64,000 bases of DNA from Streptomyces chattanoogensis. Lineage in GTDB: Bacteria > Actinomycetota > Actinomycetes > Streptomycetales > Streptomycetaceae. Below the pieces are notes generated by a model, which saw nothing but the letters and a program-made list of their open reading frames with translations, ran no database searches and was not told the origin of the DNA. Made by a program: the position numbers and the translations under genes. Shown here piece by piece: positions 1-64,000 of the stretch. The stretch covers positions 1 through 64,000 of the forward strand of contig NZ_LGKG01000164.1 in NCBI RefSeq assembly GCF_001294335.1, written 5' to 3'. How positions within the stretch are numbered: the stretch's first letter is position 1; each line of letters starts with the position of its first letter.

Positions 1-339
1 CCATTTTCGGTCGGCGCGAGGGTGTGGCCTCATGGTTCACCCGCAAGCAGTGAGAAACGTCGGACACCCGGTTGTGGTCGCGGCCGACCGTGCTGCACCA
101 CCGGTTGCCTTTTCTTGCCCCTCGCTGGATGGCATGCGGCCCCGCCCATCCGTACGGACAACCCCGCTCGACCCCGCCACGACCCGACCCGACCCGACCA
201 CGATGCCTGGCCAACCAGCGCGAAACACTTACGCTCGGGGCGCTGACTCGGTAGTGAAGGTGCGTATGAGGGTTCCTGCGTAGGTCGCGTCCGCGGAGCG
301 GTGGAAAAGGGGTCAACGCAGAGTTCCGTGGGGTTGATG
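1..339. other. No recognisable gene
   Basis: The left edge has no frame with a convincing start, ribosome site and family resemblance. It includes a cytosine-rich run of CGACC-type short repeats around 165-200 but no clear hairpin or mobile-element end. Confidence 0.4.
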
Positions 340-478
340 TCACGCGGCTTCTTCGAGTGCCGCTGCGATCTCAACGGGTGCCTTGAGCAGCGGGGTTGGT
401 GGTTTGAGCAGAGCGTGGCCGAGGTCTTGCACGGAGCGCAAGGCGGCGGGTGTCATGTCGAAGCCGTGCCTGCCGCGT
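340..478 (-). pseudogene. Coding-like C-terminal fragment, unknown family
   Basis: Reading the minus strand from about 478 down to a TGA at 340-342 gives a short peptide with high third-position GC (FDMTPAALRSVQDLGHALL, then ending EIAAALEEAA). It looks like the tail of a real protein, but no start or N-terminal domain can be found upstream in the same frame. I do not recognise the family. It is probably a decayed gene end. Confidence 0.25.
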
Positions 479-600
479 GAGGCCCGGTCGAGGACCGCCC
501 ACGGCCGATACGGCGTCGGCTACCCCGAGGCGCCTACTTCGGTGCGAACGCCCCGTCGTCGACGCCATCCGCCATCAGCTCGCCGAGCACCTGGCAAGCC

Positions 601-951
601 GTGATTCAGGACGTCGTCGTCTTGGGCCACGACCCGTGGCTCCAGACGGACCGCGTTGCATGGAAGAAGCTGGTCGAGGCCGCCGGCGGCCGGTGGCGGC
701 GGGTTCTACCTGCCGATCGACCGGGACGGACTCCTGCGGCACCTGGCCGACCGGAACCGGCGCGAGGACGCCGGCGCCCGTACAGGTATGGCGGACGCAG
801 AGGCGACGATCGGACGGAACCCGCGTGTTCCCGGGTTGTGGTGCTGGACGACGAGGCATTGGGTGATCCGGCTTCGGGTGCCTGGCAAGACCGGATCGGG
901 GCACGGGGAGTTGGTGTTCCAGGAAGAACAGGCGCGGCGTACGCTATGTGA
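601..951 (+). pseudogene. Frameshifted coding-like stretch upstream of the nucleotidyltransferase gene
   Basis: Protein-like segments occur in successive frames: VVVLGHDPWLQTDRVAWKKL near 607-668, then FYLPIDRDGLLRHLADRN near 704-757, then DDEALGDPASGAWQDRIG near 849-902. A single gene broken by two or more indels would give this pattern. The last frame ends in a TGA that shares bases with a GTG at 948, as in coupled operons. The family was not recognised, and the stretch may simply be noncoding. Confidence 0.25.
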
Positions 952-1004
952 TCGTGTCGCGACTCTCGGATGGTGCGGGCGGCGGGGATACCGGACTCGG
1001 GACA

Positions 1005-1703
1005 GTGCGTCAGGCGGTCATCCTGGCCGGCGGCTTCGGCAGCCGGTTGTGGCCACTGACGCGGACCCGGCCGAAATCGATGGTCGAAGTGCGCGGCACT
1101 CCGATCCTGCGCCATCAACTCGACTGGTTCGCCGAGTCGGGCGTGGAACAGGTCGTCGTCTCCGCGGGGCACCTGGCGCCGGTGATCGGCGACTACCTCG
1201 CCTCCCACCAGCTGCCGCTGCGTGCGGAGGTGGTGGTCGAGGAACGACCCCTGGGCCGGGGTGGCGGGCTCAAGCTTGCGGCTGCCGCCCTGGACCGGCT
1301 CGACGAGCCGTGGCTGGCGGTGTACGGGGACATCTGGACGCGGTTTTCGCTCGCCGGGATGTTCGCTCACCATCGGCGTCACGCCGCGCTGGCCACGGTT
1401 GCCCTGCCCCGCCCTTGGCTGCCCAGGGGCAGCGTCGACTGTGACGAGCGGGGCCGAGTGACCACGCTCGTCTCGCACGCGCCACCGCCGTTCCGGGTGA
1501 ACGGCGGCGTCTACGTCTTCGCCCCGCGCGTTGTGGAACTGCTGCCCGACGAGGGCGACCACGAGGAGGTCACCCTCCCTCGTCTGATACGGGCACGGCA
1601 GCTGATCGGATATCTGGTGGACGGCCCGTGGCGGGCCATCAACACCCCACATGACCTGGACGACATCGAACGCGAACTCGCTTCGGCTGCGGATGACGCG
1701 TAG
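1005..1703 (+). CDS. Sugar-1-phosphate nucleotidyltransferase
   Basis: Predicted NDP-sugar pyrophosphorylase of the RfbA/mannose-1-phosphate guanylyltransferase superfamily (232 aa), transferring a nucleotide from an NTP to a sugar 1-phosphate. The N-terminus carries the family signature GGFGSRLWPLTRTRPKSM (glycine loop, Arg, and the PK pair), and a metal-binding Asp lies in VYGDIW about residue 107. The length matches the short, single-domain, D-glycero-manno-heptose/GDP-sugar type. I chose the GTG at 1005, which puts the signature at residue 6 as is normal; the in-frame GTG at 948 would add 19 unusual residues. The next gene starts 12 bp downstream, so they are probably co-transcribed. The substrate cannot be told from sequence. 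The disrupted stretch just upstream may once have been its operon partner. Confidence 0.85.
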   Translation: MRQAVILAGGFGSRLWPLTRTRPKSMVEVRGTPILRHQLDWFAESGVEQVVVSAGHLAPVIGDYLASHQLPLRAEVVVEERPLGRGGGLKLAAAALDRLDEPWLAVYGDIWTRFSLAGMFAHHRRHAALATVALPRPWLPRGSVDCDERGRVTTLVSHAPPPFRVNGGVYVFAPRVVELLPDEGDHEEVTLPRLIRARQLIGYLVDGPWRAINTPHDLDDIERELASAADDA

Positions 1704-1715
1704 AAGAGGATCGCC

Positions 1716-2582
1716 ATGCTGCTCGGACGGATCGGTGTATGGAGTGTGGGACTCACCCACGGGGACCGCACCGAGGCGAGGGACGCCGCAGCGGAGCTGG
1801 AGGCACTCGGCTACGGCACGCTGTGGTTGGGCGGCACCCCCGGCGACAACCCGCAGCCGGATCTCGCTGCTGCAGCCGAAGTACTGGCGGCGACCAGACG
1901 GACGGTGGTAGCAACCGCCTGCCTCTCCATCTGGACACACACCCCGGACCGGCTCGCCGCAGCCTACGGGGCACTGCCCGCCGCCGACCGCGCCCGACTG
2001 GTCACGGGCCTGGCGGTGAGCCACGCCCCGTTCGCCGAACACTACGGGCGGCCGCTGACCGCCATGCGCCGCTATCTCGACGCTCTGGACGCCATCGGCA
2101 CCGGACCGCCGCCCTCCGCACGGCTCATCGGCGCACACCGCCCGCGGATGACACAGCTGGCCGCAGCCCGGACCGCCGGCATCCAGCCCTATCTCGTAGA
2201 CACCCGCTACACCGCGCGGGCCCGTGCGCTGCTGGGCACGGGCCCGCTGCTGGCTCCGGTGCAGACCGTGGTCCCGCTCACCGACCCGATCACGGCCCGG
2301 GCAGCGGCCCGCACCGTGCTCGCGCCCTATCTGGCACTGCCCAACCTCACCCGAACCTGGCTCGACTCAGGCTTCACCGAGGCCGATCTCCAGCACGGCG
2401 GCAGCGACCGCCTCGTCGACAGGCTCGTCGCCTGGGGGGACACCGAGCGGATTACCGCCCGCATCACCAGCCATCTGCGGGCCGGTGCCGACCACGTCGC
2501 CGTCCACGTCGTCACGGAGCACCCCCGAGCCTTCCCACGCGCCGCTTGGCGCGACCTGGCCCCACGGCTCCCGACCACCTGA
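1716..2582 (+). CDS. LLM-class F420-dependent oxidoreductase (TIGR03620-like)
   Basis: A 288-aa TIM-barrel protein of the luciferase-like monooxygenase class, the branch that uses reduced deazaflavin F420. Features seen: an N-terminal beta strand RIGVWSVGLTHG, the ELEALGYGTLWLGG segment of the second strand and a C-terminal GADHVAVHVV strand, all in the usual order for this family. The start ATG follows AGAGGATCGCC. It lies 12 bp after the nucleotidyltransferase stop, which suggests one transcript. The substrate is unknown; a role in modifying a sugar-linked or secondary metabolite is only a guess from the neighbour. F420 dependence is inferred from family membership rather than from a visible cofactor motif. 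Confidence 0.82.
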   Translation: MLLGRIGVWSVGLTHGDRTEARDAAAELEALGYGTLWLGGTPGDNPQPDLAAAAEVLAATRRTVVATACLSIWTHTPDRLAAAYGALPAADRARLVTGLAVSHAPFAEHYGRPLTAMRRYLDALDAIGTGPPPSARLIGAHRPRMTQLAAARTAGIQPYLVDTRYTARARALLGTGPLLAPVQTVVPLTDPITARAAARTVLAPYLALPNLTRTWLDSGFTEADLQHGGSDRLVDRLVAWGDTERITARITSHLRAGADHVAVHVVTEHPRAFPRAAWRDLAPRLPTT

Positions 2583-2717
2583 CGATGCTGCTGGCTGCGC
2601 AAGTGCGGTGGATACAGGCATCTCGAGAGTGCCCCGCACTGCGGACAGCCAGTGTCCGCAGTGCGGTCGTCGGGAAAAGGGACACCCCGCAGGAACCCGC
2701 CCGCCGCGTTCGCACAG

Positions 2718-2970
2718 GGCTCTCTTCCCCGGCTGTCCCAGGTCGTCGGGCGACTGGAGAAGCGCGGCTGGGTACGCCGTAACCCCGACCCCACCGACGG
2801 CCGCTACACCGTGGCCGCCCTCACCGACGACGGGCTACGACAAGGTGGTCGCCACCGCTCCCGGAGACGTGGCGGCCGTACGCAGCTGCGTCGTCGACGC
2901 ACTCACCAGGGCACAGGTCCGCCAGCTGACCACTATCGGCCGCCGTCACGGCGCGCCCTTGAGCGGGTCG
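2718..2970 (+). pseudogene. MarR-family regulator, N-terminally truncated and frameshifted
   Basis: The winged-helix part of a MarR regulator is readable (LPRLSQVVGRLEKRGWVRR, then PTDGRYTVAALTDDG) from about 2724. After the Gly codon near 2832 the frame changes, and the dimerisation helix continues as YDKVVATAPGDVAAVRSCV and LTRAQVRQLTTIGRR. The first ~60 residues, with the N-terminal helices, are missing. This is known MarR architecture (wing, then last helix), so the gene is dead by both truncation and a one-frame shift. Confidence 0.75.
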
Positions 2971-3118
2971 GCATCCCAGATGCCGCGCAACGGGCACAGG
3001 TCCCGTCCGCACACACGCCTGCGGACGGCGGGACCGATCGGCGATGGGGGTTCGGCTCGGGCCAGACCTGCCTGCGGCGGCTGGAGCGGTGGCCGCCGCG
3101 GCCGTGCGAGCCATCATC

Positions 3119-3154
3119 GGGGCCCCGGTCACGGAAAGCCGTGACCGGGGCCCC
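3119..3154 (-). terminator. Perfect hairpin terminator of the acetyltransferase-infA operon
   Basis: A perfect 16-bp inverted repeat (GGGGCCCCGGTCACGG, loop AAAG, CCGTGACCGGGGCCCC) sits 33 bp beyond the infA stop codon. There is no U-tract, as is common for terminators in high-GC actinobacteria. It also lies downstream of the dead MarR gene on the other strand and may work in both directions. Confidence 0.8.
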
Positions 3155-3187
3155 AGGATCAGCTACCGCGGAAGGTGCCGACCGCCG

Positions 3188-3412
3188 CTAGTTCCGGTAC
3201 CGGAACACGATCCGGCCGCGCGTCAGGTCGTACGGCGGGAGCTCCACCAGCACCCGGTCTTCCAGGTAGATCTTGATGTAGTTCTTGCGGATCTTCCCGC
3301 TGATGTGCGCGAGGACCTGGTGGCCGTTCTCGAGCTCCACGGTGAACATGGCGCTGCGCAGGCACTCGACGACCTTGCCCTCGACCTCGATGACGTTCTT
3401 GTTCTTCGTCAT
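3188..3412 (-). CDS. infA: Translation initiation factor IF-1, paralogous copy
   Basis: A 74-aa single OB-fold protein with the complete IF-1 pattern: [33 protein letters not shown], and [15 protein letters not shown] at the C-terminus. IF-1 binds the ribosomal A site during initiation. It is not the usual Streptomyces ribosomal-operon copy: it has Lys/Asn-rich starts and departs from the housekeeping sequence at several surface positions, and its neighbours are not rpmJ, rpsM or map. Its ATG overlaps the TGA of the upstream acetyltransferase gene in an ATGA arrangement, so translation is probably coupled. Extra infA copies are known in some actinomycetes; what this one is for is unknown. It may serve under a special condition together with the acetyltransferase. 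Confidence 0.93.
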
Positions 3413-4200
3413 CGCACCAGCTCCAGGTTGCTACTCATCGGCCGGGCGCCGATGCTCTCGAACAGCGCCGAGGCTGCTTGGTTGGACTCGTGGACTTCGG
3501 TCCAGGCCGCGGTGAACCCGGAGCGGTGCAGCGTCCCCAGCGCGTGGGCGAGCAGCGACCGCGCGATGCCGCGGCGCTGCTCGCCGGCCCGGACCGCGAC
3601 CAGCCCGATGCGCGGCCGGTTCACCGTCACCACCCGGATGAGACCCAGGTAGCGGTCCGGCGCCGCGGCCACCGCGTACTTCGACGGGTCAACGATGGTG
3701 TCGCCTTCGGAGCGGGGAATGACCTCCGCGGGCATCGACTGCCATCCGAGGGTCGCCTCGACTTCGTCACGGATCGCGCGGTCCACCGCCCGCAGCAGAC
3801 TCTCGTCCGCCTGACCGGCGGGCACGAGCGTCACGCCCGAAGGCGGCAGGACCGCTTCGAGCCCTGTGACCTGAGGGTCGGTCGGCACGGCGTACTCCCA
3901 CTCGCGGCGCCGGATCGTGAACCCGGCCCGCCGCCAGCCGGCCGTCAGTTCGACGTCGGCTTCGTCGACCACCGTGTACAGCGGCGCCGGCAGTTGTGCC
4001 AGCATCGCCTCGGCGAGCCGGTCGAAGGTGGCGTCGCGCCAGGCGTCGATGCTGACGAACAAGCGTCCGTCGGGCCGGTGCTCAGCATGCCCGCGGCCGA
4101 CCACCAGGTCGTCATCCAGTGCATGCCATTGCCTGTCCGCGACGCGCGTGATCAACACCGCGTTCTCGCTCAGGCCAGAGGTGAAAGGCTTCGTGTTCAT
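3409..4200 (-). CDS. GNAT-family N-acetyltransferase, coupled to infA
   Basis: A 263-aa protein whose C-terminal 90 residues form a GNAT fold: [19 protein letters not shown] gives the acetyl-CoA pyrophosphate loop (Q/RxxGI/A), and [17 protein letters not shown] the last helix and strand. The N-terminal half looks like a second, degenerate GNAT domain. The start at 4200 follows GGAAGGAGACTCCG, a strong ribosome site; an upstream in-frame extension lacks one. Its stop overlaps the start of infA by 4 bp. Pairing an acetyltransferase with an initiation factor could mean acetylation of a translation component, but this is inference; small-molecule or antibiotic acetylation is equally possible. Confidence 0.83.
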
Positions 4201-4508
4201 CGGAGTCTCCTTCCAGGAGTGCCTCGATCTCAGGCGCTCCCGGCGACACCGAACGTCAGCCGCCGGACCGTGACGGGTTGAGGGAGCACCCATGGGTAAC
4301 TGTGTTCACGGGGCTCACCTCCATACGACGACTTCACGGTCCACCACGAAAGTAGCAACGGGGCGCCGCCTCGCTCAAATCATTTCCCATGAGCTCGTAA
4401 CGTGATCACGATCCGGTCTACGGAGGTGCCTCAAGCAGATGACAGAACAGGCGGGTTGAGGATTCCTTGCTCTTCCAGCGCGCCCTTGACCACGGCTGGG
4501 TACCCGCA

Positions 4509-4554
4509 ACGGCACGTCCCGCATCGTCGCCGTCACCGACGCGGGACGTGCCGT
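4509..4554 (-). terminator. Hairpin downstream of the acetyltransferase/SnoaL-like fusion gene
   Basis: A perfect 14-bp inverted repeat (ACGGCACGTCCCGC and GCGGGACGTGCCGT) with an 18-base loop that can itself pair GTCG with CGAC. It begins 17 bp after the TGA of the minus-strand gene ending at 4572, which fits a terminator. Confidence 0.65.
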
Positions 4555-4571
4555 ACACATGATGCGCACGG

Positions 4572-5549
4572 TCACTCGGTGGCGGTGGCGGGCACGTCGT
4601 CCCAGGCCAGTGACGACATCCTCCACCCCGACGGGGTCCGGAGGAACTGGGTGGTCTTGTGGCCGGAGCCCTCGAACCACTCGCCTTGGTGGAAGCCGGA
4701 CTTGCGGTATTCGCTGAACCGGTGCGCGATCGACCCGAAGATCTCGGTCCGCTCAGCCACCTCCCATTCGTGGAACTCCGTCAGCGTCCCGTCTGTGAGC
4801 ATCTTCTGCCGGGGCTCGATGAATGCGTCGAGGTCGTAGATCACGGGCTCGTCCCCGGCGTTCGCGATGATCCTCCCTTGCGGAATGAAGACGTCGCGGA
4901 TGACCCCGAGGTCAGGCCGGCTGTCGCCGGTGTTGCTGAAGGCGCCCATGAACACCCGCATCAGCCGATCGAGCTCGGCCTGGACGCGGGACCCGGACAC
5001 TTCCTCGGGAGACGGCCATTCTTCGGAAAGGACCGACCAGACTTCGCTGTCGTGCCGCGCACCTCGGTACGGATAACGCTGTCGCAGCACACCGTCACGG
5101 GTCATGCCCAGTCGGCGCGCGACGTCGATGCTGCGGGTGTTGCCCGCCGCGACCCACCATTCGACGCGGCTCATTCCGCGTTCCTGGAAGGCCCAGTCGA
5201 TCAATACCCGGCAGGCCCGGGCCACCAGGCCCCGTCCCTCCCCGGCCTGCTCCAGCCAGCAGCCGATCTCGCACACCCCGGAGGCGCCGTCGAAGCGGGT
5301 GAACATGACGCCGCCGACCAGCGTGCCGTCCAGCCAGATCCCGTAGATCCGGCCGGCGTCCTGGGCCAGACGGTCGGCGTAGCGCTGGAGGGTAGCCGTG
5401 GCCGAGTCGAGGTCGGTGCTGAGCGTCGCCCAGGGTATCCACGGGTCCACGGAGACCCGGGCGCGGTCGATATGGGCGAGGAACTCCTCTACCTGCCAGG
5501 GCTCCAGGGGACGGAGTTGGGCATGGTCGCCGAGCGGAAGGGTGAACAT
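4572..5549 (-). CDS. GNAT acetyltransferase fused to a SnoaL-like domain
   Basis: The first ~185 of 325 residues match the RimJ/RimL type of GNAT acetyltransferase: FTLPLGDHAQLRPLEPWQ at the start, YGIWLDGTLVGGVMF, then EQAGEGRGLVARACRVLIDW for acetyl-CoA binding and AAGNTRSIDVARRLGM. From about residue 195 a second domain begins (QAELDRLMRVFMGAFS ... DLGVIRDVFIPQGRIIAN ... TIHRFSEYRKSG-like core) that looks like a DUF4440/SnoaL NTF2-like fold. The two are normally separate proteins, so this is a fusion. I prefer the ATG at 5549, at the usual start of the GNAT domain; the ATG at 5573 adds 8 residues and sits in the divergent promoter. The divergent TetR gene 53 bp away probably controls it. 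Confidence 0.78.
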   Translation of the reverse strand: MFTLPLGDHAQLRPLEPWQVEEFLAHIDRARVSVDPWIPWATLSTDLDSATATLQRYADRLAQDAGRIYGIWLDGTLVGGVMFTRFDGASGVCEIGCWLEQAGEGRGLVARACRVLIDWAFQERGMSRVEWWVAAGNTRSIDVARRLGMTRDGVLRQRYPYRGARHDSEVWSVLSEEWPSPEEVSGSRVQAELDRLMRVFMGAFSNTGDSRPDLGVIRDVFIPQGRIIANAGDEPVIYDLDAFIEPRQKMLTDGTLTEFHEWEVAERTEIFGSIAHRFSEYRKSGFHQGEWFEGSGHKTTQFLRTPSGWRMSSLAWDDVPATATE

Positions 5550-5602
5550 GGGAGCCTCGCTCTCTGGATGCATAACAAGCGTTCGGTACGTAAGCTAGCA
5601 GC
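5550..5602. promoter_or_regulatory. Divergent promoter/operator between the fusion gene and tetR
   Basis: The 53 bp between the two divergent starts must hold both promoters. It is locally AT-richer (AACAAGCGTTCGGTACGTAA) and contains the short palindromes TACGTA and GCTAGC. The tetR start has no convincing Shine-Dalgarno sequence, so its mRNA may be leaderless or nearly so. The TetR protein probably binds here, as is usual for such pairs; the exact operator cannot be fixed. Confidence 0.45.
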
Positions 5603-6247
5603 ATGCCGCCCGCACCAGGAGACCGTGAAGCCCGCCGCAAGGACGTATCCGAGGCGGTGTGGAACGTACTCGCCGACAGGGGGTTCGGCGGGCTGACCCT
5701 GCGTACCGTCGCCGCCGCGATGGGGGTCTCGACCGGGATGCTCATGCACTACTTCCCGACCAAACGGGCCCTGCTCACGCACGCCTTGGACCTGCTGGAG
5801 AAGCGCACCGCGGAGCGGCCCCGCCGCACGCGTCCCGCCGCGGGTCTCGCCACCGTGCGCGCCATGCTCCTGGACATCCTGCCGCTGACCCCTGACGACA
5901 CCGCCCGCAACCGCATCTGGGTCAGCTCCTGGGACCTCTCCCTCGCCGACGACGAACTGACCACGGAACAGGCCGACCGCTACACCCGGCTGCGCTCGAC
6001 GATCCGCCCGCACCTCGAAGCCGCGCGCGAACTTGGCGAGCTCCCCGCAGCCGCCGACCCGGACCAACTTGCCGCCACTGCCGTCGCCTTCACCCATGGA
6101 CTCGTCGTCCAGGCCCTCTTCGACCCCGGCCGATTCCCCCAGGACGTACAGATCACCATGCTCGACGACTTCCTCGCCTCGATCGCGCTGCCCCGGTCCG
6201 ACGGCGGCAGCCGACCGGTCCCTGGTATCGGCGTACGGTCTTACTGA
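5603..6247 (+). CDS. TetR/AcrR-family transcriptional regulator
   Basis: A 214-aa repressor with an N-terminal helix-turn-helix (LTLRTVAAAMGVSTGMLMHY then FPTKRALLTHAL, residues about 30-62) and an all-helical C-terminal domain of the BetI-like TetR_C_6 type (WVSSWDLSLADDEL ... FTHGLVVQALFDP). It is divergent from the acetyltransferase/SnoaL fusion gene, its likely target. The ligand is unknown. Its stop is followed within 6 bp by the remains of an insertion sequence on the other strand. Confidence 0.9.
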   Translation: MPPAPGDREARRKDVSEAVWNVLADRGFGGLTLRTVAAAMGVSTGMLMHYFPTKRALLTHALDLLEKRTAERPRRTRPAAGLATVRAMLLDILPLTPDDTARNRIWVSSWDLSLADDELTTEQADRYTRLRSTIRPHLEAARELGELPAAADPDQLAATAVAFTHGLVVQALFDPGRFPQDVQITMLDDFLASIALPRSDGGSRPVPGIGVRSY

Positions 6248-6252
6248 TCACT

Positions 6253-6527
6253 TCAGAGTGAGGTTCGCAGCGGTCTCAAGCAGATGATGCTGCAGGCGAA
6301 TTGGAGCAGCCCGAGGTGCAGGTCGACGCGTATCTCGTAGCGGGTCCGCAGTCGTTTGAACTGGTGGCGCCGAGCGAAGATCCGCTCGACGACCCAGCGG
6401 CCCCCACGCCGGAACCGTGGGCGGTGCCCTTGCGGGCGATCTTCGGCGTGATGCCTCGAGCTCGGAGAAGACGGCGGCACTTGTCGTAGTCGTAGCCGCG
6501 GGCGGCGAACACGTGCTTCGGCAGGCG
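6253..6527 (-). pseudogene. IS5-family transposase C-terminal remnant
   Basis: The minus strand encodes VFAARGYDYDKCRRLLRARG and ITPKIARKGTAHGSG, then after a frame change RWVVERIFARRHQFKRLRTR and LGLLQFACSIICLR. These are the C-terminal conserved parts of IS5-type DDE transposases (the ...WVVERTF...RRL.IRYE block around the last Glu). The N-terminal two thirds are absent and at least one frameshift is present. The fragment abuts the P450 remnant directly, so it marks the event that truncated that gene. Confidence 0.8.
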
Positions 6528-6947
6528 ATGAGGGTGTCGGCCGGTTCCTGGAAACGGGGGCGCAGGCTCTCGATGCGGCGGGGGTGAAGGCGTCGGTGAC
6601 GAAGCGCCGCATACGGGTGTGCTTGGGCGGGTCCTGGTGGAGGAGGTGGACCTGGAGCTGGGAGTGCTGCGGTTCGGTCATGATCGAGGCCGCGGGCGCG
6701 CCAGCGGTCGTTGCGCGGTCGTGGTTCTTGCCCAGGCCGTCGTCGTTCAACGCGCAGTGCGCGGCGTCGTAGCCGGTGACGAGCCAGGCTTGTACACCGC
6801 TGGGGAAAAGCACGCGGTGGACCGGGCCGGCCCGCGCATCCGCTCGTAGAGCGGGTAGGGGTTGCTCTTGTAAGGGCAGCCGGTCAGCGGGACCGGGTCG
6901 GGCAGGCGCTCGGGTTTCACGGGCCAGCAGGGTTCCCGGAGGGGCAT
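6528..6947 (-). pseudogene. Cytochrome P450, truncated after ~130 residues and frameshifted
   Basis: Starting at the ATG at 6947 (GAGGAG ribosome site, 11 bp after the AsnB-like gene's stop) the product begins PLREPCWPVKPERLPDPVPL, then CPYKSNPYPLYERMRG, the usual N-terminus of actinobacterial P450s. After frame changes it continues GVQAWLVTGYDAAHCALNDD and LLHQDPPKHTRMRRFVTDAF, the C-helix motif with the DPPxHTR(L) heme contacts. The I helix, ExxR and heme-Cys regions are all lost where the IS5 remnant begins. It was the third gene of the MFS-AsnB-P450 operon. Confidence 0.8.
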
Positions 6948-6958
6948 GGGAAGGCTCC

Positions 6959-8785
6959 TCAGAAGGCGAGTTCGGGCCGGTGGTGGTCCAGCCAGAGGGC
7001 GAGGTCGACGACACGTTCGAGGCGGAGGCGGTGGCCCCACTCCAGCCGGTCGGGCGGGGTGTCGAGGCAGGGCTTGATGCGGGCCTCGTCGGCCAGGGCA
7101 CGGACTTGCTCGGAGGACAGGGCGTCGCGGGCCAGGTCCTGCAGGCCGCGGTTGTATTCGGGGTGGTGGGTGGCCGGGTAGTGGTTTTTGGGGCGCCACA
7201 GGACCGACTCCGGCGCGAGGCCGGTACTGGCGGCGCGCAGCAGGCTCTTCTCCCGGCCGTCGAAGCTCTTCAGTGCCCAGGGTGTGGCGAAGGCGTACTC
7301 GACGAGGCGGTGGTCGCAGTAGGGGACGCGGACCTCCAGGCCCTGGGCCATGCTCAACCGGTCCTTGCGGTGCAGGAGTTGGCGCAGCCAGCGGGTCAGG
7401 GACAGGTGCTGCATCTCGCGTTGCCGGTGTTCGGCGGGGGTTTCGTCGTCCCGATGAGGTACGGCGGCCAGCGCGCTGCGGTAGGTGTCCTGGCGGAACT
7501 CCCCCATGCGCAGGTCGAGCTCCGGGTTGAGCGGCATCGCGGCCTCGTCACCGGTGACGAGCAGCCACGGGAAGGTGGCTGCGGTCAGCGCCTTGGAGCT
7601 GTGGAACCAGGGGTAGCCGCCGAAGACCTCGTCCGCCGCCTCGCCGGAGAGGGCCACGGTGGAGTGTTTGCGGATCTCGCCGAACAGCAGATACAGCGAG
7701 GTGTCCATGTCGCCGACGCCAATCGGCGAGTCCCTGGCCACGACGACCGCCTTGCGGTGCTCGGGGTCGAGCAGGGCACGTGGATCGAGGACGACCGTGC
7801 TGTGGTCGGTGCCGATGAAGGCGCCGGCCTCGGTGGCGTAGGGGGTGTCGTGGCCGGTGCGCAGCACGTCGCCGGTGAACTGCTCCGCCTGGTCGCTGTA
7901 GTCGACGGCGTAGGAGCGAATGCGGGCGGCCGGCCCCTCGCGCAGACGGAGTTCGTCGGCGAGCAACGCGGTCAGCACGGTGGAGTCGATGCCGCCGGAC
8001 AGCAGGCTGCACAGCGGGACGTCGGCCTCCAACTGGCTGCGGGCGGCCGTGCCGACCAGGTCGCGGATCCGTTCGACGGCCGTGTCCTGGTTGTCTTCGA
8101 AAAGACCCGCCGCCAGCTGCCAGTAGCGGCGTTCGCGGATGCCGTCCCGGTCCAGGACGAGCAGGCCGCCGGGCTCCACCTCCCGTACGCCCGACCACAC
8201 GGTCGGACCGGTGTTGAAGAGCAGGCTGTACGCCTCCCGCAGCCCGTCGGCGTCCACCCGGGGCCGGATCTCGGGGTGGGCGAACAGGGCCTTGGGCTCG
8301 GAGGCGAAGGCCAGGCCACCGTCGACGGCTGCCCAGAAGAGGGGCTTGACGCCGAGCCGGTCGCGGACCAGGAGCAGTCGCTGCGCGCGCTCGTCCCAGA
8401 CGGCGAAGGCGAACATGCCCTCCAGGTGGTCGGCGAGGTCCTCGCCCCACTCGGCGTACGCGCGCAATACCACCTCGGTGTCGCTGCGCGTACGGAAAAC
8501 GTGTCCCCGACCGCGGAGTTCGGCCCGCAGCTCGTGATGGTTGTACACCTCGCCGCTGTAGCTCAGGACGATGGTCGGCCGGTCGGGCCGGTCGGTCATC
8601 GGCTGTACGCCGCCGGTCAGGTCGATGACGGCCAAGCGGCGGTGGCCGATCGCGGCGCGCTCGCCGAGCCAGACACCGCCGGCGTCCGGGCCGCGCGGGG
8701 TGAGGGTGGCGGTCATGGCCTCGATGACCGGTGCCTGAGTGCGGGCGTCGTGGTGGAAGGACGCCCAGCCGGTGATTCCGCACAT
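6959..8785 (-). CDS. asnB: Asparagine synthetase-type glutamine amidotransferase (AsnB-like)
   Basis: A 608-aa two-domain enzyme. Residues 1-210 are a class II glutamine amidohydrolase: the start gives MCGITGW, so Cys2 can act as nucleophile after Met removal, followed by TPRGPD and the SYSGEVYNH ammonia-site segment. Residues ~240-600 are an ATP-pyrophosphatase synthetase domain with the PP-loop SLLSGGIDSTVLTALL. The start at 8785 follows AGGAG; longer frames would hide Cys2. The gene lies 16 bp after the MFS exporter gene and 11 bp before a P450 remnant, so an amide-forming step in a specialised metabolite is plausible, though ordinary asparagine synthesis cannot be excluded. The intact Cys2 and full synthetase domain argue that it is functional. 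Confidence 0.9.
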   Translation of the reverse strand: MCGITGWASFHHDARTQAPVIEAMTATLTPRGPDAGGVWLGERAAIGHRRLAVIDLTGGVQPMTDRPDRPTIVLSYSGEVYNHHELRAELRGRGHVFRTRSDTEVVLRAYAEWGEDLADHLEGMFAFAVWDERAQRLLLVRDRLGVKPLFWAAVDGGLAFASEPKALFAHPEIRPRVDADGLREAYSLLFNTGPTVWSGVREVEPGGLLVLDRDGIRERRYWQLAAGLFEDNQDTAVERIRDLVGTAARSQLEADVPLCSLLSGGIDSTVLTALLADELRLREGPAARIRSYAVDYSDQAEQFTGDVLRTGHDTPYATEAGAFIGTDHSTVVLDPRALLDPEHRKAVVVARDSPIGVGDMDTSLYLLFGEIRKHSTVALSGEAADEVFGGYPWFHSSKALTAATFPWLLVTGDEAAMPLNPELDLRMGEFRQDTYRSALAAVPHRDDETPAEHRQREMQHLSLTRWLRQLLHRKDRLSMAQGLEVRVPYCDHRLVEYAFATPWALKSFDGREKSLLRAASTGLAPESVLWRPKNHYPATHHPEYNRGLQDLARDALSSEQVRALADEARIKPCLDTPPDRLEWGHRLRLERVVDLALWLDHHRPELAF

Positions 8786-8801
8786 GGGGGTGGCTCCTGG
8801 G

Positions 8802-10211
8802 TCAGTTGTGGGCGGCGGGCGCCGCGTCGGCGGTCTTCTCGGGCACAGAGGTGGGCCGCCTGCTGGGCAGGGCAAGGAGGGGTACGGCGAGACAGGCGGC
8901 GGTGGCGGCCAGCGCGAGCCCGGCCCGTACGCCCGCGCCGGGTCCGGTCAGCCCGCAGGCGGCGGTGGCCAGGGCGGGGCCGAGGGTGAAGCCGAGACTG
9001 CGGGCGAGCTGCACCGTGGAACCGACGGTCGCGGTCCGGCCCGGCGGGGCGGCGCCCATGACCAGGGCCTGGGTCGGGCCGCCGGTCAAGCCCAGGCCGA
9101 CGCCCGCCAGCGCCAGCCGCCAGGCCACGTCCAGCGGTGACCAGCCGTCGCCCAGCGGGACCAGCAGGAGCAGGCCGGCAGCCGTGAAGGCAGCACCGGT
9201 GACCGCGACCGGCCGGGCGCCATACCTGTCGGCGAGGCGCCCGCCGAGCGGTCCGGCCAGTCCCATGCCCAGGGGGAAGGCGAGGACGGTCAGCCCGGTC
9301 GTGGTGGCGCTGACACCGTTGTCTCGCTGGAGGTGCAGAGCGACCACGTAGTGCATGGCAGCAAATCCGGCCGCGAGGGCCAGTACCGCGCTGTGGGCCC
9401 GGGACAGACCGGTGGCTCGCAGGACAACACCCACCGGTCGACCGCCCGGACCACGCAGCCACCACCAGAGCGGCGGGACCGCCGCGATCGCCAGCACCAG
9501 CCACGACGGGCGGTCCGCTGCCAGGGTCAGCGCCAGGAGCAGGACCGCCACACCCGACGCCACCAGCAACGTGTCCGCCGCCGACCGCCGGTCGGGCCGA
9601 CGCAACCCGCCATCCCGCGGCATGGCCCGCCAGGCAACGACCAGGGCGAGCACACAGAAGGGGATCTTCACCAGGAAGACGGAGCGCCAGCCCAGGTGGT
9701 CCAGCAGCAGCCCGCCCACAGCCGGTCCGGTCACCGCGCCCAGCGGGCCCAAGGTGGCGGGCACGCTCATCGCCCGTCCGCGCAGCTCCGGTCGTACGGA
9801 ACGGATCGCGAGGACCGGCATCAGCACGAACAGCACCGCCCCGAACGCGCCCTGCACAAGGCGGGCGGCGATCAGCCAGGCCGCCCAGGGTGCCGCAGCG
9901 GCCAGGGCGCTGCACAGGCCGAAGCCGCAGGTTGCAGCCAGCACTGCGGAACGCAGCCCCACCCCGTCAAGCCATCTGCCGACGGGCAACAGCAAGGCCA
10001 CGACCGGTAGTTGGTAACCGAGAACAGCCCATTGGGCAGTGGCGGTGGACACATGCAGACCGTCGGCGATGTCCGCCAAGGCGACGTTGACGATGTTCAT
10101 ATCGAGCATCGCCACGAACGCCAGCACGCCCGCCACGGCGACCAGCGGCCAGCAGTCCTCACCTACGGGTATGTGACCGGGCCGATCCGTACCGGGACCG
10201 TCGTGTGCCAC
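8802..10211 (-). CDS. MFS multidrug-type exporter (DHA2-like, about 14 TM)
   Basis: A 469-aa integral membrane protein with repeated hydrophobic segments starting VAVAGVLAFVAMLDMNIVNV. The DHA family marks are visible: MLDMNIVNVALADI in TM1, LPVGRWLDGVGLRS in the 2-3 loop, and RLVQGAFGAVLFVLMPVLAI followed by GPAVGGLLLDHLGWRSVF, the motif C/antiporter region. The GTG at 10211 is preceded by GATGAGGGGGGAAG and gives a normal cytoplasmic N-terminus. As first gene of the operon with the AsnB-like enzyme and a P450, it may export the product of that pathway or provide self-resistance. The substrate is unknown. Confidence 0.88.
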   Translation of the reverse strand: MAHDGPGTDRPGHIPVGEDCWPLVAVAGVLAFVAMLDMNIVNVALADIADGLHVSTATAQWAVLGYQLPVVALLLPVGRWLDGVGLRSAVLAATCGFGLCSALAAAAPWAAWLIAARLVQGAFGAVLFVLMPVLAIRSVRPELRGRAMSVPATLGPLGAVTGPAVGGLLLDHLGWRSVFLVKIPFCVLALVVAWRAMPRDGGLRRPDRRSAADTLLVASGVAVLLLALTLAADRPSWLVLAIAAVPPLWWWLRGPGGRPVGVVLRATGLSRAHSAVLALAAGFAAMHYVVALHLQRDNGVSATTTGLTVLAFPLGMGLAGPLGGRLADRYGARPVAVTGAAFTAAGLLLLVPLGDGWSPLDVAWRLALAGVGLGLTGGPTQALVMGAAPPGRTATVGSTVQLARSLGFTLGPALATAACGLTGPGAGVRAGLALAATAACLAVPLLALPSRRPTSVPEKTADAAPAAHN

Positions 10212-10619
10212 CCTTCCCCCCTCATCACCACGAGCGTGCTGCCGGACGGCAACCCGTCCCATAAGTCGAGAGGGATCCGGGATGAGTTCCCCGCCGTACC
10301 CAGAAAAAGTGACCGGTGAGCTGGTTCTTCACGCTGATCAGCCGAGCAGGTCGTTCTCCACAAGCAGAGTCCGAGGCAGAGCCCGAGACAGAGCCCGAGA
10401 CAGTGAGCGAATCGACGTGGCGCGTTCCGATGGCGACGGCGGCGCGATGCCCCGCCCTGCGGCCGGCCCCCTCCCCCGTTCTCAGCCTCGAGATCGCCGC
10501 CCCGCCGTGGAACTCCGCACTCCGCTCAACCGACTCCTGACGTGTGGGCACTTGCCTGAACCCCGCACCCGCGGATCGGTCCACCTCTGAAAGCCCCCAT
10601 GACACCCAGGAGTTCTCGT
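10212..10619. promoter_or_regulatory. Divergent intergenic region between the MFS operon and the copper chaperone gene
   Basis: A 408-bp stretch without a convincing gene. It must contain the promoters of the minus-strand MFS operon and of the plus-strand chaperone gene. It holds a small GA-rich tandem repeat at 10367-10402. I see no clear CsoR-type copper operator. Confidence 0.4.
10367..10402. repeat. Three 12-bp tandem repeats
   Basis: Units GAGTCCGAGGCA, GAGCCCGAGACA and GAGCCCGAGACA follow one another; the last two are identical. They lie between two divergent genes and outside any likely coding frame. Confidence 0.7.
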
Positions 10620-10835
10620 ATGGCCCAGAAGCAATACAACGTCACCGGTATGAGCTGTGAGCACTGCGTGGCGAGCGTCACGGAAGAGGTCTCCGCGGTG
10701 CCAGGGGTCAACGAGGTCGTGGTCGACCTCGCCGCTGACACCGTCACGGTGCACGGTACGGACCTCGATGACGAGCGGCTGCGCGCCGCCATCGTCGAGG
10801 CCGGTTACGGCGTCGACGCCCCAGTAGCAGCCTGA
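10620..10835 (+). CDS. copZ: Heavy-metal-associated domain protein, CopZ-like copper chaperone
   Basis: A 71-aa protein made of one HMA domain (ferredoxin-like fold) with the metal site GMSCEHC at residues 10-16, followed by ASVTEEVSAVPGV and the conserved C-terminal AGY loop. Such proteins carry Cu(I) to a P-type ATPase or to the CsoR regulator in the cytoplasm. The ATG at 10620 follows AGGAGTTCTCGT. No copA or csoR lies beside it, unlike the usual arrangement, so it may be an orphan copy. A strong hairpin follows 15 bp after the stop. Confidence 0.9.
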   Translation: MAQKQYNVTGMSCEHCVASVTEEVSAVPGVNEVVVDLAADTVTVHGTDLDDERLRAAIVEAGYGVDAPVAA

Positions 10836-10850
10836 TCCCGACCGTGGGAA

Positions 10851-10887
10851 GTTCCAGGGCAGGGCACGCCCTGCCCTGCCCTGGAAC
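10851..10887 (+). terminator. Hairpin terminator after the copper chaperone gene
   Basis: A perfect 16-bp inverted repeat (GTTCCAGGGCAGGGCA / TGCCCTGCCCTGGAAC) with a 5-base CGCCC loop, starting 15 bp beyond the stop codon. Its right arm overlaps the first codons of the transposase relic. Confidence 0.8.
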
Positions 10888-10995
10888 TCGGGCGTCGTCG
10901 AAGGACACGTCAACCGCATCAAGATGCTCAGACGCCAGATGTTCGGCCGCGCGGGCTTCGCCCTCCTGCGAAAGCGAGTCCTGCTCGCGCCGTGA
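10882..10995 (+). pseudogene. ISL3-family transposase C-terminal relic
   Basis: The plus strand reads WNSGVVEGHVNRIKMLRRQM then FGRAGFALLRKRVLLAP and a TGA. That is the typical C-terminus of ISL3 transposases, where (N/S)GxVEGxVxRxK carries the last catalytic Glu. Only about 37 codons survive; nothing of the rest of the element was found. Confidence 0.85.
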
Positions 10996-11176
10996 CGCAG
11001 ACTGTCTGCCGAGAGGCCAAGCAGCACTGGTCTGTCTGGAACACCGGAAATGGCGGCAGTGTGACGCAGGCCAGGTCTGCTCCCTCACCGCCCTGTACGG
11101 GCTCGCATCGCGGTGAGCCGTACTTCGCCCGCAACCGGATCCCGGTCACCACGAACGTCGAAGGCGCCTCCCGGCG

Positions 11177-11844
<668 letters not shown>

Positions 11845-11852
11845 CTACCGAC

Positions 11853-12407
11853 TCATTGCGTTCTCAGCTTGCGGCTTCCGGCTCGGTTCTTCGCGATGTT
11901 TCGAATTTTCCTTCTGCTGCCTGACTCGGCGAGCAGGGCGAGTACCGCAGGCGGCGTCGACTCCTCGGCGAGGACGCGCTGCATCCAGTCCGTGACCTTC
12001 GCCAACTCGGCCGGTGTCGGCACGTGACCGTCCTCGATGGACAGGTAGAACAGCCAGTCGTGGATGCGGCGGCGGATGAACTCGCGGTACCCCTCCGTCT
12101 TGAGCTGGTCGATCTCTGGCAGTAGTTCGGCCGACCACTGCCGGAACTCGGCAGGACCGGTCACCTTCATCGCGATCCTGTCCACGAGGGTGACCACCGC
12201 CGTCTTGGACGTCATCTCGTTGGGGTCGCGCAGGATCATGGCCACGATCGCGCGGTCTCGGTCGCGGCTTCGCGAGGAAGCAGTCACCAAGACGACGCGT
12301 CGGTACGCGGACGATCGCACGTGCTCGTCCGCGACGGCATCGTCGACGTCCACGTCGAGGATGCCGGCCCCCGCTAGCAATTCGGCCACATCGGAATGCA
12401 ATGTCAT
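11853..12407 (-). CDS. Conserved-type hypothetical protein (184 aa)
   Basis: No family recognised. The product is acidic and probably cytoplasmic, with no signal peptide or membrane segment. It begins TLHSDVAELLAGAGILDVDV and has a helical middle (TGPAEFRQWSAELLPEIDQL, REFIRRRIHDWLFYLSIEDG). The ATG at 12407 follows AAAGGATGAAGCG; upstream in-frame residues lack a ribosome site. Codon use fits a real gene. It ends 8 bp before the broken WYL regulator on the same strand, so the two may once have been co-transcribed. Confidence 0.6.
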   Translation of the reverse strand: MTLHSDVAELLAGAGILDVDVDDAVADEHVRSSAYRRVVLVTASSRSRDRDRAIVAMILRDPNEMTSKTAVVTLVDRIAMKVTGPAEFRQWSAELLPEIDQLKTEGYREFIRRRIHDWLFYLSIEDGHVPTPAELAKVTDWMQRVLAEESTPPAVLALLAESGSRRKIRNIAKNRAGSRKLRTQ

Positions 12408-12621
12408 CGCTTCATCCTTTCTTGCAGGGCCGGACTCCACATCGCGGGCATCTTCCTCTGGTCCGCACGCTGCTCCAAACGAAACGGCGTAGATGGCGAA
12501 GGTCAGACGATGCACGAAGGCCGCCTCGGCTGCCTGCATGCCGGCAGAGGGAGGCGGTTCGTCGTGGGCTGCGGTCGCATGGATCCGAAACCCTGCAGGG
12601 AGATCTTGCGTCTTCCTCCGC

Positions 12622-13602
12622 GTGCCTTTGTCTCGAAGATCCCCTCTCGTATCCGTCGCCGTCGGGATGACGGCGCTCCTCGCGCTTTCCGCGTGCGGTG
12701 GCGCGCCTTCCGCTCGCGGCAGGCAGGGCGGCGGCGCGTCGGAGAGCGGCTCTGCTTCCCCGTCACCGGCGAAGCAGAGGCCGGCGGGTGCTGGTGGGCT
12801 GCTGTCGGGAGGGGTCTGGGCGGTCCAGGAGGTCGAGATCGATGGCCACAGGGAGGATCTGCCGTCCGAGGCCCGGGGGTGGGTCGCCGTTCAGAGCGAC
12901 GGCACGGCGTCGGGCAGTTACGGGTGCACGCCGTTCCGCACCCAAGCGAAGGTGACGGCGACGCGCCTCACGCTGGGCAAGGAGGTGGCGCCCCTCCCCT
13001 CCCCCTCCCTCCCACCCACCCGACCGGAAGACGGACCGGGCCCGTGCCATCCGGACGACGTAGCCGACACAGCGCCACTGGCGGACTTCGAGAAAAAGAT
13101 GAAAGCCGCCTTCAGCGGAGAGCTCTCGCTGTCCACGAAGCGCACTCCCGGCTACCCCCTCCAGTTGCACGTCAAGAACCAACAGGGCTACGACATCACG
13201 TTCGCGCAGGCCAGGCGCGAGGACTTCTTCCAGATCAGGTGGCAGCTCGTCGATACCACCCAGTACGACAGCCACGGCGCGGAATTCACCGCCGGTGACC
13301 AGATGTACTTCGACTTCCACGACAACGGTGAGGTGAGCGGCAAACTCGGCTGCAACGCTTTCACCGCCAAAGCCACGTTCGCCGGTACCCACCTCTACTT
13401 CAATGACGCGGCTCTGACGACGCAGCGCACCTGCAGCGAAAAGATCACGAAAGACGAGGCGAGCGTCCTCGCGACCCTGAAGAAGTCACTCAACTACTCG
13501 TACTGGGCGGAACCAGACAGTCTCACCCTGTCCCTCAATGAGGACTTGGCTTTCCCTGCGAGAGAAACCGGTTTCACCTTCCGCGGGGTACCGCGCCCGT
13601 AG
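12622..13602 (+). CDS. Secreted lipoprotein with two META (HslJ-like) domains
   Basis: The N-terminus has basic residues, a hydrophobic run and the lipobox LSAC-GG (about residue 24), so it is likely a membrane-anchored lipoprotein. Two copies of a META-like beta fold follow: GGVWAVQEVEIDGH ... GSYGCTPFRTQ, and IRWQLVDTTQYD ... VSGKLGCNAFTAKATFAG with RTCSEKITKDEAS. Each has the GxxGCNxF-type core and a later Cys. The start is uncertain: I chose GTG at 12622 because it gives a normal lipoprotein signal of 23 residues, but no good ribosome site is visible; in-frame ATGs at 12493 and 12538 are possible. META domains occur in heat-shock protein HslJ and in secreted proteins of unknown function. 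Confidence 0.8.
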   Translation: MPLSRRSPLVSVAVGMTALLALSACGGAPSARGRQGGGASESGSASPSPAKQRPAGAGGLLSGGVWAVQEVEIDGHREDLPSEARGWVAVQSDGTASGSYGCTPFRTQAKVTATRLTLGKEVAPLPSPSLPPTRPEDGPGPCHPDDVADTAPLADFEKKMKAAFSGELSLSTKRTPGYPLQLHVKNQQGYDITFAQARREDFFQIRWQLVDTTQYDSHGAEFTAGDQMYFDFHDNGEVSGKLGCNAFTAKATFAGTHLYFNDAALTTQRTCSEKITKDEASVLATLKKSLNYSYWAEPDSLTLSLNEDLAFPARETGFTFRGVPRP

Positions 13603-14013
13603 GCAGGAATTGCCGACCATTGTCCACGGCTTCTGCCACTGGACGCGTCACCATCTCGATCACGTCGAGAACGCGCGACGGCGCTACGCCACCCCGGATC
13701 GCATCGCCCACGCGACATTGTCCAGCGGAGCGTGATCTCCGCGTCGCCGCACGGGGGTCGCGAACGGGGACGCCGCATCTACGCGTTGGCCAGAGTCCGA
13801 CAACCCTGGTCGTTCGTTCCCGCCTGCCCTTGCCCCATGCGCAGTGTGGGCGCAGGACGTGCCGTTGCTGCCAGCAGGTTTTCGCTCATGGATACGGCGG
13901 CGGGCGGTGGCGAGAACCAAGGAGCAGGTCCTCAATCCACTCGCCCGGGTGGCAACGCGCCGAGAGGACCACTCTTTCCTTGCCGCCGCCCGCGGCGCGT
14001 GCAGGATGACGGC
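13603..14013. other. Intergenic region, nothing recognised
   Basis: No convincing gene, family resemblance, strong hairpin or repeat was found between the lipoprotein gene and the DUF1003 gene. The latter's promoter must lie here. Confidence 0.4.
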
Positions 14014-14511
14014 ATGACGTCCCATCACGGCGGCCCGACGGGCGGCCATTGGCCGCACCCCGTCATCCGTCTCCCACATGAGCAGGAGCTCTTCGCGCGT
14101 GGGCGCGGTGTACAGGACCACATCGCGGACGCGATCACCGCTTTCGCGGGATCCATGGCTTTTGTGTATGTGCACATGGTGTGGTTCGCCGGCTGGATCC
14201 TGATCAACGAAGGACTCTTCGGCCAGGCCGCCGTCTTCGACCCCTTCCCCTTCGGGCTGCTCACCATGATCGTCAGCCTTGAGGCGATCTTCCTGTCGAC
14301 GTTCGTCATGGTCAGCCAGAACCGCCAGGCCGCGCGCGACGCGATTCGCGCCGATCTCAACTTCGAGGCCAGTGTGCGTTCGGAGGTCTGGTCGACGAAC
14401 TTGGGGCGCGCCCTGGGCCTGGACCCCGAAGAGATCGAGCGGCAGACACAGGAGCTCATCGCGACGAGCCGGGCCAAGATGAACAACGAGATGGGACGAC
14501 CTCAGGCTTGA
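14014..14511 (+). CDS. DUF1003 membrane protein
   Basis: A 165-aa protein of the DUF1003 family. It has the family order: VQDHIADAITAFAGSMAFVY leading to a first membrane helix (VHMVWFAGWILINEGLFG), then the signature FDPFPFGLLTMIVSLEAIF in the second helix and FVMVSQNRQAARDAIRADLN after it. The C-terminal ~60 residues are a charged cytoplasmic tail. The ATG at 14014 follows GCAGGATGACGGC and gives the normal family length; longer frames are unsupported. Function is unknown; proximity to metal or pH stress genes has been noted for the family elsewhere, but nothing here tests that. Confidence 0.88.
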   Translation: MTSHHGGPTGGHWPHPVIRLPHEQELFARGRGVQDHIADAITAFAGSMAFVYVHMVWFAGWILINEGLFGQAAVFDPFPFGLLTMIVSLEAIFLSTFVMVSQNRQAARDAIRADLNFEASVRSEVWSTNLGRALGLDPEEIERQTQELIATSRAKMNNEMGRPQA

Positions 14512-14759
14512 GCGCCGAGCGCGGCGCGGGCGCGTACGCACGTGGCAGGCCCCGGCGCTGCATTGGGGAGTGCAGTGCCACTGCTTGAGGCGGCGATGCG
14601 GCGCAGCCGGTCGTACACGCCCCGCCCGTTGCCCTACGGGTGGGCAGGCTTCCCGCAGTCGGCCACTCCGGAGCCTCCAGCCGATGGTGTCGATCACCTG
14701 ATGGTGATCACGTCAGCTGCCCCTGCCTCCAGATCCGATCCAGAAGCAACGACTCTCTC

Positions 14760-15050
14760 CTTACCCACTGCGCGGCGTCAGCGGCGTGCCGGACAAAGCC
14801 AACTCCGTGCGCTTCCACGGTTCTACGCCCAGTCCACGGAACCCCGTGATGAGCCGAGGGCATGCCTTCGTCACCGACCGCGTGCAGCCGTGAGCCCACC
14901 GGAGCTGCTTGCACAACCAGCCGGAGCAGGCACGCCGCATCCAGCCGGTGCACGGTCCGCCAGCGATTCGCCCCATTCCCCGGAGTGGCAGAAACGCCCT
15001 TGGCGCCATCAATGCCGATCAAGCCCAGGACGAAGCCGTAGGTCGGTCAC
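14760..15050 (-). pseudogene. SDR-family NAD-dependent epimerase, C-terminal relic
   Basis: On the minus strand GFVLGLIGIDGAKGVSATPG, NGANRWRTVHRLDAACLLRL and APVGSRLHAVGDEGMP can be read, matching the G(D)GxNRWPAVHRLDAARLxRLALE and LHAVxDEGVPFREIA blocks of atypical SDR proteins in actinobacteria. The frame breaks after DEGMP, and the last helices appear only in other frames. The N-terminal Rossmann half is absent. Confidence 0.65.
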
Positions 15051-15605
15051 GCCCGGACGGCGTAGTCCGAGAAGTCGTCTGCGGAACCGTGCCGATCAGC
15101 AGCTTCCAGGTATGTACGGCCGTGTGCGGTGAGGTGGGCAGGACGCACGCGGCCGTGGTCGGCGGTGGCGGGCCGGGTGATCAGGCGTCCAGCAGGCCAC
15201 GCAGGACGACGTTCATGGAACGTACGTTGAGGGCGGCGCGGATGACACACGGTGGAAAGGGATACCAGCAGGGGGTGGCCGCAGCACGATTGCAGGTTTC
15301 CCAAGGGGAAATTACGCCGCTTGGCGTGAGCCGCCGCCCCAATGGAGACCGGGGGCGCCCACTAGGATGCCTCGAGAACGTAAACATCCCCATATATGAG
15401 CTATCAACCTTTGATTCACTGATGCCCGGTATGGCGCGTCGGAGCGGGGTACGGTCCGCTCACGGAGTATGTGTTCATGGCCGGCCCCATGCGGTCATGG
15501 TGCTCCGGCACCTGGTCGCCAGACGCGACGCGAAAGCCGCGACGTCCGGAACAGGTGCTCCCGCACCAGCGACCGAACCGAGCACCCGGATGGAGAGGAC
15601 GCTGC
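15051..15605. other. Intergenic region upstream of the NAD kinase gene
   Basis: No recognisable gene. A locally AT-richer stretch (near 15380-15425, with CATATATGAGC) could be part of the NAD kinase promoter. Confidence 0.4.
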
Positions 15606-16670
15606 GTGAGCGTGCAACGGGTTGGCATCGTCGTCCACGGGGGCCGTCCCGGCGCCGTGGCGGCCGCTGACGTGGTCCGACGGTGGTGCGAACGCCAGGA
15701 TGTCGGCTGCGTTGCCATCGATGTGTGGAGCCAGGACGAACAACGGCGAGATGCGCGGGAGGAGGTCGACGCTGCCGGCGGCCCCGACCTGATCGTCACG
15801 CTCGGAGGAGACGGCACCTTCCTCCGCGGGGCACGCCTGGCCGCACAGAACGACGCGCTTGTCCTCGGTGTCGACTTGGGCACCCTAGGCTTCCTGACCG
15901 AGGTCCCGGCCGACGATGTCGAGTGCGCACTGGACACCATCCAACGCGGCCAAGCAGACATCGAGACCCGCCTCATGCTGACCATGCGTGCGTCCTGTCC
16001 GCTGCAACTCCCCGAGGGTATGGAGGCCCTCCTGCACTACGGCCGGGGTCCCGCACTGCCGTCTCCGCCGGTGCGCCCCGAGTGTGCCGTCGCCCTCGAC
16101 TGGGGGATGGCCCTGAACGTGACAGCCCTCAACGACATCGTCCTGGAGAAACTGGCACGCGACCGGCAGGTCTCCCTCGGCGTGTACCTCGCGGGCCGGC
16201 TGCTCGCCTCCTACTCCGCCGACGCCGTCCTGGTCGCCACCCCCACCGGATCCACCGCCTACAGCTTCGCCGCCGGCGGCCCCGTCATCTCCCCTCGGGC
16301 CGACGCCATCATCTTCACCCCTGTCGCTCCGCACATGACATTCAACCGTTCGGTGGTGGCCGCACCCGACGAAGCCGTGGCCCTGCGCGTCCTGGGACAT
16401 TCCGGTCGCGCGGCGGTGAGTGTCGACGGGCAGTTGCGCGGCGTACTGGATCCTGGGGACTGGATCGGTGTCTACGCGGCTCCGCAGCGCCTGCGCGTCG
16501 TGCGGCTCGGGCCAACCGACTTCTACGGCAGGCTGCGTGAGCGCATGCGCCTGACCGACGCCCCCGCGACAGCCGGCACCGACATCACCCCCATGTGGCC
16601 CCACACCAGCCCACCCCCCGATGACCTCGCACACCTGCGCCTTCCGCCCCTGCCTGCGGACGTCAACTGA
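15606..16670 (+). CDS. nadK: NAD kinase
   Basis: Makes NADP+ from NAD+ with ATP or polyphosphate. The 354-aa product has the diagnostic motifs in order: VGIVVHGGRP at the N-terminus, DLIVTLGGDGTFLRGARLAA with the catalytic GGDGT near residue 68, LGVDLGTLGFLTEV, NDIVLEK (NE/D motif), and the glycine-rich VATPTGSTAYSFAAGGPVIS. It ends in the usual beta sandwich (SVDGQLRGVLDPGDWI). The GTG at 15606 is chosen because GGAGAGGA lies just upstream and the first strand begins at residue 4. It is longer than the usual ~300 aa, with an insert (residues ~135-165) and a Pro-rich tail. Streptomycetes often carry more than one nadK; this looks like a secondary, stand-alone copy. Confidence 0.93.
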   Translation: MSVQRVGIVVHGGRPGAVAAADVVRRWCERQDVGCVAIDVWSQDEQRRDAREEVDAAGGPDLIVTLGGDGTFLRGARLAAQNDALVLGVDLGTLGFLTEVPADDVECALDTIQRGQADIETRLMLTMRASCPLQLPEGMEALLHYGRGPALPSPPVRPECAVALDWGMALNVTALNDIVLEKLARDRQVSLGVYLAGRLLASYSADAVLVATPTGSTAYSFAAGGPVISPRADAIIFTPVAPHMTFNRSVVAAPDEAVALRVLGHSGRAAVSVDGQLRGVLDPGDWIGVYAAPQRLRVVRLGPTDFYGRLRERMRLTDAPATAGTDITPMWPHTSPPPDDLAHLRLPPLPADVN

Positions 16671-16829
16671 CCTCGCTCGCCCGGGTCTGCAGAACGCGGG
16701 GGTTGCCCGGCTGGTCTGGCGCGCGGTGGTCGACATGGCTGAGCGGGCCGACTTGCGTGGAGAGCACCTCGGGGTGGCCCCGCTGTCTCCCGGCGCGAAG
16801 GTATCCGTAGCTGGCGGGGGTGGAGACCA

Positions 16830-16970
16830 GTGACCCACCGCAACGCGCCCCTGTCACCCGAAGGTCGCCGTCGCCTGATCGAACGCTGCACGAGTCGGCC
16901 GATCGCCCCGTGGCAGCGGAGATGGGGATCTCACGTGCCTGCGCGTCCAAGTGGGTGAACCGTTACCGCC
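16830..16970 (+). pseudogene. IS481-family transposase N-terminal relic
   Basis: From the GTG at 16830: THRNAPLSPEGRRRLIERC, then after a frame change VAAEMGISRACASKWVNRYR. This is the helix-turn-helix start of IS481 transposases. Less than 50 codons remain and they are frameshifted. The sequence then joins a glyoxalase-like gene end. Confidence 0.8.
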
Positions 16971-16974
16971 GCCC

Positions 16975-17095
16975 CCCGCCCATCGACCGTCGTGCCGAGC
17001 TGCGCTGCTATATGCGCGATCCCGACGGCTACCTCATCGAGGTGGGACAGGCCACCGGCCTGCTCGACGGCATCCTGGCCCGCACCGACCCCTGA
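16975..17095 (+). pseudogene. VOC (glyoxalase-like) protein C-terminal relic
   Basis: Reads ELRCYMRDPDGYLIEVGQAT then GLLDGILARTDP and a TGA. The RDPDGYLIEVGQ block is the last beta strand of VOC-fold dioxygenase/glyoxalase proteins, with the metal-binding Glu. It directly follows the IS481 fragment, so the insertion probably removed the rest. Confidence 0.7.
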
Positions 17096-17246
17096 CCAGG
17101 GCGTCGTCCGGGCGCCCGGACGTGCTGCCGGGCCGGCAGCAGGCACCCGTACGCCCCGCCGGTTACGATGCAGGGAAGCAGGCGGACGGCCTCAGCGCGA
17201 CCACCGCGAGGTCAGCTGCCCACGCCTCACCAGGGAGGCATGCCGT

Positions 17247-17618
17247 ATGGCACCTGATATGGCACCTGACCGGATCCCAGGCATCAACCCGGCATCCGCT
17301 CCCAGCGGAGCCGGCTGTACGGACTGCCTGGCGGGCGACGGACCAGGCTGGTGGTTTCACCTGCGCCGCTGCGCCGAGTGCGGACACATCGGATGCTGCG
17401 ACTCCTCACCGTCGCAACACGGCACCAAGCACGCCCGCGAGGCGGGACACCCGTTCCTCACCAGCTTCGAACCGGGCGAGAGCTGGTTCTGGAACATCGA
17501 GACCGGCGAGTACTACGACGGGCCACAGCTGCGCCCGCCCGTCGCCCATCCCTCCGACCAGCCGACACCGGGCCCCCGGGACAAGGTCCCCGCGGACTGG
17601 GAGCGGCAGCTGCACTGA
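17247..17618 (+). CDS. UBP-type zinc finger protein
   Basis: A 123-aa protein containing a bacterial UBP zinc finger (zf-UBP): CTDCLAGDGPGWWFHLRRC, then CGHIGCCDSSPSQHGTKHA and HPFLTSFEPGESWFWN. The ordered Cys and His residues are those that bind Zn in the ubiquitin-C-terminus-binding domain of eukaryotes; in actinobacteria the partner is not known. The ATG at 17247 follows AGGGAGG with good spacing; a second ATG at 17259 repeats the MAPD codons. It converges with the DUF5996 gene, 27 bp away. Confidence 0.88.
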   Translation: MAPDMAPDRIPGINPASAPSGAGCTDCLAGDGPGWWFHLRRCAECGHIGCCDSSPSQHGTKHAREAGHPFLTSFEPGESWFWNIETGEYYDGPQLRPPVAHPSDQPTPGPRDKVPADWERQLH

Positions 17619-17645
17619 GTCCCTGGCCTTCGGCCGGAGGCGAGG

Positions 17646-18590
17646 TCAGCCCTGCCGGGCTGCCCGCTGTGGGTCTGTCACCCCGCCAGGGCAGGCAAGC
17701 CCTTCGAGGTCCCATCCGGCACGCCCGGCACCGGCCCGGTACGCGCTGTCGTAGAAGGCGAGGACGGTGGCACGGGGATCGCTCTGGGCCCGGGCATCGT
17801 CGTACCGCAGGACGGCCAGGTGGCTGCCGGCCCGCGCGGCCCAGCTTGCCGCCGTGGGCACGAGCGGCTCCTCGGCCAGATGCGCGGGCTCCGGAGCGGT
17901 GTAGGAGTAGAACGCGGGCTCGGCGAAGGTGTCGTCCCCGAACCAGAAACCGAAGCTGATCACCTCCCGGGAGTACGCCTCCCGGGTCACCGGGTCGACC
18001 TGCGGCGGCTGGTCGACGCGCCGCTCGGAGAACCGGCTGTGGGCGATGTCGAAGGTGTGCCAGAAGTGGTGCACCGGGCTGGACTTCCCCGAGAAGCCCG
18101 CCGCGAACTCCTCCAGCACCGACGCCACCTGGCTGAGGACCCGCCAGTAGCGGTTGGCGTGCCAGGGATCGTACGTCGCGTGCTCGGTGTCCTCGGCGAA
18201 CGGCCGGGCGGCGTCGGGCAGGTCGAACGGCCTGGGGATGTCGAGCCGCACGCGGACGCCCAGCGCGGCCAGCGCGTCCATGACCGCGTCGTGGAAGGAC
18301 GCCACGGACTGGCCGATCAGCGGGAAGGAGATCTCCCGGCCGTCCAGAGTCGAAACAACCAGCTGATGGCCGACGAAGTCAAAATCGATCGTGTAGATCG
18401 GATTCCCGTCGACCTGCCCCATCGGGCGAGTGGTGATGCCGCGCCCCGTGAGATGGAACGGGACATTCCACCAGTGATTGCGCCGGGCGCTCGCGGCGAG
18501 GCGGACCTTCCCGACGACCTGCGCGAAGCGATGGAGCGTTTCCTTGGTGCCACACCACTCGGCGAGCGGGATCGGCGGGAACAACTCCAT
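17646..18590 (-). CDS. DUF5996 family protein
   Basis: A 314-aa protein matching the actinobacterial DUF5996 family: FPPIPLAEWCGTKETLHRFA at the start, RRNHWWNVPFHLTGRGITTR, IDFDFVGHQLVVSTLDGRE, and later FWFGDDTFAEPAFYSYTAPE and HLAVLRYDDAR. No signal peptide or membrane segment; probably cytosolic. Function is unknown. The ATG at 18590 follows GGGGAAGG with 8-base spacing. It converges with the UBP zinc-finger gene. Confidence 0.88.
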   Translation of the reverse strand: MELFPPIPLAEWCGTKETLHRFAQVVGKVRLAASARRNHWWNVPFHLTGRGITTRPMGQVDGNPIYTIDFDFVGHQLVVSTLDGREISFPLIGQSVASFHDAVMDALAALGVRVRLDIPRPFDLPDAARPFAEDTEHATYDPWHANRYWRVLSQVASVLEEFAAGFSGKSSPVHHFWHTFDIAHSRFSERRVDQPPQVDPVTREAYSREVISFGFWFGDDTFAEPAFYSYTAPEPAHLAEEPLVPTAASWAARAGSHLAVLRYDDARAQSDPRATVLAFYDSAYRAGAGRAGWDLEGLACPGGVTDPQRAARQG

Positions 18591-18701
18591 CGTCAACACC
18601 TTCCCCTTCCCACCCGACACTCCTCACGGCCGGACGGGGCCTGGAAGACCATGATGACCACGCCGGACAGCCGCGGCACCTCGTCAAACCCGGGAGGCGT
18701 A

Positions 18702-18881
18702 TCAGCGTGCGTGCGCGCCACTGCCCCAGTTGGCCGAGCGCGTCTTCGGAATCGGCCCCCGGATCGGCCGGATCGGCCCGCGGCCGGCTTTGTCCACGAG
18801 ATCGTGCGGCATTCGCGAATGAGGGACATCAACGATGCGTAGAGGAAGCCGACGCCTGTCGGTATGAGGCACGGCATGCAT
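18702..18881 (-). CDS. Possible small basic protein (59 aa)
   Basis: A strong ribosome site (AAAGGAGCGCAC) precedes the ATG at 18881, giving a 59-aa Arg- and Pro-rich peptide (HAVPHTDRRRLPLRIVDVPH). A second ATG 4 bases later opens another frame of 94 aa ending almost at the DUF5996 start. No family is recognised and codon bias is only moderate, so either reading, or none, may be real. An imperfect inverted repeat lies 27 bp upstream. Confidence 0.35.
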   Translation of the reverse strand: MHAVPHTDRRRLPLRIVDVPHSRMPHDLVDKAGRGPIRPIRGPIPKTRSANWGSGAHAR

Positions 18882-18907
18882 GTGCGCTCCTTTGGAGTAG
18901 GAAAACT

Positions 18908-18929
18908 GGACTTCGGAGGTGTGAAGTTC
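18908..18929. promoter_or_regulatory. Imperfect inverted repeat upstream of the small ORF
   Basis: GGACTTC and GAAGTTC (6 of 7 complementary) are separated by 8 bases in an AT-richer stretch just upstream of the ribosome site at 18886. It could be an operator for the minus-strand transcript. Confidence 0.3.
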
Positions 18930-19362
18930 AAGAGTATTCTGCCGTTTTGACGGGCCATCTGCTGTGCTCGGCTCCCGAATGCCGTCCGTCGCGGCTCTGT
19001 GCTTCCCAGGCGACCTTGAGTGAGAGGTACGGGAGACAGGCGGCAATCGCAGTCATCCGCAGCGCAACGCCAACGCCTCGGCGCGAGGAGGGAGCGGGGA
19101 CAGGAGGCGGGAGGTGGAGCGGCGAGGGCGCGGTGGCCGGTGCGTACGGTTATGGCGATCAGCCTTTCCCGCCCCGCTCCCCGCCCGCCTCGTCCGCACC
19201 GACGATCCGCCTCCGCCGCACGGGCAGGTCGGCTGGTGGGCAATCGGCAGAGGGGCGGCCAGGCACGTACCCACTTCGGCGGGGTAGTGCACTGGACTTC
19301 AACGAGCCCGTTCCGCGGGGGCCAGGGGTTTGGCAACGCCCGTTACGCAGGCACCCTGGCTG
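18930..19362. other. Intergenic region, nothing recognised
   Basis: Neither strand shows a convincing gene here. The sequence is GC-rich and gives long but unsupported frames. Confidence 0.4.
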
Positions 19363-19450
19363 TGGCGGGGCCCACTGCACTGGCTCCAGGAATTCGAGCC
19401 GGTTGCCCACCGGATCCTCGGCGGAGAAGCGCGACGAGATCACGCCCAAC
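19363..19450 (-). pseudogene. VOC (glyoxalase-like) C-terminal relic
   Basis: The minus strand encodes SSRFSAEDPVGNRLEFLEPV, the terminal DPxGNRLEF strand of VOC proteins with its metal-binding Glu. The upstream part of the domain is not readable in any frame. This is a second VOC scrap in the window, on the opposite strand to the one at 16975. Confidence 0.6.
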
Positions 19451-19495
19451 TCCGGTACGTCAGGCTCCCGGTGGCAACCGCCACGGTGACGTTGC

Positions 19496-19503
19496 TTGAT
19501 CAA
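19496..19503. promoter_or_regulatory. TTGATCAA palindrome, possible MarR-type operator
   Basis: GTTGCTTGATCAACAGG contains an 8-bp perfect palindrome of the kind bound by some MarR regulators. It lies just upstream of the VOC relic, a gene type often controlled by MarR proteins. No intact MarR gene is present in the window. Confidence 0.3.
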
Positions 19504-19609
19504 CAGGGACGGTGTTACGGTCTTAGTGAGCCCCGTATGGGCCTACGCATGGAGGTAGCGGCTACTCAGCCATTACAGAGATCGGCACGGTCCGTCTCTC
19601 GCAGTTTGT

Positions 19610-19629
19610 CAATCCCTTTCCTGGGATTG
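19610..19629. promoter_or_regulatory. Inverted repeat upstream of the F420/hemerythrin gene
   Basis: CAATCCC-TTTCCT-GGGATTG, a perfect 7-bp inverted repeat with a 6-base spacer, about 110 bp upstream of the start at 19739. It could be an operator or an mRNA leader hairpin. Confidence 0.4.
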
Positions 19630-19738
19630 CTGCGCCCATCTTCACTGCGTAGGCATGCGGGGTATTTCTCTGTCGATTTCCGGTTGCATGGCATGACGTG
19701 GCCCTCCTTCGCGATCAATCGACGCGGAAAGGCAGTGC

Positions 19739-20692
19739 ATGAGCAAGGAACAGGCCGAGACCTGGGAAGAGCAGGCCAAGACCTGGGCGGGCTTCGACGT
19801 CAATGAGTTCCAGCGTCAAGTCATCGCCGAGTTTCGGGCGAACAACGGGAAGATGAGCGGCATGTTCGAGGGCTGGACGCTGGCCGTGCTGACGACCGTC
19901 GGAGCCAAGAGCGGTCTGCGCCGGGAGAGCATCCTGGGGTATCTCGAATTCGACGGAAAAGGCATCGTCGTCGCGTCCGCGAATGGCGCCGACAAGCACC
20001 CGGCGTGGTACCACAACATCCGCAAGAACCCGATCGTGACGGTCGAGACGGGCACCGACACCTATCAGGCGATCGCCGCCATCCCGCCGGGCCAGGAGCG
20101 CGACAAGCTCTTCGACCGCGTGATCGCCGAGGCGCCCGGTTACGCCGACCACCAGGCCAAGACGACCCGGGAGATCCCGGTCGTCGTACTGCACCGGATC
20201 GGCCCCAAGGCCGGCGAGGAGCGCGTCAAGGGCATGGGCGACTGGATCGTCGAGGTGCACGACTGGCTGCGCAAGGAGCTCGAGACGCTCCGCGCCCAGG
20301 CAGACCAGGTGATCGAGGGCGGCGCGGACACGATCGAGCGCACGCCGCCGGACCTCGCCCAGCAGATGCGCACCCACTGCCTCAACTTCTGCGGGGCGCT
20401 GAAGAAGCATCACGGCGGCGAGGACATGGCCATGTTCCCGATGCTGGCCAAGCAGTTCCCCGCACTCGCTCCGGCGCTGGCGCAGCTCGGTGAGGAGCAC
20501 ACGGTGGTCGCGCGGCTGCAGGACGACATCCAGCAGCTCGTCGACAGGTTCGTACCCGGTGAAACCGACCCCGTAGAGCTACGCGCCAACCTGGAGCGGC
20601 TGGCGAACCAGCTGGAGTCCCACTTCAGGTACGAGGAGGAGACGATCGTGACGGCGCTCAACGCCACGGCCCCGGCTCCCGACTTCGGCTGA
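19739..20692 (+). CDS. Deazaflavin (F420)-dependent nitroreductase fused to a hemerythrin domain
   Basis: Residues 1-150 belong to the Ddn/DUF385 split-barrel family, which uses F420: FDVNEFQRQVIAEFRANNGK at the start, LTTVGAKSGLRRESILGYLE, then VASANGADKHPAWYHNIRKN and VTVETGTDTYQA, all canonical. Residues ~165-310 form a four-helix hemerythrin/HHE domain with candidate iron ligands in VHDWLRKELETLR, MRTHCLNFCGALKKHHGGED (HHxxE/D), GEEHTVVARLQ and SHFRYEEE. Hemerythrin domains bind a di-iron centre and sense or carry O2 or NO. The ATG at 19739 follows GGAAAGG. Separate proteins of both kinds are common; the fusion suggests coupling of F420H2 chemistry to O2/NO sensing or detoxification. Confidence 0.88.
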   Translation: MSKEQAETWEEQAKTWAGFDVNEFQRQVIAEFRANNGKMSGMFEGWTLAVLTTVGAKSGLRRESILGYLEFDGKGIVVASANGADKHPAWYHNIRKNPIVTVETGTDTYQAIAAIPPGQERDKLFDRVIAEAPGYADHQAKTTREIPVVVLHRIGPKAGEERVKGMGDWIVEVHDWLRKELETLRAQADQVIEGGADTIERTPPDLAQQMRTHCLNFCGALKKHHGGEDMAMFPMLAKQFPALAPALAQLGEEHTVVARLQDDIQQLVDRFVPGETDPVELRANLERLANQLESHFRYEEETIVTALNATAPAPDFG

Positions 20693-20737
20693 TCATCCAC
20701 CAGCGCCCCTCCGGGCCGACCCTTCCTCCACCCGGGG

Positions 20738-21258
20738 GTGTCCGCGGCGCGCCACGGCGCGGATAGCGAACGGCAGCAGTGGACCTTCGCTCCCTTCGTG
20801 AGCGGGGGGCCGCTGCCGTTCGGAATGAGTTCGGGCGAGGCATCTGCTGCGCTCGGCTGCCTCCGTGCGGGTGTTCGCCAGCACGGCCCGCATGAGGACA
20901 TCGTGTGCCACGCCTGCTTCGAGAGGGGGCTGAAGCTCTACTTCGCGGCCGGTGAGAGCTTGTGCGGCGTTTCGATTGATGCGCTGCGGGGCCGCAGGTT
21001 CTCGCCGACGGGGCGGCACTGGTCGGCCGGGTTCCCTCCGAGCTGGAGCAGTGGTTGTTCGACCGTGCTGAGAGCCGGGAACCCTCTGCGGAGCTGTTCT
21101 ATCTGCCCGGAGCGGAGGCCGGATCGCTGACTCTCGGGTTGGTGTGGTGTGTGCAGCGGACCGGCGATCGGTTGATCACGCGACCTGTCTTCCTGCCTGC
21201 CGCTGCCATGGGCGACGTCTCTCACCATCTGCCGAGGGAGGCCTGGGCCATCTTCTGA
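20738..21258 (+). pseudogene. Hypothetical protein broken by a one-base deletion in a G run
   Basis: The first part reads QWTFAPFVSGGPLPFGMSSG to AAGESLCGVSIDALRG. It continues only in another frame as PQVLADGAALVGRVPSELEQ, WLFDRAESREPSAELFYLPG and RTGDRLITRPVFLPAAAMGD. Adding one G to the GGGG run at 20988-20991 joins the two frames (A-L-R-G-P-Q-V-L) into one ~173-aa protein. This resembles small Streptomyces hypothetical proteins of unknown function. It may be a true pseudogene or a sequencing error in a homopolymer. Confidence 0.65.
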
Positions 21259-21296
21259 TCAAGCACCGCCCTGCATGGACTCCGGCACGGGGGGGG

Positions 21297-21665
21297 TCAT
21301 GAACGGGGCCAGACCGCCAGAGCGGCAGCGGTGACCGAGTCGAGGAGCACATACCCTCGCTTGTCATACCGGGTGGCCACGGCCCTGCAGCTTTTCCGCT
21401 TGTTGACGGCCCGTTCGAGGGTGTTGTGCTTCTTGTACCGGTCCTCGTCGAAACCTGGTGGCCGTCCGCCCCGCGATCCTTTACGCAGCTGGGCGGCCTG
21501 GCTGTCTGCCTTCTCCGGAATGGTGTGGCGGATGCCCCGACGCCGCAGGTACTGGCGGCAGGGGCCGTTGCTGTATGCCTTGTCAGCCGCGACGCTGTCC
21601 GGCAGAAACGGCTGCAGCCGCTCCCACTCGGCATCCGAGAGATCACCGTGTCCATCCCACGCCAT
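21297..21665 (-). pseudogene. IS5-family transposase with large internal deletion
   Basis: A continuous 122-aa frame begins AWDGHGDLSDAEWERLQPFL (normal IS5-type N-terminus) and jumps directly to SVAADKAYSNGPCRQYLRRR, GIRHTIPEKADSQAAQLRKG and DRYKKHNTLERAVNKRKSCR, the C-terminal part. Roughly 130 residues including the first catalytic Asp are missing, yet the frame stays open. It cannot be an active transposase. Terminal inverted repeats were not identified. Confidence 0.8.
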
Positions 21666-21745
21666 GCCCAGGACAACGACCCGGGCGCGAGGCGCTCACA
21701 TGATCGGCCGGACAGTTCCCGGGCACGGCCAGGCTGGAACGGGTG

Positions 21746-22024
21746 CTACCGGCGATCCCACCAGGCGGGCAGCTCCGGGACGTCGAGCAAGAACCCACGC
21801 CGCCGACCGGGCAGTACGCCGATCGCCGACTCGGCGCGGTGGCGATGCTGGAAGTCGCGGGCGCCCTCGCCGTTCTGCTCGGAGAACCGAAAGGTCTTGC
21901 TCGCCTCGTGTGTGCGTCCGTTGCTGGGATCCGTCCAGGCCACCTCGAGCCGCACCGTCCAGTGCCCCGGGCCCCGCGGGTTCTTGGCGAACGAGGTGCG
22001 CGCCGCGACAACCCTCCCCCGCAC
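21746..22024 (-). CDS. Hypothetical protein, probably a C-terminal fragment
   Basis: A 92-aa frame with strong Streptomyces codon bias: RVVAARTSFAKNPRGPGHWT, LEVAWTDPSNGRTHEASKTF, ending GFLLDVPELPAWWDRR. The beta-rich pattern resembles the soluble part of DUF3592-type proteins, but without their membrane helices, so it may be truncated at the N-terminus. No ribosome site is evident at the GTG at 22024. It sits between an IS relic and the phosphoesterase gene. Confidence 0.45.
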   Translation of the reverse strand: MRGRVVAARTSFAKNPRGPGHWTVRLEVAWTDPSNGRTHEASKTFRFSEQNGEGARDFQHRHRAESAIGVLPGRRRGFLLDVPELPAWWDRR

Positions 22025-22130
22025 GGCAGAGACTGGGCAGCAACATGGGACAGCGAGGCGGCCCGACGGCCCGGACCGGCTGTGCTCCGGGCCGCGGTGG
22101 AGCCGGTCGCCGCTCAGCCTTCAGCGGACA

Positions 22131-24893
22131 TCAGCCGTCGGTCTCCGAGGACGGCAGGTACGCCCCCGGCACATCCTGCGGCGCGAAGATCTTGTTCTCG
22201 CCCGGGTACGGCTTGTTCCAGTTGTGTGTCTCGTACCAGGTGAGGTGGTTCATCTGGGCGGGGTTGGCGTAGTCGGGGACGGCGTGGGGGCCGGTCAGCC
22301 GCTGCTTGGACTTCCACCTGTCCCAGGTTGCCGCCAGGTCCTGCTTGTCCGCGGGTACCTTCGCGGGCGCGACGGCCGCTGCCCCGGGGTTCTGCGGTGC
22401 CGGGATGTCCGGGCCGCAGGGCGGCTGGGTCTTCAGGCCGTCGGTGAGGGGGACGCGGTTGGGCTGCGCCGTGAACGGGGTGGTGTCCGGGTAGCGGGTG
22501 AAGGCGCGGCTCATGGGGCTGGCCGCGCTGTCCTTCTGGTTCATCGGGTGGATCCCGAGGATCTGCTCGATGGTCCGGATCATCGTGATCTGGGTGTAGT
22601 AGTGGCTGTCGGTCCTGCCGTGCCGTGCCCAGGGGCTGATGATCTGGATCGGGGCCCGGTGCCCGTCGACGTGGTCGAGGCCGGCCTGGGAGTCGTCCTC
22701 GACGACGAAGATGGCCGAGTCCTTCCAGTACTTGCTGTGCGAGATCTTGTCGACCATCTTGCCGACCGCGAGGTCGTTGTCCGCGACCTGGGCGGACGGG
22801 CTCGCGGGACCACCGGTGTGGTCGTTGGAGAACCAGAACATGTTCAGGTTCGCCGGCGGGTTCTTCTCGAAGTCCTGCTTCCAGACCTGGTACTTGTAGA
22901 CGTCCGGGACGTCGAGGTCGAACATCGGGAAGCCGGGCACCGACACGTCGTTGAGCGAGGGGATCGCCGACCCGGTCTTGATGGGGTAGGCCGTGGGCTG
23001 CCCGGTTGCGTCCATGGTCTTGGCGTCGCAGTACAGGTTCTGCCAGGACGCTCCGGACGGTTTGCTCTCCAGCGACTGGAACTCACCGAAGTCCTTGACG
23101 GACTTGCCCGCCGCCTGCGCACCGGTCCACAGAAAACCGGACTTCTGGTGGCCGAGAGCGTCGTTCTCGGTGTCGTAGCTGCGCTGGTACTCACCGGCCG
23201 AGGACTCGGTGTACTCCGGATTGTCGCTCTGCATCAGCCAGTTGTGGCCCTCGGCGGAGTTGGTCCCGATGTCGTAGGTGTTGTCGTACAGCCCGAACTG
23301 CTTGGCCAGCGCATGCTGGTTCGGCGTCACGTTCTCGCCGAACTGTGTCAGCGTCGCATCGCCGTTGCCCTGCGGGAGGTCGCCGAAGACCTGGTCGTAG
23401 GTCCGGTTCTCCTTGACGATCAGGAAGACGTGTTTGATCGTCGAGGGGTCGCCGAGCCGCTGCGGGACCGCTGTCGGCTTCGCGTCGCTGTTCCCGTCGG
23501 TCTTCTTGACCGAGCCGCCCATCCATCCGTTCTGCTGGAAGACCTTGGCCGTCTTGGACCTGATGACGCTGTCGTCGGGCAGGGTGAACCGCTGCAGGCT
23601 GGAGGTGGTGTCGTGGGTGCCGTGCGCGCCGCTGGGGTTGGGGCGACGGGCGTCGATACCGCGGGTGTTGGAGACCAGCACCTGGTTGCCGACGGTGGCG
23701 ATCTCCGAGGGGAAGTAGTCCGTGGGGAGCAGGCCGACGTAGCTGACCGGCTCCTGCGGGCTCTTGTACTTGTACACGGCGACCGCGTTGGCGCGGCCCA
23801 GCGTCACCAGCAGATGACCGTCGTCGGTGAGCGTGACCGCGTTGGGCTCGTACCCCACCGACGCCTCCGGCCACGGACGGGTGGCGATGGTCTGCACGAC
23901 CTTGTCGCGGGCGGTGCTGATGACCGACACGTCGTTGCTGGCGGTGTTGGTGACGAACAGTGCCCCGCCCTTGGCGTACAGGGCGGTCGGGTGCAGACCG
24001 ACGTCGATGCTCCCGACGGCGGCATCCGGCTTCGCCAGGTCGATGACGCTGACCGTGCCGGTGGTGGTGGCACCGGTCTTCGGGTCGGCAGGCACCTGGG
24101 TGTTGTAGGAGTTGATCGTGGTGTCGCCGGGCCTGGCCGGACGGCCGCCCTCGTTGCTGACGTAGAGCTTGTCGCCGACCTTGGCCATGTCACGCGGGGC
24201 GTTGCCCACGTCCCAGCTGTGCTTGACGGCCCCGGTCGTCGCATCGAGGGCAACCACCTTGTTCTGGCCGTTGACCGCGGCGTACACGGTGGAGCCGTCG
24301 GACGAGAACACCGGCTCACCCACCAGCGCGCGCTTGGCCCCGTCCGCCGGGATCTTGATGAACGTCGGGTCGGTGACGCTGCCGTCCGGGCTCACGGTGA
24401 ACTTGGTGTAGCCGTCGGTCTGGCCCAGCCACAGCTGCTTGCCGTCGGGTGAGTACGTGGGGCCTTCCTGGCCCACGGAGTTGCTGCTGATGCGCGGGAT
24501 CGACGATGCGGAGGCGCTGACGAGCTGCTGCACCTTCCAGTTCTTGCGGTCGACGATGGCCAGCGCCGCTCCGCCGTCGGTCAGCGAGGCCGCGACGTGG
24601 GTGCCGTCCGGGCTGACCGAGGACGACATGATCTTGCCGTTGTCGATGACGAGGCGTTCGCCGTACGGGGCGATGTACTGGTCGCTGGAGACGACCTGGC
24701 CGTCAGCCGTCTGCTGGCCGACCTGGTCGGTGCCGAACTGGTGCGTCTGGGCATAACCGATGCCGGCGGTGGCGGCGAGAACGACCGCGGTGGCCGTCGC
24801 CAGGGCACTGCGGCGGCTGAAGCGGCTGAAGCGTCTGTCGAGGAAGCCGGCACGGTCGTTCCCGTCATGCCGAAGGCGGCGTATGACCTGCAT
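22131..24893 (-). CDS. Secreted bifunctional YncE-like beta-propeller/phosphoesterase (AcpA/PLC type)
   Basis: A 920-aa exported protein. A twin-arginine-like or Sec signal (RRSALATATAVVLAATAGIG) spans residues ~28-50. Residues ~60-450 are YncE-type beta-propeller repeats (VSPDGTHVAASL, YSPDGKQLWLGQT, LYVSNEGGRP, ALFVTNTASNDVSVI). Residues ~480-800 are a phosphoesterase of the alkaline phosphatase/phospholipase C superfamily: HVFLIVKENRTYDQVFGDL with metal-binding Glu-Asn, SAEGHNWLMQSDNPEY, FWFSNDHTGGP, and VVEDDSQAGLDHVDGHRAPI. Such proteins hydrolyse phosphate esters outside the cell. The ATG at 24893 lies 4 bp after the ABC permease stop, so the three genes form one operon; a GAAGGGATG stretch gives the ribosome site. 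Confidence 0.9.
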   Translation of the reverse strand: MQVIRRLRHDGNDRAGFLDRRFSRFSRRSALATATAVVLAATAGIGYAQTHQFGTDQVGQQTADGQVVSSDQYIAPYGERLVIDNGKIMSSSVSPDGTHVAASLTDGGAALAIVDRKNWKVQQLVSASASSIPRISSNSVGQEGPTYSPDGKQLWLGQTDGYTKFTVSPDGSVTDPTFIKIPADGAKRALVGEPVFSSDGSTVYAAVNGQNKVVALDATTGAVKHSWDVGNAPRDMAKVGDKLYVSNEGGRPARPGDTTINSYNTQVPADPKTGATTTGTVSVIDLAKPDAAVGSIDVGLHPTALYAKGGALFVTNTASNDVSVISTARDKVVQTIATRPWPEASVGYEPNAVTLTDDGHLLVTLGRANAVAVYKYKSPQEPVSYVGLLPTDYFPSEIATVGNQVLVSNTRGIDARRPNPSGAHGTHDTTSSLQRFTLPDDSVIRSKTAKVFQQNGWMGGSVKKTDGNSDAKPTAVPQRLGDPSTIKHVFLIVKENRTYDQVFGDLPQGNGDATLTQFGENVTPNQHALAKQFGLYDNTYDIGTNSAEGHNWLMQSDNPEYTESSAGEYQRSYDTENDALGHQKSGFLWTGAQAAGKSVKDFGEFQSLESKPSGASWQNLYCDAKTMDATGQPTAYPIKTGSAIPSLNDVSVPGFPMFDLDVPDVYKYQVWKQDFEKNPPANLNMFWFSNDHTGGPASPSAQVADNDLAVGKMVDKISHSKYWKDSAIFVVEDDSQAGLDHVDGHRAPIQIISPWARHGRTDSHYYTQITMIRTIEQILGIHPMNQKDSAASPMSRAFTRYPDTTPFTAQPNRVPLTDGLKTQPPCGPDIPAPQNPGAAAVAPAKVPADKQDLAATWDRWKSKQRLTGPHAVPDYANPAQMNHLTWYETHNWNKPYPGENKIFAPQDVPGAYLPSSETDG

Positions 24894-24897
24894 GGAG

Positions 24898-26307
24898 TCA
24901 TCCCTTCGAGGTGGAGAGAAGTTCGACAGTGCCGTCGAACTGCCACAGCGGGTTCGGTGCGTCCCCCTCCGGGGTCCGCACCAGGAAGTAGCCGTTGACT
25001 TCCTTCGGCCCATCGCCATCGGCCATGTACCGCCCGTCCGGGGTCACGTCGAGCTGATAGATGGCCTGGCCGGCGGCGTCGACGCCGGGGAGATGCCAGG
25101 AGACGACGCAGCGCCAGTCATTGCCCGGCCCCTGCGCGGCGACCTGGAGGCCGCCCTTGTTGCACGTCGCCGTGGCTCTCAGCCGGTCCTCGGTGACGGC
25201 GGGCCGGTGGAGTTGGTCGGTCTGCATGCGGTACAGGTGGGCGAATGCCGTGGCGACCGAGCGTTGCACCTTCTCCTGCCCGATCCCGGAGCCGGTCGCC
25301 GTGGCCGTGGTCGTGTCCGTGGCGGTGGCCTTGGTCGTGTCCGTTGCCGTGATCGACGTGGTGAGCACCGCCACCGTCACGGCGACCAGCCCGACCAGCG
25401 GCAGCACTCCGACCGTGACCGCGCGGCGCCCCGAGCCGTCGTAGCTCAGGTTCGTGAAGTCGCGCCGCAGGAACAGCAGATAGGCCAGCGCTGTCGCGAG
25501 CACGGCCCACGCCAGGCTGACACCGATGCCGATCAGGAGCGGGGCAAGCTGGGCCGGGCCGGTGAACAGACCGCTCCAGGCGATGAAGGCGTAGCTGGGC
25601 AGGGCCAGGCGTACGGCGACGGGCAGTGGCATCATCTGGGCGAGCTGCATCGCGAGGGCGACGAACACGGGCAGCAGCAGTCCCATCGGGGAGCGCCCCA
25701 GCGCGACGGACCCGAGCAGTCCTATCCCGGCGAGGGCGAGGGTCGGAGCGAGGACGCAGACCCAGGCGAGCAGGACCTTTACGGCGGCGTCCGCCGACGT
25801 CAGCAGGTGGCCGTCGAGGCCGACCAGCGGCCGGCTGCCGACCGCCACGACCCCACCGGCCGCGCTGGAACAGACCAGCCCCGCCACGAGCAGCAGGAGG
25901 ACGGTGAGGCTGGCGAACGCCTTCGCGGCGAAGATCCGCCTGGGCGACCGGACCGCCACGAGCAGGTGGCGCCAGGTGCCGAGCCGGTCCTCGGCGGCGA
26001 ACACGTCGCCGGCGACCACCGAGGTCAGCAGCGGAAGCGCCCAGGTGCCCGCGAAACCGAGCATCACCAGCGGTCCGGCCCACCCCGTGGCGTGCATCCA
26101 GCGACCGAAAAGGGTGTCGACAGGGAGCGAGCTCTGTTGGCTCACCGCGGCGACGAAGAGCGCCGGCGCGATCCAGCAGGCAAGAACCAGCAGGCGGATC
26201 CGCCACTGCGAGACCAGCTTGACCAGCTCGAAGCGGTAGCAACGCGCCACCGAGGACCGGCGGGTACCGGCACCGTGGGGCCGGGCATGGGCGAGGGTCG
26301 CGGTCAT
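24898..26307 (-). CDS. ABC transporter permease (ABC-2 type) with extracellular C-terminal domain
   Basis: A 469-aa protein. The first ~320 residues contain about seven hydrophobic helices (LLVLACWIAPALFVAAV, LVMLGFAGTWALPLLTSVVA, LLLPVFVALAMQLAQMMPL) of an ABC-2 permease. The loop GDVFAAEDRLGTWRHLLVAV is the conserved coupling region of the family. After the last helix a Thr/Ala-rich linker (TATDTTKATATDTTTATATG) leads to a ~120-residue extracytoplasmic domain with Cys pairs (ATCNKGGL, WRCVVSWHLPG). Its start overlaps the ATPase stop by 4 bp (ATGA). The substrate is unknown; its fixed position next to a secreted phosphoesterase hints at a joint role at the cell surface. Confidence 0.88.
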   Translation of the reverse strand: MTATLAHARPHGAGTRRSSVARCYRFELVKLVSQWRIRLLVLACWIAPALFVAAVSQQSSLPVDTLFGRWMHATGWAGPLVMLGFAGTWALPLLTSVVAGDVFAAEDRLGTWRHLLVAVRSPRRIFAAKAFASLTVLLLLVAGLVCSSAAGGVVAVGSRPLVGLDGHLLTSADAAVKVLLAWVCVLAPTLALAGIGLLGSVALGRSPMGLLLPVFVALAMQLAQMMPLPVAVRLALPSYAFIAWSGLFTGPAQLAPLLIGIGVSLAWAVLATALAYLLFLRRDFTNLSYDGSGRRAVTVGVLPLVGLVAVTVAVLTTSITATDTTKATATDTTTATATGSGIGQEKVQRSVATAFAHLYRMQTDQLHRPAVTEDRLRATATCNKGGLQVAAQGPGNDWRCVVSWHLPGVDAAGQAIYQLDVTPDGRYMADGDGPKEVNGYFLVRTPEGDAPNPLWQFDGTVELLSTSKG

Positions 26308-27245
26308 CGTCCGGCCTCCTCGGGTTCGGTGAGGGCGAGGAACGCTGCCTCGAGCGGCGATACCAGGGGGCAGAGCTCGCGTACCGCGACGCCCGCCTGC
26401 ACCAGCCGCACCACCAGTTGGTCGAGGGCAGATGCCTGCGCGCGCACGACGAGCACCTTCGCGTCATATCGTGCCCCGGTGTCGTCGACAAGGCAGATCC
26501 CGGCCGTTTCGGCAGCCAGTTGGCGGGCGGCGTGCGCATCGGAGGTGCGAACCCGGTAGTCGAGTTCCTGCTCCTCGGCGGCCAGCTTGCTCAGCGGCCC
26601 GGAAAAGACGACCCGCCCGGCGGCGAGGATGGTGACGTCGGAGCACAGGGCCTCGAGGTCGTCCATGCGGTGACTGGAGAGCACGACGCTGGTGCCGTCC
26701 GTCGCGAGCCGGGTCAGGACGCCGTGTACGTGCCTTTTGCCGGCCGGGTCCAGCCCGTTGGACGGCTCGTCAAGCACCAGCAGCCGGGGCTTGGTGAGCA
26801 GCGCCGCGGCCAGCCCCAGCCGCTGTCGCATGCCGAGGGAGAAGCCGCGGGCCCGTTCGTCGGCGACATCGGTGAGCCCGACCTGCGCAAGCGCGTCGTC
26901 GATCGCCGTCGTCCGCGCGTCGTCACCGCGGAGAGCGGCCAGCGCGGCGAGGTTCTGCCGGGCGGTGAGCGAGGGGTAGAGACCGGGTCCGTCCACGAAG
27001 CCCGCGACACCGTCGGGAGCGTCGAGCGCCCGCCCGACCGGTGCACCCAGGATCTCGAGGCTGCCGCTGTCGGCGACGGCCAGACCCAGCAGGAGGCCGA
27101 GCAAGGTCGTCTTGCCGGCGCCGTTCGGTCCGACCAGGCCGTGAATCTGCCCCTGCGTCACATCCAGGTCGACGCCCTCGAGCGCGACGACATCACCGAA
27201 CCACTTGGTGATCCCGCGAGCCCGGACTGCGAGGAGTGCATCCAT
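26304..27245 (-). CDS. ABC transporter ATP-binding protein
   Basis: A 313-aa ATPase with Walker A GLVGPNGAGKTTLLGLLLGL (residues ~33-52), signature FSLGMRQRLGLAAAL, Walker B RLLVLDEPSNGLDPAGKRHV and the H-loop SSHRMDDLEALCSD. The C-terminal ~90 residues are the extension found in ABC-2 exporters. The ATG at 27245 follows GAAGGAGGGGACTC. First gene of an ATPase-permease-phosphoesterase operon; translation of the permease is coupled through a 4-bp overlap. Confidence 0.93.
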   Translation of the reverse strand: MDALLAVRARGITKWFGDVVALEGVDLDVTQGQIHGLVGPNGAGKTTLLGLLLGLAVADSGSLEILGAPVGRALDAPDGVAGFVDGPGLYPSLTARQNLAALAALRGDDARTTAIDDALAQVGLTDVADERARGFSLGMRQRLGLAAALLTKPRLLVLDEPSNGLDPAGKRHVHGVLTRLATDGTSVVLSSHRMDDLEALCSDVTILAAGRVVFSGPLSKLAAEEQELDYRVRTSDAHAARQLAAETAGICLVDDTGARYDAKVLVVRAQASALDQLVVRLVQAGVAVRELCPLVSPLEAAFLALTEPEEAGR

Positions 27246-27307
27246 GAGTCCCCTCCTTCGAAAACCTCAAGGACCGTAGATGCAGCGCACAACAACGATC
27301 AGGAGCA

Positions 27308-27336
27308 GTCAACTGAACGCTCATGAAACGGTTGAC
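27308..27336. promoter_or_regulatory. Inverted repeat GTCAAC-N17-GTTGAC upstream of the ABC operon
   Basis: The arms GTCAAC and GTTGAC are perfect inverted repeats, and a TCATGA palindrome lies between them. On the operon's strand the proximal arm reads GTTGAC(T), a possible -35 element, about 65-90 bp from the ATPase start, so this may be a promoter overlapped by an operator. Confidence 0.45.
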
Positions 27337-27490
27337 GACAGGCGCGCACCCCGACGATGCCCGAGCGCGCGCCGAGGAGCGCCGGGGGGATCGGCAGCGG
27401 CGGGCACGGTTGACGGCGCGGGCGCGTAGGAGAAGGTGCGGCACTCTGTGCGGATGCGTGGATGCCTGCCCGAAGAGCACGGGAGTCTCG

Positions 27491-28045
27491 TCAGCCGTGA
27501 CAGCGAACTGGCAGACGTACGGTGATCATCGCGGTCCGGTTCGCCGCGACCCTCCTGGGGCCTGCCGTCCCGGACACCCCGCCACCCGGCTTCCGCCACA
27601 ACAGCGAGTCCTTCCACCCGGTGTGCAGGTCCTCAGCGTCGACGATCGCGTCGCGAGGCACCGTGATCTCCGCCCTTCCGGTGCCGAGCTGCCACTCGAT
27701 GTCGACTACCGGATGTTCGATGACCGCCCGGGACAGGTCCAAGTGCACCCTTCCGAATGCGGACTCGACCTTCAGGCTCCGAGGTTCCCGCCATACGCCG
27801 CGACGCCGGATCCGTCCGCCGGCGACGGCAATCGTGGACGTGGTGCCCGCATTCTCCTCCGGGAGCGAGGCCAGTGCCGACTCGAGCTCGCTGTGCGTCT
27901 TGGCGGTGAGCACCTGGTGGAGGCGTTCGTCCAACTCCTCGTGCGGGATGTGCCCTTCGGCGTACGCCTCCTGCAGGCGCTGCACGGCCGTGTCGCGGTC
28001 GTCTTCTCTGACCAGTCGCGTCGGGTCTTCCGGCGGAGAGGTCAC
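27491..28045 (-). CDS. DUF1707 domain protein
   Basis: A 184-aa protein with an N-terminal DUF1707/SHOCT-like helix pair: RLVREDDRDTAVQRLQEAYA, EGHIPHEELDERLHQVLTAK and HSELESALASLPEE. The rest is beta-rich (SLKVESAFGRVHLDLSRAVI, DIEWQLGTGRAEITVPRDAI), similar to the LiaF/DUF2154-type C-terminal domain seen in envelope-stress proteins. No membrane segment is obvious. The start is uncertain: GTG at 28045 gives the usual family N-terminus but only a weak GAGCG ribosome site; an ATG at 28138 is in frame. Function is not established. Confidence 0.75.
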   Translation of the reverse strand: MTSPPEDPTRLVREDDRDTAVQRLQEAYAEGHIPHEELDERLHQVLTAKTHSELESALASLPEENAGTTSTIAVAGGRIRRRGVWREPRSLKVESAFGRVHLDLSRAVIEHPVVDIEWQLGTGRAEITVPRDAIVDAEDLHTGWKDSLLWRKPGGGVSGTAGPRRVAANRTAMITVRLPVRCHG

Positions 28046-28179
28046 CGTTTCGCTCTGGTGCTGTGCCGACGAGCGAACGCGCCAAGGTCCGCTAGGGGGC
28101 AAGGCATCCGAATGGGAAGGTCGGCCACTCGGCAGCATGGTGTTGATCGCCAAACCCGGCGAACCTATGCGGCTCAGCG

Positions 28180-29178
28180 TCATGCGTAGTGTTGCCGGCT
28201 GTCGTTCGGGCCGGGGCGGGCCCGCGAGCGGAAGGTGCGGCGGTAGGTGTCCGGGGGCACGCCGACGGTGCGGTTGAAGTGTCGGCGTAGCGTCGTGGCC
28301 GTGCCCATGCCGGTGGCTGCCGCGATGGCGTCGACACTGTCGTCGGTGGCCTCCAGCAACTCCTGGGCGTGGCGGATCCGCTGGGTCAGCAGCCACTGCA
28401 GCGGGGTGGTGCCGGTCACCGACCTGAAGTGGCGGCCGAGGTTGCGCGAGCTCATCCTTGCTTGGCGGGCCAGGTCTTCCACGGTCAGCGGATGGTCCAG
28501 CCGTTCGATCGCCCAGGGGAGCAGCTCGGCGAGCGGATGGTTGTCCCGGGCGGGCACCGGGGTGGTGACGAACTGGGCCTGGCCGCCGGCCCGATGGGGC
28601 GGAACGACCAGGCGGCGGGCAATCGCGTTGGAGGTCGACGAGCCGTGGTCGAGGCGGACGAGGTGCAGGCACAGGTCCATCGCGGCGGCCTTGCCGGCGG
28701 AGGTGAGCACGCTGCCGCTGTCCACGTAGAGCACGTCCGGGTCCACCTCCACCTGGGGGAAGCGGGCGCGCAGATCGCCGGCGTGCGCCCAGTGCGTGGT
28801 CGCGCGCCGTCCGTTCAGCAGCCCGGCGGCGGCCAGCACGAACGCGCCTGTGCAAAGGGAGGCCACGCGCGCGCCTGCCTCGTGGGCCGCGCGCACCGCG
28901 TCAACCAGGTCGGCGGGCGGATCCTCGTCGACGTCGGCCCAGCCAGGGACGATCACGGTGTCGGCGCGCGGGAGCCGGTCGAGCCCGTGGTCGGGGTCCA
29001 GCCGGAACCGGCCGACCTGCACGGCGCCCGGACCGCACAAGACGGTGTCGTACCAGGCGTCGGCCACGCCGGCCGGGCCGGCGCCGAAGACCTCGTACGC
29101 CACGGACAGTTCGAAGTGCAGCATCCCGTCGGTGACGGCCAGCGCGACAGTACTCACGTCCGTAATTGTACGGGTCAT
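28180..29178 (-). CDS. GlxA-family AraC-type transcriptional regulator
   Basis: A 332-aa regulator. Residues 1-190 are a DJ-1/PfpI-like domain (VSTVALAVTDGMLHFELSVA, DTVIVPGWADVDED, ARVASLCTGAFVLAAAGLLN with the nucleophile-elbow Cys, RATTHWAHAGDLRARFPQ). Residues ~215-315 are an AraC double HTH (HPLTVEDLARQARMSSRNLG and SVDAIAAATGMGTATTLRRH, then FNRTVGVPPDTYRRTF). Such regulators usually activate nearby metabolic genes. It is divergent from the saccharopine-dehydrogenase-like gene, with 79 bp between starts, so that gene is its probable target. Confidence 0.92.
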   Translation of the reverse strand: MTRTITDVSTVALAVTDGMLHFELSVAYEVFGAGPAGVADAWYDTVLCGPGAVQVGRFRLDPDHGLDRLPRADTVIVPGWADVDEDPPADLVDAVRAAHEAGARVASLCTGAFVLAAAGLLNGRRATTHWAHAGDLRARFPQVEVDPDVLYVDSGSVLTSAGKAAAMDLCLHLVRLDHGSSTSNAIARRLVVPPHRAGGQAQFVTTPVPARDNHPLAELLPWAIERLDHPLTVEDLARQARMSSRNLGRHFRSVTGTTPLQWLLTQRIRHAQELLEATDDSVDAIAAATGMGTATTLRRHFNRTVGVPPDTYRRTFRSRARPGPNDSRQHYA

Positions 29179-29257
29179 GGCGTTCCAGACACTCGTGTGG
29201 GAGGCCCGCCATCGTCAGGATGTCCACAGCAGATCATTTGATGACGAGGGGGAACCC

Positions 29258-30283
29258 ATGGGATCGAAGGTGACGGTGTTCGGCGCGTACGGGCACACCG
29301 GGCGCTTTGTGGTGGCGCAGCTGCTGGAGCGCGGGTTCGTCCCGGTTCTCTCCGGCCGCGACACCCACAAGCTGCAGGCACTGGCGGCGTCTCATCCCGG
29401 GCTCGACGCCCGCCCGGCGTCGGCCGGCGACCCGGATTCGCTCGACCGCGCGCTGGCCGGCGCGAAGGCCGTGATCAACTGTGCCGGGCCGTTCGCCGCG
29501 ACTGCCGCTCCCGTGATCGAGGCGGCGCTGCGCGTCGGAATCCCGTATGTGGATGTGGCGGCGGAAATCGAGGCCATCGTCGATACGTTCGAGGACTTCA
29601 CGGACCGCGCCCGCGCCGCAGGAGCGGTGATCGTCCCCGCGATGGCCTTCTACGGCGGCCTCGGCGACCTGTTGGCCACCGCGGCGATGGGCGACTGGAC
29701 GACGGCCGACGAGGCGCACATCGCCTACGCGCTGAGCAGTTGGCACCCCACCGCCGGAACGCGCGCCACGAGCTCGGTCTCCCGGCAGCGGCGGAACGGC
29801 CAACGCTTCGTCTACACCAACGGGCGGTTGGAGTACCGCAACGACGACCCGCCGACCCTGGAGTGGCCCTTTCCCGACCCGATGGGCACCCGGGCCGTCA
29901 TCGGGGAGTTCACGATGGCCGACGTCGTCACCGTCCCCAGCCACCTGTCCATCCCCGAGGTACGCACCCACATGACGGTCGAGGCAGCCAGGGACGTGCT
30001 GGCCCCGGACACGCCGACGCCAGCTGCGGTCGACGAACGCGGGCGGTCCGCGCAGACCTTCCTCGTCGATGCCGTCGTGCGCTCCGGCGACGTGGAACGG
30101 CGTGCCGTGGCGGGGGGACAGGACATCTACGCTGTCAGCGCGCCGCTCGCGGTCGAAGCGGTACACCGCATCCTCACGAGACAGACCAGCACGGTCGGTG
30201 TCACCGCCGCCGGCGAGATCTTCGACGCGCCCGACTTCCTCCGTGCCTTGTCCTCGCACATCTCCGTCGAACTGCCTCAGTAG
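29258..30283 (+). CDS. Saccharopine dehydrogenase-like NAD(P)-binding oxidoreductase
   Basis: A 341-aa Rossmann-fold protein beginning KVTVFGAYGHTGRFVVAQLL, with the GAxGxTG dinucleotide loop, then VPVLSGRDTHKLQALAA and GAKAVINCAGPFAATAAPVI, the pattern of saccharopine-dehydrogenase-like reductases. YVDVAAEIEAIVDTFEDF and VPAMAFYGGLGDLLATAAMG follow. The C-terminal half is the catalytic/dimer domain. The ATG at 29258 follows GAGGGGG. The substrate is unknown; the family includes lysine-pathway enzymes and trans-acting enoyl reductases. Divergent from the GlxA-type regulator. Confidence 0.85.
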   Translation: MGSKVTVFGAYGHTGRFVVAQLLERGFVPVLSGRDTHKLQALAASHPGLDARPASAGDPDSLDRALAGAKAVINCAGPFAATAAPVIEAALRVGIPYVDVAAEIEAIVDTFEDFTDRARAAGAVIVPAMAFYGGLGDLLATAAMGDWTTADEAHIAYALSSWHPTAGTRATSSVSRQRRNGQRFVYTNGRLEYRNDDPPTLEWPFPDPMGTRAVIGEFTMADVVTVPSHLSIPEVRTHMTVEAARDVLAPDTPTPAAVDERGRSAQTFLVDAVVRSGDVERRAVAGGQDIYAVSAPLAVEAVHRILTRQTSTVGVTAAGEIFDAPDFLRALSSHISVELPQ

Positions 30284-30405
30284 TGCGTCCCGTCCGCCGA
30301 AGTGGTCGACATCCAGGCGATCGGCCGCGGCACCACCGTCGCGGTCAGCGGCTTGCAGAACGCGTTGCGGGACATCTCAGCGGCTTCGAAGTCACTGCGT
30401 ACGGT
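30277..30405 (-). pseudogene. Flavin reductase-like protein, N-terminal relic
   Basis: The minus strand encodes VRSDFEAAEMSRNAFCKPLT then ATVVPRPIAWMSTTSADGTH and stops. The VVPRPIAWVSTxxADGxxN block begins FMN-binding split-barrel flavin reductases. The remaining ~150 residues are missing; the frame runs into the 3' end of the convergent oxidoreductase gene. Confidence 0.65.
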
Positions 30406-30569
30406 GATCGGTATCCACACCGGCGGCCGCGGATCGTACAGCGGATCCACGGCGCCACGCCTGGGCCTCAACCATCGACTGCGTCGCACTGAGCGATCCG
30501 CTGCGCCTGGTCTGGCACTCGATGCGCGAGGCCAGGCACTCCCGCAACATCACCATGAACAAGCCCCGC

Positions 30570-30980
30570 ACCCGCCCGTCGCCGGGCAACCACGACTACC
30601 ACACGTCGGGCGCCTCGGGATACTTCAACTACTTCGGCGCCAACCATGCACCCGACACCTCGACCGGCCCACTCGTCCAGGCGCTGTACGACAACAACGC
30701 CGAGGTGATCGCCACCGGCCACAACCACCAGTACGAGCGGTTCGCACCCATGAACCCGAGCGGGCAGCTCGACAACGCTCGCGGCATCCGGCACTTCGTC
30801 GCCGGCATGGGCGGCGCCAGCCACTACAGCTTTGGCACCATCCTGCCCAACAGCCAGGCCCGCAACAGCGACACCTATGGCGTGCTCAAGTTCACCCTGC
30901 ACGCCAACAGCTACGACTGGCAGTTCGTCCCCGAGGCGGGCAAGACCTACTCCGACAGCGGCACCACCACCTGCCACTGA
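30570..30980 (+). pseudogene. Metallophosphoesterase (secreted phosphatase type), C-terminal relic
   Basis: About 136 codons read SPGNHDYHTSGASGYFNYFG, then PLVQALYDNNAEVIATGHNH and QYERFAPMNPSGQLDNARGI, ending in a TGA at 30978. GNHD and GHNHxYER are two of the metal-ligand motifs of calcineurin-like phosphoesterases. The N-terminal half with the first Asp/His motifs is absent, and the junction between NYFG and the next motif seems shortened compared with full-length relatives. Upstream frames give no intact start, so it is almost certainly a decayed gene. Confidence 0.75.
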
Positions 30981-31238
30981 CTGCGCACGCCTGAGCACGA
31001 CGCGGGGCTGTCCCAGGCGTCACCGCGGCCGGCCCCGCCTTCCGTGGGGAACAGCACGCGCCGGGCCACCGATGATCCGGGGCAGCCGGCCGCAGGCCGT
31101 CAGGAACGAGCGCGAAATTCAGGCTGATGGACCGCTTGTGGTCCTCGGAAATCGCCGGGTTGAGGTCCCGTTGCCCGCAGCGACCCTGGACAGTCCGGAG
31201 GGGCCGGTAGCGGCGCCCCGGAGCGGATGGTCCTGTTA

Positions 31239-31445
31239 CTACCGGGGCTCACTACACGCCGGCGAGGCCGCGCGGGTCGCACCCACCTCAATCGCCAGGT
31301 ATTTCGCGCCTGCGATGTGCACGCCTCCCGCACGCAACACTGCGGGGTCGTCGAACCCGGCCTTGATTTGCCCACAAGGTTGCCCTCCACGTGGGAATGG
31401 GCCGACCGCAGTGACAAGGTAGTGACCATCGGGAGCCAACCTCAT
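31239..31445 (-). CDS. Small profilin-like protein or profilin relic (68 aa)
   Basis: From the ATG at 31445 the frame gives RLAPDGHYLVTAVGPFPRGG, QIKAGFDDPAVLRAGGVHIA and GAKYLAIEV before a TAG. The middle resembles the profilin core in which a helix, GFxxPxxLxxxGlHIxGxKYxxL(R), precedes DDRSIYGRKG. Here the sequence departs from the family after EVG; another frame continues RGLAGV, as expected after a frameshift. An AAGGAG lies 13 bases before the ATG, a long spacing. It is therefore either a short gene or the decayed remainder of a bacterial profilin-like gene. The resemblance is by eye only. Confidence 0.4.
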   Translation of the reverse strand: MRLAPDGHYLVTAVGPFPRGGQPCGQIKAGFDDPAVLRAGGVHIAGAKYLAIEVGATRAASPACSEPR

Positions 31446-31544
31446 GGCACGCTGGCGACTCCTTCTTGTTGAAAGCGCCTCAACTGGGGACTTCAGAGTC
31501 TTAGTTGACGCATGGGGAACACAGGTATCCAAGGAGACACGAGC

Positions 31545-31943
31545 ATGAAGCTTGGCCTGAAGCGGTTCGCGGTGATCGGCGCGCTGGGTGTGGCCTCGGC
31601 GGCACTGGCAGCGTCCCCGGCGTTCGCGAAGAGCGACATCTCGATCCAGGCGACTCCCCACACGGCGCATGTCGGCCACGTCGTGAAGGTGCACGGCCAG
31701 GGTGGGGACGACGCCGAGGAGTACACCACGCTCGTCATACAGGAGAGGTCTGGCAGGCCCGGCCACTGGGGCCATTGGCGGGCTGTAAAGCGGGATTTCA
31801 GCGGCGATGCGCGCGCGAACGTCAAGGTCAGGCACACGGGCGAGCTGCAGTTCCGTTCGGTGCTGTACTCGACCGACAAGCACCACCAGCACGCGAAGAA
31901 GGACCGCGTATCTGCGCCGGTGACTATCCACGTCGTCCGCTAG
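31545..31943 (+). CDS. Small secreted protein, Ig-like or beta-sandwich (132 aa)
   Basis: A Sec signal peptide is clear: KLGLKRFAVIGALGVASAAL then AASPAFA, with probable cleavage before KSDIS (about residue 28). The mature ~105 residues are beta-rich and His-rich, with HVGHVVKVHGQGGDD, TTLVIQERSGRPGHWGHWRA and VLYSTDKHHQHAKK. The VGxxVxVxGxG pattern is that of Ig-like folds in secreted Streptomyces proteins. The His-rich segments could bind metal, which is inference. The ATG at 31545 follows AAGGAGACACGAGC. It is divergent from the profilin-like ORF. Confidence 0.8.
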   Translation: MKLGLKRFAVIGALGVASAALAASPAFAKSDISIQATPHTAHVGHVVKVHGQGGDDAEEYTTLVIQERSGRPGHWGHWRAVKRDFSGDARANVKVRHTGELQFRSVLYSTDKHHQHAKKDRVSAPVTIHVVR

Positions 31944-31994
31944 AGCGTTTCCCTTTGGCGCGCTGAGCAGTTGATCGGTTGCGTCTGCCCGGCC

Positions 31995-32229
31995 GGCCCG
32001 GCCCTGGCAGCGGCCAGCAGTCATCACGTGTTCGGGTAAGGAAAGCGGACGGGCGCGGTAACGCGGCAGCGGCCTGGGACCGCGCCCGCCGTAGCCGGGC
32101 CGATACGGTCCGGCCGCCTCGTCGTGGGCGGTCATCTCGCCCTTCACCCGCAGCACATGGCCAAACGCGCGGTCTTCCAGACCATGGCGGACCAGCGTGC
32201 CGTCCTCACCGACGGCCCGCCGGCCGTCG
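31995..32229 (-). pseudogene. IS701-family transposase internal relic
   Basis: The minus strand reads VGEDGTLVRHGLEDRAFGHV, LRVKGEMTAHDEAAGPYRPG and RGPRPLPRYRARPLSLPEHV, matching the central part of IS701 DDE transposases (adfRxGLexRGLxYvLqVkGemtAh ... YGGLGPRPLPRYR). Neither end is present. It starts directly at the 3' end of the giant operon, so an insertion or deletion may define the operon's right boundary on that strand. Confidence 0.75.
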
Positions 32230-35200
32230 TCAGGCGGGGAAGGTCAGCTCCGTGGTGGGAATCCACAGGTCGCGGATGGTGAGCAGGGGCATCTGCTGTC
32301 CGGCCCCGAAGAGGTCGAGACCGAGGATGATCCGCGAGGTGCCGTCCCGGCGAGGCTTTTGCGTGCGGACGAACTCCTCGACGGCGTCCGTCAGTTTCCG
32401 GGACCAGGTGGCGTCGGCTGTCGGTGAGGCGTCGATCGAGGTCAGTGGCAGCAGGGCGATGGGCAGGATGGTCAGCGGGAGGCCCGGAGCGGGAGCGACC
32501 GCGTAGGCGTAGGCGGCGGTCATCTTCGCCGTCAGCCGACGGCCGTCAGCCCCGGTGAACAGGGCCTTGAAGAAGCCGTCCAGATGGTCCTGGAGCCGTG
32601 CGGGCCGCCCCTGGGTCCCGAACCGGTACGCGGCATGGAACAGCAGCGGGACGACCGGGGCGGCGGCCCGCACCTCGGGTGTGCTGAAGCGGAACTCCGG
32701 CTCCACGACGTCCGCGTTGCGTTCGACGTGGAGCTGCCCGGATGCCTCCTGGTCACGGAAGATGTCGCGGGGACCGAACTCCAGGGCGCACTCCGCCGGA
32801 GCCGCCGCATAGCGGAGGTACGTGCCGGGCGTACCGCGGCGCCGGTAGTGCCAGGAGCGCTGGACGCCCTGCGGCGGATCCGTCGCCACCGGCTCGTACT
32901 CGGCGCCGAGCAGTACGGCGGGCGGGGTGACGCCGGCCGCGCAGCGCAGGTCCATCCGGGCCCGGCCGTCCGTCTCCTCGGCCAGCCGCAGCCACACCTG
33001 GACGGTCTCCGAGGTGTCCTCCGGTGCGGCGGCGGACGGCTGCGCCGGTGGGGTCGCAGGCGGGGACGCCCACCGCTCGTACGCCGTGGCGACCGCGCCG
33101 AGCAGGGTCTCGAACGCCTGGAGCGCCGCGCGTGCGGTGAGCACGTCGGTGTCGTTGGGCTTGCTGCGGGCACCGACCGGCCGCAGATGGCGGTCGAGGT
33201 CCGCGGCGATCGCCGGATGGCTGGTGACGAAATCGGCGAGGGCGGCCCTCAGGGGTGTGTCCACGTCCTCGGGGGCCTCGGCCTCCTGGGCGGCCGTGCT
33301 GCCGCCGAACCGGACCGTCGCGTCGAGCCAGTCCTGTGCGGCGCTGCGGTAGGAGTAGCCCAGCGCATAGGTCCACAAGGGGAGTTTGTCCGGCGTACCG
33401 GGCTTGGCGGCGGGGCGGCCGGACTGGGCGGTGATGGACGGCGGTTGCGGAAGGGCGCGCAGCACCACGGGGAAGGTGACCGTGCCGAGCGCCTTGGTGA
33501 CCGCCCCGCTGACGAAGGTGATCCAACGGGCGTCGCGGTAACCGTCGATCCCGGGAACGTCCCGGATGTCGTGTTCCAGATGCGTGATCTCGTAGGTCAC
33601 GTCCAGGGGCACGGAGGCGTGTTCGGTCAGGCTCTTGGATTCGAAGAGGAATGCCAGGTACGAGGTGCTGGTGTGCTCACCGGGCCCGCGAAGGGGCACC
33701 TTGGCGGAGGAGAGTGCATAGCTCTTCGCGGTGTCCGTGGAGGCTTCCTCGCCGTGCGGCGGTGCCGCCATCGGCTGGCCGTAGAAGCGCGGGGGCGCGG
33801 CGACCCCGGGCGGCAGGCCATGGGCCCGGGCATGATCGGCCTTCAGCACCGCGACGCAGGTGACGGAGTAGGCGGCGGCGAGATGGTCGAGTAGCGCCTC
33901 GTGCAGCTTCTCGCCGGCCGCGGTGCGGGCCGCGCCGCTGGTGTCGAACGGCGCGCCGGGCGACACCGGCAGCACACTCGCGGCGATGGCCCCGGCGAGC
34001 TTCTTCTTGTGACCGAGGATCCTGCCGAGCAGCCCGTCCCGTTCCGGATGATCGATACCGGCCAGCCGGTCGAGGACGAACGCGGGCGAGGTGAACGTGG
34101 GGGCGAGCAGCGCGTCGACGGCGGCCAGTGCCTGGCGCGCCCAGACATTCGGATCCGCTCCGCGCAGGGTGAGCGTCTTCTTCTGTCCGGGGCGCAGTCC
34201 CTTGCCTGTCTCGTACCGGGAGACCTCGGCCGTCAGGTCGCACAGGGCGGTGGCGAGCGGCTTGGGCGCGAAGAAAGCGGCGGCGGAACCGCTCGGGAGG
34301 TCGCAGCCCAGACCGGCTTCCGGAGAGCCCGGACGGGCCAGCCGCACCGCCCACAGGGTGCGGTCCCGTTCGCTGTCCTTGCCAGGCGTGGCACTGGACG
34401 TGCCCAGCCGGAGCACGGACGTGGCGGTGGTGAACGCCTTCTCGAAGTCCTCGGCGAAGATGCGCAGATCACTGTGCCGGGCGACGTGCGGGGCGATCTC
34501 CGTGTGGTCGGTGAGCGCGCCGCTGACCCGCAGAGCCGGGTCGGCCAGTGCGGACTGCCGGGTGAGCTCGAAGCCGACCTTCAGCGGGATGATCTCGTCC
34601 TCGCGGAGTGCGTCCGGCGGTACGGGGAAGCTCAGCGTCACCGACGGCCGACCGGTGGCCGAGGTCCCGGCGGCACGGTGAGAGACGTGGACGAGGCAGT
34701 CGGCGACGAACTTCCGCACCGTGTCGGCCTGCGCGGTGCTGAGCGCGGTGCCGGGGTCCTTCAGCAGGGAGCTGAGGACACGGAACCCGACCGCGTACCC
34801 GCTCACCTCCGGCACCGCGGCGCCGTCGTAGTTCTGGACGAGCTGGAAGTACAGCAGCCGGAAGGCCCGCAGGTCCTTGACCGCGGCCTCCCGGCCGCCC
34901 GCGTACGCCTCGGTCTGCAGCTCCAGACTGACCGACAGTTCCGGGCCGTTCGCCCCCGCACGGTAGGTGTAGGCCGTGTGCACATGCGGCCACTGGGACA
35001 GGCCGATCAGCGCATCGGTGTACTGGACGGGCAGCGGAATCTCATCCACCGGACGGACGTGGGTGCCGGCGGCGAGAGTGTTCCCGAAGATGTCGAGCCA
35101 GCGCGTGCCGAACTGGGTGAGGGTGCCGACGCCGGCGTACGGGTTGGCGGACCGCGCCGGGAGCTGCGGGTCGCCGGGGGCGGGCGCCGGGTTGACCTTC

Positions 35201-38200
35201 GCGAAGGCGGTCAGCCCGGCGGTGAAGGTGTAGCGCAGCCGGTCCGCCGGGCTCGGCCCGGTCGTGGCGCTGTCGTGCTGAGGGCCGAACGGGAGCCCCT
35301 GCGGGCCGGCGCGGAAACCGGGGGTCTCCGTGATGCCGCTGCTCAGCAGCGAGTAGAGCTGTCGCAGGGTCGCCTCCGCGAACGCCGCCCGCTGCGCCTC
35401 GGTCGGGCTTTCCGGCAGCTCCGGGGGCGTGGGCGCAGCGGCCCGGGTGACCTCGATGCCCGCGTTGCCCCGGCCGAGGGCGGGCCGGACGGCGCGTTCC
35501 TCGGTGTCCACCCGCAGGGCCGTCCCCGCCGGGAACAGCCCGGACACCTCTCGGGCGGCATCCCCGAGGGCGTCGTACGACAGGCCGTAATACTGCCGCA
35601 GGGATGCGAACGTCGCCCCGGCGCCGTGCTCCCTGCCCGAGCCGGTGACGTGCACGAACCGGGGAACGCGCAGGACGGTACCGGCCGGCGGCGGTTCCGC
35701 CGTGCCCGGGTTGGCCTGCTTGAGGGCCTGCACGGTCACCGGGTGCTTCGCGCCGCGTGACCAGCGGTCGGCCACGGCCTGCCAGACGTCCGGCGTGCCG
35801 GCCTCGGCCGGTGTCACCTGGTGCCAGGCGCCCCCGATCCCGATCTCCCGGCCGGCCGTGAGCGGCCGGTCGGCGTTGCGGCGCGCCGTGGTGCCCGGAT
35901 CGCAGCCGTAGAGAGCGGCGAGGGCGGCGAGCGTGGTGTTCCCCTCCACCGGGGCGGACATCAGGTCCTTCGGTGCGGGCTGTGCGGCGAAGGTGAGGGT
36001 GGCAGAGCCAGGGGTAACGGGGTCGGCCGTCACCAGCGCGTTGACGTAGTGCGGCAGGGATCCGGCACCGGGTTGCCCCTTCGTCCGGTCGTAGGTGATC
36101 ACCAGGGTGAGGTCGGCCGTTCCGGAGGCGTCGAACAGCGCGTCGGGCAGCCCCCGGTCCTCGCCCGGGACGTGGTAGTGCAGGTAGTAGCCGCCCTTGC
36201 GGACGGTGGACTGCTCCCACAGCAGCCGGACCACCTCACCGGGCGGATTGGCGATGCCGCGGGGCGGCTGCGGGGTCGCCTTCGCCTCGGCCGGGACGGC
36301 GGAGGCGAAGGCGGGCGGCGCGGATTCGGTGGACAGATTGGTCCGGGTGAGGAACGCCAGCAGGCTCGCGCTCGCGGTGCCGGCGAGACCGCGCGTGCCG
36401 TGCGCGAGGGCCGGGTGCAGCAGGAACTGACCGGTGATCAGCTCCTCGCCGCCGCCGTCCAGGGCGGTGAGCAGCCGTTCCAGCAGGACGGCGTCGGCGG
36501 GGCTCGGACCCAGGATCTCGTAGGTGAACGGGGCGAGCGGTGGCGGCACCGATGTGGCGGCATCCGGCGGGGTCACATCGCTGGCGTGCGGCTTGCGAGG
36601 GGCCTGGTCGTCGTGTTGTGCAAGCCGGCGGACACGGAAGGAGACCCGGGTGGCGTAGGTGTAGTGGCTGACGGGGGTGAGCAGCGGCTCCGGCGCCCCG
36701 TGGGGGTGGGTGACCAACTCCGGGACGAACTCCGGCAGATAGGGCTGGGCCTGCCTGGGGGTGAACCGGCCGGCAAGCGCCGTGGCCCGGTCCTCGATGT
36801 GGTGGAGAAGCGCGTCCGGCAGGTCCCACAGGGCGGGCCGCAGCCCCGGACCGGTGGGGGGTGTGCCGCCGGGGGGCGTGACGACCTTGGCGACCTCGTC
36901 CAGGCCGGAGGTGGTCCACGGGGTGGCGGCCCGCGCGGGGTAGCGCCGCCCGGCGGTGAGCGTGCCGGGGAGCGCGGAGAGGCGGGCTTGCGGGTCGAAG
37001 GTGTGGGAACTCAGCCAGGTCAGGACGGTGGAGAGCTCCCGGGCCGCCTTGTCCAGGGTGAGGGTCACGGATGCGCCGGATGGCGATCCGTTGCACCTCA
37101 GCCAGGAGACCGTGCCCCGGTTCAAGGTGATCCGGAAGGTGGGGTCGGCCGGCAGCGCGGGCGTGGGAACCTGCTGTCCGGCCAGCTGGTAGAGCCCGTA
37201 CTCGTCCTGGCCCGTGGGGTAGAGGAAGTCGGCGGACGGTTTGAGGCCGGGCTGTTCCTTGGCGGGCAGCCGCATCCCGTGGAGGTGGAAGCGGGCGGCC
37301 ATCCCGGCGATGTCCCGCAGTCGGCCCTTGCCGGTCAGTGCCTGCCAGACATCGCCGAAGGCCAGGGTGGTGAGGCGGGGCAGCGGCAGGGAGTCGCCGG
37401 CGAACGCGAGGACGTCGGTCCCTGCCTCGGCCACCACGACCGCGGTGGTGCCGAGGCTGCGGGCGATGCCGCGCAGGGTGTCGCCCTGCGCCGTCGTGTA
37501 GCCGATGCCGGGCAGGGTCAGTGCGGTACCGGGTGTCAGCAGGCCGTGCTGGGCTTGCGTGCCCGCGTCGGCGGCGAGCTGCGCGACGGTGATGCCGAGC
37601 CGGTCCGCGACCCGGGTGAAGGAGTCACCCGGCTCGGTGATGACCGGGCCTGCGGCGCCGACCGTGACGCGCTGCCCCGGCGCCACCAGGCCGTGCACAT
37701 CCTTGCTCGCCTCGATCAGGGACGCGGGCCCGACCGTCCACCGGGGGGAGCCGGTCCGGTCGCTGTAGCGCTTGGCCACCGCGGTGACGGTCTCGTCGCG
37801 CTGGACGGTGCCCGCCAGCCCGTTCACGGTGACGGTACGCCCCGGCTCCAGTGGGTGGTCCGCGGCGGCCGCGGCGACCGAGGCCGGAGTGAGTGCGTTC
37901 CCCCGCTCGTTGGCCCAAGTGCAGGCCGCCGACGGCGACCGGTGCCCGTCCGAGAGCGGATACCGGCAGTCGGTGAAGGCGTCGTCGGCGGCCTGGAGGA
38001 GTTGCCGGGCGACCAGGGTGAACCAGTCCTGGAAGACGAACTGGGCGAACGACTCGTCCGGGTCCTCTGCCGTCCCGGCGTTCCCGGTGCTGTCCCCGGC
38101 GGGCTCCTTCCCGGCGTACTCCTGCTCGACGAGGGCGGCGAGCTGCCGGAAGTGCCGGGCCAGTGCGGTGCGGTAGGCACCGTTGAGGGTGACGTAGGTG

Positions 38201-41200
38201 GCCGGAGTGACCGTCTTGGTCCTGCCGGAGCCGAGGACCTGGCCGGGGTCGGGGAAGGTGGCCGTCAGCCCCGGGAAGGCCGGGAACAGGGTGCTGCCGG
38301 CCTTCAGGGCCGTGTTGCCGTCCCCGTCGGTGGGGGCCGGTGACAGATCGGCCGCGAAGCCGGGCTCCAGCAGGAGGTTCTCCAACCGTTCCCGGGTCAG
38401 CGGGGTGTCGGCCGGATCGGCCAGCTGCGCGGCGACCGACCGCAGCAGCGTGTCCGTCACCCTGGTTCCCGTCATGGCGTCCGGGTCCATCTCGGTGCCG
38501 GTCCCGTTGGTGTACGCGTCCACGACCCAGGCCAGCAGGGTGTGGCACAGGGCCTCGAAGGACGTCGTCCGGCCCCTGCTCTGCGAGGAGGGCACGTCGG
38601 TCACCAGGAACCACACGAACGCGCCCTGTGCGGGCTTGCCGCCCGCCGGGCCGGCCACGGTGAACTGGGCGGCCGGGTGCAGTTTCAGAGCGGGGTTGTC
38701 ACCGGACCGCTTGACGCGCTTCCACACGGGCCCGGTGACCGGGGCCGCCATGGTCAGCGACACCGTCCTCGCGTCCGCCGCGGTCACCGCCTGCGGGCGT
38801 TCCCAGGGCGGAACCCCGGCGGCGGTCTTGATCGTGAGGTCGGCGGTGACCGTGGTGGAGAAGGAGAAACTGAGGCTGATGCTGAACAGCCCGAGGCTGA
38901 TCCGTACCGACAGCCGGACGTTCACCGACGCCGAAGCGGAGAGCTGGATGTCGGCGAAGGACTGGTAGACGATCTTCGCATCCAGCCGCACGGTGAGGTC
39001 GCACGTCGCCTTGACGACGGCGAAGTCCACCGAACCGTACAGCCTGCCCAGGAGGCCGAAGGTCCCTTCCACCCGGAAGTAGTAGTCGCTCTGCAGGGCA
39101 CCTCCGGCGCTCGGCGCCGGCAGCGCCCCGGTCTCGCCGGACTTGACGGCCGGGGGGTGCCAGCCGGCGATGACGCCTTCCACGATGCCGAACACCGTGA
39201 CGCTGAACCCCGCCTTGAAGATGCCCTTGTCGATGGTGTGCCCCACCCCGGCCTGGAGCCCCACCCCGAAAACGAACGCCGGACCGAACGCCCCGTAGCG
39301 GGGCACCGGCAGATGTGCCTCGGAGCCGATGCTCAGCTTGCCGAAGTAGAGTCCCGCCGAACCGATCACCGGGATGCCGCCGATCACCGCCTGCAGGGTG
39401 AACGACCGCGAGAAGTCCACGCGGTACGGGAAGCCCAGGTCGATCAGGAAATCGCCGTTGGTGTAGATCCGCACGCCGATTGCCGGCAGGGTGACCGAGA
39501 ACGCCCCCAGGTCGAAGGTGCGCAGCGCCGCGGGGAAGGTGAACTCCGCCTGGTAGACGCCGACATCGTCGGTGACCTTCTTGTAGAGCACATCGAGCGC
39601 GAGTCCGGCGAGCACCTTCGCCTTCTCGCCGTTCAGCTCCAGCCGCAGCCCGTACAGATGCGGATCGTTGAAGACCAGACGGCAGTCGACGGTCCACTGC
39701 CCGGCGGCCTGCAGCAGGCCGAAGTGCGCGGCCACCAGCCAGTTGCTGCTCGGGTCGTAGCGTGGCTGGAGCGGGGCGGTGCTCTTCGGGTCCACCGGGA
39801 GCTGCCCCTGCCCCGAATCCGGGATGCCCGTCGGGTGCTCCGGCGTGCCCTCCAGCGCGTCGACGATGTCCTTCGTGGTGGTCATGGTGGCCGCGTTGAC
39901 GGCCACCCGCTGGCCGATCATCAGCAGCCACAGGTCGAAGTAGGACGCGCCCTGCGCGGTGGTGGCCGGCATGCGGGTCACGTCCTGGCCCTTGGAGGGG
40001 TCGAGCAGCGGCGAGCCCTCCAGACCGCCGATCGTCGTCGATCCGTCGATGGCGAGCGTGACCTTCGCGTCGGATCCCTCGCCCCGCCGGAACGTCAGGC
40101 CCTTGACCGTCACCACTCCGACGCTGATCGGCCGGGACAGCGTGTACGTCGCCTCGAAGCGCGGTTTCCCGGGTTGCGCCTTGATCCGGATCGTCAGCCC
40201 GAGCCCGTCCAGCGGGATGCTGTTGAGGAAGTCCCACGGCTGGTCGAGGGTGAAATAGGGGTTGTTCACGGTGCGTACCAGCGACTGCAGCAGCCGGCCC
40301 ACCGACCAGCCGGTGAGGTTGAGGGTGAGGGTGCCGTCGGTGAGGTCATAGGCGCCGCGGATGCCCTCCCACTGGACCCAGACCACCGTGCTGCTGCCGG
40401 TCCCGCTGCCGCCGGGGTCGGCCGACGCCGGCCCGAAGCGGTAGCCGGCTGCCACCTCGGCACCGATCTCCTTCAGGTACAGGTCACCGACGATCTGCCC
40501 GGCGAACCGCGAACCGGCCTCCCGCGCCGCGTCGTAGTCCAGCCCCACCTGCGCCCTGGCGGTGCCGATATGGGGAATCGACCAGGACATCGCGGCGGCG
40601 ACGGAGTACGTGGACCGACCGCTGCCCGGCGGGATGACCGCACCGACCCCGAGCTGATCGATCTGCAGGCCGGCCAGGAAGTCCGGCAGCCGGTACTCGG
40701 GGAAGAACTGCCCGACCAGATGGTCCAGGGCCAGCGGCCGGTCGAGTGCCGCGTTCAGCTGCCACACGGCGGGCGTGACGGTGCTGTCGTAACCGATGTC
40801 CACCAACGCGTTCACCGGCCCGATGGCGAGCCCGCCGGACACCCCCACCACGTACGCGGTCCGGCCTCCCGTGGCGCCCTTCGCCGGCCGGAGCGCGGTC
40901 AGCGACACCTCCATGTCCCGCACCGTGAGCAGCGGTTTACCGCCCTCATGGAGGAACGCCACGTCCGCGTCCACGACAAAGCCGAACGCATAGCGCCGCT
41001 CGGCCGGATACAGGCCCAGCCGTACGTCCGACATGTCCAGCGCCACGCCCTTGGGGAGCCGCACCGTGCCGGAGGTCAGCTCCTGGAGCAGGGTGCCGAA
41101 GGACACGGTGCCTGCGTAGCGCGCGTCGACGGACAGGTCCGACCCGATCGAGAGCACGAACTGCCGGGTGAACACCTGGGGCCACAAGGTGACATACGCG

Positions 41201-42414
41201 GTGAGCGTCACCGAACTCGCCGACGTGGCCGGCTTCAGCGGTGTGGTCACCGTCCAGTACAGGTCGAAGCCGTCCACCGCCAGGTTTTCCCCGGCGTCCA
41301 GGCCGGGGAAGAGCGGGACACTGCCGCTGCCCCGGGTGGACAGCAGCACGCCCGCCTGCGTCAGTGACGGCTTCCCCGAGGGGGCCTCGCCGAGCATGCC
41401 CAGCAGAACCAGCTGCCGCAGGCCGACCGAGGACAGCAGTCGCTGGAGAGGCTCCGGCACCTCGGTGAGGAACGACCGGCCGCTCGGGCCGCGGATCAGT
41501 GCGATGGCGTCGCCCGGTGTCATCGGGGCGCCCTCGGCGGTCAGTTCGAAGTGGAACGTCGGCACCCCGCTGTCGGACACCGAGCCCAGCAGGTCGTACG
41601 CGCCCCGCTTGCCCCCGAGATCGAGGCGCAGCCGCAGCCCGAGCCAGGGGAGCCGGTCCTCGCCGGCCGCCTTGCTGCTGCCGTCCGTGGTGCGCAGCCC
41701 GATCGCCGGTGCCGACGCGTCGACCAGCAGGATCTTGAGGTTCTGCTCGGGCAGAGGCGCCGCGAGATCCAGCACGGGGTACAGCACCGGATTCTTCCCC
41801 GGCTGCTCACCCGTCACCGCCGTCACCTTGTCGAGCTGAACGGGCCCGCTGAGACGGTAGGAGGTGCCCGGATCCCACTGGATGTCGAAATTGCGCAGCA
41901 GGTTCTTCAGCTGTGCGGGCACCTTGACCAGGGCTGCGAAATTCTGCCCGGCCCGAAGATCGAGCGGTTTCTCCTGCCATGTGCGCCGGCACGGCCGGGT
42001 GGTGAAGAGAAATGCGGGGGCAGCGAGCGGGAGACGATCGAAAGGGGGCCCGGTCATCGCCGTGAAAGACGAGGCGAACGACCAGCCGGTGAGGGCGGTT
42101 TCGATCAGCACCTCGACCGATGTGCGGCTCCCCCGCTCGAAGACGAGCGTGACCTGGGATTTGGTCGCGTCGTAACCGAGAAAAGACAATTGCACGCCCG
42201 AGACCGTGAGCACGCTGCCGTCGACCTGCACCTGCTTGCCGGAGGTGAACTGCAGCGTGAGTCCGCCCGCCCCCTTCAGCCGGAATGCCTTCGCCAATTC
42301 CGCGTCCAAACCGTCCGGCGGAGTCGCTCCGGCGGCTCTGAGGTACTGGGCGTTGAACTGCACGCTGCCGGTCGCCTGGCGGAAGGCATCGGCCAGTGAG
42401 TCGATCTCGGTCAC
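32230..42414 (-). CDS. Giant 3394-aa protein with beta-rich N-terminus and LysM-like repeats
   Basis: No overall family recognised with certainty. The first ~1250 residues are beta-rich and Gly/Leu/Asp-patterned (LTLQFTSGKQVQVDGSVLTV, GLYFGKLSIGSEAHLPVPRY, YFRVEGTFGLLGRLYGSVDF), reminiscent of DUF6603-type proteins. LysM-like peptidoglycan/chitin-binding repeats are seen near residues 1520-1585, 1590-1630 (ITEPGDSFTRVADRLGITVA) and 1638-1670 (YTTAQGDTLRGIARSLGTTA), with a further set near 2150-2305 (VEGNTTLAALAALYG). The final ~1000 residues are unassigned. There is no signal peptide or membrane segment at the N-terminus. The GTG at 42414 follows GGAAAGG and lies 15 bp after the nuclease gene stop: last gene of the operon. 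The open frame of over 10 kb argues for selection. Confidence 0.85.
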   Translation of the reverse strand: MTEIDSLADAFRQATGSVQFNAQYLRAAGATPPDGLDAELAKAFRLKGAGGLTLQFTSGKQVQVDGSVLTVSGVQLSFLGYDATKSQVTLVFERGSRTSVEVLIETALTGWSFASSFTAMTGPPFDRLPLAAPAFLFTTRPCRRTWQEKPLDLRAGQNFAALVKVPAQLKNLLRNFDIQWDPGTSYRLSGPVQLDKVTAVTGEQPGKNPVLYPVLDLAAPLPEQNLKILLVDASAPAIGLRTTDGSSKAAGEDRLPWLGLRLRLDLGGKRGAYDLLGSVSDSGVPTFHFELTAEGAPMTPGDAIALIRGPSGRSFLTEVPEPLQRLLSSVGLRQLVLLGMLGEAPSGKPSLTQAGVLLSTRGSGSVPLFPGLDAGENLAVDGFDLYWTVTTPLKPATSASSVTLTAYVTLWPQVFTRQFVLSIGSDLSVDARYAGTVSFGTLLQELTSGTVRLPKGVALDMSDVRLGLYPAERRYAFGFVVDADVAFLHEGGKPLLTVRDMEVSLTALRPAKGATGGRTAYVVGVSGGLAIGPVNALVDIGYDSTVTPAVWQLNAALDRPLALDHLVGQFFPEYRLPDFLAGLQIDQLGVGAVIPPGSGRSTYSVAAAMSWSIPHIGTARAQVGLDYDAAREAGSRFAGQIVGDLYLKEIGAEVAAGYRFGPASADPGGSGTGSSTVVWVQWEGIRGAYDLTDGTLTLNLTGWSVGRLLQSLVRTVNNPYFTLDQPWDFLNSIPLDGLGLTIRIKAQPGKPRFEATYTLSRPISVGVVTVKGLTFRRGEGSDAKVTLAIDGSTTIGGLEGSPLLDPSKGQDVTRMPATTAQGASYFDLWLLMIGQRVAVNAATMTTTKDIVDALEGTPEHPTGIPDSGQGQLPVDPKSTAPLQPRYDPSSNWLVAAHFGLLQAAGQWTVDCRLVFNDPHLYGLRLELNGEKAKVLAGLALDVLYKKVTDDVGVYQAEFTFPAALRTFDLGAFSVTLPAIGVRIYTNGDFLIDLGFPYRVDFSRSFTLQAVIGGIPVIGSAGLYFGKLSIGSEAHLPVPRYGAFGPAFVFGVGLQAGVGHTIDKGIFKAGFSVTVFGIVEGVIAGWHPPAVKSGETGALPAPSAGGALQSDYYFRVEGTFGLLGRLYGSVDFAVVKATCDLTVRLDAKIVYQSFADIQLSASASVNVRLSVRISLGLFSISLSFSFSTTVTADLTIKTAAGVPPWERPQAVTAADARTVSLTMAAPVTGPVWKRVKRSGDNPALKLHPAAQFTVAGPAGGKPAQGAFVWFLVTDVPSSQSRGRTTSFEALCHTLLAWVVDAYTNGTGTEMDPDAMTGTRVTDTLLRSVAAQLADPADTPLTRERLENLLLEPGFAADLSPAPTDGDGNTALKAGSTLFPAFPGLTATFPDPGQVLGSGRTKTVTPATYVTLNGAYRTALARHFRQLAALVEQEYAGKEPAGDSTGNAGTAEDPDESFAQFVFQDWFTLVARQLLQAADDAFTDCRYPLSDGHRSPSAACTWANERGNALTPASVAAAAADHPLEPGRTVTVNGLAGTVQRDETVTAVAKRYSDRTGSPRWTVGPASLIEASKDVHGLVAPGQRVTVGAAGPVITEPGDSFTRVADRLGITVAQLAADAGTQAQHGLLTPGTALTLPGIGYTTAQGDTLRGIARSLGTTAVVVAEAGTDVLAFAGDSLPLPRLTTLAFGDVWQALTGKGRLRDIAGMAARFHLHGMRLPAKEQPGLKPSADFLYPTGQDEYGLYQLAGQQVPTPALPADPTFRITLNRGTVSWLRCNGSPSGASVTLTLDKAARELSTVLTWLSSHTFDPQARLSALPGTLTAGRRYPARAATPWTTSGLDEVAKVVTPPGGTPPTGPGLRPALWDLPDALLHHIEDRATALAGRFTPRQAQPYLPEFVPELVTHPHGAPEPLLTPVSHYTYATRVSFRVRRLAQHDDQAPRKPHASDVTPPDAATSVPPPLAPFTYEILGPSPADAVLLERLLTALDGGGEELITGQFLLHPALAHGTRGLAGTASASLLAFLTRTNLSTESAPPAFASAVPAEAKATPQPPRGIANPPGEVVRLLWEQSTVRKGGYYLHYHVPGEDRGLPDALFDASGTADLTLVITYDRTKGQPGAGSLPHYVNALVTADPVTPGSATLTFAAQPAPKDLMSAPVEGNTTLAALAALYGCDPGTTARRNADRPLTAGREIGIGGAWHQVTPAEAGTPDVWQAVADRWSRGAKHPVTVQALKQANPGTAEPPPAGTVLRVPRFVHVTGSGREHGAGATFASLRQYYGLSYDALGDAAREVSGLFPAGTALRVDTEERAVRPALGRGNAGIEVTRAAAPTPPELPESPTEAQRAAFAEATLRQLYSLLSSGITETPGFRAGPQGLPFGPQHDSATTGPSPADRLRYTFTAGLTAFAKVNPAPAPGDPQLPARSANPYAGVGTLTQFGTRWLDIFGNTLAAGTHVRPVDEIPLPVQYTDALIGLSQWPHVHTAYTYRAGANGPELSVSLELQTEAYAGGREAAVKDLRAFRLLYFQLVQNYDGAAVPEVSGYAVGFRVLSSLLKDPGTALSTAQADTVRKFVADCLVHVSHRAAGTSATGRPSVTLSFPVPPDALREDEIIPLKVGFELTRQSALADPALRVSGALTDHTEIAPHVARHSDLRIFAEDFEKAFTTATSVLRLGTSSATPGKDSERDRTLWAVRLARPGSPEAGLGCDLPSGSAAAFFAPKPLATALCDLTAEVSRYETGKGLRPGQKKTLTLRGADPNVWARQALAAVDALLAPTFTSPAFVLDRLAGIDHPERDGLLGRILGHKKKLAGAIAASVLPVSPGAPFDTSGAARTAAGEKLHEALLDHLAAAYSVTCVAVLKADHARAHGLPPGVAAPPRFYGQPMAAPPHGEEASTDTAKSYALSSAKVPLRGPGEHTSTSYLAFLFESKSLTEHASVPLDVTYEITHLEHDIRDVPGIDGYRDARWITFVSGAVTKALGTVTFPVVLRALPQPPSITAQSGRPAAKPGTPDKLPLWTYALGYSYRSAAQDWLDATVRFGGSTAAQEAEAPEDVDTPLRAALADFVTSHPAIAADLDRHLRPVGARSKPNDTDVLTARAALQAFETLLGAVATAYERWASPPATPPAQPSAAAPEDTSETVQVWLRLAEETDGRARMDLRCAAGVTPPAVLLGAEYEPVATDPPQGVQRSWHYRRRGTPGTYLRYAAAPAECALEFGPRDIFRDQEASGQLHVERNADVVEPEFRFSTPEVRAAAPVVPLLFHAAYRFGTQGRPARLQDHLDGFFKALFTGADGRRLTAKMTAAYAYAVAPAPGLPLTILPIALLPLTSIDASPTADATWSRKLTDAVEEFVRTQKPRRDGTSRIILGLDLFGAGQQMPLLTIRDLWIPTTELTFPA

Positions 42415-42429
42415 GGTCGGGCCTTTCCG

Positions 42430-43791
42430 CTATACCTCGATGACGATGGGCAGGTGGTCGCTGATGCTCCGGACGCGTGCCTCGTAGGACTTCCTGAACA
42501 CGTCCTCTTCCGTGCCCACCGGGGGCTTGGGGTCCTCGGGAGCCTGATCTCCGCTCGGGGGCGGCAACTCGACCAGCCGCCCCATCGTGAAATGTCCGGT
42601 CGGTAGTTGGCCGTTGTTCTTGAACGGCCGGTACGGCGAACCGGCGACCGCGTTGACGATGCTCGGACCGTTGGCCCCTGGATTCGGCTTCGCATTCGCA
42701 CCGTGGGCGGTGAATGCGTTGTCCAGGGCGGTGACCATCTTGTTCGTCTTCTGCATGGGCTTGCGGTCGATGTAGCGGAAGCCCGGGTAAGGCGATTCCT
42801 CTTGGTTTCCGGGCCCCCACGTCGCCTTGTCCTTGCCACGGATGATCGTGACGAAGTAGTCGCGGGAACCGTCCTTCTGATTGAGCTGACCCAGGTGGGA
42901 AGACGGATCGAGGGCAAGCTCGTACTTCTGGCTTCCCGGGGACGAGGGGGTGATAAGGGCGTGATAGCCCCCCTGTTTGTCGGGAAGGTCATCGATCGAG
43001 TCGAGATTGAAGTCGCCGATGAGGACTCTGGCTTCCGATGCGACGACGGGGGTGGCGACGTCCTTGAGCCCGGCGAGTCTTCTGAGGTAGTCCTGCTGGT
43101 CGCCGCTTGCCGGTCCGTGCACCCCGATGATATTCAGCTCGCGGGTGACCTGGTCGTTCTCGACCTCCACGAAACGCGCCCGGTACGGGTCTCGTACGGC
43201 GTCCGAGGGCTTGATCTTGTTCTTCTGATAGCTGGCGCGCAGCCCGAGACTGGTCTGCGGGGCCGCCGAGTTCTCGTACTCTGGTGGGTTCGCGATGCCT
43301 CTGACCTGCTGAAGATATGTGGTCACGCACGGGTCGAGTTTCCTCTCCCCCACCACCTTGCGGGCATAATTCTTACCGAAGGACACATCCTTCTGAGGGC
43401 GCCCCGGAGGAGGGGAATCTCCCGGCTTGTTCCCCTGCGAGAATTTCGGTCCGGTGAAGAACCGCTTCCGACCGCTGGGGTCCAGTGCCAGGTAGAGCAT
43501 GGCGACCCCGCCGTTTCCGCCGCAGTTGAACGGGGGGATGAGTCGCCAGTTGGAGTCTTCCTTCGCCAACTTCGCCTGGAGGTCGAGGCAGGCCGCGTGG
43601 TTGTCGATCAGCTGGCCGTTTTTTGTCCCGGCAATTTCGACCAGGACAATGATGTGGGGCTGAACAGCCTTGATGACGCCCAGTACGTAGGCCTGGTACT
43701 CGTTCCTCATGTGCTTGGGGGTACTGGTCCCCGGGCTGTTTTCGCCGAAGTTCTCGATGTTCCAGCTCAGAATCCGCGTCGGTGCCGTCAC
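42430..43791 (-). CDS. Endonuclease/exonuclease/phosphatase (DNase I-like) family protein
   Basis: A 453-aa member of the EEP superfamily, which contains DNase I, CdtB, exonuclease III and Mg-dependent phosphatases. Catalytic motifs visible: RILSWNIENFG (Asn11), PHIIVLVEIAG (Glu52), NIIGVHGPASG (His), VLIGDFNLDS (Asp-Asn) and SISDHLPIVIEV at the C-terminus (Asp445-His446). The set looks complete, so it is likely active. It is longer than the 250-300 aa core because of inserts around residues 100-190 and 300-420. No signal peptide. The GTG start overlaps the previous stop (GTGA), so translation is coupled to the 1165-aa protein. Substrate DNA, RNA or phospholipid cannot be told apart. Confidence 0.85.
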   Translation of the reverse strand: MTAPTRILSWNIENFGENSPGTSTPKHMRNEYQAYVLGVIKAVQPHIIVLVEIAGTKNGQLIDNHAACLDLQAKLAKEDSNWRLIPPFNCGGNGGVAMLYLALDPSGRKRFFTGPKFSQGNKPGDSPPPGRPQKDVSFGKNYARKVVGERKLDPCVTTYLQQVRGIANPPEYENSAAPQTSLGLRASYQKNKIKPSDAVRDPYRARFVEVENDQVTRELNIIGVHGPASGDQQDYLRRLAGLKDVATPVVASEARVLIGDFNLDSIDDLPDKQGGYHALITPSSPGSQKYELALDPSSHLGQLNQKDGSRDYFVTIIRGKDKATWGPGNQEESPYPGFRYIDRKPMQKTNKMVTALDNAFTAHGANAKPNPGANGPSIVNAVAGSPYRPFKNNGQLPTGHFTMGRLVELPPPSGDQAPEDPKPPVGTEEDVFRKSYEARVRSISDHLPIVIEV

Positions 43792-46700
43792 GGTGCACTC
43801 CCCACCGCCACGCTCTGCGGCTTCTTCTTGCGGTACGCGGCGTACCAGCCGAGGCTGCCCTTGCCGGCCGGGTCGCCGAAGAGGAAGAAGTTGATGCTGG
43901 CGCCTGGTGGGAGTTTGGCGATGCCGAGAAAGCTCAGCCCGGCGTTGGAAAGGCGGAGCGTGAACAGCTTGGAGGTCTTCTCGTATTGCAGGGCAAGGCC
44001 GCTGATCGACACCTTGAGCACACCTTCGAGGGACAGCGTCTTGGCGCCGGGCGCGGTGCCGGGCAGGCGGAGACCGACGAACGCGGAGTGCCGCGGGTCG
44101 CCCGCCCGGGACTGCGGTGACCAGGCCAGCAGCATCGACGAGCTGAACCCGGCCTTGGCCGCGAGCGCACCGGCCGTCCCCATGGTGACCTTGGTGACGA
44201 TGCCGTACCACGGTCCGTCGAGTTCCTGGACCACAGGTCCGATCGCGACCGGCAGAAATCCGTACCCGGCGGGCCGCTTGCCGGCGGGCGCGGCCACGAA
44301 CCCGTCGGGCTGCAGGGCGAATTGCGAGAACAGTCCGCCCTCGCGGGGCCGGCTCGACGCGGTGTCGAAGGCGAGCCCCGAGGGGTCGAAGCGGAAGCTG
44401 ACGGCGTTGGGGGTGGCGGTGGGCGAGGTGAGGTCGACCTGCAGGTGGGAGAAGGCCAGGCCCTGCCCGGACGGCGGGGCGCCGACCGGCGGGCTGCCGA
44501 ACGACAGCATGTCGAATGCGGAGCCGTCGCCGCTGGTCAGCGCGGCGAAGTCGAGTGAGCCCCAGATCAGGAAACGGCTGCGGATCTCGTGCTGGTCCGC
44601 GCTGACGGTGTTGAATTGGACCCGGTCGAAGGCGACTGCCTGCAGGACGTTGCTGTCGAGGGTGAAGACCGTCGGGGCGTCGGTCTCCATGACGTAGGTG
44701 GCCCGGCCGCCCTGACTTTGGTAACGGCCCTTCAGCACCACCGCGTTGGACGCCACCGGCCGTGTTCCGTACGAGGTGGCGGTCACCTGCGATCCGAACA
44801 GTTCGCCGGCGGTGAGCTGCGCCCGGCTGCGGAAGTCGGCGAGCGCGGCGTTGTGGAAGAGAGCCTGGAGCTGCAGGACCCGGAATGCGTACCCCTGGAC
44901 CCCGTCCGGTGTCACCAGCGGCAGGTCCGGGTCGGCTCCGGCGCCCACGCTCGCGCGGAATTCGGGTGTCCGGTAGTCGATGAGGGCGAACAGGCTGCTG
45001 TCGCCGGTGATGCCGATGCTGCCTCCGGTGGCCGCGACGGGCGTGACGGTGATGCCGAAGTGGTGGGCCCGGAACTGACTGAAGTCGATCCCGGCGGACA
45101 GCCCGCGGATCTGCTCGGGCAGTCCGGAGGGGTCGATGCGGGCCCCCAGGACGAGGACGCCCCGCCAGTTCGGGTCCTGGACATGGCGCGCGAAGTCGGC
45201 GTACAGGGTGTTGCCGCGTCCCGCCTCGTCGATGGCCTCCGCGAGGTACCCCTGGAGCCACTGGGACAGCGTGCCGACGGCCTGCTCGTCGCCCGCCGCG
45301 GTGTCGCGGTGCGCGGACACGGAACCGGGCAGCAGGGAGAAGTCGGCCGTGTCGGTCCACTTGGCGGGATGCCGTACGCGGTCGAGGACGGAGCCGTCGC
45401 AGAACTTGAAGATCACCACATTGCGGAAATCACCCAGGGCGGATCCCTTGCCGACGTCGGCGTGCATCGTCCAGCCGCCGATGGTGACGGAGTTGCGGAA
45501 CATCGCGCCGCCCTCCGGCGCCTGCTCCCGGCCCGTCGCCATGGTGCCGAAGGGCGCGGGGTTCACGGCGACGGCGAAGACCTGATTGGCCTGGAGCAGG
45601 TTCACCATCGCCTGGGTGGGGGCGGACAGCGCCAGGTCCGCGGGGTGCGGGCCTGCGCTTCCGGTCCGGGCCAGTGTCACCGCCCGGTAGGTGCTGCCGG
45701 ACAGCTCGACCAGGAACCCCTGCGGGCTCGTCGCCCTGATGGTGTCTTCCACGGCGTCGGCCACCGGGGCCGGCGAGCCGCTCCGCACCGCGACGGCACG
45801 AACGGCGGCCTTCCGCAGGGGCGACAGGATCTGGCTTTCGAAAGGGGCCAGTTCGTCGGCCGGAAAGCCGTCCGGGACGGTCCCGAGACCGGCATAGGGG
45901 ACCAGCGGTACGCCGAACCCGGGAGAACCGGGGAGGAGGGTGCCGATCTCCCGCAGCGGCAGCACCTCTCCGCCACCGACCTTCGCACCGCTCCCGTACA
46001 GCGGCGCACTCTCGGGCTGGGTACGGTGCTCCGCGCTGCCCCCCTCGGCCGGCACCACCGTCACATACGAGGTCCGGCAGCGGTCCGACAACCGCGCGGC
46101 CAGCTCTCCCGGTTCGATCGCCGATGCCTGCTGGTAGGGGAACCGCGCCGCATAGGCCGCCCGGCCGGGTACGAAGCGGAACCGGTCGCAGTCCTGGTCC
46201 GATCCGGACGGCCAGGAGCGGAAGGTCATCCGGTCCAGCCCGTAGAGGCCGCAGAGCAGTTCGTGGGAGGTGCCCGGCGACGTCTCGTCCGCGACAGCCG
46301 GTGCCCAGTCGCCCGCGTAAGTGACGTAGAGCGAAGAGACGTTGGCACTCTCCTCGGTCCTCTGGAGTACCAACGATCCGGCGTACGACCGGAGTTCGTC
46401 CACTTCCCCGCCGATCGGCAGCAGGTCGATGGCGCGCCCCGTGGCGGTACGGAAATGGCTGGGCACCCGGAGAGCGGGGTTCGAGGAGGGCGTGAGAAAG
46501 GAGCGCAGCCGGCCGGTCGCGACGTCCGTGAGCGGCGAGGTGTTGTAGGGGTCGAGGGGGTCGAAGGCGCCGCACCACGGCACACGTTCATCAGCCGTCG
46601 GGGCGAGGACGGGATAGGTCTGGGCGACGGTCTCCCCGTCCGTTCCGGGGTGCGCGTACCGGATGCCCTTCGGCAGGTCGCGGAACGAGCCGAGCAGCGG

Positions 46701-47285
46701 CATCGTTCCCGAGGAGAGCAGGAAGCAGCCGGCGAGCGGCCCGGAGAAGGGGATTCCGCCCTTGGTGGCGAGGGGGCAGGAGTCGTCGTCGTTGCCCTTG
46801 CCTCCGAAGCGGATACCCGGGTCCGGGGAAAGGGCGAGGACCGCGGGGTGGTCGTCGCCGATGCTGAGAGCAGTGCCGGACGGAACGCCGAAGAGGTATC
46901 CGCTCCCCAGGTTCTGTGACCAGTCGTCGGTGGTCTGTGGGTACGGGTCCGGCCTCAGGCGGAGGAAGTACGCGACGTCGATTCCGTGCTCCGCCAGCTG
47001 TGGCCTGATCCAGAGGCAGTACCACTTGTCCGCGGCGAACTCCCGTACGGCAGAGATGAATGCGTCAATGCTGTCCTGGTGATGTTCTTCGTACGGCACC
47101 TGCGATGCGAACAGATAGTGTGCGTGAGATCTAAGGGAGCGCCTCACCGGGATTGTTTCCTCCGGTGCGGGTTCCTCGGGGAGTAAGAGCCCGCGCCAGC
47201 CCAGCTCGTTCGGCCCGGAGGGCAGAGCATAGAGAAGCGTCTGGCCGACACGGGTGAAGGAGAGTTCCTCGTCGTTCGCCGTCAT
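43788..47285 (-). CDS. Large uncharacterised protein (1165 aa) of the giant operon
   Basis: No domain recognised. It begins TANDEELSFTRVGQTLLYAL and has no signal peptide or membrane helix. The middle is mixed alpha/beta (SIDAFISAVREFAADKWYCL, LCGLYGLDRMTFRSW), and the last ~300 residues are beta-rich (SLEGVLKVSISGLALQYEKT, RLSNAGLSFLGIAKLPPG). The GLSFLG element recalls GVQLSFLGYD in the N-terminus of the 3394-aa protein, hinting at a common fold or shared ancestry. The ATG at 47285 lies 77 bp after the small first gene; its stop overlaps the nuclease start by 4 bp. Probably a structural or targeting component. Confidence 0.85.
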   Translation of the reverse strand: MTANDEELSFTRVGQTLLYALPSGPNELGWRGLLLPEEPAPEETIPVRRSLRSHAHYLFASQVPYEEHHQDSIDAFISAVREFAADKWYCLWIRPQLAEHGIDVAYFLRLRPDPYPQTTDDWSQNLGSGYLFGVPSGTALSIGDDHPAVLALSPDPGIRFGGKGNDDDSCPLATKGGIPFSGPLAGCFLLSSGTMPLLGSFRDLPKGIRYAHPGTDGETVAQTYPVLAPTADERVPWCGAFDPLDPYNTSPLTDVATGRLRSFLTPSSNPALRVPSHFRTATGRAIDLLPIGGEVDELRSYAGSLVLQRTEESANVSSLYVTYAGDWAPAVADETSPGTSHELLCGLYGLDRMTFRSWPSGSDQDCDRFRFVPGRAAYAARFPYQQASAIEPGELAARLSDRCRTSYVTVVPAEGGSAEHRTQPESAPLYGSGAKVGGGEVLPLREIGTLLPGSPGFGVPLVPYAGLGTVPDGFPADELAPFESQILSPLRKAAVRAVAVRSGSPAPVADAVEDTIRATSPQGFLVELSGSTYRAVTLARTGSAGPHPADLALSAPTQAMVNLLQANQVFAVAVNPAPFGTMATGREQAPEGGAMFRNSVTIGGWTMHADVGKGSALGDFRNVVIFKFCDGSVLDRVRHPAKWTDTADFSLLPGSVSAHRDTAAGDEQAVGTLSQWLQGYLAEAIDEAGRGNTLYADFARHVQDPNWRGVLVLGARIDPSGLPEQIRGLSAGIDFSQFRAHHFGITVTPVAATGGSIGITGDSSLFALIDYRTPEFRASVGAGADPDLPLVTPDGVQGYAFRVLQLQALFHNAALADFRSRAQLTAGELFGSQVTATSYGTRPVASNAVVLKGRYQSQGGRATYVMETDAPTVFTLDSNVLQAVAFDRVQFNTVSADQHEIRSRFLIWGSLDFAALTSGDGSAFDMLSFGSPPVGAPPSGQGLAFSHLQVDLTSPTATPNAVSFRFDPSGLAFDTASSRPREGGLFSQFALQPDGFVAAPAGKRPAGYGFLPVAIGPVVQELDGPWYGIVTKVTMGTAGALAAKAGFSSSMLLAWSPQSRAGDPRHSAFVGLRLPGTAPGAKTLSLEGVLKVSISGLALQYEKTSKLFTLRLSNAGLSFLGIAKLPPGASINFFLFGDPAGKGSLGWYAAYRKKKPQSVAVGSAP

Positions 47286-47362
47286 TTCCGTATGCCCTGC
47301 CGTTTCTGCGCTTTCCGGTTATGCCCCTGATCTCGGGAGGCGGAGGCGAGTCCGCGACCGGC

Positions 47363-47707
47363 TCATTCGCCCTCGAGGTTCCAGTAGCGGAAGGTTCGCG
47401 CGTGCAGGTGAGTTCCCATCGGGTTGCTGATCTTCATGTCGTAGTAGAGGTGACCCTGGCGCCGCTCGGTGGGGATGTAGAGGCGGAAGAGGGCGCCCTT
47501 GTTGACGACGATTTCTCCGTCGACCGTCAGGTCGTCGGTCGTCTCGTCCACGGGCTGCGACTGGGTGAGCTTGGTGGTCCACAGGCGCTGCTTCGAGTCG
47601 AAAATCTCGATCAGCACCTCCTGCGGACCGTCCTTCTTCACCGTGGACTGGATCCAGATGCGATCTGTCACATCCTCACGCTTGGGTCCCCACTGACTGT
47701 CGGCCAT
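47363..47707 (-). CDS. Small beta-rich protein, first gene of the giant operon (114 aa)
   Basis: Not recognised. The ATG at 47707 follows a good GAAGGAG site. The product (ADSQWGPKREDVTDRIWIQS, EVLIEIFDSKQRLWTTKLTQ, LFRLYIPTERRQGHLYYDMK) has alternating hydrophobic residues typical of a single beta sandwich, with no signal peptide and no Cys. It precedes the 1165-aa protein by 77 bp on the same strand, so it is very probably the promoter-proximal gene of the operon. An in-frame upstream extension to 47842 lacks a ribosome site. Confidence 0.8.
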   Translation of the reverse strand: MADSQWGPKREDVTDRIWIQSTVKKDGPQEVLIEIFDSKQRLWTTKLTQSQPVDETTDDLTVDGEIVVNKGALFRLYIPTERRQGHLYYDMKISNPMGTHLHARTFRYWNLEGE

Positions 47708-47790
47708 GGAATACTCCTTCGGACTCACGGGGGGGGATGGCATGGCGATGACACCCCGCCGAGAAAAGGGCAGAGCATTCGCCAGCATTT

Positions 47791-47820
47791 TGAATAGCAG
47801 ATGGCATATGCGCTTGTCAT
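47791..47820 (-). promoter_or_regulatory. Possible promoter of the giant operon
   Basis: On the minus strand ATGACA and TATTCA are separated by 18 bases in an AT-rich stretch about 85 bp upstream of the first gene. They resemble a sigma-70-type -35/-10 pair. This is a weak assignment from consensus alone. Confidence 0.35.
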
Positions 47821-47934
47821 GACGACATTGCTTCGCCGCCATGAATTGACTTCAATGCAGGAATGCCATGCCAGCGCGCGGCGTGAATGCGGGGCCAGCA
47901 CCTGAAACCGCCTCCGGCCGCGGTGCCCCCTCCG

Positions 47935-48383
<449 letters not shown>

Positions 48384-50141
48384 ATGTCGGAATCGCAGCA
48401 GTACGCACCGGCCGCGAGCGGTCCGCACGGGCCGCAGCTCCACGCGCCGGGCCGGGTGCGCAGCCTGCTCGACGCCGTGATGAGCCTGGGGCGGGGGCTC
48501 GAACTCCCGCAAGTGCTCAGGGGCATCGTGGAGGCGGCGGTCACCCTCACCGACGCGGAATACGGCGCGCTCGGCGTGGTCGGGGACGGGCAGCTGTCCC
48601 AGTTCCTGCCCGTCGGGATGTCCGACGAGCTCATCGGGCTGATCGGCCGGACGCCGTGCGGTCGCGGCATCCTCGGGGAGTTGATCCGCAACCCGGCGCC
48701 ACTGCGGCTCACCGACCTGACCAAGCATCCGCGCAGCCATGGCTTTCCGGCCAACCATCCTCCGATGCGGACCTTCCTGGGGGTGCCGGTCCGGGTCCGC
48801 GACGAGGTGTTCGGCAACCTCTACCTCACCGAGAAGCGCGGCGGCGGCTCGTTCGACACGGACGACGAGGCCGTGTTGACCACGTTGTCCATCGCGGCGG
48901 GGGTAGCGATCGACAACGCCCGCATGTACCACGAGAGCCGCCGCCGCGAACGGTGGTTGGAGGCACTGAGCGAGATCACCCGCAGCTTGCTGTCCGGTAC
49001 CGACGCCGACGAGGTGCTGCGGCTGATCGCCGAGCGCGCGCAGGAGGTCGCCGGCGCGGACAGCGCGGCGGTCCTGCTGCCGGCGTCCTCGTCCGCGGAC
49101 CAACTGACGGTGGCGGTGGCGTGCGGTTCGGGCGCGAGCCGGATACTGGGGCTGCGCGTGCCCACCGGCGGTTCACTGCCCGGACTGGCCGTCCGCAGCG
49201 GCCGGCCCGTGGTCAGTGCCGATCTACGGGCCGACCCACGGGCGTACCCGCTGGGCCCGGGCGCCCCCGGCACCGAGGCCGTGCACCCGCCCAAGGGAGA
49301 GGAACCGCACGGCGCCGCGCTGACCGACGAGCCCCCACAGACGCACGGGCCGACGGTCGCCGTCCCGCTCCAGGTGGACACCGGCTGCGGCGCACTGCGG
49401 CTGAGCCGCCTGACCGGGCGGCCCGCCTTCGACGACGCCGAGGTCACCCTGATTTCGGGCTTCGCCGACCAGGCTGTGATCGCCTTGGAACTCGCCCGCC
49501 GGCGAGCCGAGTCGGAGGAGCTGACGGTTCTTCACGACCGTGACCGGATCGCTCGGGACCTGCACGACCTCGCCATCCAGCGGCTGTTCGCGACCGGCAT
49601 CACCCTGCAGAGCGCGACCCGGCTGATCGACCGTCCGGAGGCCGCCGAACGGGTGGGCCGCGCGGTCAACGACCTGGACACCACCATCAAGATCATCCGG
49701 TCCACGATCTTCGGACTGCGCACCACCGGGGGCACCACCGGGGACGGCACCGGTGGCCGTGGTCTGCGCCGCGACCTGACCGAGACCCTCCAGCGGGCGG
49801 CCGGCCCCCTCGGCTTCAGCCCCGCCCTGCGGATCGACGGCCCGGTGGACGCCGCGGTCTCCGACGGCCTGTCCCAGCACCTCGTGGCGGTGACCGCGGA
49901 GGCCCTCAGCAACGCCGCCCGCCACGCCCACGCCCGCCACCTGGACGTCACGCTGTCGGTAACCGCGGACGCGGTGACGCTGACAGTGACGGACGACGGG
50001 GTGGGGGTCGGGGACGCACCGCACACCGGAGGACTGGCCAACATGCAGGCCCGAGCCGACATGCACGGTGGCCGGCTGGCCGTCGAGAGGCCGGAGTGCG
50101 GTGGCACCCGCATCGTGTGGCGGGCGCCGCTGCCCGACTGA
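48384..50141 (+). CDS. GAF-domain sensor histidine kinase, DevS/OsdK-like
   Basis: A 585-aa cytoplasmic sensor with two GAF domains (about residues 35-180, with GRGILGELIRNPAPLRLTDL and RTFLGVPVRVRDEVFGNLYL; and about 200-390). These precede a HisKA_3 dimerisation domain whose phospho-acceptor lies in RDRIARDLHDLAIQRLFATG. HATPase motifs follow: EALSNAARHAHARHL, DDGVGVG and GGLANMQARADMHGG. The layout and the RDLHD...QRLFA segment are those of DevS/DosT and Streptomyces OsdK kinases, which sense O2, NO or CO through heme in a GAF domain. The heme ligand was not identified here. The ATG at 48384 follows GGAG. It converges on the NarL-type regulator gene. Confidence 0.9.
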   Translation: MSESQQYAPAASGPHGPQLHAPGRVRSLLDAVMSLGRGLELPQVLRGIVEAAVTLTDAEYGALGVVGDGQLSQFLPVGMSDELIGLIGRTPCGRGILGELIRNPAPLRLTDLTKHPRSHGFPANHPPMRTFLGVPVRVRDEVFGNLYLTEKRGGGSFDTDDEAVLTTLSIAAGVAIDNARMYHESRRRERWLEALSEITRSLLSGTDADEVLRLIAERAQEVAGADSAAVLLPASSSADQLTVAVACGSGASRILGLRVPTGGSLPGLAVRSGRPVVSADLRADPRAYPLGPGAPGTEAVHPPKGEEPHGAALTDEPPQTHGPTVAVPLQVDTGCGALRLSRLTGRPAFDDAEVTLISGFADQAVIALELARRRAESEELTVLHDRDRIARDLHDLAIQRLFATGITLQSATRLIDRPEAAERVGRAVNDLDTTIKIIRSTIFGLRTTGGTTGDGTGGRGLRRDLTETLQRAAGPLGFSPALRIDGPVDAAVSDGLSQHLVAVTAEALSNAARHAHARHLDVTLSVTADAVTLTVTDDGVGVGDAPHTGGLANMQARADMHGGRLAVERPECGGTRIVWRAPLPD

Positions 50142-50243
50142 CCTGGTCGGTTCCGGTGCCGTACACGGTCGCGCCGGGGCACCGCTCGGCTCGCGGCGCA
50201 CCGGGAGTGGCGGGTCAGGCCCTGGAGGTTCCTGGTGCCGCGG

Positions 50244-50978
50244 TCACGCCCGTGGCCCCTTCAGCCGTTCGACGACCATCGCCGCCTGGACCCGGCGGCC
50301 CACCCCCAGCTTGGACAGGATCGCGGACACCCGGTTCTTGACCGTCTTCTCCGAGAGGAACAGCCGGTCCGCAATCTGACGATTCGTCAAACCCTCGCCG
50401 ATCAGGTCCAGCACCTCCCGCTCTCGCGGTGAGAGCCGGCCGAGTTCGGATGTCTCCGCCTCCGTCGCCTGGGCCCGGCCGGGGTCGCGCAGCCGCTCCA
50501 TCACCCGCGTCGCGGTGCGCGGATCCAGCATCGACTGCCCCGCCGCGACCGTGCGGATCGCGTGCACCAGCGCAGTGCCGTCGATCTGCTTGAGTACGTA
50601 GCCGGCCGCCCCGGCCATGATGGCGTCGAACAGCGCCTCGTCGTCGTCGAAGGACGTCAGCATCAGGCAGGCCAGATCCGGCACACGGGCCCGTAACTCC
50701 CGGCAGACCTCGATCCCTTCGTGGTCGCCGTCGGGTCCGTCGGTGCCGCCCAGCCGGACGTCGAGGACGGCCACCTGCGGACGGATCGCCGGCACCCGGG
50801 CGAGGGCCTGCCGGGCGTCCCCCGCCTCCCCCACGACCTCGATGTCCTCCTCGGCCTCCAGTAGGTCCCGCACACCGCGGCGGACCACCTCGTGGTCGTC
50901 GAGGATGAAGACGCGCAGCGGCATACCGGGGGCGGCGACGGGGGCGGCGGGGGCAGGGTGAACAGGCTGCTGGTTCAT
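50244..50978 (-). CDS. NarL/FixJ response regulator, DevR/OsdR-like
   Basis: A 244-aa regulator. The receiver domain has RVFILDDHEVVRRGVRDLLE (acidic pair), PQVAVLDVRLGG with the phospho-accepting Asp, MLTSFDDDE and AGYVLKQI with the conserved Lys. The LuxR-type HTH is LGRLSPREREVLDLIGEGLT then NRQIADRLFLSEKTVKNRVS. These match the DevR/DosR group. The loop after the Asp is expanded with GTDGPDGDHEG. It faces the GAF kinase (102 bp between stops), its presumed partner, and is divergent from the flavohemoprotein gene. The start is taken as ATG 50978; a later ATG at 50924 is also possible. Confidence 0.92.
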   Translation of the reverse strand: MNQQPVHPAPAAPVAAPGMPLRVFILDDHEVVRRGVRDLLEAEEDIEVVGEAGDARQALARVPAIRPQVAVLDVRLGGTDGPDGDHEGIEVCRELRARVPDLACLMLTSFDDDEALFDAIMAGAAGYVLKQIDGTALVHAIRTVAAGQSMLDPRTATRVMERLRDPGRAQATEAETSELGRLSPREREVLDLIGEGLTNRQIADRLFLSEKTVKNRVSAILSKLGVGRRVQAAMVVERLKGPRA

Positions 50979-51061
50979 GCACTCTCGCTCTGTGTTCTCG
51001 CGGTTCGGCGGGGCACAAGGGTCCCGGCCACGAGGTTCGTCGGGTTCGGTGGCCCGCGCAA

Positions 51062-51075
51062 GGGCCGAACGGCCC
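51062..51075. promoter_or_regulatory. DevR/OsdR-type box between the regulator and flavohemoprotein genes
   Basis: GGGCCGAACGGCCC is a perfect 5-bp-arm palindrome with a 4-base centre, of the type bound by DevR/OsdR regulators in actinobacteria. It lies 69 bp before the flavohemoprotein start and 84 bp from the regulator start. Confidence 0.65.
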
Positions 51076-51094
51076 CGGGACCGGGGCCGTTCGG
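51065..51094. repeat. Perfect 30-bp palindrome overlapping the DevR-type box
   Basis: CCGAACGGCCCCGG-GA-CCGGGGCCGTTCGG: 14-bp arms with a 2-base centre. It overlaps the regulator box and could be a second, high-affinity operator or a cruciform/mRNA hairpin in the flavohemoprotein leader. Confidence 0.75.
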
Positions 51095-51143
51095 GCAAGG
51101 AACCGGGTTGCGAGACTGGCACTCCCGTCAGGAGGTCGATTCC

Positions 51144-52511
51144 ATGCAGCAGTCCCACCAGCCCGCACATTCCGCTTCTCACGTTCCGTCCGGGCGGTCC
51201 GGCGCGGGCACCGTCGGCGGCGAGTACCACGCCCTGCTCGCCCGGCACGACGCCATGCGGCTGCGCCGGCGCATCCTCAGCCAAGGCGGGGCAACCGCGC
51301 CGGACTCAACGCCCGCTTCCTACGACGGCGCCGCGGACCAGCAGCTGATCACCCAGTACCTCGGCCTGGTCACGCCGTTCGGCGACCTGATCGCCCGCCT
51401 CTACGACGAGATGTTCGCCCGGTGGCCCTACCTGCGGTCGCTGTTTCCCGAGGGCATGGACTTCCAGCGTGCCCATCTGGCCCGCGCCTTCTGGTACCTG
51501 ATCGAGAATCTGCACCGCCCCGCAGAGGTGGCCGCCTACTTCCGGCAGCTCGGCCATGACCACCGCAAGCTCGGGGTGCGTCCGGTGCACTACGAGGCGT
51601 TCGAGGCGGCACTGTGCGCGGCGCTGCGGAGCACCGCCGGACCCCGCTGGGCCGAGGCGGCGGAACAGGCATGGGTGCGGATGTTACGGTTCGCCGTCGC
51701 GTCGATGGTCGACGGCGCCGACGCCGCGCTCGCCGAACCCCCGTGCTGGCAGGGCACGGTCACCGCCCATCAGCGGCGCAGCCCGGACCTCGCGGTGCTG
51801 CGGATCCGGCTGCCCGAGCCGTACCCGTACCGGGCCGGCCAGTTCGCGGCGGTCGAGTCCCCACTGATTCCCCAGGCGTGGCGGCACTACTCCCTCGCGT
51901 CGGCGCCGGGGCCCGGCGGCGAGGTGGAACTCCACGTTCGATGCACCGGTCCCGGCGGAGTCAGCGAGGCCCTGGTCAGCGGCACCCGGGTCGGCGACAT
52001 CCTGCGCCTGGGCCCGGCGCACGGCACGATGACACTCCGGGAGGAAGACCGCTCCCGCGACCTGCTGATGGTGGCGGGCGGCACGGGCTGGGCGCCGATC
52101 AAGGCGCTGCTCGAGGAGTGGGTGGGCCGTCGCCGCGGGACCGGTGGTCTTCCGCAGCGCCCGGCCGGCCGGGTGGACCTCTTCGTCGGCGCCCGCAGTC
52201 GCGCCGAGCTGTATGACGTCGCGGCGCTGACCCGGTTGGCGGCACGCCACGACCGGTTGAGGGTGGTCCAGGTACTGGACGTGGACGTCGTACCGGAGAA
52301 CGTCGGCCCGCCGGCCGCGTACAGTCCGCTGGCCGAGGCGGTGGCGCGGCACGGGCAGCGGTCGCATCACTGCGCCTTTGTCAGTGGTCCGCCGGCCATG
52401 GTCGGTGCCACGGTCGCGCGGCTGACCGCGGCCGGCATGCCGGCCGACCACATCCGCCACGACCCGGTGCCCGCCCCGCTGATCCCGCCGGCCGACGGCC
52501 GCGCGGCGTAG
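51144..52511 (+). CDS. hmp: Flavohemoprotein (globin plus FAD/NAD(P)H reductase), Hmp-like
   Basis: A 455-aa protein likely acting as nitric oxide dioxygenase. After a ~65-residue low-complexity N-terminus comes a globin domain (about 70-195: QQLITQYLGLVTPFGDLIAR, HDHRKLGVRPVHYEAFEAAL, where the first or second His is the probable heme ligand). Then follows the ferredoxin-reductase part: RHYSLAS for FAD, GPAHGTMTL, AGGTGWAPIKALL for NAD(P)H, and a C-terminal CAFVSGPPAMVGATV. The ATG at 51144 follows AGGAGG. It is divergent from the DevR-type regulator, with a perfect regulator box between, so control by that regulator is likely. The N-terminal extension is unusual for Hmp. Confidence 0.92.
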   Translation: MQQSHQPAHSASHVPSGRSGAGTVGGEYHALLARHDAMRLRRRILSQGGATAPDSTPASYDGAADQQLITQYLGLVTPFGDLIARLYDEMFARWPYLRSLFPEGMDFQRAHLARAFWYLIENLHRPAEVAAYFRQLGHDHRKLGVRPVHYEAFEAALCAALRSTAGPRWAEAAEQAWVRMLRFAVASMVDGADAALAEPPCWQGTVTAHQRRSPDLAVLRIRLPEPYPYRAGQFAAVESPLIPQAWRHYSLASAPGPGGEVELHVRCTGPGGVSEALVSGTRVGDILRLGPAHGTMTLREEDRSRDLLMVAGGTGWAPIKALLEEWVGRRRGTGGLPQRPAGRVDLFVGARSRAELYDVAALTRLAARHDRLRVVQVLDVDVVPENVGPPAAYSPLAEAVARHGQRSHHCAFVSGPPAMVGATVARLTAAGMPADHIRHDPVPAPLIPPADGRAA

Positions 52512-53098
52512 ACGTCTCTACGCGCTGGCGGTGCCGCAGTTCCAGCAGAGCGATCGCCCTGCCCCGGGTGCTGGTGGCCCCGAGCCCCGTGTCGGTGGCC
52601 ATGGGCAGATCAGGCGGTACTTCACTCCGGCGGGTGCGTACTGACTTCCTTCGATGTCATCAAGCGGCTCCCCCTCCGCGCCCTCCAGGCGGGCGACGAA
52701 ATCAGCGCCCGGACATCGCGACCCCCGACATTCAGGGCGCGGATATCAGATGGGGACCACTTCGACCACCGAGTCCAGCAGTTCGCGGAGCTCTCAGGGA
52801 ACCCCACGCGTCTTCTGAGCCCGCCCGCGGGTCACCGTCCGCGATCCATACCGCGCGACCGCTCGTCTACGAGGAAGGGCACACGCCGAACGGACGCCCG
52901 AACCTGCATATCTTCTATGCCTTCAGACTTTCCACCAGAACGGGCTACACGAGATCTCCGCCCCAACTGTTTGAATAATGGGGCAATCAAAACACCCTGC
53001 GCCGGGCGCGGAATAACTCCGCCCTGGAGAGCCAGGATCCCTTCCGGATCACATGGCAGTGGCATGGGTGCCGTGTCTGGGAAGGAGCGCCGCAGACG
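52512..53098. other. Intergenic region, 587 bp
   Basis: No convincing gene. A locally AT-richer part around 52900-53000 (CTGTTTGAATAATGGGGC) probably holds the promoter of the secreted enzyme gene that follows. Confidence 0.4.
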
Positions 53099-53887
53099 AT
53101 GAGGATCACCACCAAGCTGTCCCGGGCCGTCACCGCCCTCGCCCTGAGCGCCATTGTGGGACTGGGCCTGGCGAACGGGGCGCAGGCCGCGTCAGCACAG
53201 GACAACACGGCCCACCCCAGCGCCCGTTCGGCCACCGAGGGCGGCGGTTGGCAGGGTGAGGGCGGGCTGTCGTTGAGCCCGGCGGACAATGCGCGCGTGG
53301 ACGCCTATCTGGAGCAGGCCAAGAAGGCGGAGCGGTCCATCAGCCCGCAGGTGCGGGCGGCCGCGGTGCTCAGCGCCGCCGAGGTCATCGGCTTCGACCG
53401 CCGCCTGAAGTCCCCGGATTCGCTCAAGCGCAAGGTCGCCACCTCGATGAGGGAGAACCCGGGCCAGAACGTCGGCGAGGCCCTGGCGAGAATCAGCGAC
53501 TCGGTGCGCTACACCCTGCAGTGGCCCGACGACCGCTACAGCGTCGGTGTCACCATCGCCTCGCACACCCTCGCGGCCTGGGGCAACGACAGCACCAAAT
53601 GGACGAACCGCTGGAACGGCGGGAAGGGCTACAAGGGGCTCAACACCGGCTGGCACGCACCACATTCCGGACATTCGTTCGAGATCCAGTTCCACACTCC
53701 GACGAGCAAGTGGGCACAGGAGGAGACACACAAGCTGTACGAGGAGCAGCGACTGCCCACCACCACACCCGAGCGCGCCAAGGAACTCCAGGAACAGCAG
53801 GACTCGATCTTCGCAATGGTTCCCGTCCCGCCCGGCGCCGACCGCTTGACCGCTCCCCGCGTGCCAGTCACCGCCTCCCGTCGTTGA
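53099..53887 (+). CDS. Secreted RelA/SpoT-fold enzyme, probable ATP nucleotide 3'-pyrophosphokinase
   Basis: A 262-aa exported protein. The Sec signal (RITTKLSRAVTALALSAIVG ... GAQA-AS) ends near residue 31. The mature part has a RelA/SpoT synthetase-like core: DSLKRKVATSMRENPGQN, ISDSVRYTLQWPDDRYSVGV (xDxxRYT substrate strand), GYKGLNTGWHAPHSGHSFEI, QFHTPTSKWAQEETHKLYEE (the E-Q-F-H-T block) and AMVPVPPGADRL. This set matches the secreted ATP nucleotide 3'-pyrophosphokinase known from Streptomyces morookaensis, which moves pyrophosphate from ATP to the 3'-OH of nucleotides. Secreted RSH-like toxins share the fold. No immunity gene or HD hydrolase is adjacent. The ATG follows AAGGAG. Confidence 0.82.
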   Translation: MRITTKLSRAVTALALSAIVGLGLANGAQAASAQDNTAHPSARSATEGGGWQGEGGLSLSPADNARVDAYLEQAKKAERSISPQVRAAAVLSAAEVIGFDRRLKSPDSLKRKVATSMRENPGQNVGEALARISDSVRYTLQWPDDRYSVGVTIASHTLAAWGNDSTKWTNRWNGGKGYKGLNTGWHAPHSGHSFEIQFHTPTSKWAQEETHKLYEEQRLPTTTPERAKELQEQQDSIFAMVPVPPGADRLTAPRVPVTASRR

Positions 53888-54025
53888 TCCGCTCGCCCAG
53901 CACAGGGCCTCGAAGCAGGTCAAGGCGGGCTTCAGTCCAGATGGGACACCCGGCGGAGGCCGACGAGTCTCCCCCGCCGGCGGGGGGGGGTGTTCGCTCA
54001 GCGGCACACGTGAGTTCCTCAGAAC

Positions 54026-54440
54026 TTCGCAGGCTCCTTCTTCTGCACCCGCGAAGCCTTCCGGGCCATCAAGGCCCGCAGTGGCGGAGCCATCGTCGGC
54101 ACAGGCTCCTGCACCTGCACCGTCGCTCTGCGCAAAGGCGCCGCCTACAGCGCGTCGAAGGGCGCTCGGGCCCAGCTGACCAAGGTTCTCGCCGTTGAGG
54201 GCGGGTCACTGAGCATCCGCGCCAGCATCGTTGCCGCAGGCGTTATCGAGACTGATCTCCTCGACACGATCCACTCCGACAGCCGCGCGTACCTGGCGTC
54301 CTTCGCCGACGCGCAACCCTGGGCCGAGTGGCACAGCCCGAAGAGATCGCGGAGGTCCTGTGCTTCCTCGCCTCACCACGCTCCAGCTTCATCACAGGAG
54401 CCGTGGTCGCGGCTGACGGCGGCTTCACCGCGGTCCGGTG
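54026..54440 (+). pseudogene. SDR-family oxidoreductase, N-terminally truncated and frameshifted
   Basis: One frame reads FFCTREAFRAIKARSGGAIV, VALRKGAAYSASKGARAQLT (with the catalytic Tyr-x-x-x-Lys) and GVIETDLLDTIHSDSRAYLA. From about 54325 a different frame continues AQPEEIAEVLCFLASPRSSF then ITGAVVAADGGFTAV. The Rossmann N-terminus with TGxxxGIG is missing. So this SDR gene is dead by truncation and a frameshift. A GTG at 54328 within it is not a real gene start. Confidence 0.8.
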
Positions 54441-54747
54441 CCGCATCAGGCAATGTGTCTGTGACGACCCGCAAGCGGACCCAGTATGTCGTCCGTCAGG
54501 AACTCATCGACGTCGCCTACATCCAGCGGAACAACCCGGCCGGGCCCCGAGGCGGCGATCATCGCCCGCACCGCCCCCGCGCGCAGATCGCCGCGGAGAG
54601 GAGGCAGCACTGCGAGGAGGTGCTGCAGAAACTGACGGAGCGGCAGGAATGTCAGGCACAGGCGCTGGAGCGGCTAGTTTGTCTGTGCAGGACTGGTACG
54701 CAGGCCCGTGGTGGCAGAGGTGCACGGGGGACGAGAGGTCGGGAAGA
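54441..54747. other. Coding-like but unassigned stretch between the dead SDR and the kinase gene
   Basis: One frame gives TRKRTQYVVRQELIDVAYIQ near 54463-54522 and, after a shift, AQIAAERRQHCEEVLQKLTE near 54576-54640. This could be a broken gene, but the family is not recognised. The kinase promoter must lie here too. Confidence 0.35.
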
Positions 54748-57000
54748 GTGTCGCTGCGCGAAGGTGATCCAGCCGAGATCGGTGGTTATCCACTGGAGGC
54801 CCGGCTCGGCTCGGGTGGCATGGGCACGGTCTTTCTGGCCCGTACGAGTTCAGGGCGAACTGTCGCGATCAAACTGATCCACCCGCAGTTCGCGGCGGAC
54901 GACGAGTTCCGCACCCGCTTCCGGCAGGAGGTGGCGGCCGCGAGGCGGGTGAGCGGCGCGTTCACCGCCGCCGTGGTCGACGCTGCCCCTGAGGCCGAGC
55001 AGCCGTGGATGGCGACGACCTATATTCAGGGGCACACGCTCTCCCGGCGCATCGCCACGAAGGGCCCGCTGAGCGGAGCGGAACTGAGGCGGCTCGCTAT
55101 CGGACTGGCGGAGGCGCTGCGGGACATACACCGGGTGGGGGTCATCCACCGTGACCTGAAGCCCTCGAACGTCGTGCTCTCACCCGAGGGCCCGCGCGTC
55201 ATCGACTTCGGCATTTCGCGCGCCGTGGACCAGCAGACGCTGACGATTACAGGGCGGGTCATCGGTACGCCGCCCTTCATGTCGCCCGAGCAGTTGCAGG
55301 CGCCGCGTGATGTGGGGCCGCGGTCCGATGTCTTCTCGCTGGGGACGCTGCTGGCGTACGCAGCGACGGGCCACGGGCCCTTCGACGCGGACAGCCCATA
55401 CATCGTTGCGTATCAGGTGGTGCACGGGGAGCCGTTGCTGGAGGACGTGCCGGTGGCCTTGCGCACGGTCGTCGAGTCGTGCCTGGCCAAGGAGCCCAAC
55501 GGACGCCCCTCGGCGGACGAACTCCTCGTGCTGCTACGGGACCTGCCGGCCGACCTCGGCCAGACCGACGCGGGGGGAGTCGACGCGGGCCGCACCCGCG
55601 ACATGATCACCCAGCATCACTTCGCGACGCCGGCCACCCCGGCGCCGACTGCCCCGACCACCACCCCGGCCGGTCCCGATACGGGAAGCGCCGACACCCC
55701 CATCGGCCGCCGACCGCGTCGCCGACGGCGTCCCGTGCTCGCGGCCGCGGTCGCGGTCACGGTGGCAGCGATCGGTGGAGGAGTCGCCGCACTGACGGCG
55801 GGCGGCTTTGGGGGAAACAGCGGCGGCGACAAGGGCAACAGCCCTGCGGCGGCCCCGGGTGCCGCGCTTCCGGACGGCTTCAAGCCATGGCACAAGACCG
55901 TGCCGGGCGGTCGCGAGGACATACCCGACGAGCTGCGTTGCGTCGCGCGTGGCGACGCGCTGTTCTGCGGGGGCGGCGGTGTGATCGCGGCCCGTATCAG
56001 GGCCAGGGACGGCTCGCGGGTGTGGACGGCGAAGAGCCCGGGCGTCCCCGTCAACGGCATGTACCTGGTGGGCGCCACCGACGACACGGTACTTGGTTAC
56101 CGCTTCGCCGCCCAGGACGCCCCGCAGAACCCTCGCAGCGAGGTGGTGGCCATCGACGCGAACAGCGGCCGGGAGCTGTGGTCCGTGCCGTCCGGCGCCC
56201 AGTCGACGGCTGTCACGGGTCGGACCCAGGAAGCCCTTGTGGTCGGCTCCGACGTCGTGACGGTCGACGCTTCCCACTCCCGCTTCGAGGCCCGCAACGC
56301 GCACAGCGGTCAGGTCACATGGACGTCGCCATTCCCTGCGGGCACGCAGTGCGCTCCCGTCCCGATGGGCCCACAACTCGTCGCGATGTGCGCGACGAAT
56401 GCGGAGGTGGATGCCTTTGCCGTGCGCCACCCCACCCTGTACCCGGTCGACCGCGCCTCGGGGACACTGGGCAGGCCCGTCGCGGTCAACGGCCCCGCCG
56501 TGCCGATAGGCGTCGCCAACGGCAGGCTCGTACTCCTGCAAGTACACATGGGGGGACCGGACCGGGCCCGCTACAACGGGGTGGCACGGGTCGCCCCGGC
56601 CTCACGGAAGGTCACGTACTCCCGACTGGCCAAGACATACGCGGGGACACCCGGCATGGCGGACGGCACCGTCTACGTGAGCGGGCAGACCGGTCTCGTC
56701 ACAGCACTCGACCCCGCGACCGGCCGGAAGAAATGGTCGCGGCAGACTAGCGTGGAGGGCGCGTCGGGTCCTGTTGCGGGAGCCGACGCACTGTATTTCA
56801 GCTCGGCCACCGGCCGGGTGGTCGCGCTGTCGCCGTCCGATGGCAAACTCCTGTGGACAACAGATCCGCAGGCCGATGGGTTGACGGGCGAGCTGGGCGC
56901 AAGCCCGCGTGTGACTCTTGCGGGGCGTGCGGTGATCGTGGCCGCGGCCAAGAACACTCTCTTCGCTTTCGACGCGCAGAAGCCGCCGAAGTCGGGCTGA
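54748..57000 (+). CDS. Membrane Ser/Thr protein kinase with PQQ-repeat sensor domain
   Basis: A 750-aa PknB/PknD-like kinase. Residues ~12-270 are the kinase domain: glycine loop LGSGGMGTVFLA, Lys in VAIKLIHP, HRDLKPSN, DFGIS and GTPPFMSPEQL. A Pro/Thr-rich linker is followed by one membrane helix (PVLAAAVAVTVAAIGGGVAA, about 328-348). The ~390 extracytoplasmic residues carry PQQ-type beta-propeller repeats (VVAIDANSGRELWSV, ALDPATGRKKWSR, VVALSPSDGKLLWTT), likely a ligand sensor. The GTG at 54748 follows GAGAGGTCGGGAAGA and places the glycine loop at the normal distance; longer frames run into the SDR relic. Target proteins are unknown. Confidence 0.9.
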   Translation: MSLREGDPAEIGGYPLEARLGSGGMGTVFLARTSSGRTVAIKLIHPQFAADDEFRTRFRQEVAAARRVSGAFTAAVVDAAPEAEQPWMATTYIQGHTLSRRIATKGPLSGAELRRLAIGLAEALRDIHRVGVIHRDLKPSNVVLSPEGPRVIDFGISRAVDQQTLTITGRVIGTPPFMSPEQLQAPRDVGPRSDVFSLGTLLAYAATGHGPFDADSPYIVAYQVVHGEPLLEDVPVALRTVVESCLAKEPNGRPSADELLVLLRDLPADLGQTDAGGVDAGRTRDMITQHHFATPATPAPTAPTTTPAGPDTGSADTPIGRRPRRRRRPVLAAAVAVTVAAIGGGVAALTAGGFGGNSGGDKGNSPAAAPGAALPDGFKPWHKTVPGGREDIPDELRCVARGDALFCGGGGVIAARIRARDGSRVWTAKSPGVPVNGMYLVGATDDTVLGYRFAAQDAPQNPRSEVVAIDANSGRELWSVPSGAQSTAVTGRTQEALVVGSDVVTVDASHSRFEARNAHSGQVTWTSPFPAGTQCAPVPMGPQLVAMCATNAEVDAFAVRHPTLYPVDRASGTLGRPVAVNGPAVPIGVANGRLVLLQVHMGGPDRARYNGVARVAPASRKVTYSRLAKTYAGTPGMADGTVYVSGQTGLVTALDPATGRKKWSRQTSVEGASGPVAGADALYFSSATGRVVALSPSDGKLLWTTDPQADGLTGELGASPRVTLAGRAVIVAAAKNTLFAFDAQKPPKSG

Positions 57001-57284
57001 CCCGGGGGGGCTGGACGGCGGCTGCAACATTGCCATGGAGTACCGGGGGGAAGCTCCGCCGCCGGCACCACGTCCCAAGATCCGGGCCAGTTGCGGACCA
57101 ACTCGGCTTCGCATCGGGCATTTCAGCAGCCCTGCGCGGCTGCGCGCAGCATCGTGCCGGCAGTCGTCCAGCAGAATCCGTTGCCCGCAGTCAAGCCCCG
57201 TGAGATCATCAAGGCTCAACGGTCCGTCTCCTTTCGCTTACGCTTACGCTTCGCGACGCAAATGAAAGAGTGCGGGCCGTTGCC
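57001..57284. promoter_or_regulatory. Promoter region of the dioxygenase pair, with short tandem repeat
   Basis: No gene recognised. CGCTTA-CGCTTA-CGCTTC at 57235-57252 is a short direct repeat just upstream of the first dioxygenase gene and could bind a regulator. Base composition becomes less GC-rich from about 57190. Confidence 0.4.
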
Positions 57285-58568
57285 ATGTCCACGATTTCGA
57301 GTAATCGACCAAGATCCGCGAATGGCAGCGACCGTTTGATGTACACAACAGAGCCAACAGAAGCACGCATCGAGGATGCGAGCAACATCTTGGTTGCGCC
57401 TTCGGCATTGCAAGACAATGACTTGATCCGGGACTTTTTCGGGTCCACCATCACACCAGAGGTCCTTGCTTCTAGTTCGCACACCCTCGCGCAGAAGACC
57501 GTCTACCTGTGTGGCGATGTATCCGGGATCAGCGGCCGCCAACTGCATGCGGCGGACCGGGTATTCGTTGTCCGGGAGCTATCGCACGGTTACCACGAGG
57601 ACGTCGACAATCCTTGGACCCTTGTCGACCTCGGCCGGGTTCCCCTCCGCGTACACGGCGCCGGCGTGTACTACCGCCGCTTTTTCGACCTTGACACCGA
57701 TCACTTCGGACGGATCCGTGCCGAGCACGCGTTCCAGTCCCTGACGGAGTCCACCAAGCCTGGAACAGCTCATCGCAGCGGAATCTATCTGACGCCCGTT
57801 ATACGAAACGGCGACGAACTACATTTCCGCCTGCTCCGGTGCTCCACGAATCTCTCGGGGCCGACCGAGAGCTTTCGCCCGACTGACACGCGCATCGTCG
57901 AGGCTCTGAACCGCGAGGCCGCCACCGTCTTCCGGAACCAGGCACCGCTGAATCACGTCCTCGCGCAGATCTACCACAACACCCTTGCCACGGCCGAGCG
58001 CAGACAGTCCAAGGCCAAGATATCGGCCCATGCCGACAAGACCAAGGACATGCCCGGCAATGGCATCATGGCCTTCTGCACCTTCTATGATCGGCTCGAC
58101 AAGCTGCAGCCCCTGGCCGAAGACGCCTTCGACTACGGCGTGAAGGGCGCCAGCGGGCTGACCAAACTCCGCTTTCGCCTCAAGGAGCCGATCGAAGAAC
58201 GCGACGGGGTCGCGCTCCCCCCGCAGTTCACCCTGACTCTCCACCCCGGCTCGGTGTTCTTCATGCCGCTGTCCACCAATCGCCTGTATACGCACGAAAT
58301 CCTGCCCTCAGCGTTGGACGCCGAGTTGCTCCCGACCCGCCTGGGATACGTGGTGCGCTGTTCGAGCACCGAAGCCGTTCACAAGAACGGCCACACATTC
58401 CTCAAAGTGGCTGGAGATTTGGTGAAGCTGGGGCCACCCACACCGGCGGGCATGAACGAGCTGCGCAGGCTGTACGCCGAGGAGAACACGACCTCGTCCT
58501 TCATTGATTACGGCGACGAATTTCTCTTCAGCATGAACACGGGAGACTACGTTGCCCCCCGAGTCTAG
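57285..58568 (+). CDS. AlkB-like 2-oxoglutarate/Fe(II) dioxygenase, long form
   Basis: A 427-aa protein whose C-terminal half looks like an AlkB-type oxygenase. APLNHVLAQIYHNTLATAER is followed by KISAHADKTKDM (HxD iron ligands), GIMAFCTFYD, LTLHPGSVFFMPLSTNRLYT with HEILPS (distal His), and RLGYVVRCSSTEAV (Arg for 2-oxoglutarate). These motifs are in the family order, but overall similarity to known AlkB repair enzymes is low and the N-terminal ~190 residues are not recognised. The start is uncertain: ATG 57285 chosen, with GTG 57270 and ATG 57339 possible; ribosome sites are weak. It overlaps the next dioxygenase gene by 17 bp. Lower GC than neighbours suggests transfer. Substrate unknown: nucleic acid, nucleoside or small molecule. 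Confidence 0.72.
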   Translation: MSTISSNRPRSANGSDRLMYTTEPTEARIEDASNILVAPSALQDNDLIRDFFGSTITPEVLASSSHTLAQKTVYLCGDVSGISGRQLHAADRVFVVRELSHGYHEDVDNPWTLVDLGRVPLRVHGAGVYYRRFFDLDTDHFGRIRAEHAFQSLTESTKPGTAHRSGIYLTPVIRNGDELHFRLLRCSTNLSGPTESFRPTDTRIVEALNREAATVFRNQAPLNHVLAQIYHNTLATAERRQSKAKISAHADKTKDMPGNGIMAFCTFYDRLDKLQPLAEDAFDYGVKGASGLTKLRFRLKEPIEERDGVALPPQFTLTLHPGSVFFMPLSTNRLYTHEILPSALDAELLPTRLGYVVRCSSTEAVHKNGHTFLKVAGDLVKLGPPTPAGMNELRRLYAEENTTSSFIDYGDEFLFSMNTGDYVAPRV

Positions 58569-59322
58569 GATCTCGAATGAGATCATCTCGTGCGCTTTGC
58601 CGACCGCGGAGAACCTCTTTGCGGAGCTGTCCGCGTCGGCTCGTTTGGAAGACGTAGGAAAAGGCCGGAAAGGCGCCGCGCTCACCAAGATCGACGAGGC
58701 GGGTGGTGTGCCTCTCGTACGTACTACCACTCGATACAGCAGCCCGACGCAGCGTTTCCGTGCGACGCACGAACGGCTGGCGCAACAGATTCAAGAACGT
58801 GCGGCGCTTCCGGTCGGCTTCAACAACGCACTCATCGAGAGCTACACGAACGCTTACAAAACCATGGGCAGCCACTCCGACCAAGCCCTCGATCTGGCCG
58901 ACGAGTCGTTTATCGCCGTCTTCTCCTGCTACCAACATCCCGAAGTGAGCCCACCGAGGAAGCTGATCTTCGAATCAAAGGAATCCGATGTCGACAGGTT
59001 CGAGATCCCTCTCGCCCACAACAGTGTCGTCGCTTTTTCTGTCGACTCGAATCGGCGACTCAGGCACAAGATCGTAGTAGTCACGCCCGTCCCGACGGCG
59101 GACAACCAATGGTTGGGGGTAACTTTCCGAACGTCAAAGACCTTCGTTCGGTTTCGCGATGGCCATCCATACCTCCCGCAGGGTGCGCGCCTCACGTCGG
59201 CCGACGATGAGCAGAGGCGCGAGTTTTACCAACTAAGGCGCCGTGAGAACAATGAAACGGACTTCATCTACCCCCTGTTGACGTACACCATCAGCGAAAG
59301 CGATCTGATGCCGCCCGTCTGA
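58552..59322 (+). CDS. AlkB-like 2-oxoglutarate/Fe(II) dioxygenase, short form
   Basis: A 256-aa protein with the same motif order as its neighbour: PVGFNNALIESYTNAYKTMG then SHSDQALDLADES (HxD), SFIAVFSCYQHPE, PLAHNSVVAFSVDSNRRLRH with His ligand, and WLGVTFRTSKTFVRF (Arg for 2-oxoglutarate). It starts with TTG at 58552, preceded by GGGAGACTACG, and overlaps the upstream gene by 17 bp, so the two are probably co-translated. Both share the less GC-biased codon use of this segment. Two different AlkB-like enzymes made together suggest successive oxidations of one substrate or a heteromeric enzyme; this is inference. Confidence 0.72.
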   Translation: MPPESRISNEIISCALPTAENLFAELSASARLEDVGKGRKGAALTKIDEAGGVPLVRTTTRYSSPTQRFRATHERLAQQIQERAALPVGFNNALIESYTNAYKTMGSHSDQALDLADESFIAVFSCYQHPEVSPPRKLIFESKESDVDRFEIPLAHNSVVAFSVDSNRRLRHKIVVVTPVPTADNQWLGVTFRTSKTFVRFRDGHPYLPQGARLTSADDEQRREFYQLRRRENNETDFIYPLLTYTISESDLMPPV

Positions 59323-59454
59323 CCTCAAGGGCTTTTGAGTAACCCTGGATCCTTCTTCTTCGTGATCCAGCGATCTCCCATGCGCGCTGAGAGAGCAGCG
59401 AACGCAGTGCACCAGACCCCGCGACCCTTCCGGCCTGGACCCATCGGACAGGCC

Positions 59455-60768
59455 CTAGAGGTGCCGTGGCCGCACCATCATCCGGATCCCGTCCCGTGCC
59501 CACAGCACGAACCGTTCCACCGGCGTCACCTCGTGTCCCGGCGCGGGCCGAAAGCGCAGGCGCTTGAGGAGGACGGTCAGGACAACGTGGGCCTCGACCG
59601 TGGCCAAAGCCGCGCCCTCGCAGCTGCGTGGCCCGATCCCGAAGGGGACGTACGCGAGCCGCGGCCGCTTGGCCACCTCCTGCGGCATGAACCGCTCGGG
59701 GTCGAACCGCTCCGGCTCGGGCCAGTACTCAGGGTTCAGATGCACCGCCCAGAACGGATAGAACACCGTCGTCCCGGCCGGGATCTCGTACGGGCCCAGA
59801 ACCAGGTCCTCGGTCGTCTCGCGTGCGCCGTACGGGCCGGGCGGGAACAGGCGCATCGACTCCTTGAGCACCATGTCCAGATACGTGAGCCGCCGCAGAT
59901 TACCGTAATCGGGCGTGGTGCGCTCGCCCAACACCTGGTCCAGTTCGGCGGCGACGCGATCGGCCACGTCGGAATGGCGGCCCAGCAGGTGCAGGGTCCA
60001 CGAGACGGCGACGCCGGTGGTGTGGTGGGCGGCGAGCAGCGTCACCATCACGGTGTCCCGGATCCGCGCCGGGCTCTGCCCGGCCTCGACGAGTGCCCCG
60101 ATCAGGTCGCTGCGGTCGGTGCGGCCGCCCGAGCGGTGCGCCGCCACCACGCGGTCGACCGTCGCACGCAGATATGCAAGGGCCGCCTCGGCCCGCTCCG
60201 CCGAGCGCGGGTCGGCCCGCGGCACCTGGTAGAGCCGCCCGAGGTGCTCGGTGAGCACCTTCTCGAACGCGGCGACGACACGGTCGGTGTCGGCTTCCGC
60301 GCCGCCGAGCGCGAACCCGCAGATCATACGGAGCGACAGCGCGGTCAACTCCTTCTGCAGCTCGACGGGTTCGCCCTCGGGCTGCCCCGCCCAGCGGTCC
60401 GCGAGCTCCTGCGCCAGCTCCGTGAAGCGCGCGAAGTGCCGCTCGTGAGCAGGCCGTCCGGCGAGTACCGAGAGCAGTAGTCGGCGCCAGGGGGTGTGCT
60501 CGTCGGCGGGCAGCACTTGCAGGTTGCCTGCCTCGCACAGCGGGTCCAGGAACGCGAACAGCTCCTCGGGCCGCGTGTCGATGTGCGCCGTGGCCTCCAG
60601 AAGCACGGGATCGGCAACCGACACGGCCGTGTCCGCGCCCGGCAGTTGGAAGCGCACGACGGGTCCGTGCGCCTCGTGCAGGCGTAACTGGTACCGGTGC
60701 AGCCCGCCCGCAGCCGCAACGGCGCTCAGCCCGCCGTCCTCCTGGTGCTCGGGGCCGGGGATGCGCAT
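59455..60768 (-). CDS. Cytochrome P450
   Basis: A 437-aa P450 with all core motifs: I helix VTLLAAHHTTGVAVSWTLHL, where the acid-alcohol pair is His-Thr-Thr rather than the usual (A/G)GxxT; ExxR as LKESMRLFPPG; the PERF region; and the heme-Cys loop FGIGPRSCEGAALA. The ATG at 60768 follows AGAGGAGGCACAGTG. It is closer to CYP families with long F-G regions that act on lipophilic substrates (bacterial CYP51/CYP102-like class) than to typical antibiotic P450s, but the substrate is unknown. No ferredoxin or reductase gene is adjacent. Confidence 0.9.
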   Translation of the reverse strand: MRIPGPEHQEDGGLSAVAAAGGLHRYQLRLHEAHGPVVRFQLPGADTAVSVADPVLLEATAHIDTRPEELFAFLDPLCEAGNLQVLPADEHTPWRRLLLSVLAGRPAHERHFARFTELAQELADRWAGQPEGEPVELQKELTALSLRMICGFALGGAEADTDRVVAAFEKVLTEHLGRLYQVPRADPRSAERAEAALAYLRATVDRVVAAHRSGGRTDRSDLIGALVEAGQSPARIRDTVMVTLLAAHHTTGVAVSWTLHLLGRHSDVADRVAAELDQVLGERTTPDYGNLRRLTYLDMVLKESMRLFPPGPYGARETTEDLVLGPYEIPAGTTVFYPFWAVHLNPEYWPEPERFDPERFMPQEVAKRPRLAYVPFGIGPRSCEGAALATVEAHVVLTVLLKRLRFRPAPGHEVTPVERFVLWARDGIRMMVRPRHL

Positions 60769-61045
60769 CACTGTGCCTCCTCTCCCAAGGAGCATTTCAC
60801 GGATCACGGAGGGGCGTTGTGCGCCGGCACCGGGCGGCTGGTGCGGCGATGACGGCCTGCGACCACGCATCCCCGGGCGCTCGAACGAAGGCGGCCATGA
60901 ACCGCTGGCTGGACCGTGTGCTTCCCGTGGGCGCAGCCCGGGACGGCACTGCCCCATGGTCCCGGCACAGCAGCCGCGCCGCGGGTGGCCCTACGGGATG
61001 CGGCAAGCCCTGAGGGAGCGCCACGCGCTGGTGCGTGCGGTCGCC

Positions 61046-61963
61046 TTACGGCGTGTAGACGGCGTCACTGCCGTACAGCTCCCTGGTGAACGCGGACACG
61101 TCGGCGCTGCGGTCGGCACCGTCGAGGTTGTACGTGAGATAGACGCCGTACCCCTCGCTGACGGTGCGACGGGCGAGGTCGGCGACTGCACTCTGCGAGG
61201 TCCCGCCGATCTCGACGGCCGCCGGCGACAGCTTCGACTTGGGCAGTGCGATGCCGGGGACCTGCCAGGTGCCGTAGTACGGGTTCCAGGCGTAGTCGAA
61301 CTTGGACGAGACGTCGACGCCGCCGTAGGAGAGACGCGACGCGGCGGGGCCGATGTTGTAGAGGCTGATGATCTTGTCCGGCATGTTCGCACGCAGCGCC
61401 GTCACCAGGTGCACGAACGAGCTGTCGTTCGGCTGGCCGGTTCCGTTGTTGCCGTACTCCGCGTACTCGTCGTCGAAGTCGATGCCGTCGAGGCCGTACT
61501 TGCCCACGGTGTCCGACAGTTGCCTCGCGAATGCCGAAGCCGCCGATTGGGACAGGAAGTTGGCAAAACCCGCGCCCTGGTGGTTGCCGAGCACCGAGAG
61601 GACGACCTTGATGCCCTTCTGCTGTAACGGCCGTATCTCCGTGGCGGCGTTGTCGAGGACGCGCTGCACGTTCTCGTTGAAGTACAGCTTCGCCGCTTTC
61701 GTGCCGGTGTCGTAGTTGATGTTCGCCGCGAAGATCACGGCTATGTCGAAGGCGTTGCCGCCGCCGTTGGCGAGGGTGTACTTGCCGACGTTCAGCATGC
61801 TGTTGTTGTTCACCTCGACGTACGCCACCGAGGTCGGCCGCTGTTTCGCGGGTGCGGGGGACGCTGCTGCGCCGACCGTGGCGGTTGCGCCGAAGGCAAG
61901 GGCCACGGCGGCCGAGAGCACGAGCGCGGCCCTCCGCACTCTGCTCCGTACCGGAGTGAACAT
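61046..61963 (-). CDS. endoH: Endo-beta-N-acetylglucosaminidase H (GH18)
   Basis: A 305-aa secreted glycosidase that cuts between the two GlcNAc residues of N-linked high-mannose glycans. It begins FTPVRSRVRRAALVLSAAVA, a signal peptide ending near residue 35, and matches the well-known Streptomyces plicatus Endo H along its length: SVAYVEVNNNSMLNVGKYTL, the GH18 active site YGLDGIDFDDEYAEYGNNGT (DxxDxDxE) and FDYAWNPYYGTWQVPGIALP. The start at 61963 is chosen to agree with Endo H; GGGAGA lies upstream. It probably helps feeding on glycoproteins. There is no adjacent sugar-uptake operon. Confidence 0.97.
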   Translation of the reverse strand: MFTPVRSRVRRAALVLSAAVALAFGATATVGAAASPAPAKQRPTSVAYVEVNNNSMLNVGKYTLANGGGNAFDIAVIFAANINYDTGTKAAKLYFNENVQRVLDNAATEIRPLQQKGIKVVLSVLGNHQGAGFANFLSQSAASAFARQLSDTVGKYGLDGIDFDDEYAEYGNNGTGQPNDSSFVHLVTALRANMPDKIISLYNIGPAASRLSYGGVDVSSKFDYAWNPYYGTWQVPGIALPKSKLSPAAVEIGGTSQSAVADLARRTVSEGYGVYLTYNLDGADRSADVSAFTRELYGSDAVYTP

Positions 61964-62464
61964 CATTGATCGGTCTCCCATCGCATAGGTCGGCGCCCGA
62001 CCTGTCCGAAGGCGCCGAGTGAGCCCTCCGAGCTTTCCGCTCCCGTGACCGAATCCCGAGAGTCCTGCCCGAACTCTTCATAGCCCCCACGCACATCGCG
62101 CCACAACCCGGTTCCTGGGCAAGGGAGTTGATGCGTCGAGATCACGGTCGATATACGTCTCCCCCTGGCCGACCACTGACGAGGGCGACGCGAGGAGCGC
62201 ACACGCGCCAGAGAACAACGCGCCACCATGTAGCCGAGTGCCTCACCGCGGTGAATACCCACGCCGCCAAAGCTGCTGATGTGCGCTCCGCCCTGGTGAC
62301 CGACGACCAGATCTACCGTCGCCCGTCGGGCGCTTTGGGATCACCGCCGCCTGGTGGTCGCCGCCTGGTGGTGTCCTCGCCTGACCTTCCGCGCCCCCAC
62401 GAGGCGCTGTGGGAGCGGCAGCTGCAGAGCTGGCGGCCGCCTCGGCGCCGAGCAGTGTACGGAC
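61964..62464. other. Intergenic region upstream of the endoH gene
   Basis: No convincing gene; contains the endoH promoter and a short CGCCTGGTGGT direct repeat near 62350-62373. Confidence 0.4.
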
Positions 62465-62670
62465 TCAGAACGACACGGTGAGGGAGATGGCGACGATGTT
62501 GGCGATGACGAAGAGGCCCGTCGCGATGGCGAAAATGCGGTGGTTGAAGCGCCGCGCCGTCGGTCGGTCCATGGGGTCGGCCAACAGCTTCATGATGTAG
62601 GTGGTGTTGGCGACACCGATCAGTACGTAGAGCAGGCTTATGAAGTGGATCTCTTCGACCAGCCTGGGAG
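62465..62670 (-). pseudogene. Small membrane protein C-terminal relic
   Basis: The minus strand reads VEEIHFISLLYVLIGVANTT, YIMKLLADPMDRPTARRFNH and IFAIATGLFVIANIVAISLT up to a TGA at 62465. Two hydrophobic helices are separated by a charged loop. No usual start codon is found in frame upstream, so it appears to be the C-terminal end of a truncated or recoded gene. The family is not recognised. Confidence 0.45.
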
Positions 62671-62682
62671 ACAGACACCATC

Positions 62683-62880
62683 GTGACCGACGCCTCCCGG
62701 ATGCTCGACGCGGGCCACCCGGCGAGCGCTCTTCTGGGACTCACCGCCGCCTACCACGAGGATGCACAGCGCCTCCCGGACCTCCACCCCTTGTGGGCCC
62801 GCGCGTACGACGATCTCGACCGCCCTCTGTTCCGTGAACGTCTCGATGTCATGCTGGAGAACCACCACCAGGCATTCTGA
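62683..62880 (+). CDS. Small hypothetical protein or fragment (65 aa)
   Basis: From a GTG at 62683 the frame gives a helical peptide (TDASRMLDAGHPASALLGLT, HPLWARAYDDLDRPLFRERL) with typical codon bias. It has no recognised domain and no clear ribosome site. It may be a fragment of a larger protein. Confidence 0.4.
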   Translation: MTDASRMLDAGHPASALLGLTAAYHEDAQRLPDLHPLWARAYDDLDRPLFRERLDVMLENHHQAF

Positions 62881-62923
62881 TGCTGTGAGGGGGACGCGTC
62901 TGAATGGTTGATGGGGTGGGTGG

Positions 62924-63010
62924 GTGTCGAGTCCCAAGCCGTTGCCGCTGGAGATGTCCGATCAGGAGCGCCGGGTGTTGCGGGGCTGGTCGCAGCGGCG
63001 GTTGAGATGA
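62924..63010 (+). pseudogene. IS630-family transposase N-terminal relic
   Basis: From a GTG at 62924: SSPKPLPLEMSDQERRVLRG WSQRR then a TGA at 63008. This is the characteristic start of IS630 transposases in Streptomyces; only 28 codons remain. Confidence 0.75.
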
Positions 63011-63282
63011 CGGCACTGCCGAGTGCCCGAGGAGCGCTCTACAGGGACCGATGCCCACCAGGGCGAGCAGCTGCGGGGCGGGGCGGGGCGTTCCGCGAGC
63101 CCGATCGCCCCACGCTGCGCCGCTTCCGCGCGGCTGTCGGCTCGTGTCCGGAGTTGCCGTGATCTCGCTTCGGAAGGCCGTTGTCACGCATGGCTATGAC
63201 GAATGCGGGTTGAACAGGCGGCCAGGCAGCCTGCCTTGGGGTTCACCGTGTGCGGGGTTCGTTGCGGAAGAGGCAGGCGGTG

Positions 63283-63468
63283 GCCGTGGGCAAGAGCGCC
63301 TACGCCGACCTCATCCGGACGCACGCCGGGCCGTCCGCGAAGGTTAAGTACCTCCAGGTCTCGACGACGGGCGGCAACGCGCGCAGAGTCGTACCGTTCG
63401 ACAACGACGTCGACGGAGCGGCGCTTTTCGTGACCGCCTGGTCGGCGACGCCGCCCAACGCCTCCTGA
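63283..63468 (+). CDS. Short hypothetical ORF (61 aa), probably a fragment
   Basis: A GTG at 63283 opens a frame reading AVGKSAYADLIRTHAGPSAK and NARRVVPFDNDVDGAALFVT before a TGA. It looks protein-like but has no recognised family; a C-terminal fragment of a longer gene is likely. Confidence 0.35.
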   Translation, partial: AVGKSAYADLIRTHAGPSAKVKYLQVSTTGGNARRVVPFDNDVDGAALFVTAWSATPPNAS

Positions 63469-63570
63469 TACCGCTGCTGGAATTTCCGGGGGCGACGCCC
63501 CCCTCGTCGGCTCCGGCGTGCGTGGGGCGGGCCGGCCGCTCCAGGGACGCCACCGGCTCGGTGCGGCAGG

Positions 63571-64000
63571 TCAGTTCCGCGCGCCGGCCACCAGCGTGCG
63601 GTACCAGCCGAGTGTGGCGTCGAGCGTCGCTTCCAGCGGCGTCGGACGGAGGCCGAAGGACCGCTCGAACGCCGAGGAGTCCACGATCTGCGGCTCGGTG
63701 TGCTGGTAGAACATCTCCGCGTACTCGTCCATGAAGGTCGCGTCGAACGGCCCGAAGGGGCGGGGTTCGGTGAGCAGCACCCGCCGCAGCGGGCCGCCCA
63801 CCCGCTCCTCGGTCATCGAGTGGATCTCGCGGGTGGTACGGGCGGGAGCGGTGGGCAGATGCCACACCCGGCCGTCGCCTTCCGGGTCTTCGCCGAGGGT
63901 GGCCAGCCCCTTCGCCACATCCTGGATGGCCGTGTAGCTGTGCGGGAGGTCGATGTCACCCAGCGCCAGGACCTCGCCGCCGGTCAGTGCGGGCGGGAAC
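63571..64000 (-). CDS. NAD-dependent epimerase/dehydratase (SDR), 5' end outside the window
   Basis: The C-terminal ~143 residues of an extended or atypical SDR: ALTGGEVLALGDIDLPHSYT and AIQDVAKGLATLGEDPEGDG match the substrate-pocket and VxDVAxGLxxL region, followed by GRVWHLPTAPARTTREIHSM, ATFMDEYAEMFYQHTEPQIV and the final helix FGLRPTPLEATLDATLGWYR. The frame stays open to the right edge, so the start and Rossmann domain lie beyond 64000. Confidence 0.85.
   Translation of the reverse strand, partial: FPPALTGGEVLALGDIDLPHSYTAIQDVAKGLATLGEDPEGDGRVWHLPTAPARTTREIHSMTEERVGGPLRRVLLTEPRPFGPFDATFMDEYAEMFYQHTEPQIVDSSAFERSFGLRPTPLEATLDATLGWYRTLVAGARN

Follow-up and report, generated by a model that had tools for sequence, protein, structure and literature searches.

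What kind of system is encoded by a four-gene cassette of Streptomyces chattanoogensis in which an enzyme gene lies between the genes for two very large proteins? The cassette is found in a 64,000-nucleotide stretch of DNA (hereafter the window), for which an original prediction had proposed a wall-targeting complex that carries an enzyme and is perhaps released by lysis. Here, we show that the cassette recurs across phyla with a conserved core and an exchangeable enzyme, and we weigh what such a system might do.

Results

Gene calls and surroundings of the cassette

The window contains the same-strand operon that had been described, with four genes spanning positions 47707-32230 on the minus strand (15 kb). 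The first encodes a 114-aa protein (SMALL, 47363-47707) and the second a conserved core protein of 1165 aa without known family (BIG1, 43788-47285, ATG start), neither of which matches anything in Pfam. They are followed by the gene for a 453-aa EEP (DNase I-fold) protein (42430-43791, GTG start) and, last, by that for a 3394-aa protein supported by its relatives (the giant, 32230-42414, GTG start). The spacings in gene order, 77 bp between the 114-aa gene and BIG1, a 4-bp overlap between BIG1 and the EEP gene, and 15 bp between the latter and the giant, also match the earlier description. The 1165-aa and 3394-aa frames are backed by their GC content at codon position 3 (0.88 and 0.91, respectively), and the GC content of the cassette is 0.700 vs 0.689 and 0.688 in its flanks. 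As for the 453-aa gene, it was missed by the gene picker because the open frame continues to 45360; its GTG start was placed by the catalytic domain, and relatives begin there too. Misassembly of the giant frame, a concern raised at the outset, does not apply since there are relatives of 3407-3721 aa in other organisms and giants in one frame at other loci.

The surrounding genes are of an ordinary chromosomal kind (an ABC transporter pair, an AraC-type regulator, a saccharopine-dehydrogenase-type gene, a histidine kinase, a flavohaemoglobin-type gene, and a protein kinase). The 20 window ORFs scanned included no recognisable gene for immunity, lysis, or protein secretion, the sole exporter-like genes being the ABC pair at 24898-27245, 5 kb from the cassette. 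Positions 28175-30275, which hold the end of the DJ-1/AraC regulator and the saccharopine-dehydrogenase-type gene, are 83% identical to stretches of two relatives and are the sole part common to the window and the two relatives' stretches compared.

The cassette recurs in at least seven phyla

Protein searches with residues 600-1165 of BIG1 and residues 1-1240 of the giant returned 217 and 33 proteins, respectively, each including the window's own, with the best 120 of the 217 BIG1 relatives listed. Among the matches listed, the nearest named relatives of both proteins are from Kitasatospora, source names for the core proteins are mostly "hypothetical" or "LysM domain-containing," and 12 BIG1-giant pairs agree in the length of their longest contig, so that the two genes probably lie on the same contigs.

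A scan of one genome per species yielded 54 BIG1 loci, which belong to Pseudomonadota, Bacteroidota, Acidobacteriota, Cyanobacteriota, Bacillota, Spirochaetota, and, with one contig end, Gemmatimonadota, while Kitasatospora and Embleya records extend the distribution to actinomycetes. Gene order is conserved in at least seven phyla, and a same-strand giant follows BIG1 in 51 of the 52 loci that could be judged (L024 and L060, which run into contig ends, were left out). This is a recurrent neighbourhood rather than a set of chance neighbours, as expected for the single system originally proposed, and the genes do occur together elsewhere. We extended 18 loci from the start of the giant (L065-L082); L083 and L084 are further copies, in which the giants are cut by the stretch. 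The giants at extended loci measure 2860-4333 aa, except in Clostridium magnum, and, beyond a second giant-like frame in Rahnella, nothing 3' of them matches any of the four window proteins.

Close to the window, the cassette is rare. BIG1 is present in three of 61 genomes, own included, in one of 200 genomes in a survey of the family (the own genome), and in two of 396 in a survey of the phylum (the own genome and a doubtful 87-residue match), although divergent copies may be missed in the family and phylum surveys because two or three candidates were scored per genome. The cassette was found in 8 of 72,556 plasmid records and in none of the phage records searched. Such a distribution suggests horizontal spread.

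The enzyme between BIG1 and the giant is exchangeable

The type of enzyme encoded between BIG1 and the giant, a position that we call the slot, varies. The 54 loci comprise 31 with an EEP (30 recognised by profile and that of L024 by reading its frame), eight with a metallo-β-lactamase (MBL), two with a stand-alone module X, nine with X fused to the N-terminus of the giant (six of them in Pseudovibrio), two with no recognised enzyme, and two left unjudged. Beyond these, MBLs occur at L084 and L088 (aligned) and at L085 and L093 (by reading), fused X at L083, L089, and L090, and no recognised enzyme at L091 and L092.

The slot MBLs match the MBL domain of ComEC/Rec2 (PDB 30bt, E 1.5e-14), and their metal-site motif (H97, D101, H102, and HHG) is invariant over 11 sequences. 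Unlike in ComEC/Rec2, the slot MBL stands free beside the giant, and there is no channel part in the aligned proteins. A Mn-dependent nuclease activity of the ComEC/Rec2 MBL domain is reported (PMC8579336). In a same-genus relative (G004), the slot protein at ~16500-17532 of L085 is MBL-like with no metal motif, perhaps a dead enzyme kept for structure.

For module X (~540 aa), searches of Pfam, NCBIfam, and PDB sequences gave no convincing match. Its fusion to the giant is seen in Pseudovibrio, Roseovarius, Rahnella, Clostridium, Azospirillum, Mycetohabitans, and an Oscillatoria, and is our best indication that a slot protein may touch the giant; for EEPs and MBLs, it is gene position that suggests such contact. 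Each slot swap predicts an interface on the N-terminal part of the giant.

How often has the slot changed hands? On a BIG1 tree of 62 rows, made by a quick method, we counted eight changes of slot type when free and fused X are taken as one, or nine when they are kept separate, vs 27 on average after shuffling of the five labels. Slot type is therefore inherited within clades yet has been swapped several times, as illustrated by an EEP in an Oscillatoria (L064) within an otherwise MBL-rich clade. Four of the 62 rows have no recognised slot enzyme. The window row falls in the EEP-bearing clade, its nearest neighbour by path being a Bacteroidota locus. BIG1 and giant-core distances are strongly correlated (Mantel r 0.93 for 59 loci and 0.92 for 42 thinned loci, which 0 of 999 permutations reach). 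For 19 thinned EEP loci, the distance correlation is 0.88 for BIG1-giant, 0.79 for giant-EEP, and 0.70 for BIG1-EEP, and the window is 55% identical to its nearest relative among thinned EEP loci in the giant core, 44% in BIG1, and 29% in the EEP.

The window enzyme is a divergent EEP protein with conserved motifs

The EEP superfamily spans nucleases, sphingomyelinases, and phosphatases. The 453-aa protein scores below the gathering cut-off of PF03372 (Exo_endo_phos; 19 bits vs 24.5, E 0.0013), which suggests a divergent member, and the only NCBIfam model that it matches is that of the MnuA membrane nuclease (19.7 bits vs a cut-off of 185). We aligned 33 EEPs, the window's and 32 from 30 loci (the L037 row being clipped at its end by slicing), which begin directly with the catalytic domain. 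Conservation of N11, E52, H225, D260, N262, D445, and H446 is 32 or 33 out of 33 in each case. These residues of the N, E, H, DxN, and SDH motifs, which we take to be catalytic, are intact in the window protein, in line with what had been claimed, and their retention indicates that the window enzyme is probably active. Its sequence is compatible with each of the activities of the superfamily, its weak PDB profile matches including a sphingomyelinase (E 0.022); in the reading that we favour, the enzyme would be an EEP phosphodiesterase, most likely a nuclease. The EEP of a Symploca MAG (L018:12868-14253) has S for N11 and N for D260, and may be impaired, perhaps inactive.

BIG1 and the small upstream proteins

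The AF2 model of BIG1 (pLDDT 88.5, pTM 0.81) has no significant structural match in PDB or BFVD. The 114-aa protein shows weak BLASTP matches (E 3e-8 to 2e-4) to small upstream proteins at L028, L014, L011, and L020, and no direct match outside the window beyond these four. Such small β-type proteins amount to 41 ORFs in 27 loci, mostly one or two genes per locus, which form one single-linkage BLAST cluster. Other upstream proteins, of 420-1528 aa, link three cassettes by BLAST (L061:4782-9368, L064:7959-9221, and L057:6378-7766), and the longest of them carries fn3 domains.

The giant combines LysM with a predicted β-barrel

LysM is the giant's only Pfam match, at residues 1595-1635 (37510-37632, minus strand; PF01476, 40.5 bits for the whole protein vs a cut-off of 20.9), also found by the genome profile search, and the giant was not found to belong to an unrelated known family. 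The giant had been credited with at least five LysM units. The presence of LysM stands, but profiles do not support that number in this protein: when six LysM-like slices were scanned singly, one passed (E 1e-5), one within residues 1632-1695 was a weak second unit under the cut-off (37330-37521, minus strand; E 0.0035, 17.7 bits), another two gave marginal values (E 0.15 and 0.22), and the remaining two had no PF01476 match. LysM is present at E <= 0.1 in 12 of 13 giants, which are conserved to near the C-terminus, some columns being nearly invariant as far as residue 3321 of 3394. The window's genome has another LysM match (G000:C185:35368-35490, L002) inside a 1415-aa frame.

Residues 822-1197 (38824-39951, minus strand), within the best conserved part of the giant, are predicted to fold into a β-barrel of amphipathic strands. 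The six Foldseek rows at E <= 0.001 for the giant model are all outer-membrane or secretion-channel proteins, in a model whose pTM is just 0.46 and with TM-scores of the barrel rows near 0.1. Polar/hydrophobic alternation of the strands scores 2.50 vs 1.14 +- 0.21 in shuffles, and z exceeds 3 in all 34 testable relatives. Across relatives, conservation is higher on the hydrophobic face than on the polar one (entropy 1.11 vs 1.46, p 0.015), which runs against expectation for the lipid-exposed face of a porin, a comparison confounded by the smaller hydrophobic alphabet. In its predicted fold and strand alternation, the region resembles outer-membrane β-barrels such as porins, LptD, and SlpA. However, in contrast to these, the giant has no Sec signal peptide, the barrel lies inside a 3394-aa protein, and the cassette is also found in Clostridium, Paenibacillus, Lysinibacillus, and actinomycetes.

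The core shows no convincing leader

A Kyte-Doolittle scan of the four window proteins revealed no signal peptide and no clear membrane anchor, which upholds the original prediction, the highest 19-residue means being 1.79 (EEP, residue 36) and 1.70 (giant, residue 3306). At other loci, a rough hydrophobicity scan found no convincing leader on BIG1 or the giant, some starts being those of extended frames. A signal-peptide-like start is present in nine of 11 aligned slot MBLs (all from Bacteroidota records) and absent in L061 and L088, and several of the small upstream proteins also begin with such a stretch. Since these MBLs and small proteins have leader-like starts and the EEP, BIG1, and the giant do not, the parts have no one obvious common export route.

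Discussion

What, then, might the cassette do? Its linkage and modularity are well supported, and we tentatively favour a leaderless complex that docks on the cell wall, engages a membrane, and carries an exchangeable enzyme, perhaps being released by lysis. The cassette would encode one large modular protein complex with BIG1 and the giant as its obligate core, and the enzyme encoded between them, exchanged between lineages, would dock on the N-terminal part of the giant. Made without signal peptide, the core would probably be set free through lysis or some other non-Sec route. LysM units would anchor the complex on peptidoglycan (or chitin), the amphipathic barrel may engage or insert into the membrane of a target cell, and the slot enzyme (in the window, an EEP phosphodiesterase and most likely a nuclease) would be delivered to act on or in that target, possibly for an antagonistic purpose.

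The wall-targeting, enzyme-carrying complex first proposed agrees with LysM and the barrel-like region, with the lack of signal peptides, and with a slot whose enzyme is swapped, while its assembly and its release by lysis are parts that we infer. The main features added here are the slot, with its EEPs, ComEC-like MBLs, and X, the X-giant fusion, and the membrane-type barrel region. We count against delivery the lack of any recognised immunity, lysis, or secretion gene in the window, the mixed leaders, the low pTM of the giant, the conservation of the hydrophobic face, the tree rows with no slot enzyme, the substitutions in the L018 EEP, and the weak sphingomyelinase match. That the cassette represents a giant, leaderless delivery machine of a new class, spread over at least seven phyla, with a LysM-docking BIG1-giant core, a single-chain membrane β-barrel, and a payload (EEP, ComEC-like MBL, or X) swapped at one fixed slot beside, or fused to, the giant N-terminus, is a possibility that we advance with greater reserve.

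Defence inside the cell and lipid carriage are the leading alternatives. It is rather unlikely that BIG1 and the giant sense or hold an invading phage or plasmid inside the cell while the exchangeable enzyme destroys nucleic acid. The sporadic distribution, including plasmids, the exchangeable nuclease-type effectors, and a core with no convincing signal peptides would all suit such a role, and one slot MBL (L042) scanned with PADLOC gave weak matches to LmuA (E 5.8e-8) and RTasMBL (E 1e-4). However, PADLOC matched no family to any of the four window proteins at E <= 1, and LysM, the membrane-type barrel, and the leader-like starts of several slot MBLs and small proteins point outside the cytoplasm.

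A carrier of hydrophobic ligands, in which the giant's amphipathic β-sheet would enclose or coat lipid in the manner of apolipoprotein B and in which the slot enzymes would be lipid or phosphate-ester phosphodiesterases, is unlikely. The giant shares with apolipoprotein B and large lipid transfer proteins a very long amphipathic β-sheet, and ApoB rows appear in its structure searches, but its N-terminal profile has no match among PDB sequences at E <= 10, the best Foldseek rows are outer-membrane or secretion-channel proteins, and the nearest match of the MBL slot is the nuclease domain of ComEC. We regard as quite improbable a non-antagonistic extracellular or envelope system for turnover of DNA or wall (e.g., of DNA from dead neighbours): ComEC-like MBLs with signal-peptide-like starts and a wall-binding LysM would fit it, whereas no uptake or competence gene was found among the 20 window ORFs scanned, and carriers of 3400 aa would seem excessive for the task. 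Chance neighbours or an assembly artefact, which rarity in close relatives alone might suggest, are already refuted by the order conserved in at least seven phyla and by the similar-length giants elsewhere.

How does the cassette compare with known systems? None of those tested fits, as had been suspected for injection systems, and membership among Tc, contractile, and polymorphic toxin systems each fails a tested defining feature. Extracellular contractile injection systems are large leaderless protein complexes that may carry toxins, which the cassette could resemble, but no sheath, tube, baseplate, or AAA-motor gene is found among the four genes and the 20 window ORFs. Tc (ABC) toxin complexes combine giant leaderless proteins with an exchangeable enzyme, a likeness in how they work only, and the giant model weakly matches TcB-TcC chains (6sup, E 1.8e-3, prob 0.28). 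Unlike in Tc toxins, no RHS, TcA, or TcB family was found in the four proteins (Pfam, NCBIfam), and what is exchanged is a gene of its own or a module fused to an N-terminus, rather than a hypervariable region at the C-terminus. Release by cell lysis has been shown for one Tc toxin (PMC10847048). As for polymorphic toxins, the cassette shares with them exchangeable enzyme modules and wall-binding domains such as LysM, which are reported as accessory domains (PMC3482391). In contrast to them, the C-terminus of the giant is conserved (13 giants) with no hypervariable toxin domain, no immunity gene was recognised in the window, and the cassette has no known secretion leader.

Four profile libraries (Pfam, NCBIfam, PHROGs, and PADLOC) gave no convincing family for the core beyond LysM, PHROGs having nothing convincing for any of the four window proteins, and in the literature searched we recognised no description of such a cassette. 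On these grounds, and because BIG1 has no structural match, we rate the cassette as categorically new as a system. Its two very large core proteins recur from actinomycetes to proteobacteria, Bacteroidota, cyanobacteria, acidobacteria, spirochaetes, and Firmicutes. If a delivery or toxin-like machine is the right reading, the architecture would be new, since a single giant chain would contain, or lie next to, both a membrane barrel and an exchangeable enzyme; if defence or a lipid carrier is, the cassette is still a new module with interchangeable enzymes.

Variant cassettes

Several cassettes depart from the common layout. In the Bacteroidota MAG SZAS-92, three tandem EEP genes lie between BIG1 and the giant (L011:13786-18063), and two further adjoining cassettes have MBL slots (L084 and L063). 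The giant of Clostridium magnum consists of two frames (1932 and 1893 aa), that of Rahnella is a 3721-aa frame followed by a 320-aa frame also matching the giant, and on annotated plasmids the giant is split in Mycetohabitans and Paenibacillus. In Pseudovibrio denitrificans JCM 12308 (L059:9089-22737), BIG1 and the giant are in several frames, owing to decay or sequencing error, and are intact in other Pseudovibrio. In Pseudomonas paraversuta (L038:9980-12871), where BIG1 is shortened to 963 aa and the giant is missing, the cassette has probably decayed. Finally, a Lysinibacillus plasmid (L092:15458-25089) encodes a short giant of ~2100 aa that begins just before the barrel region, perhaps a minimal form.
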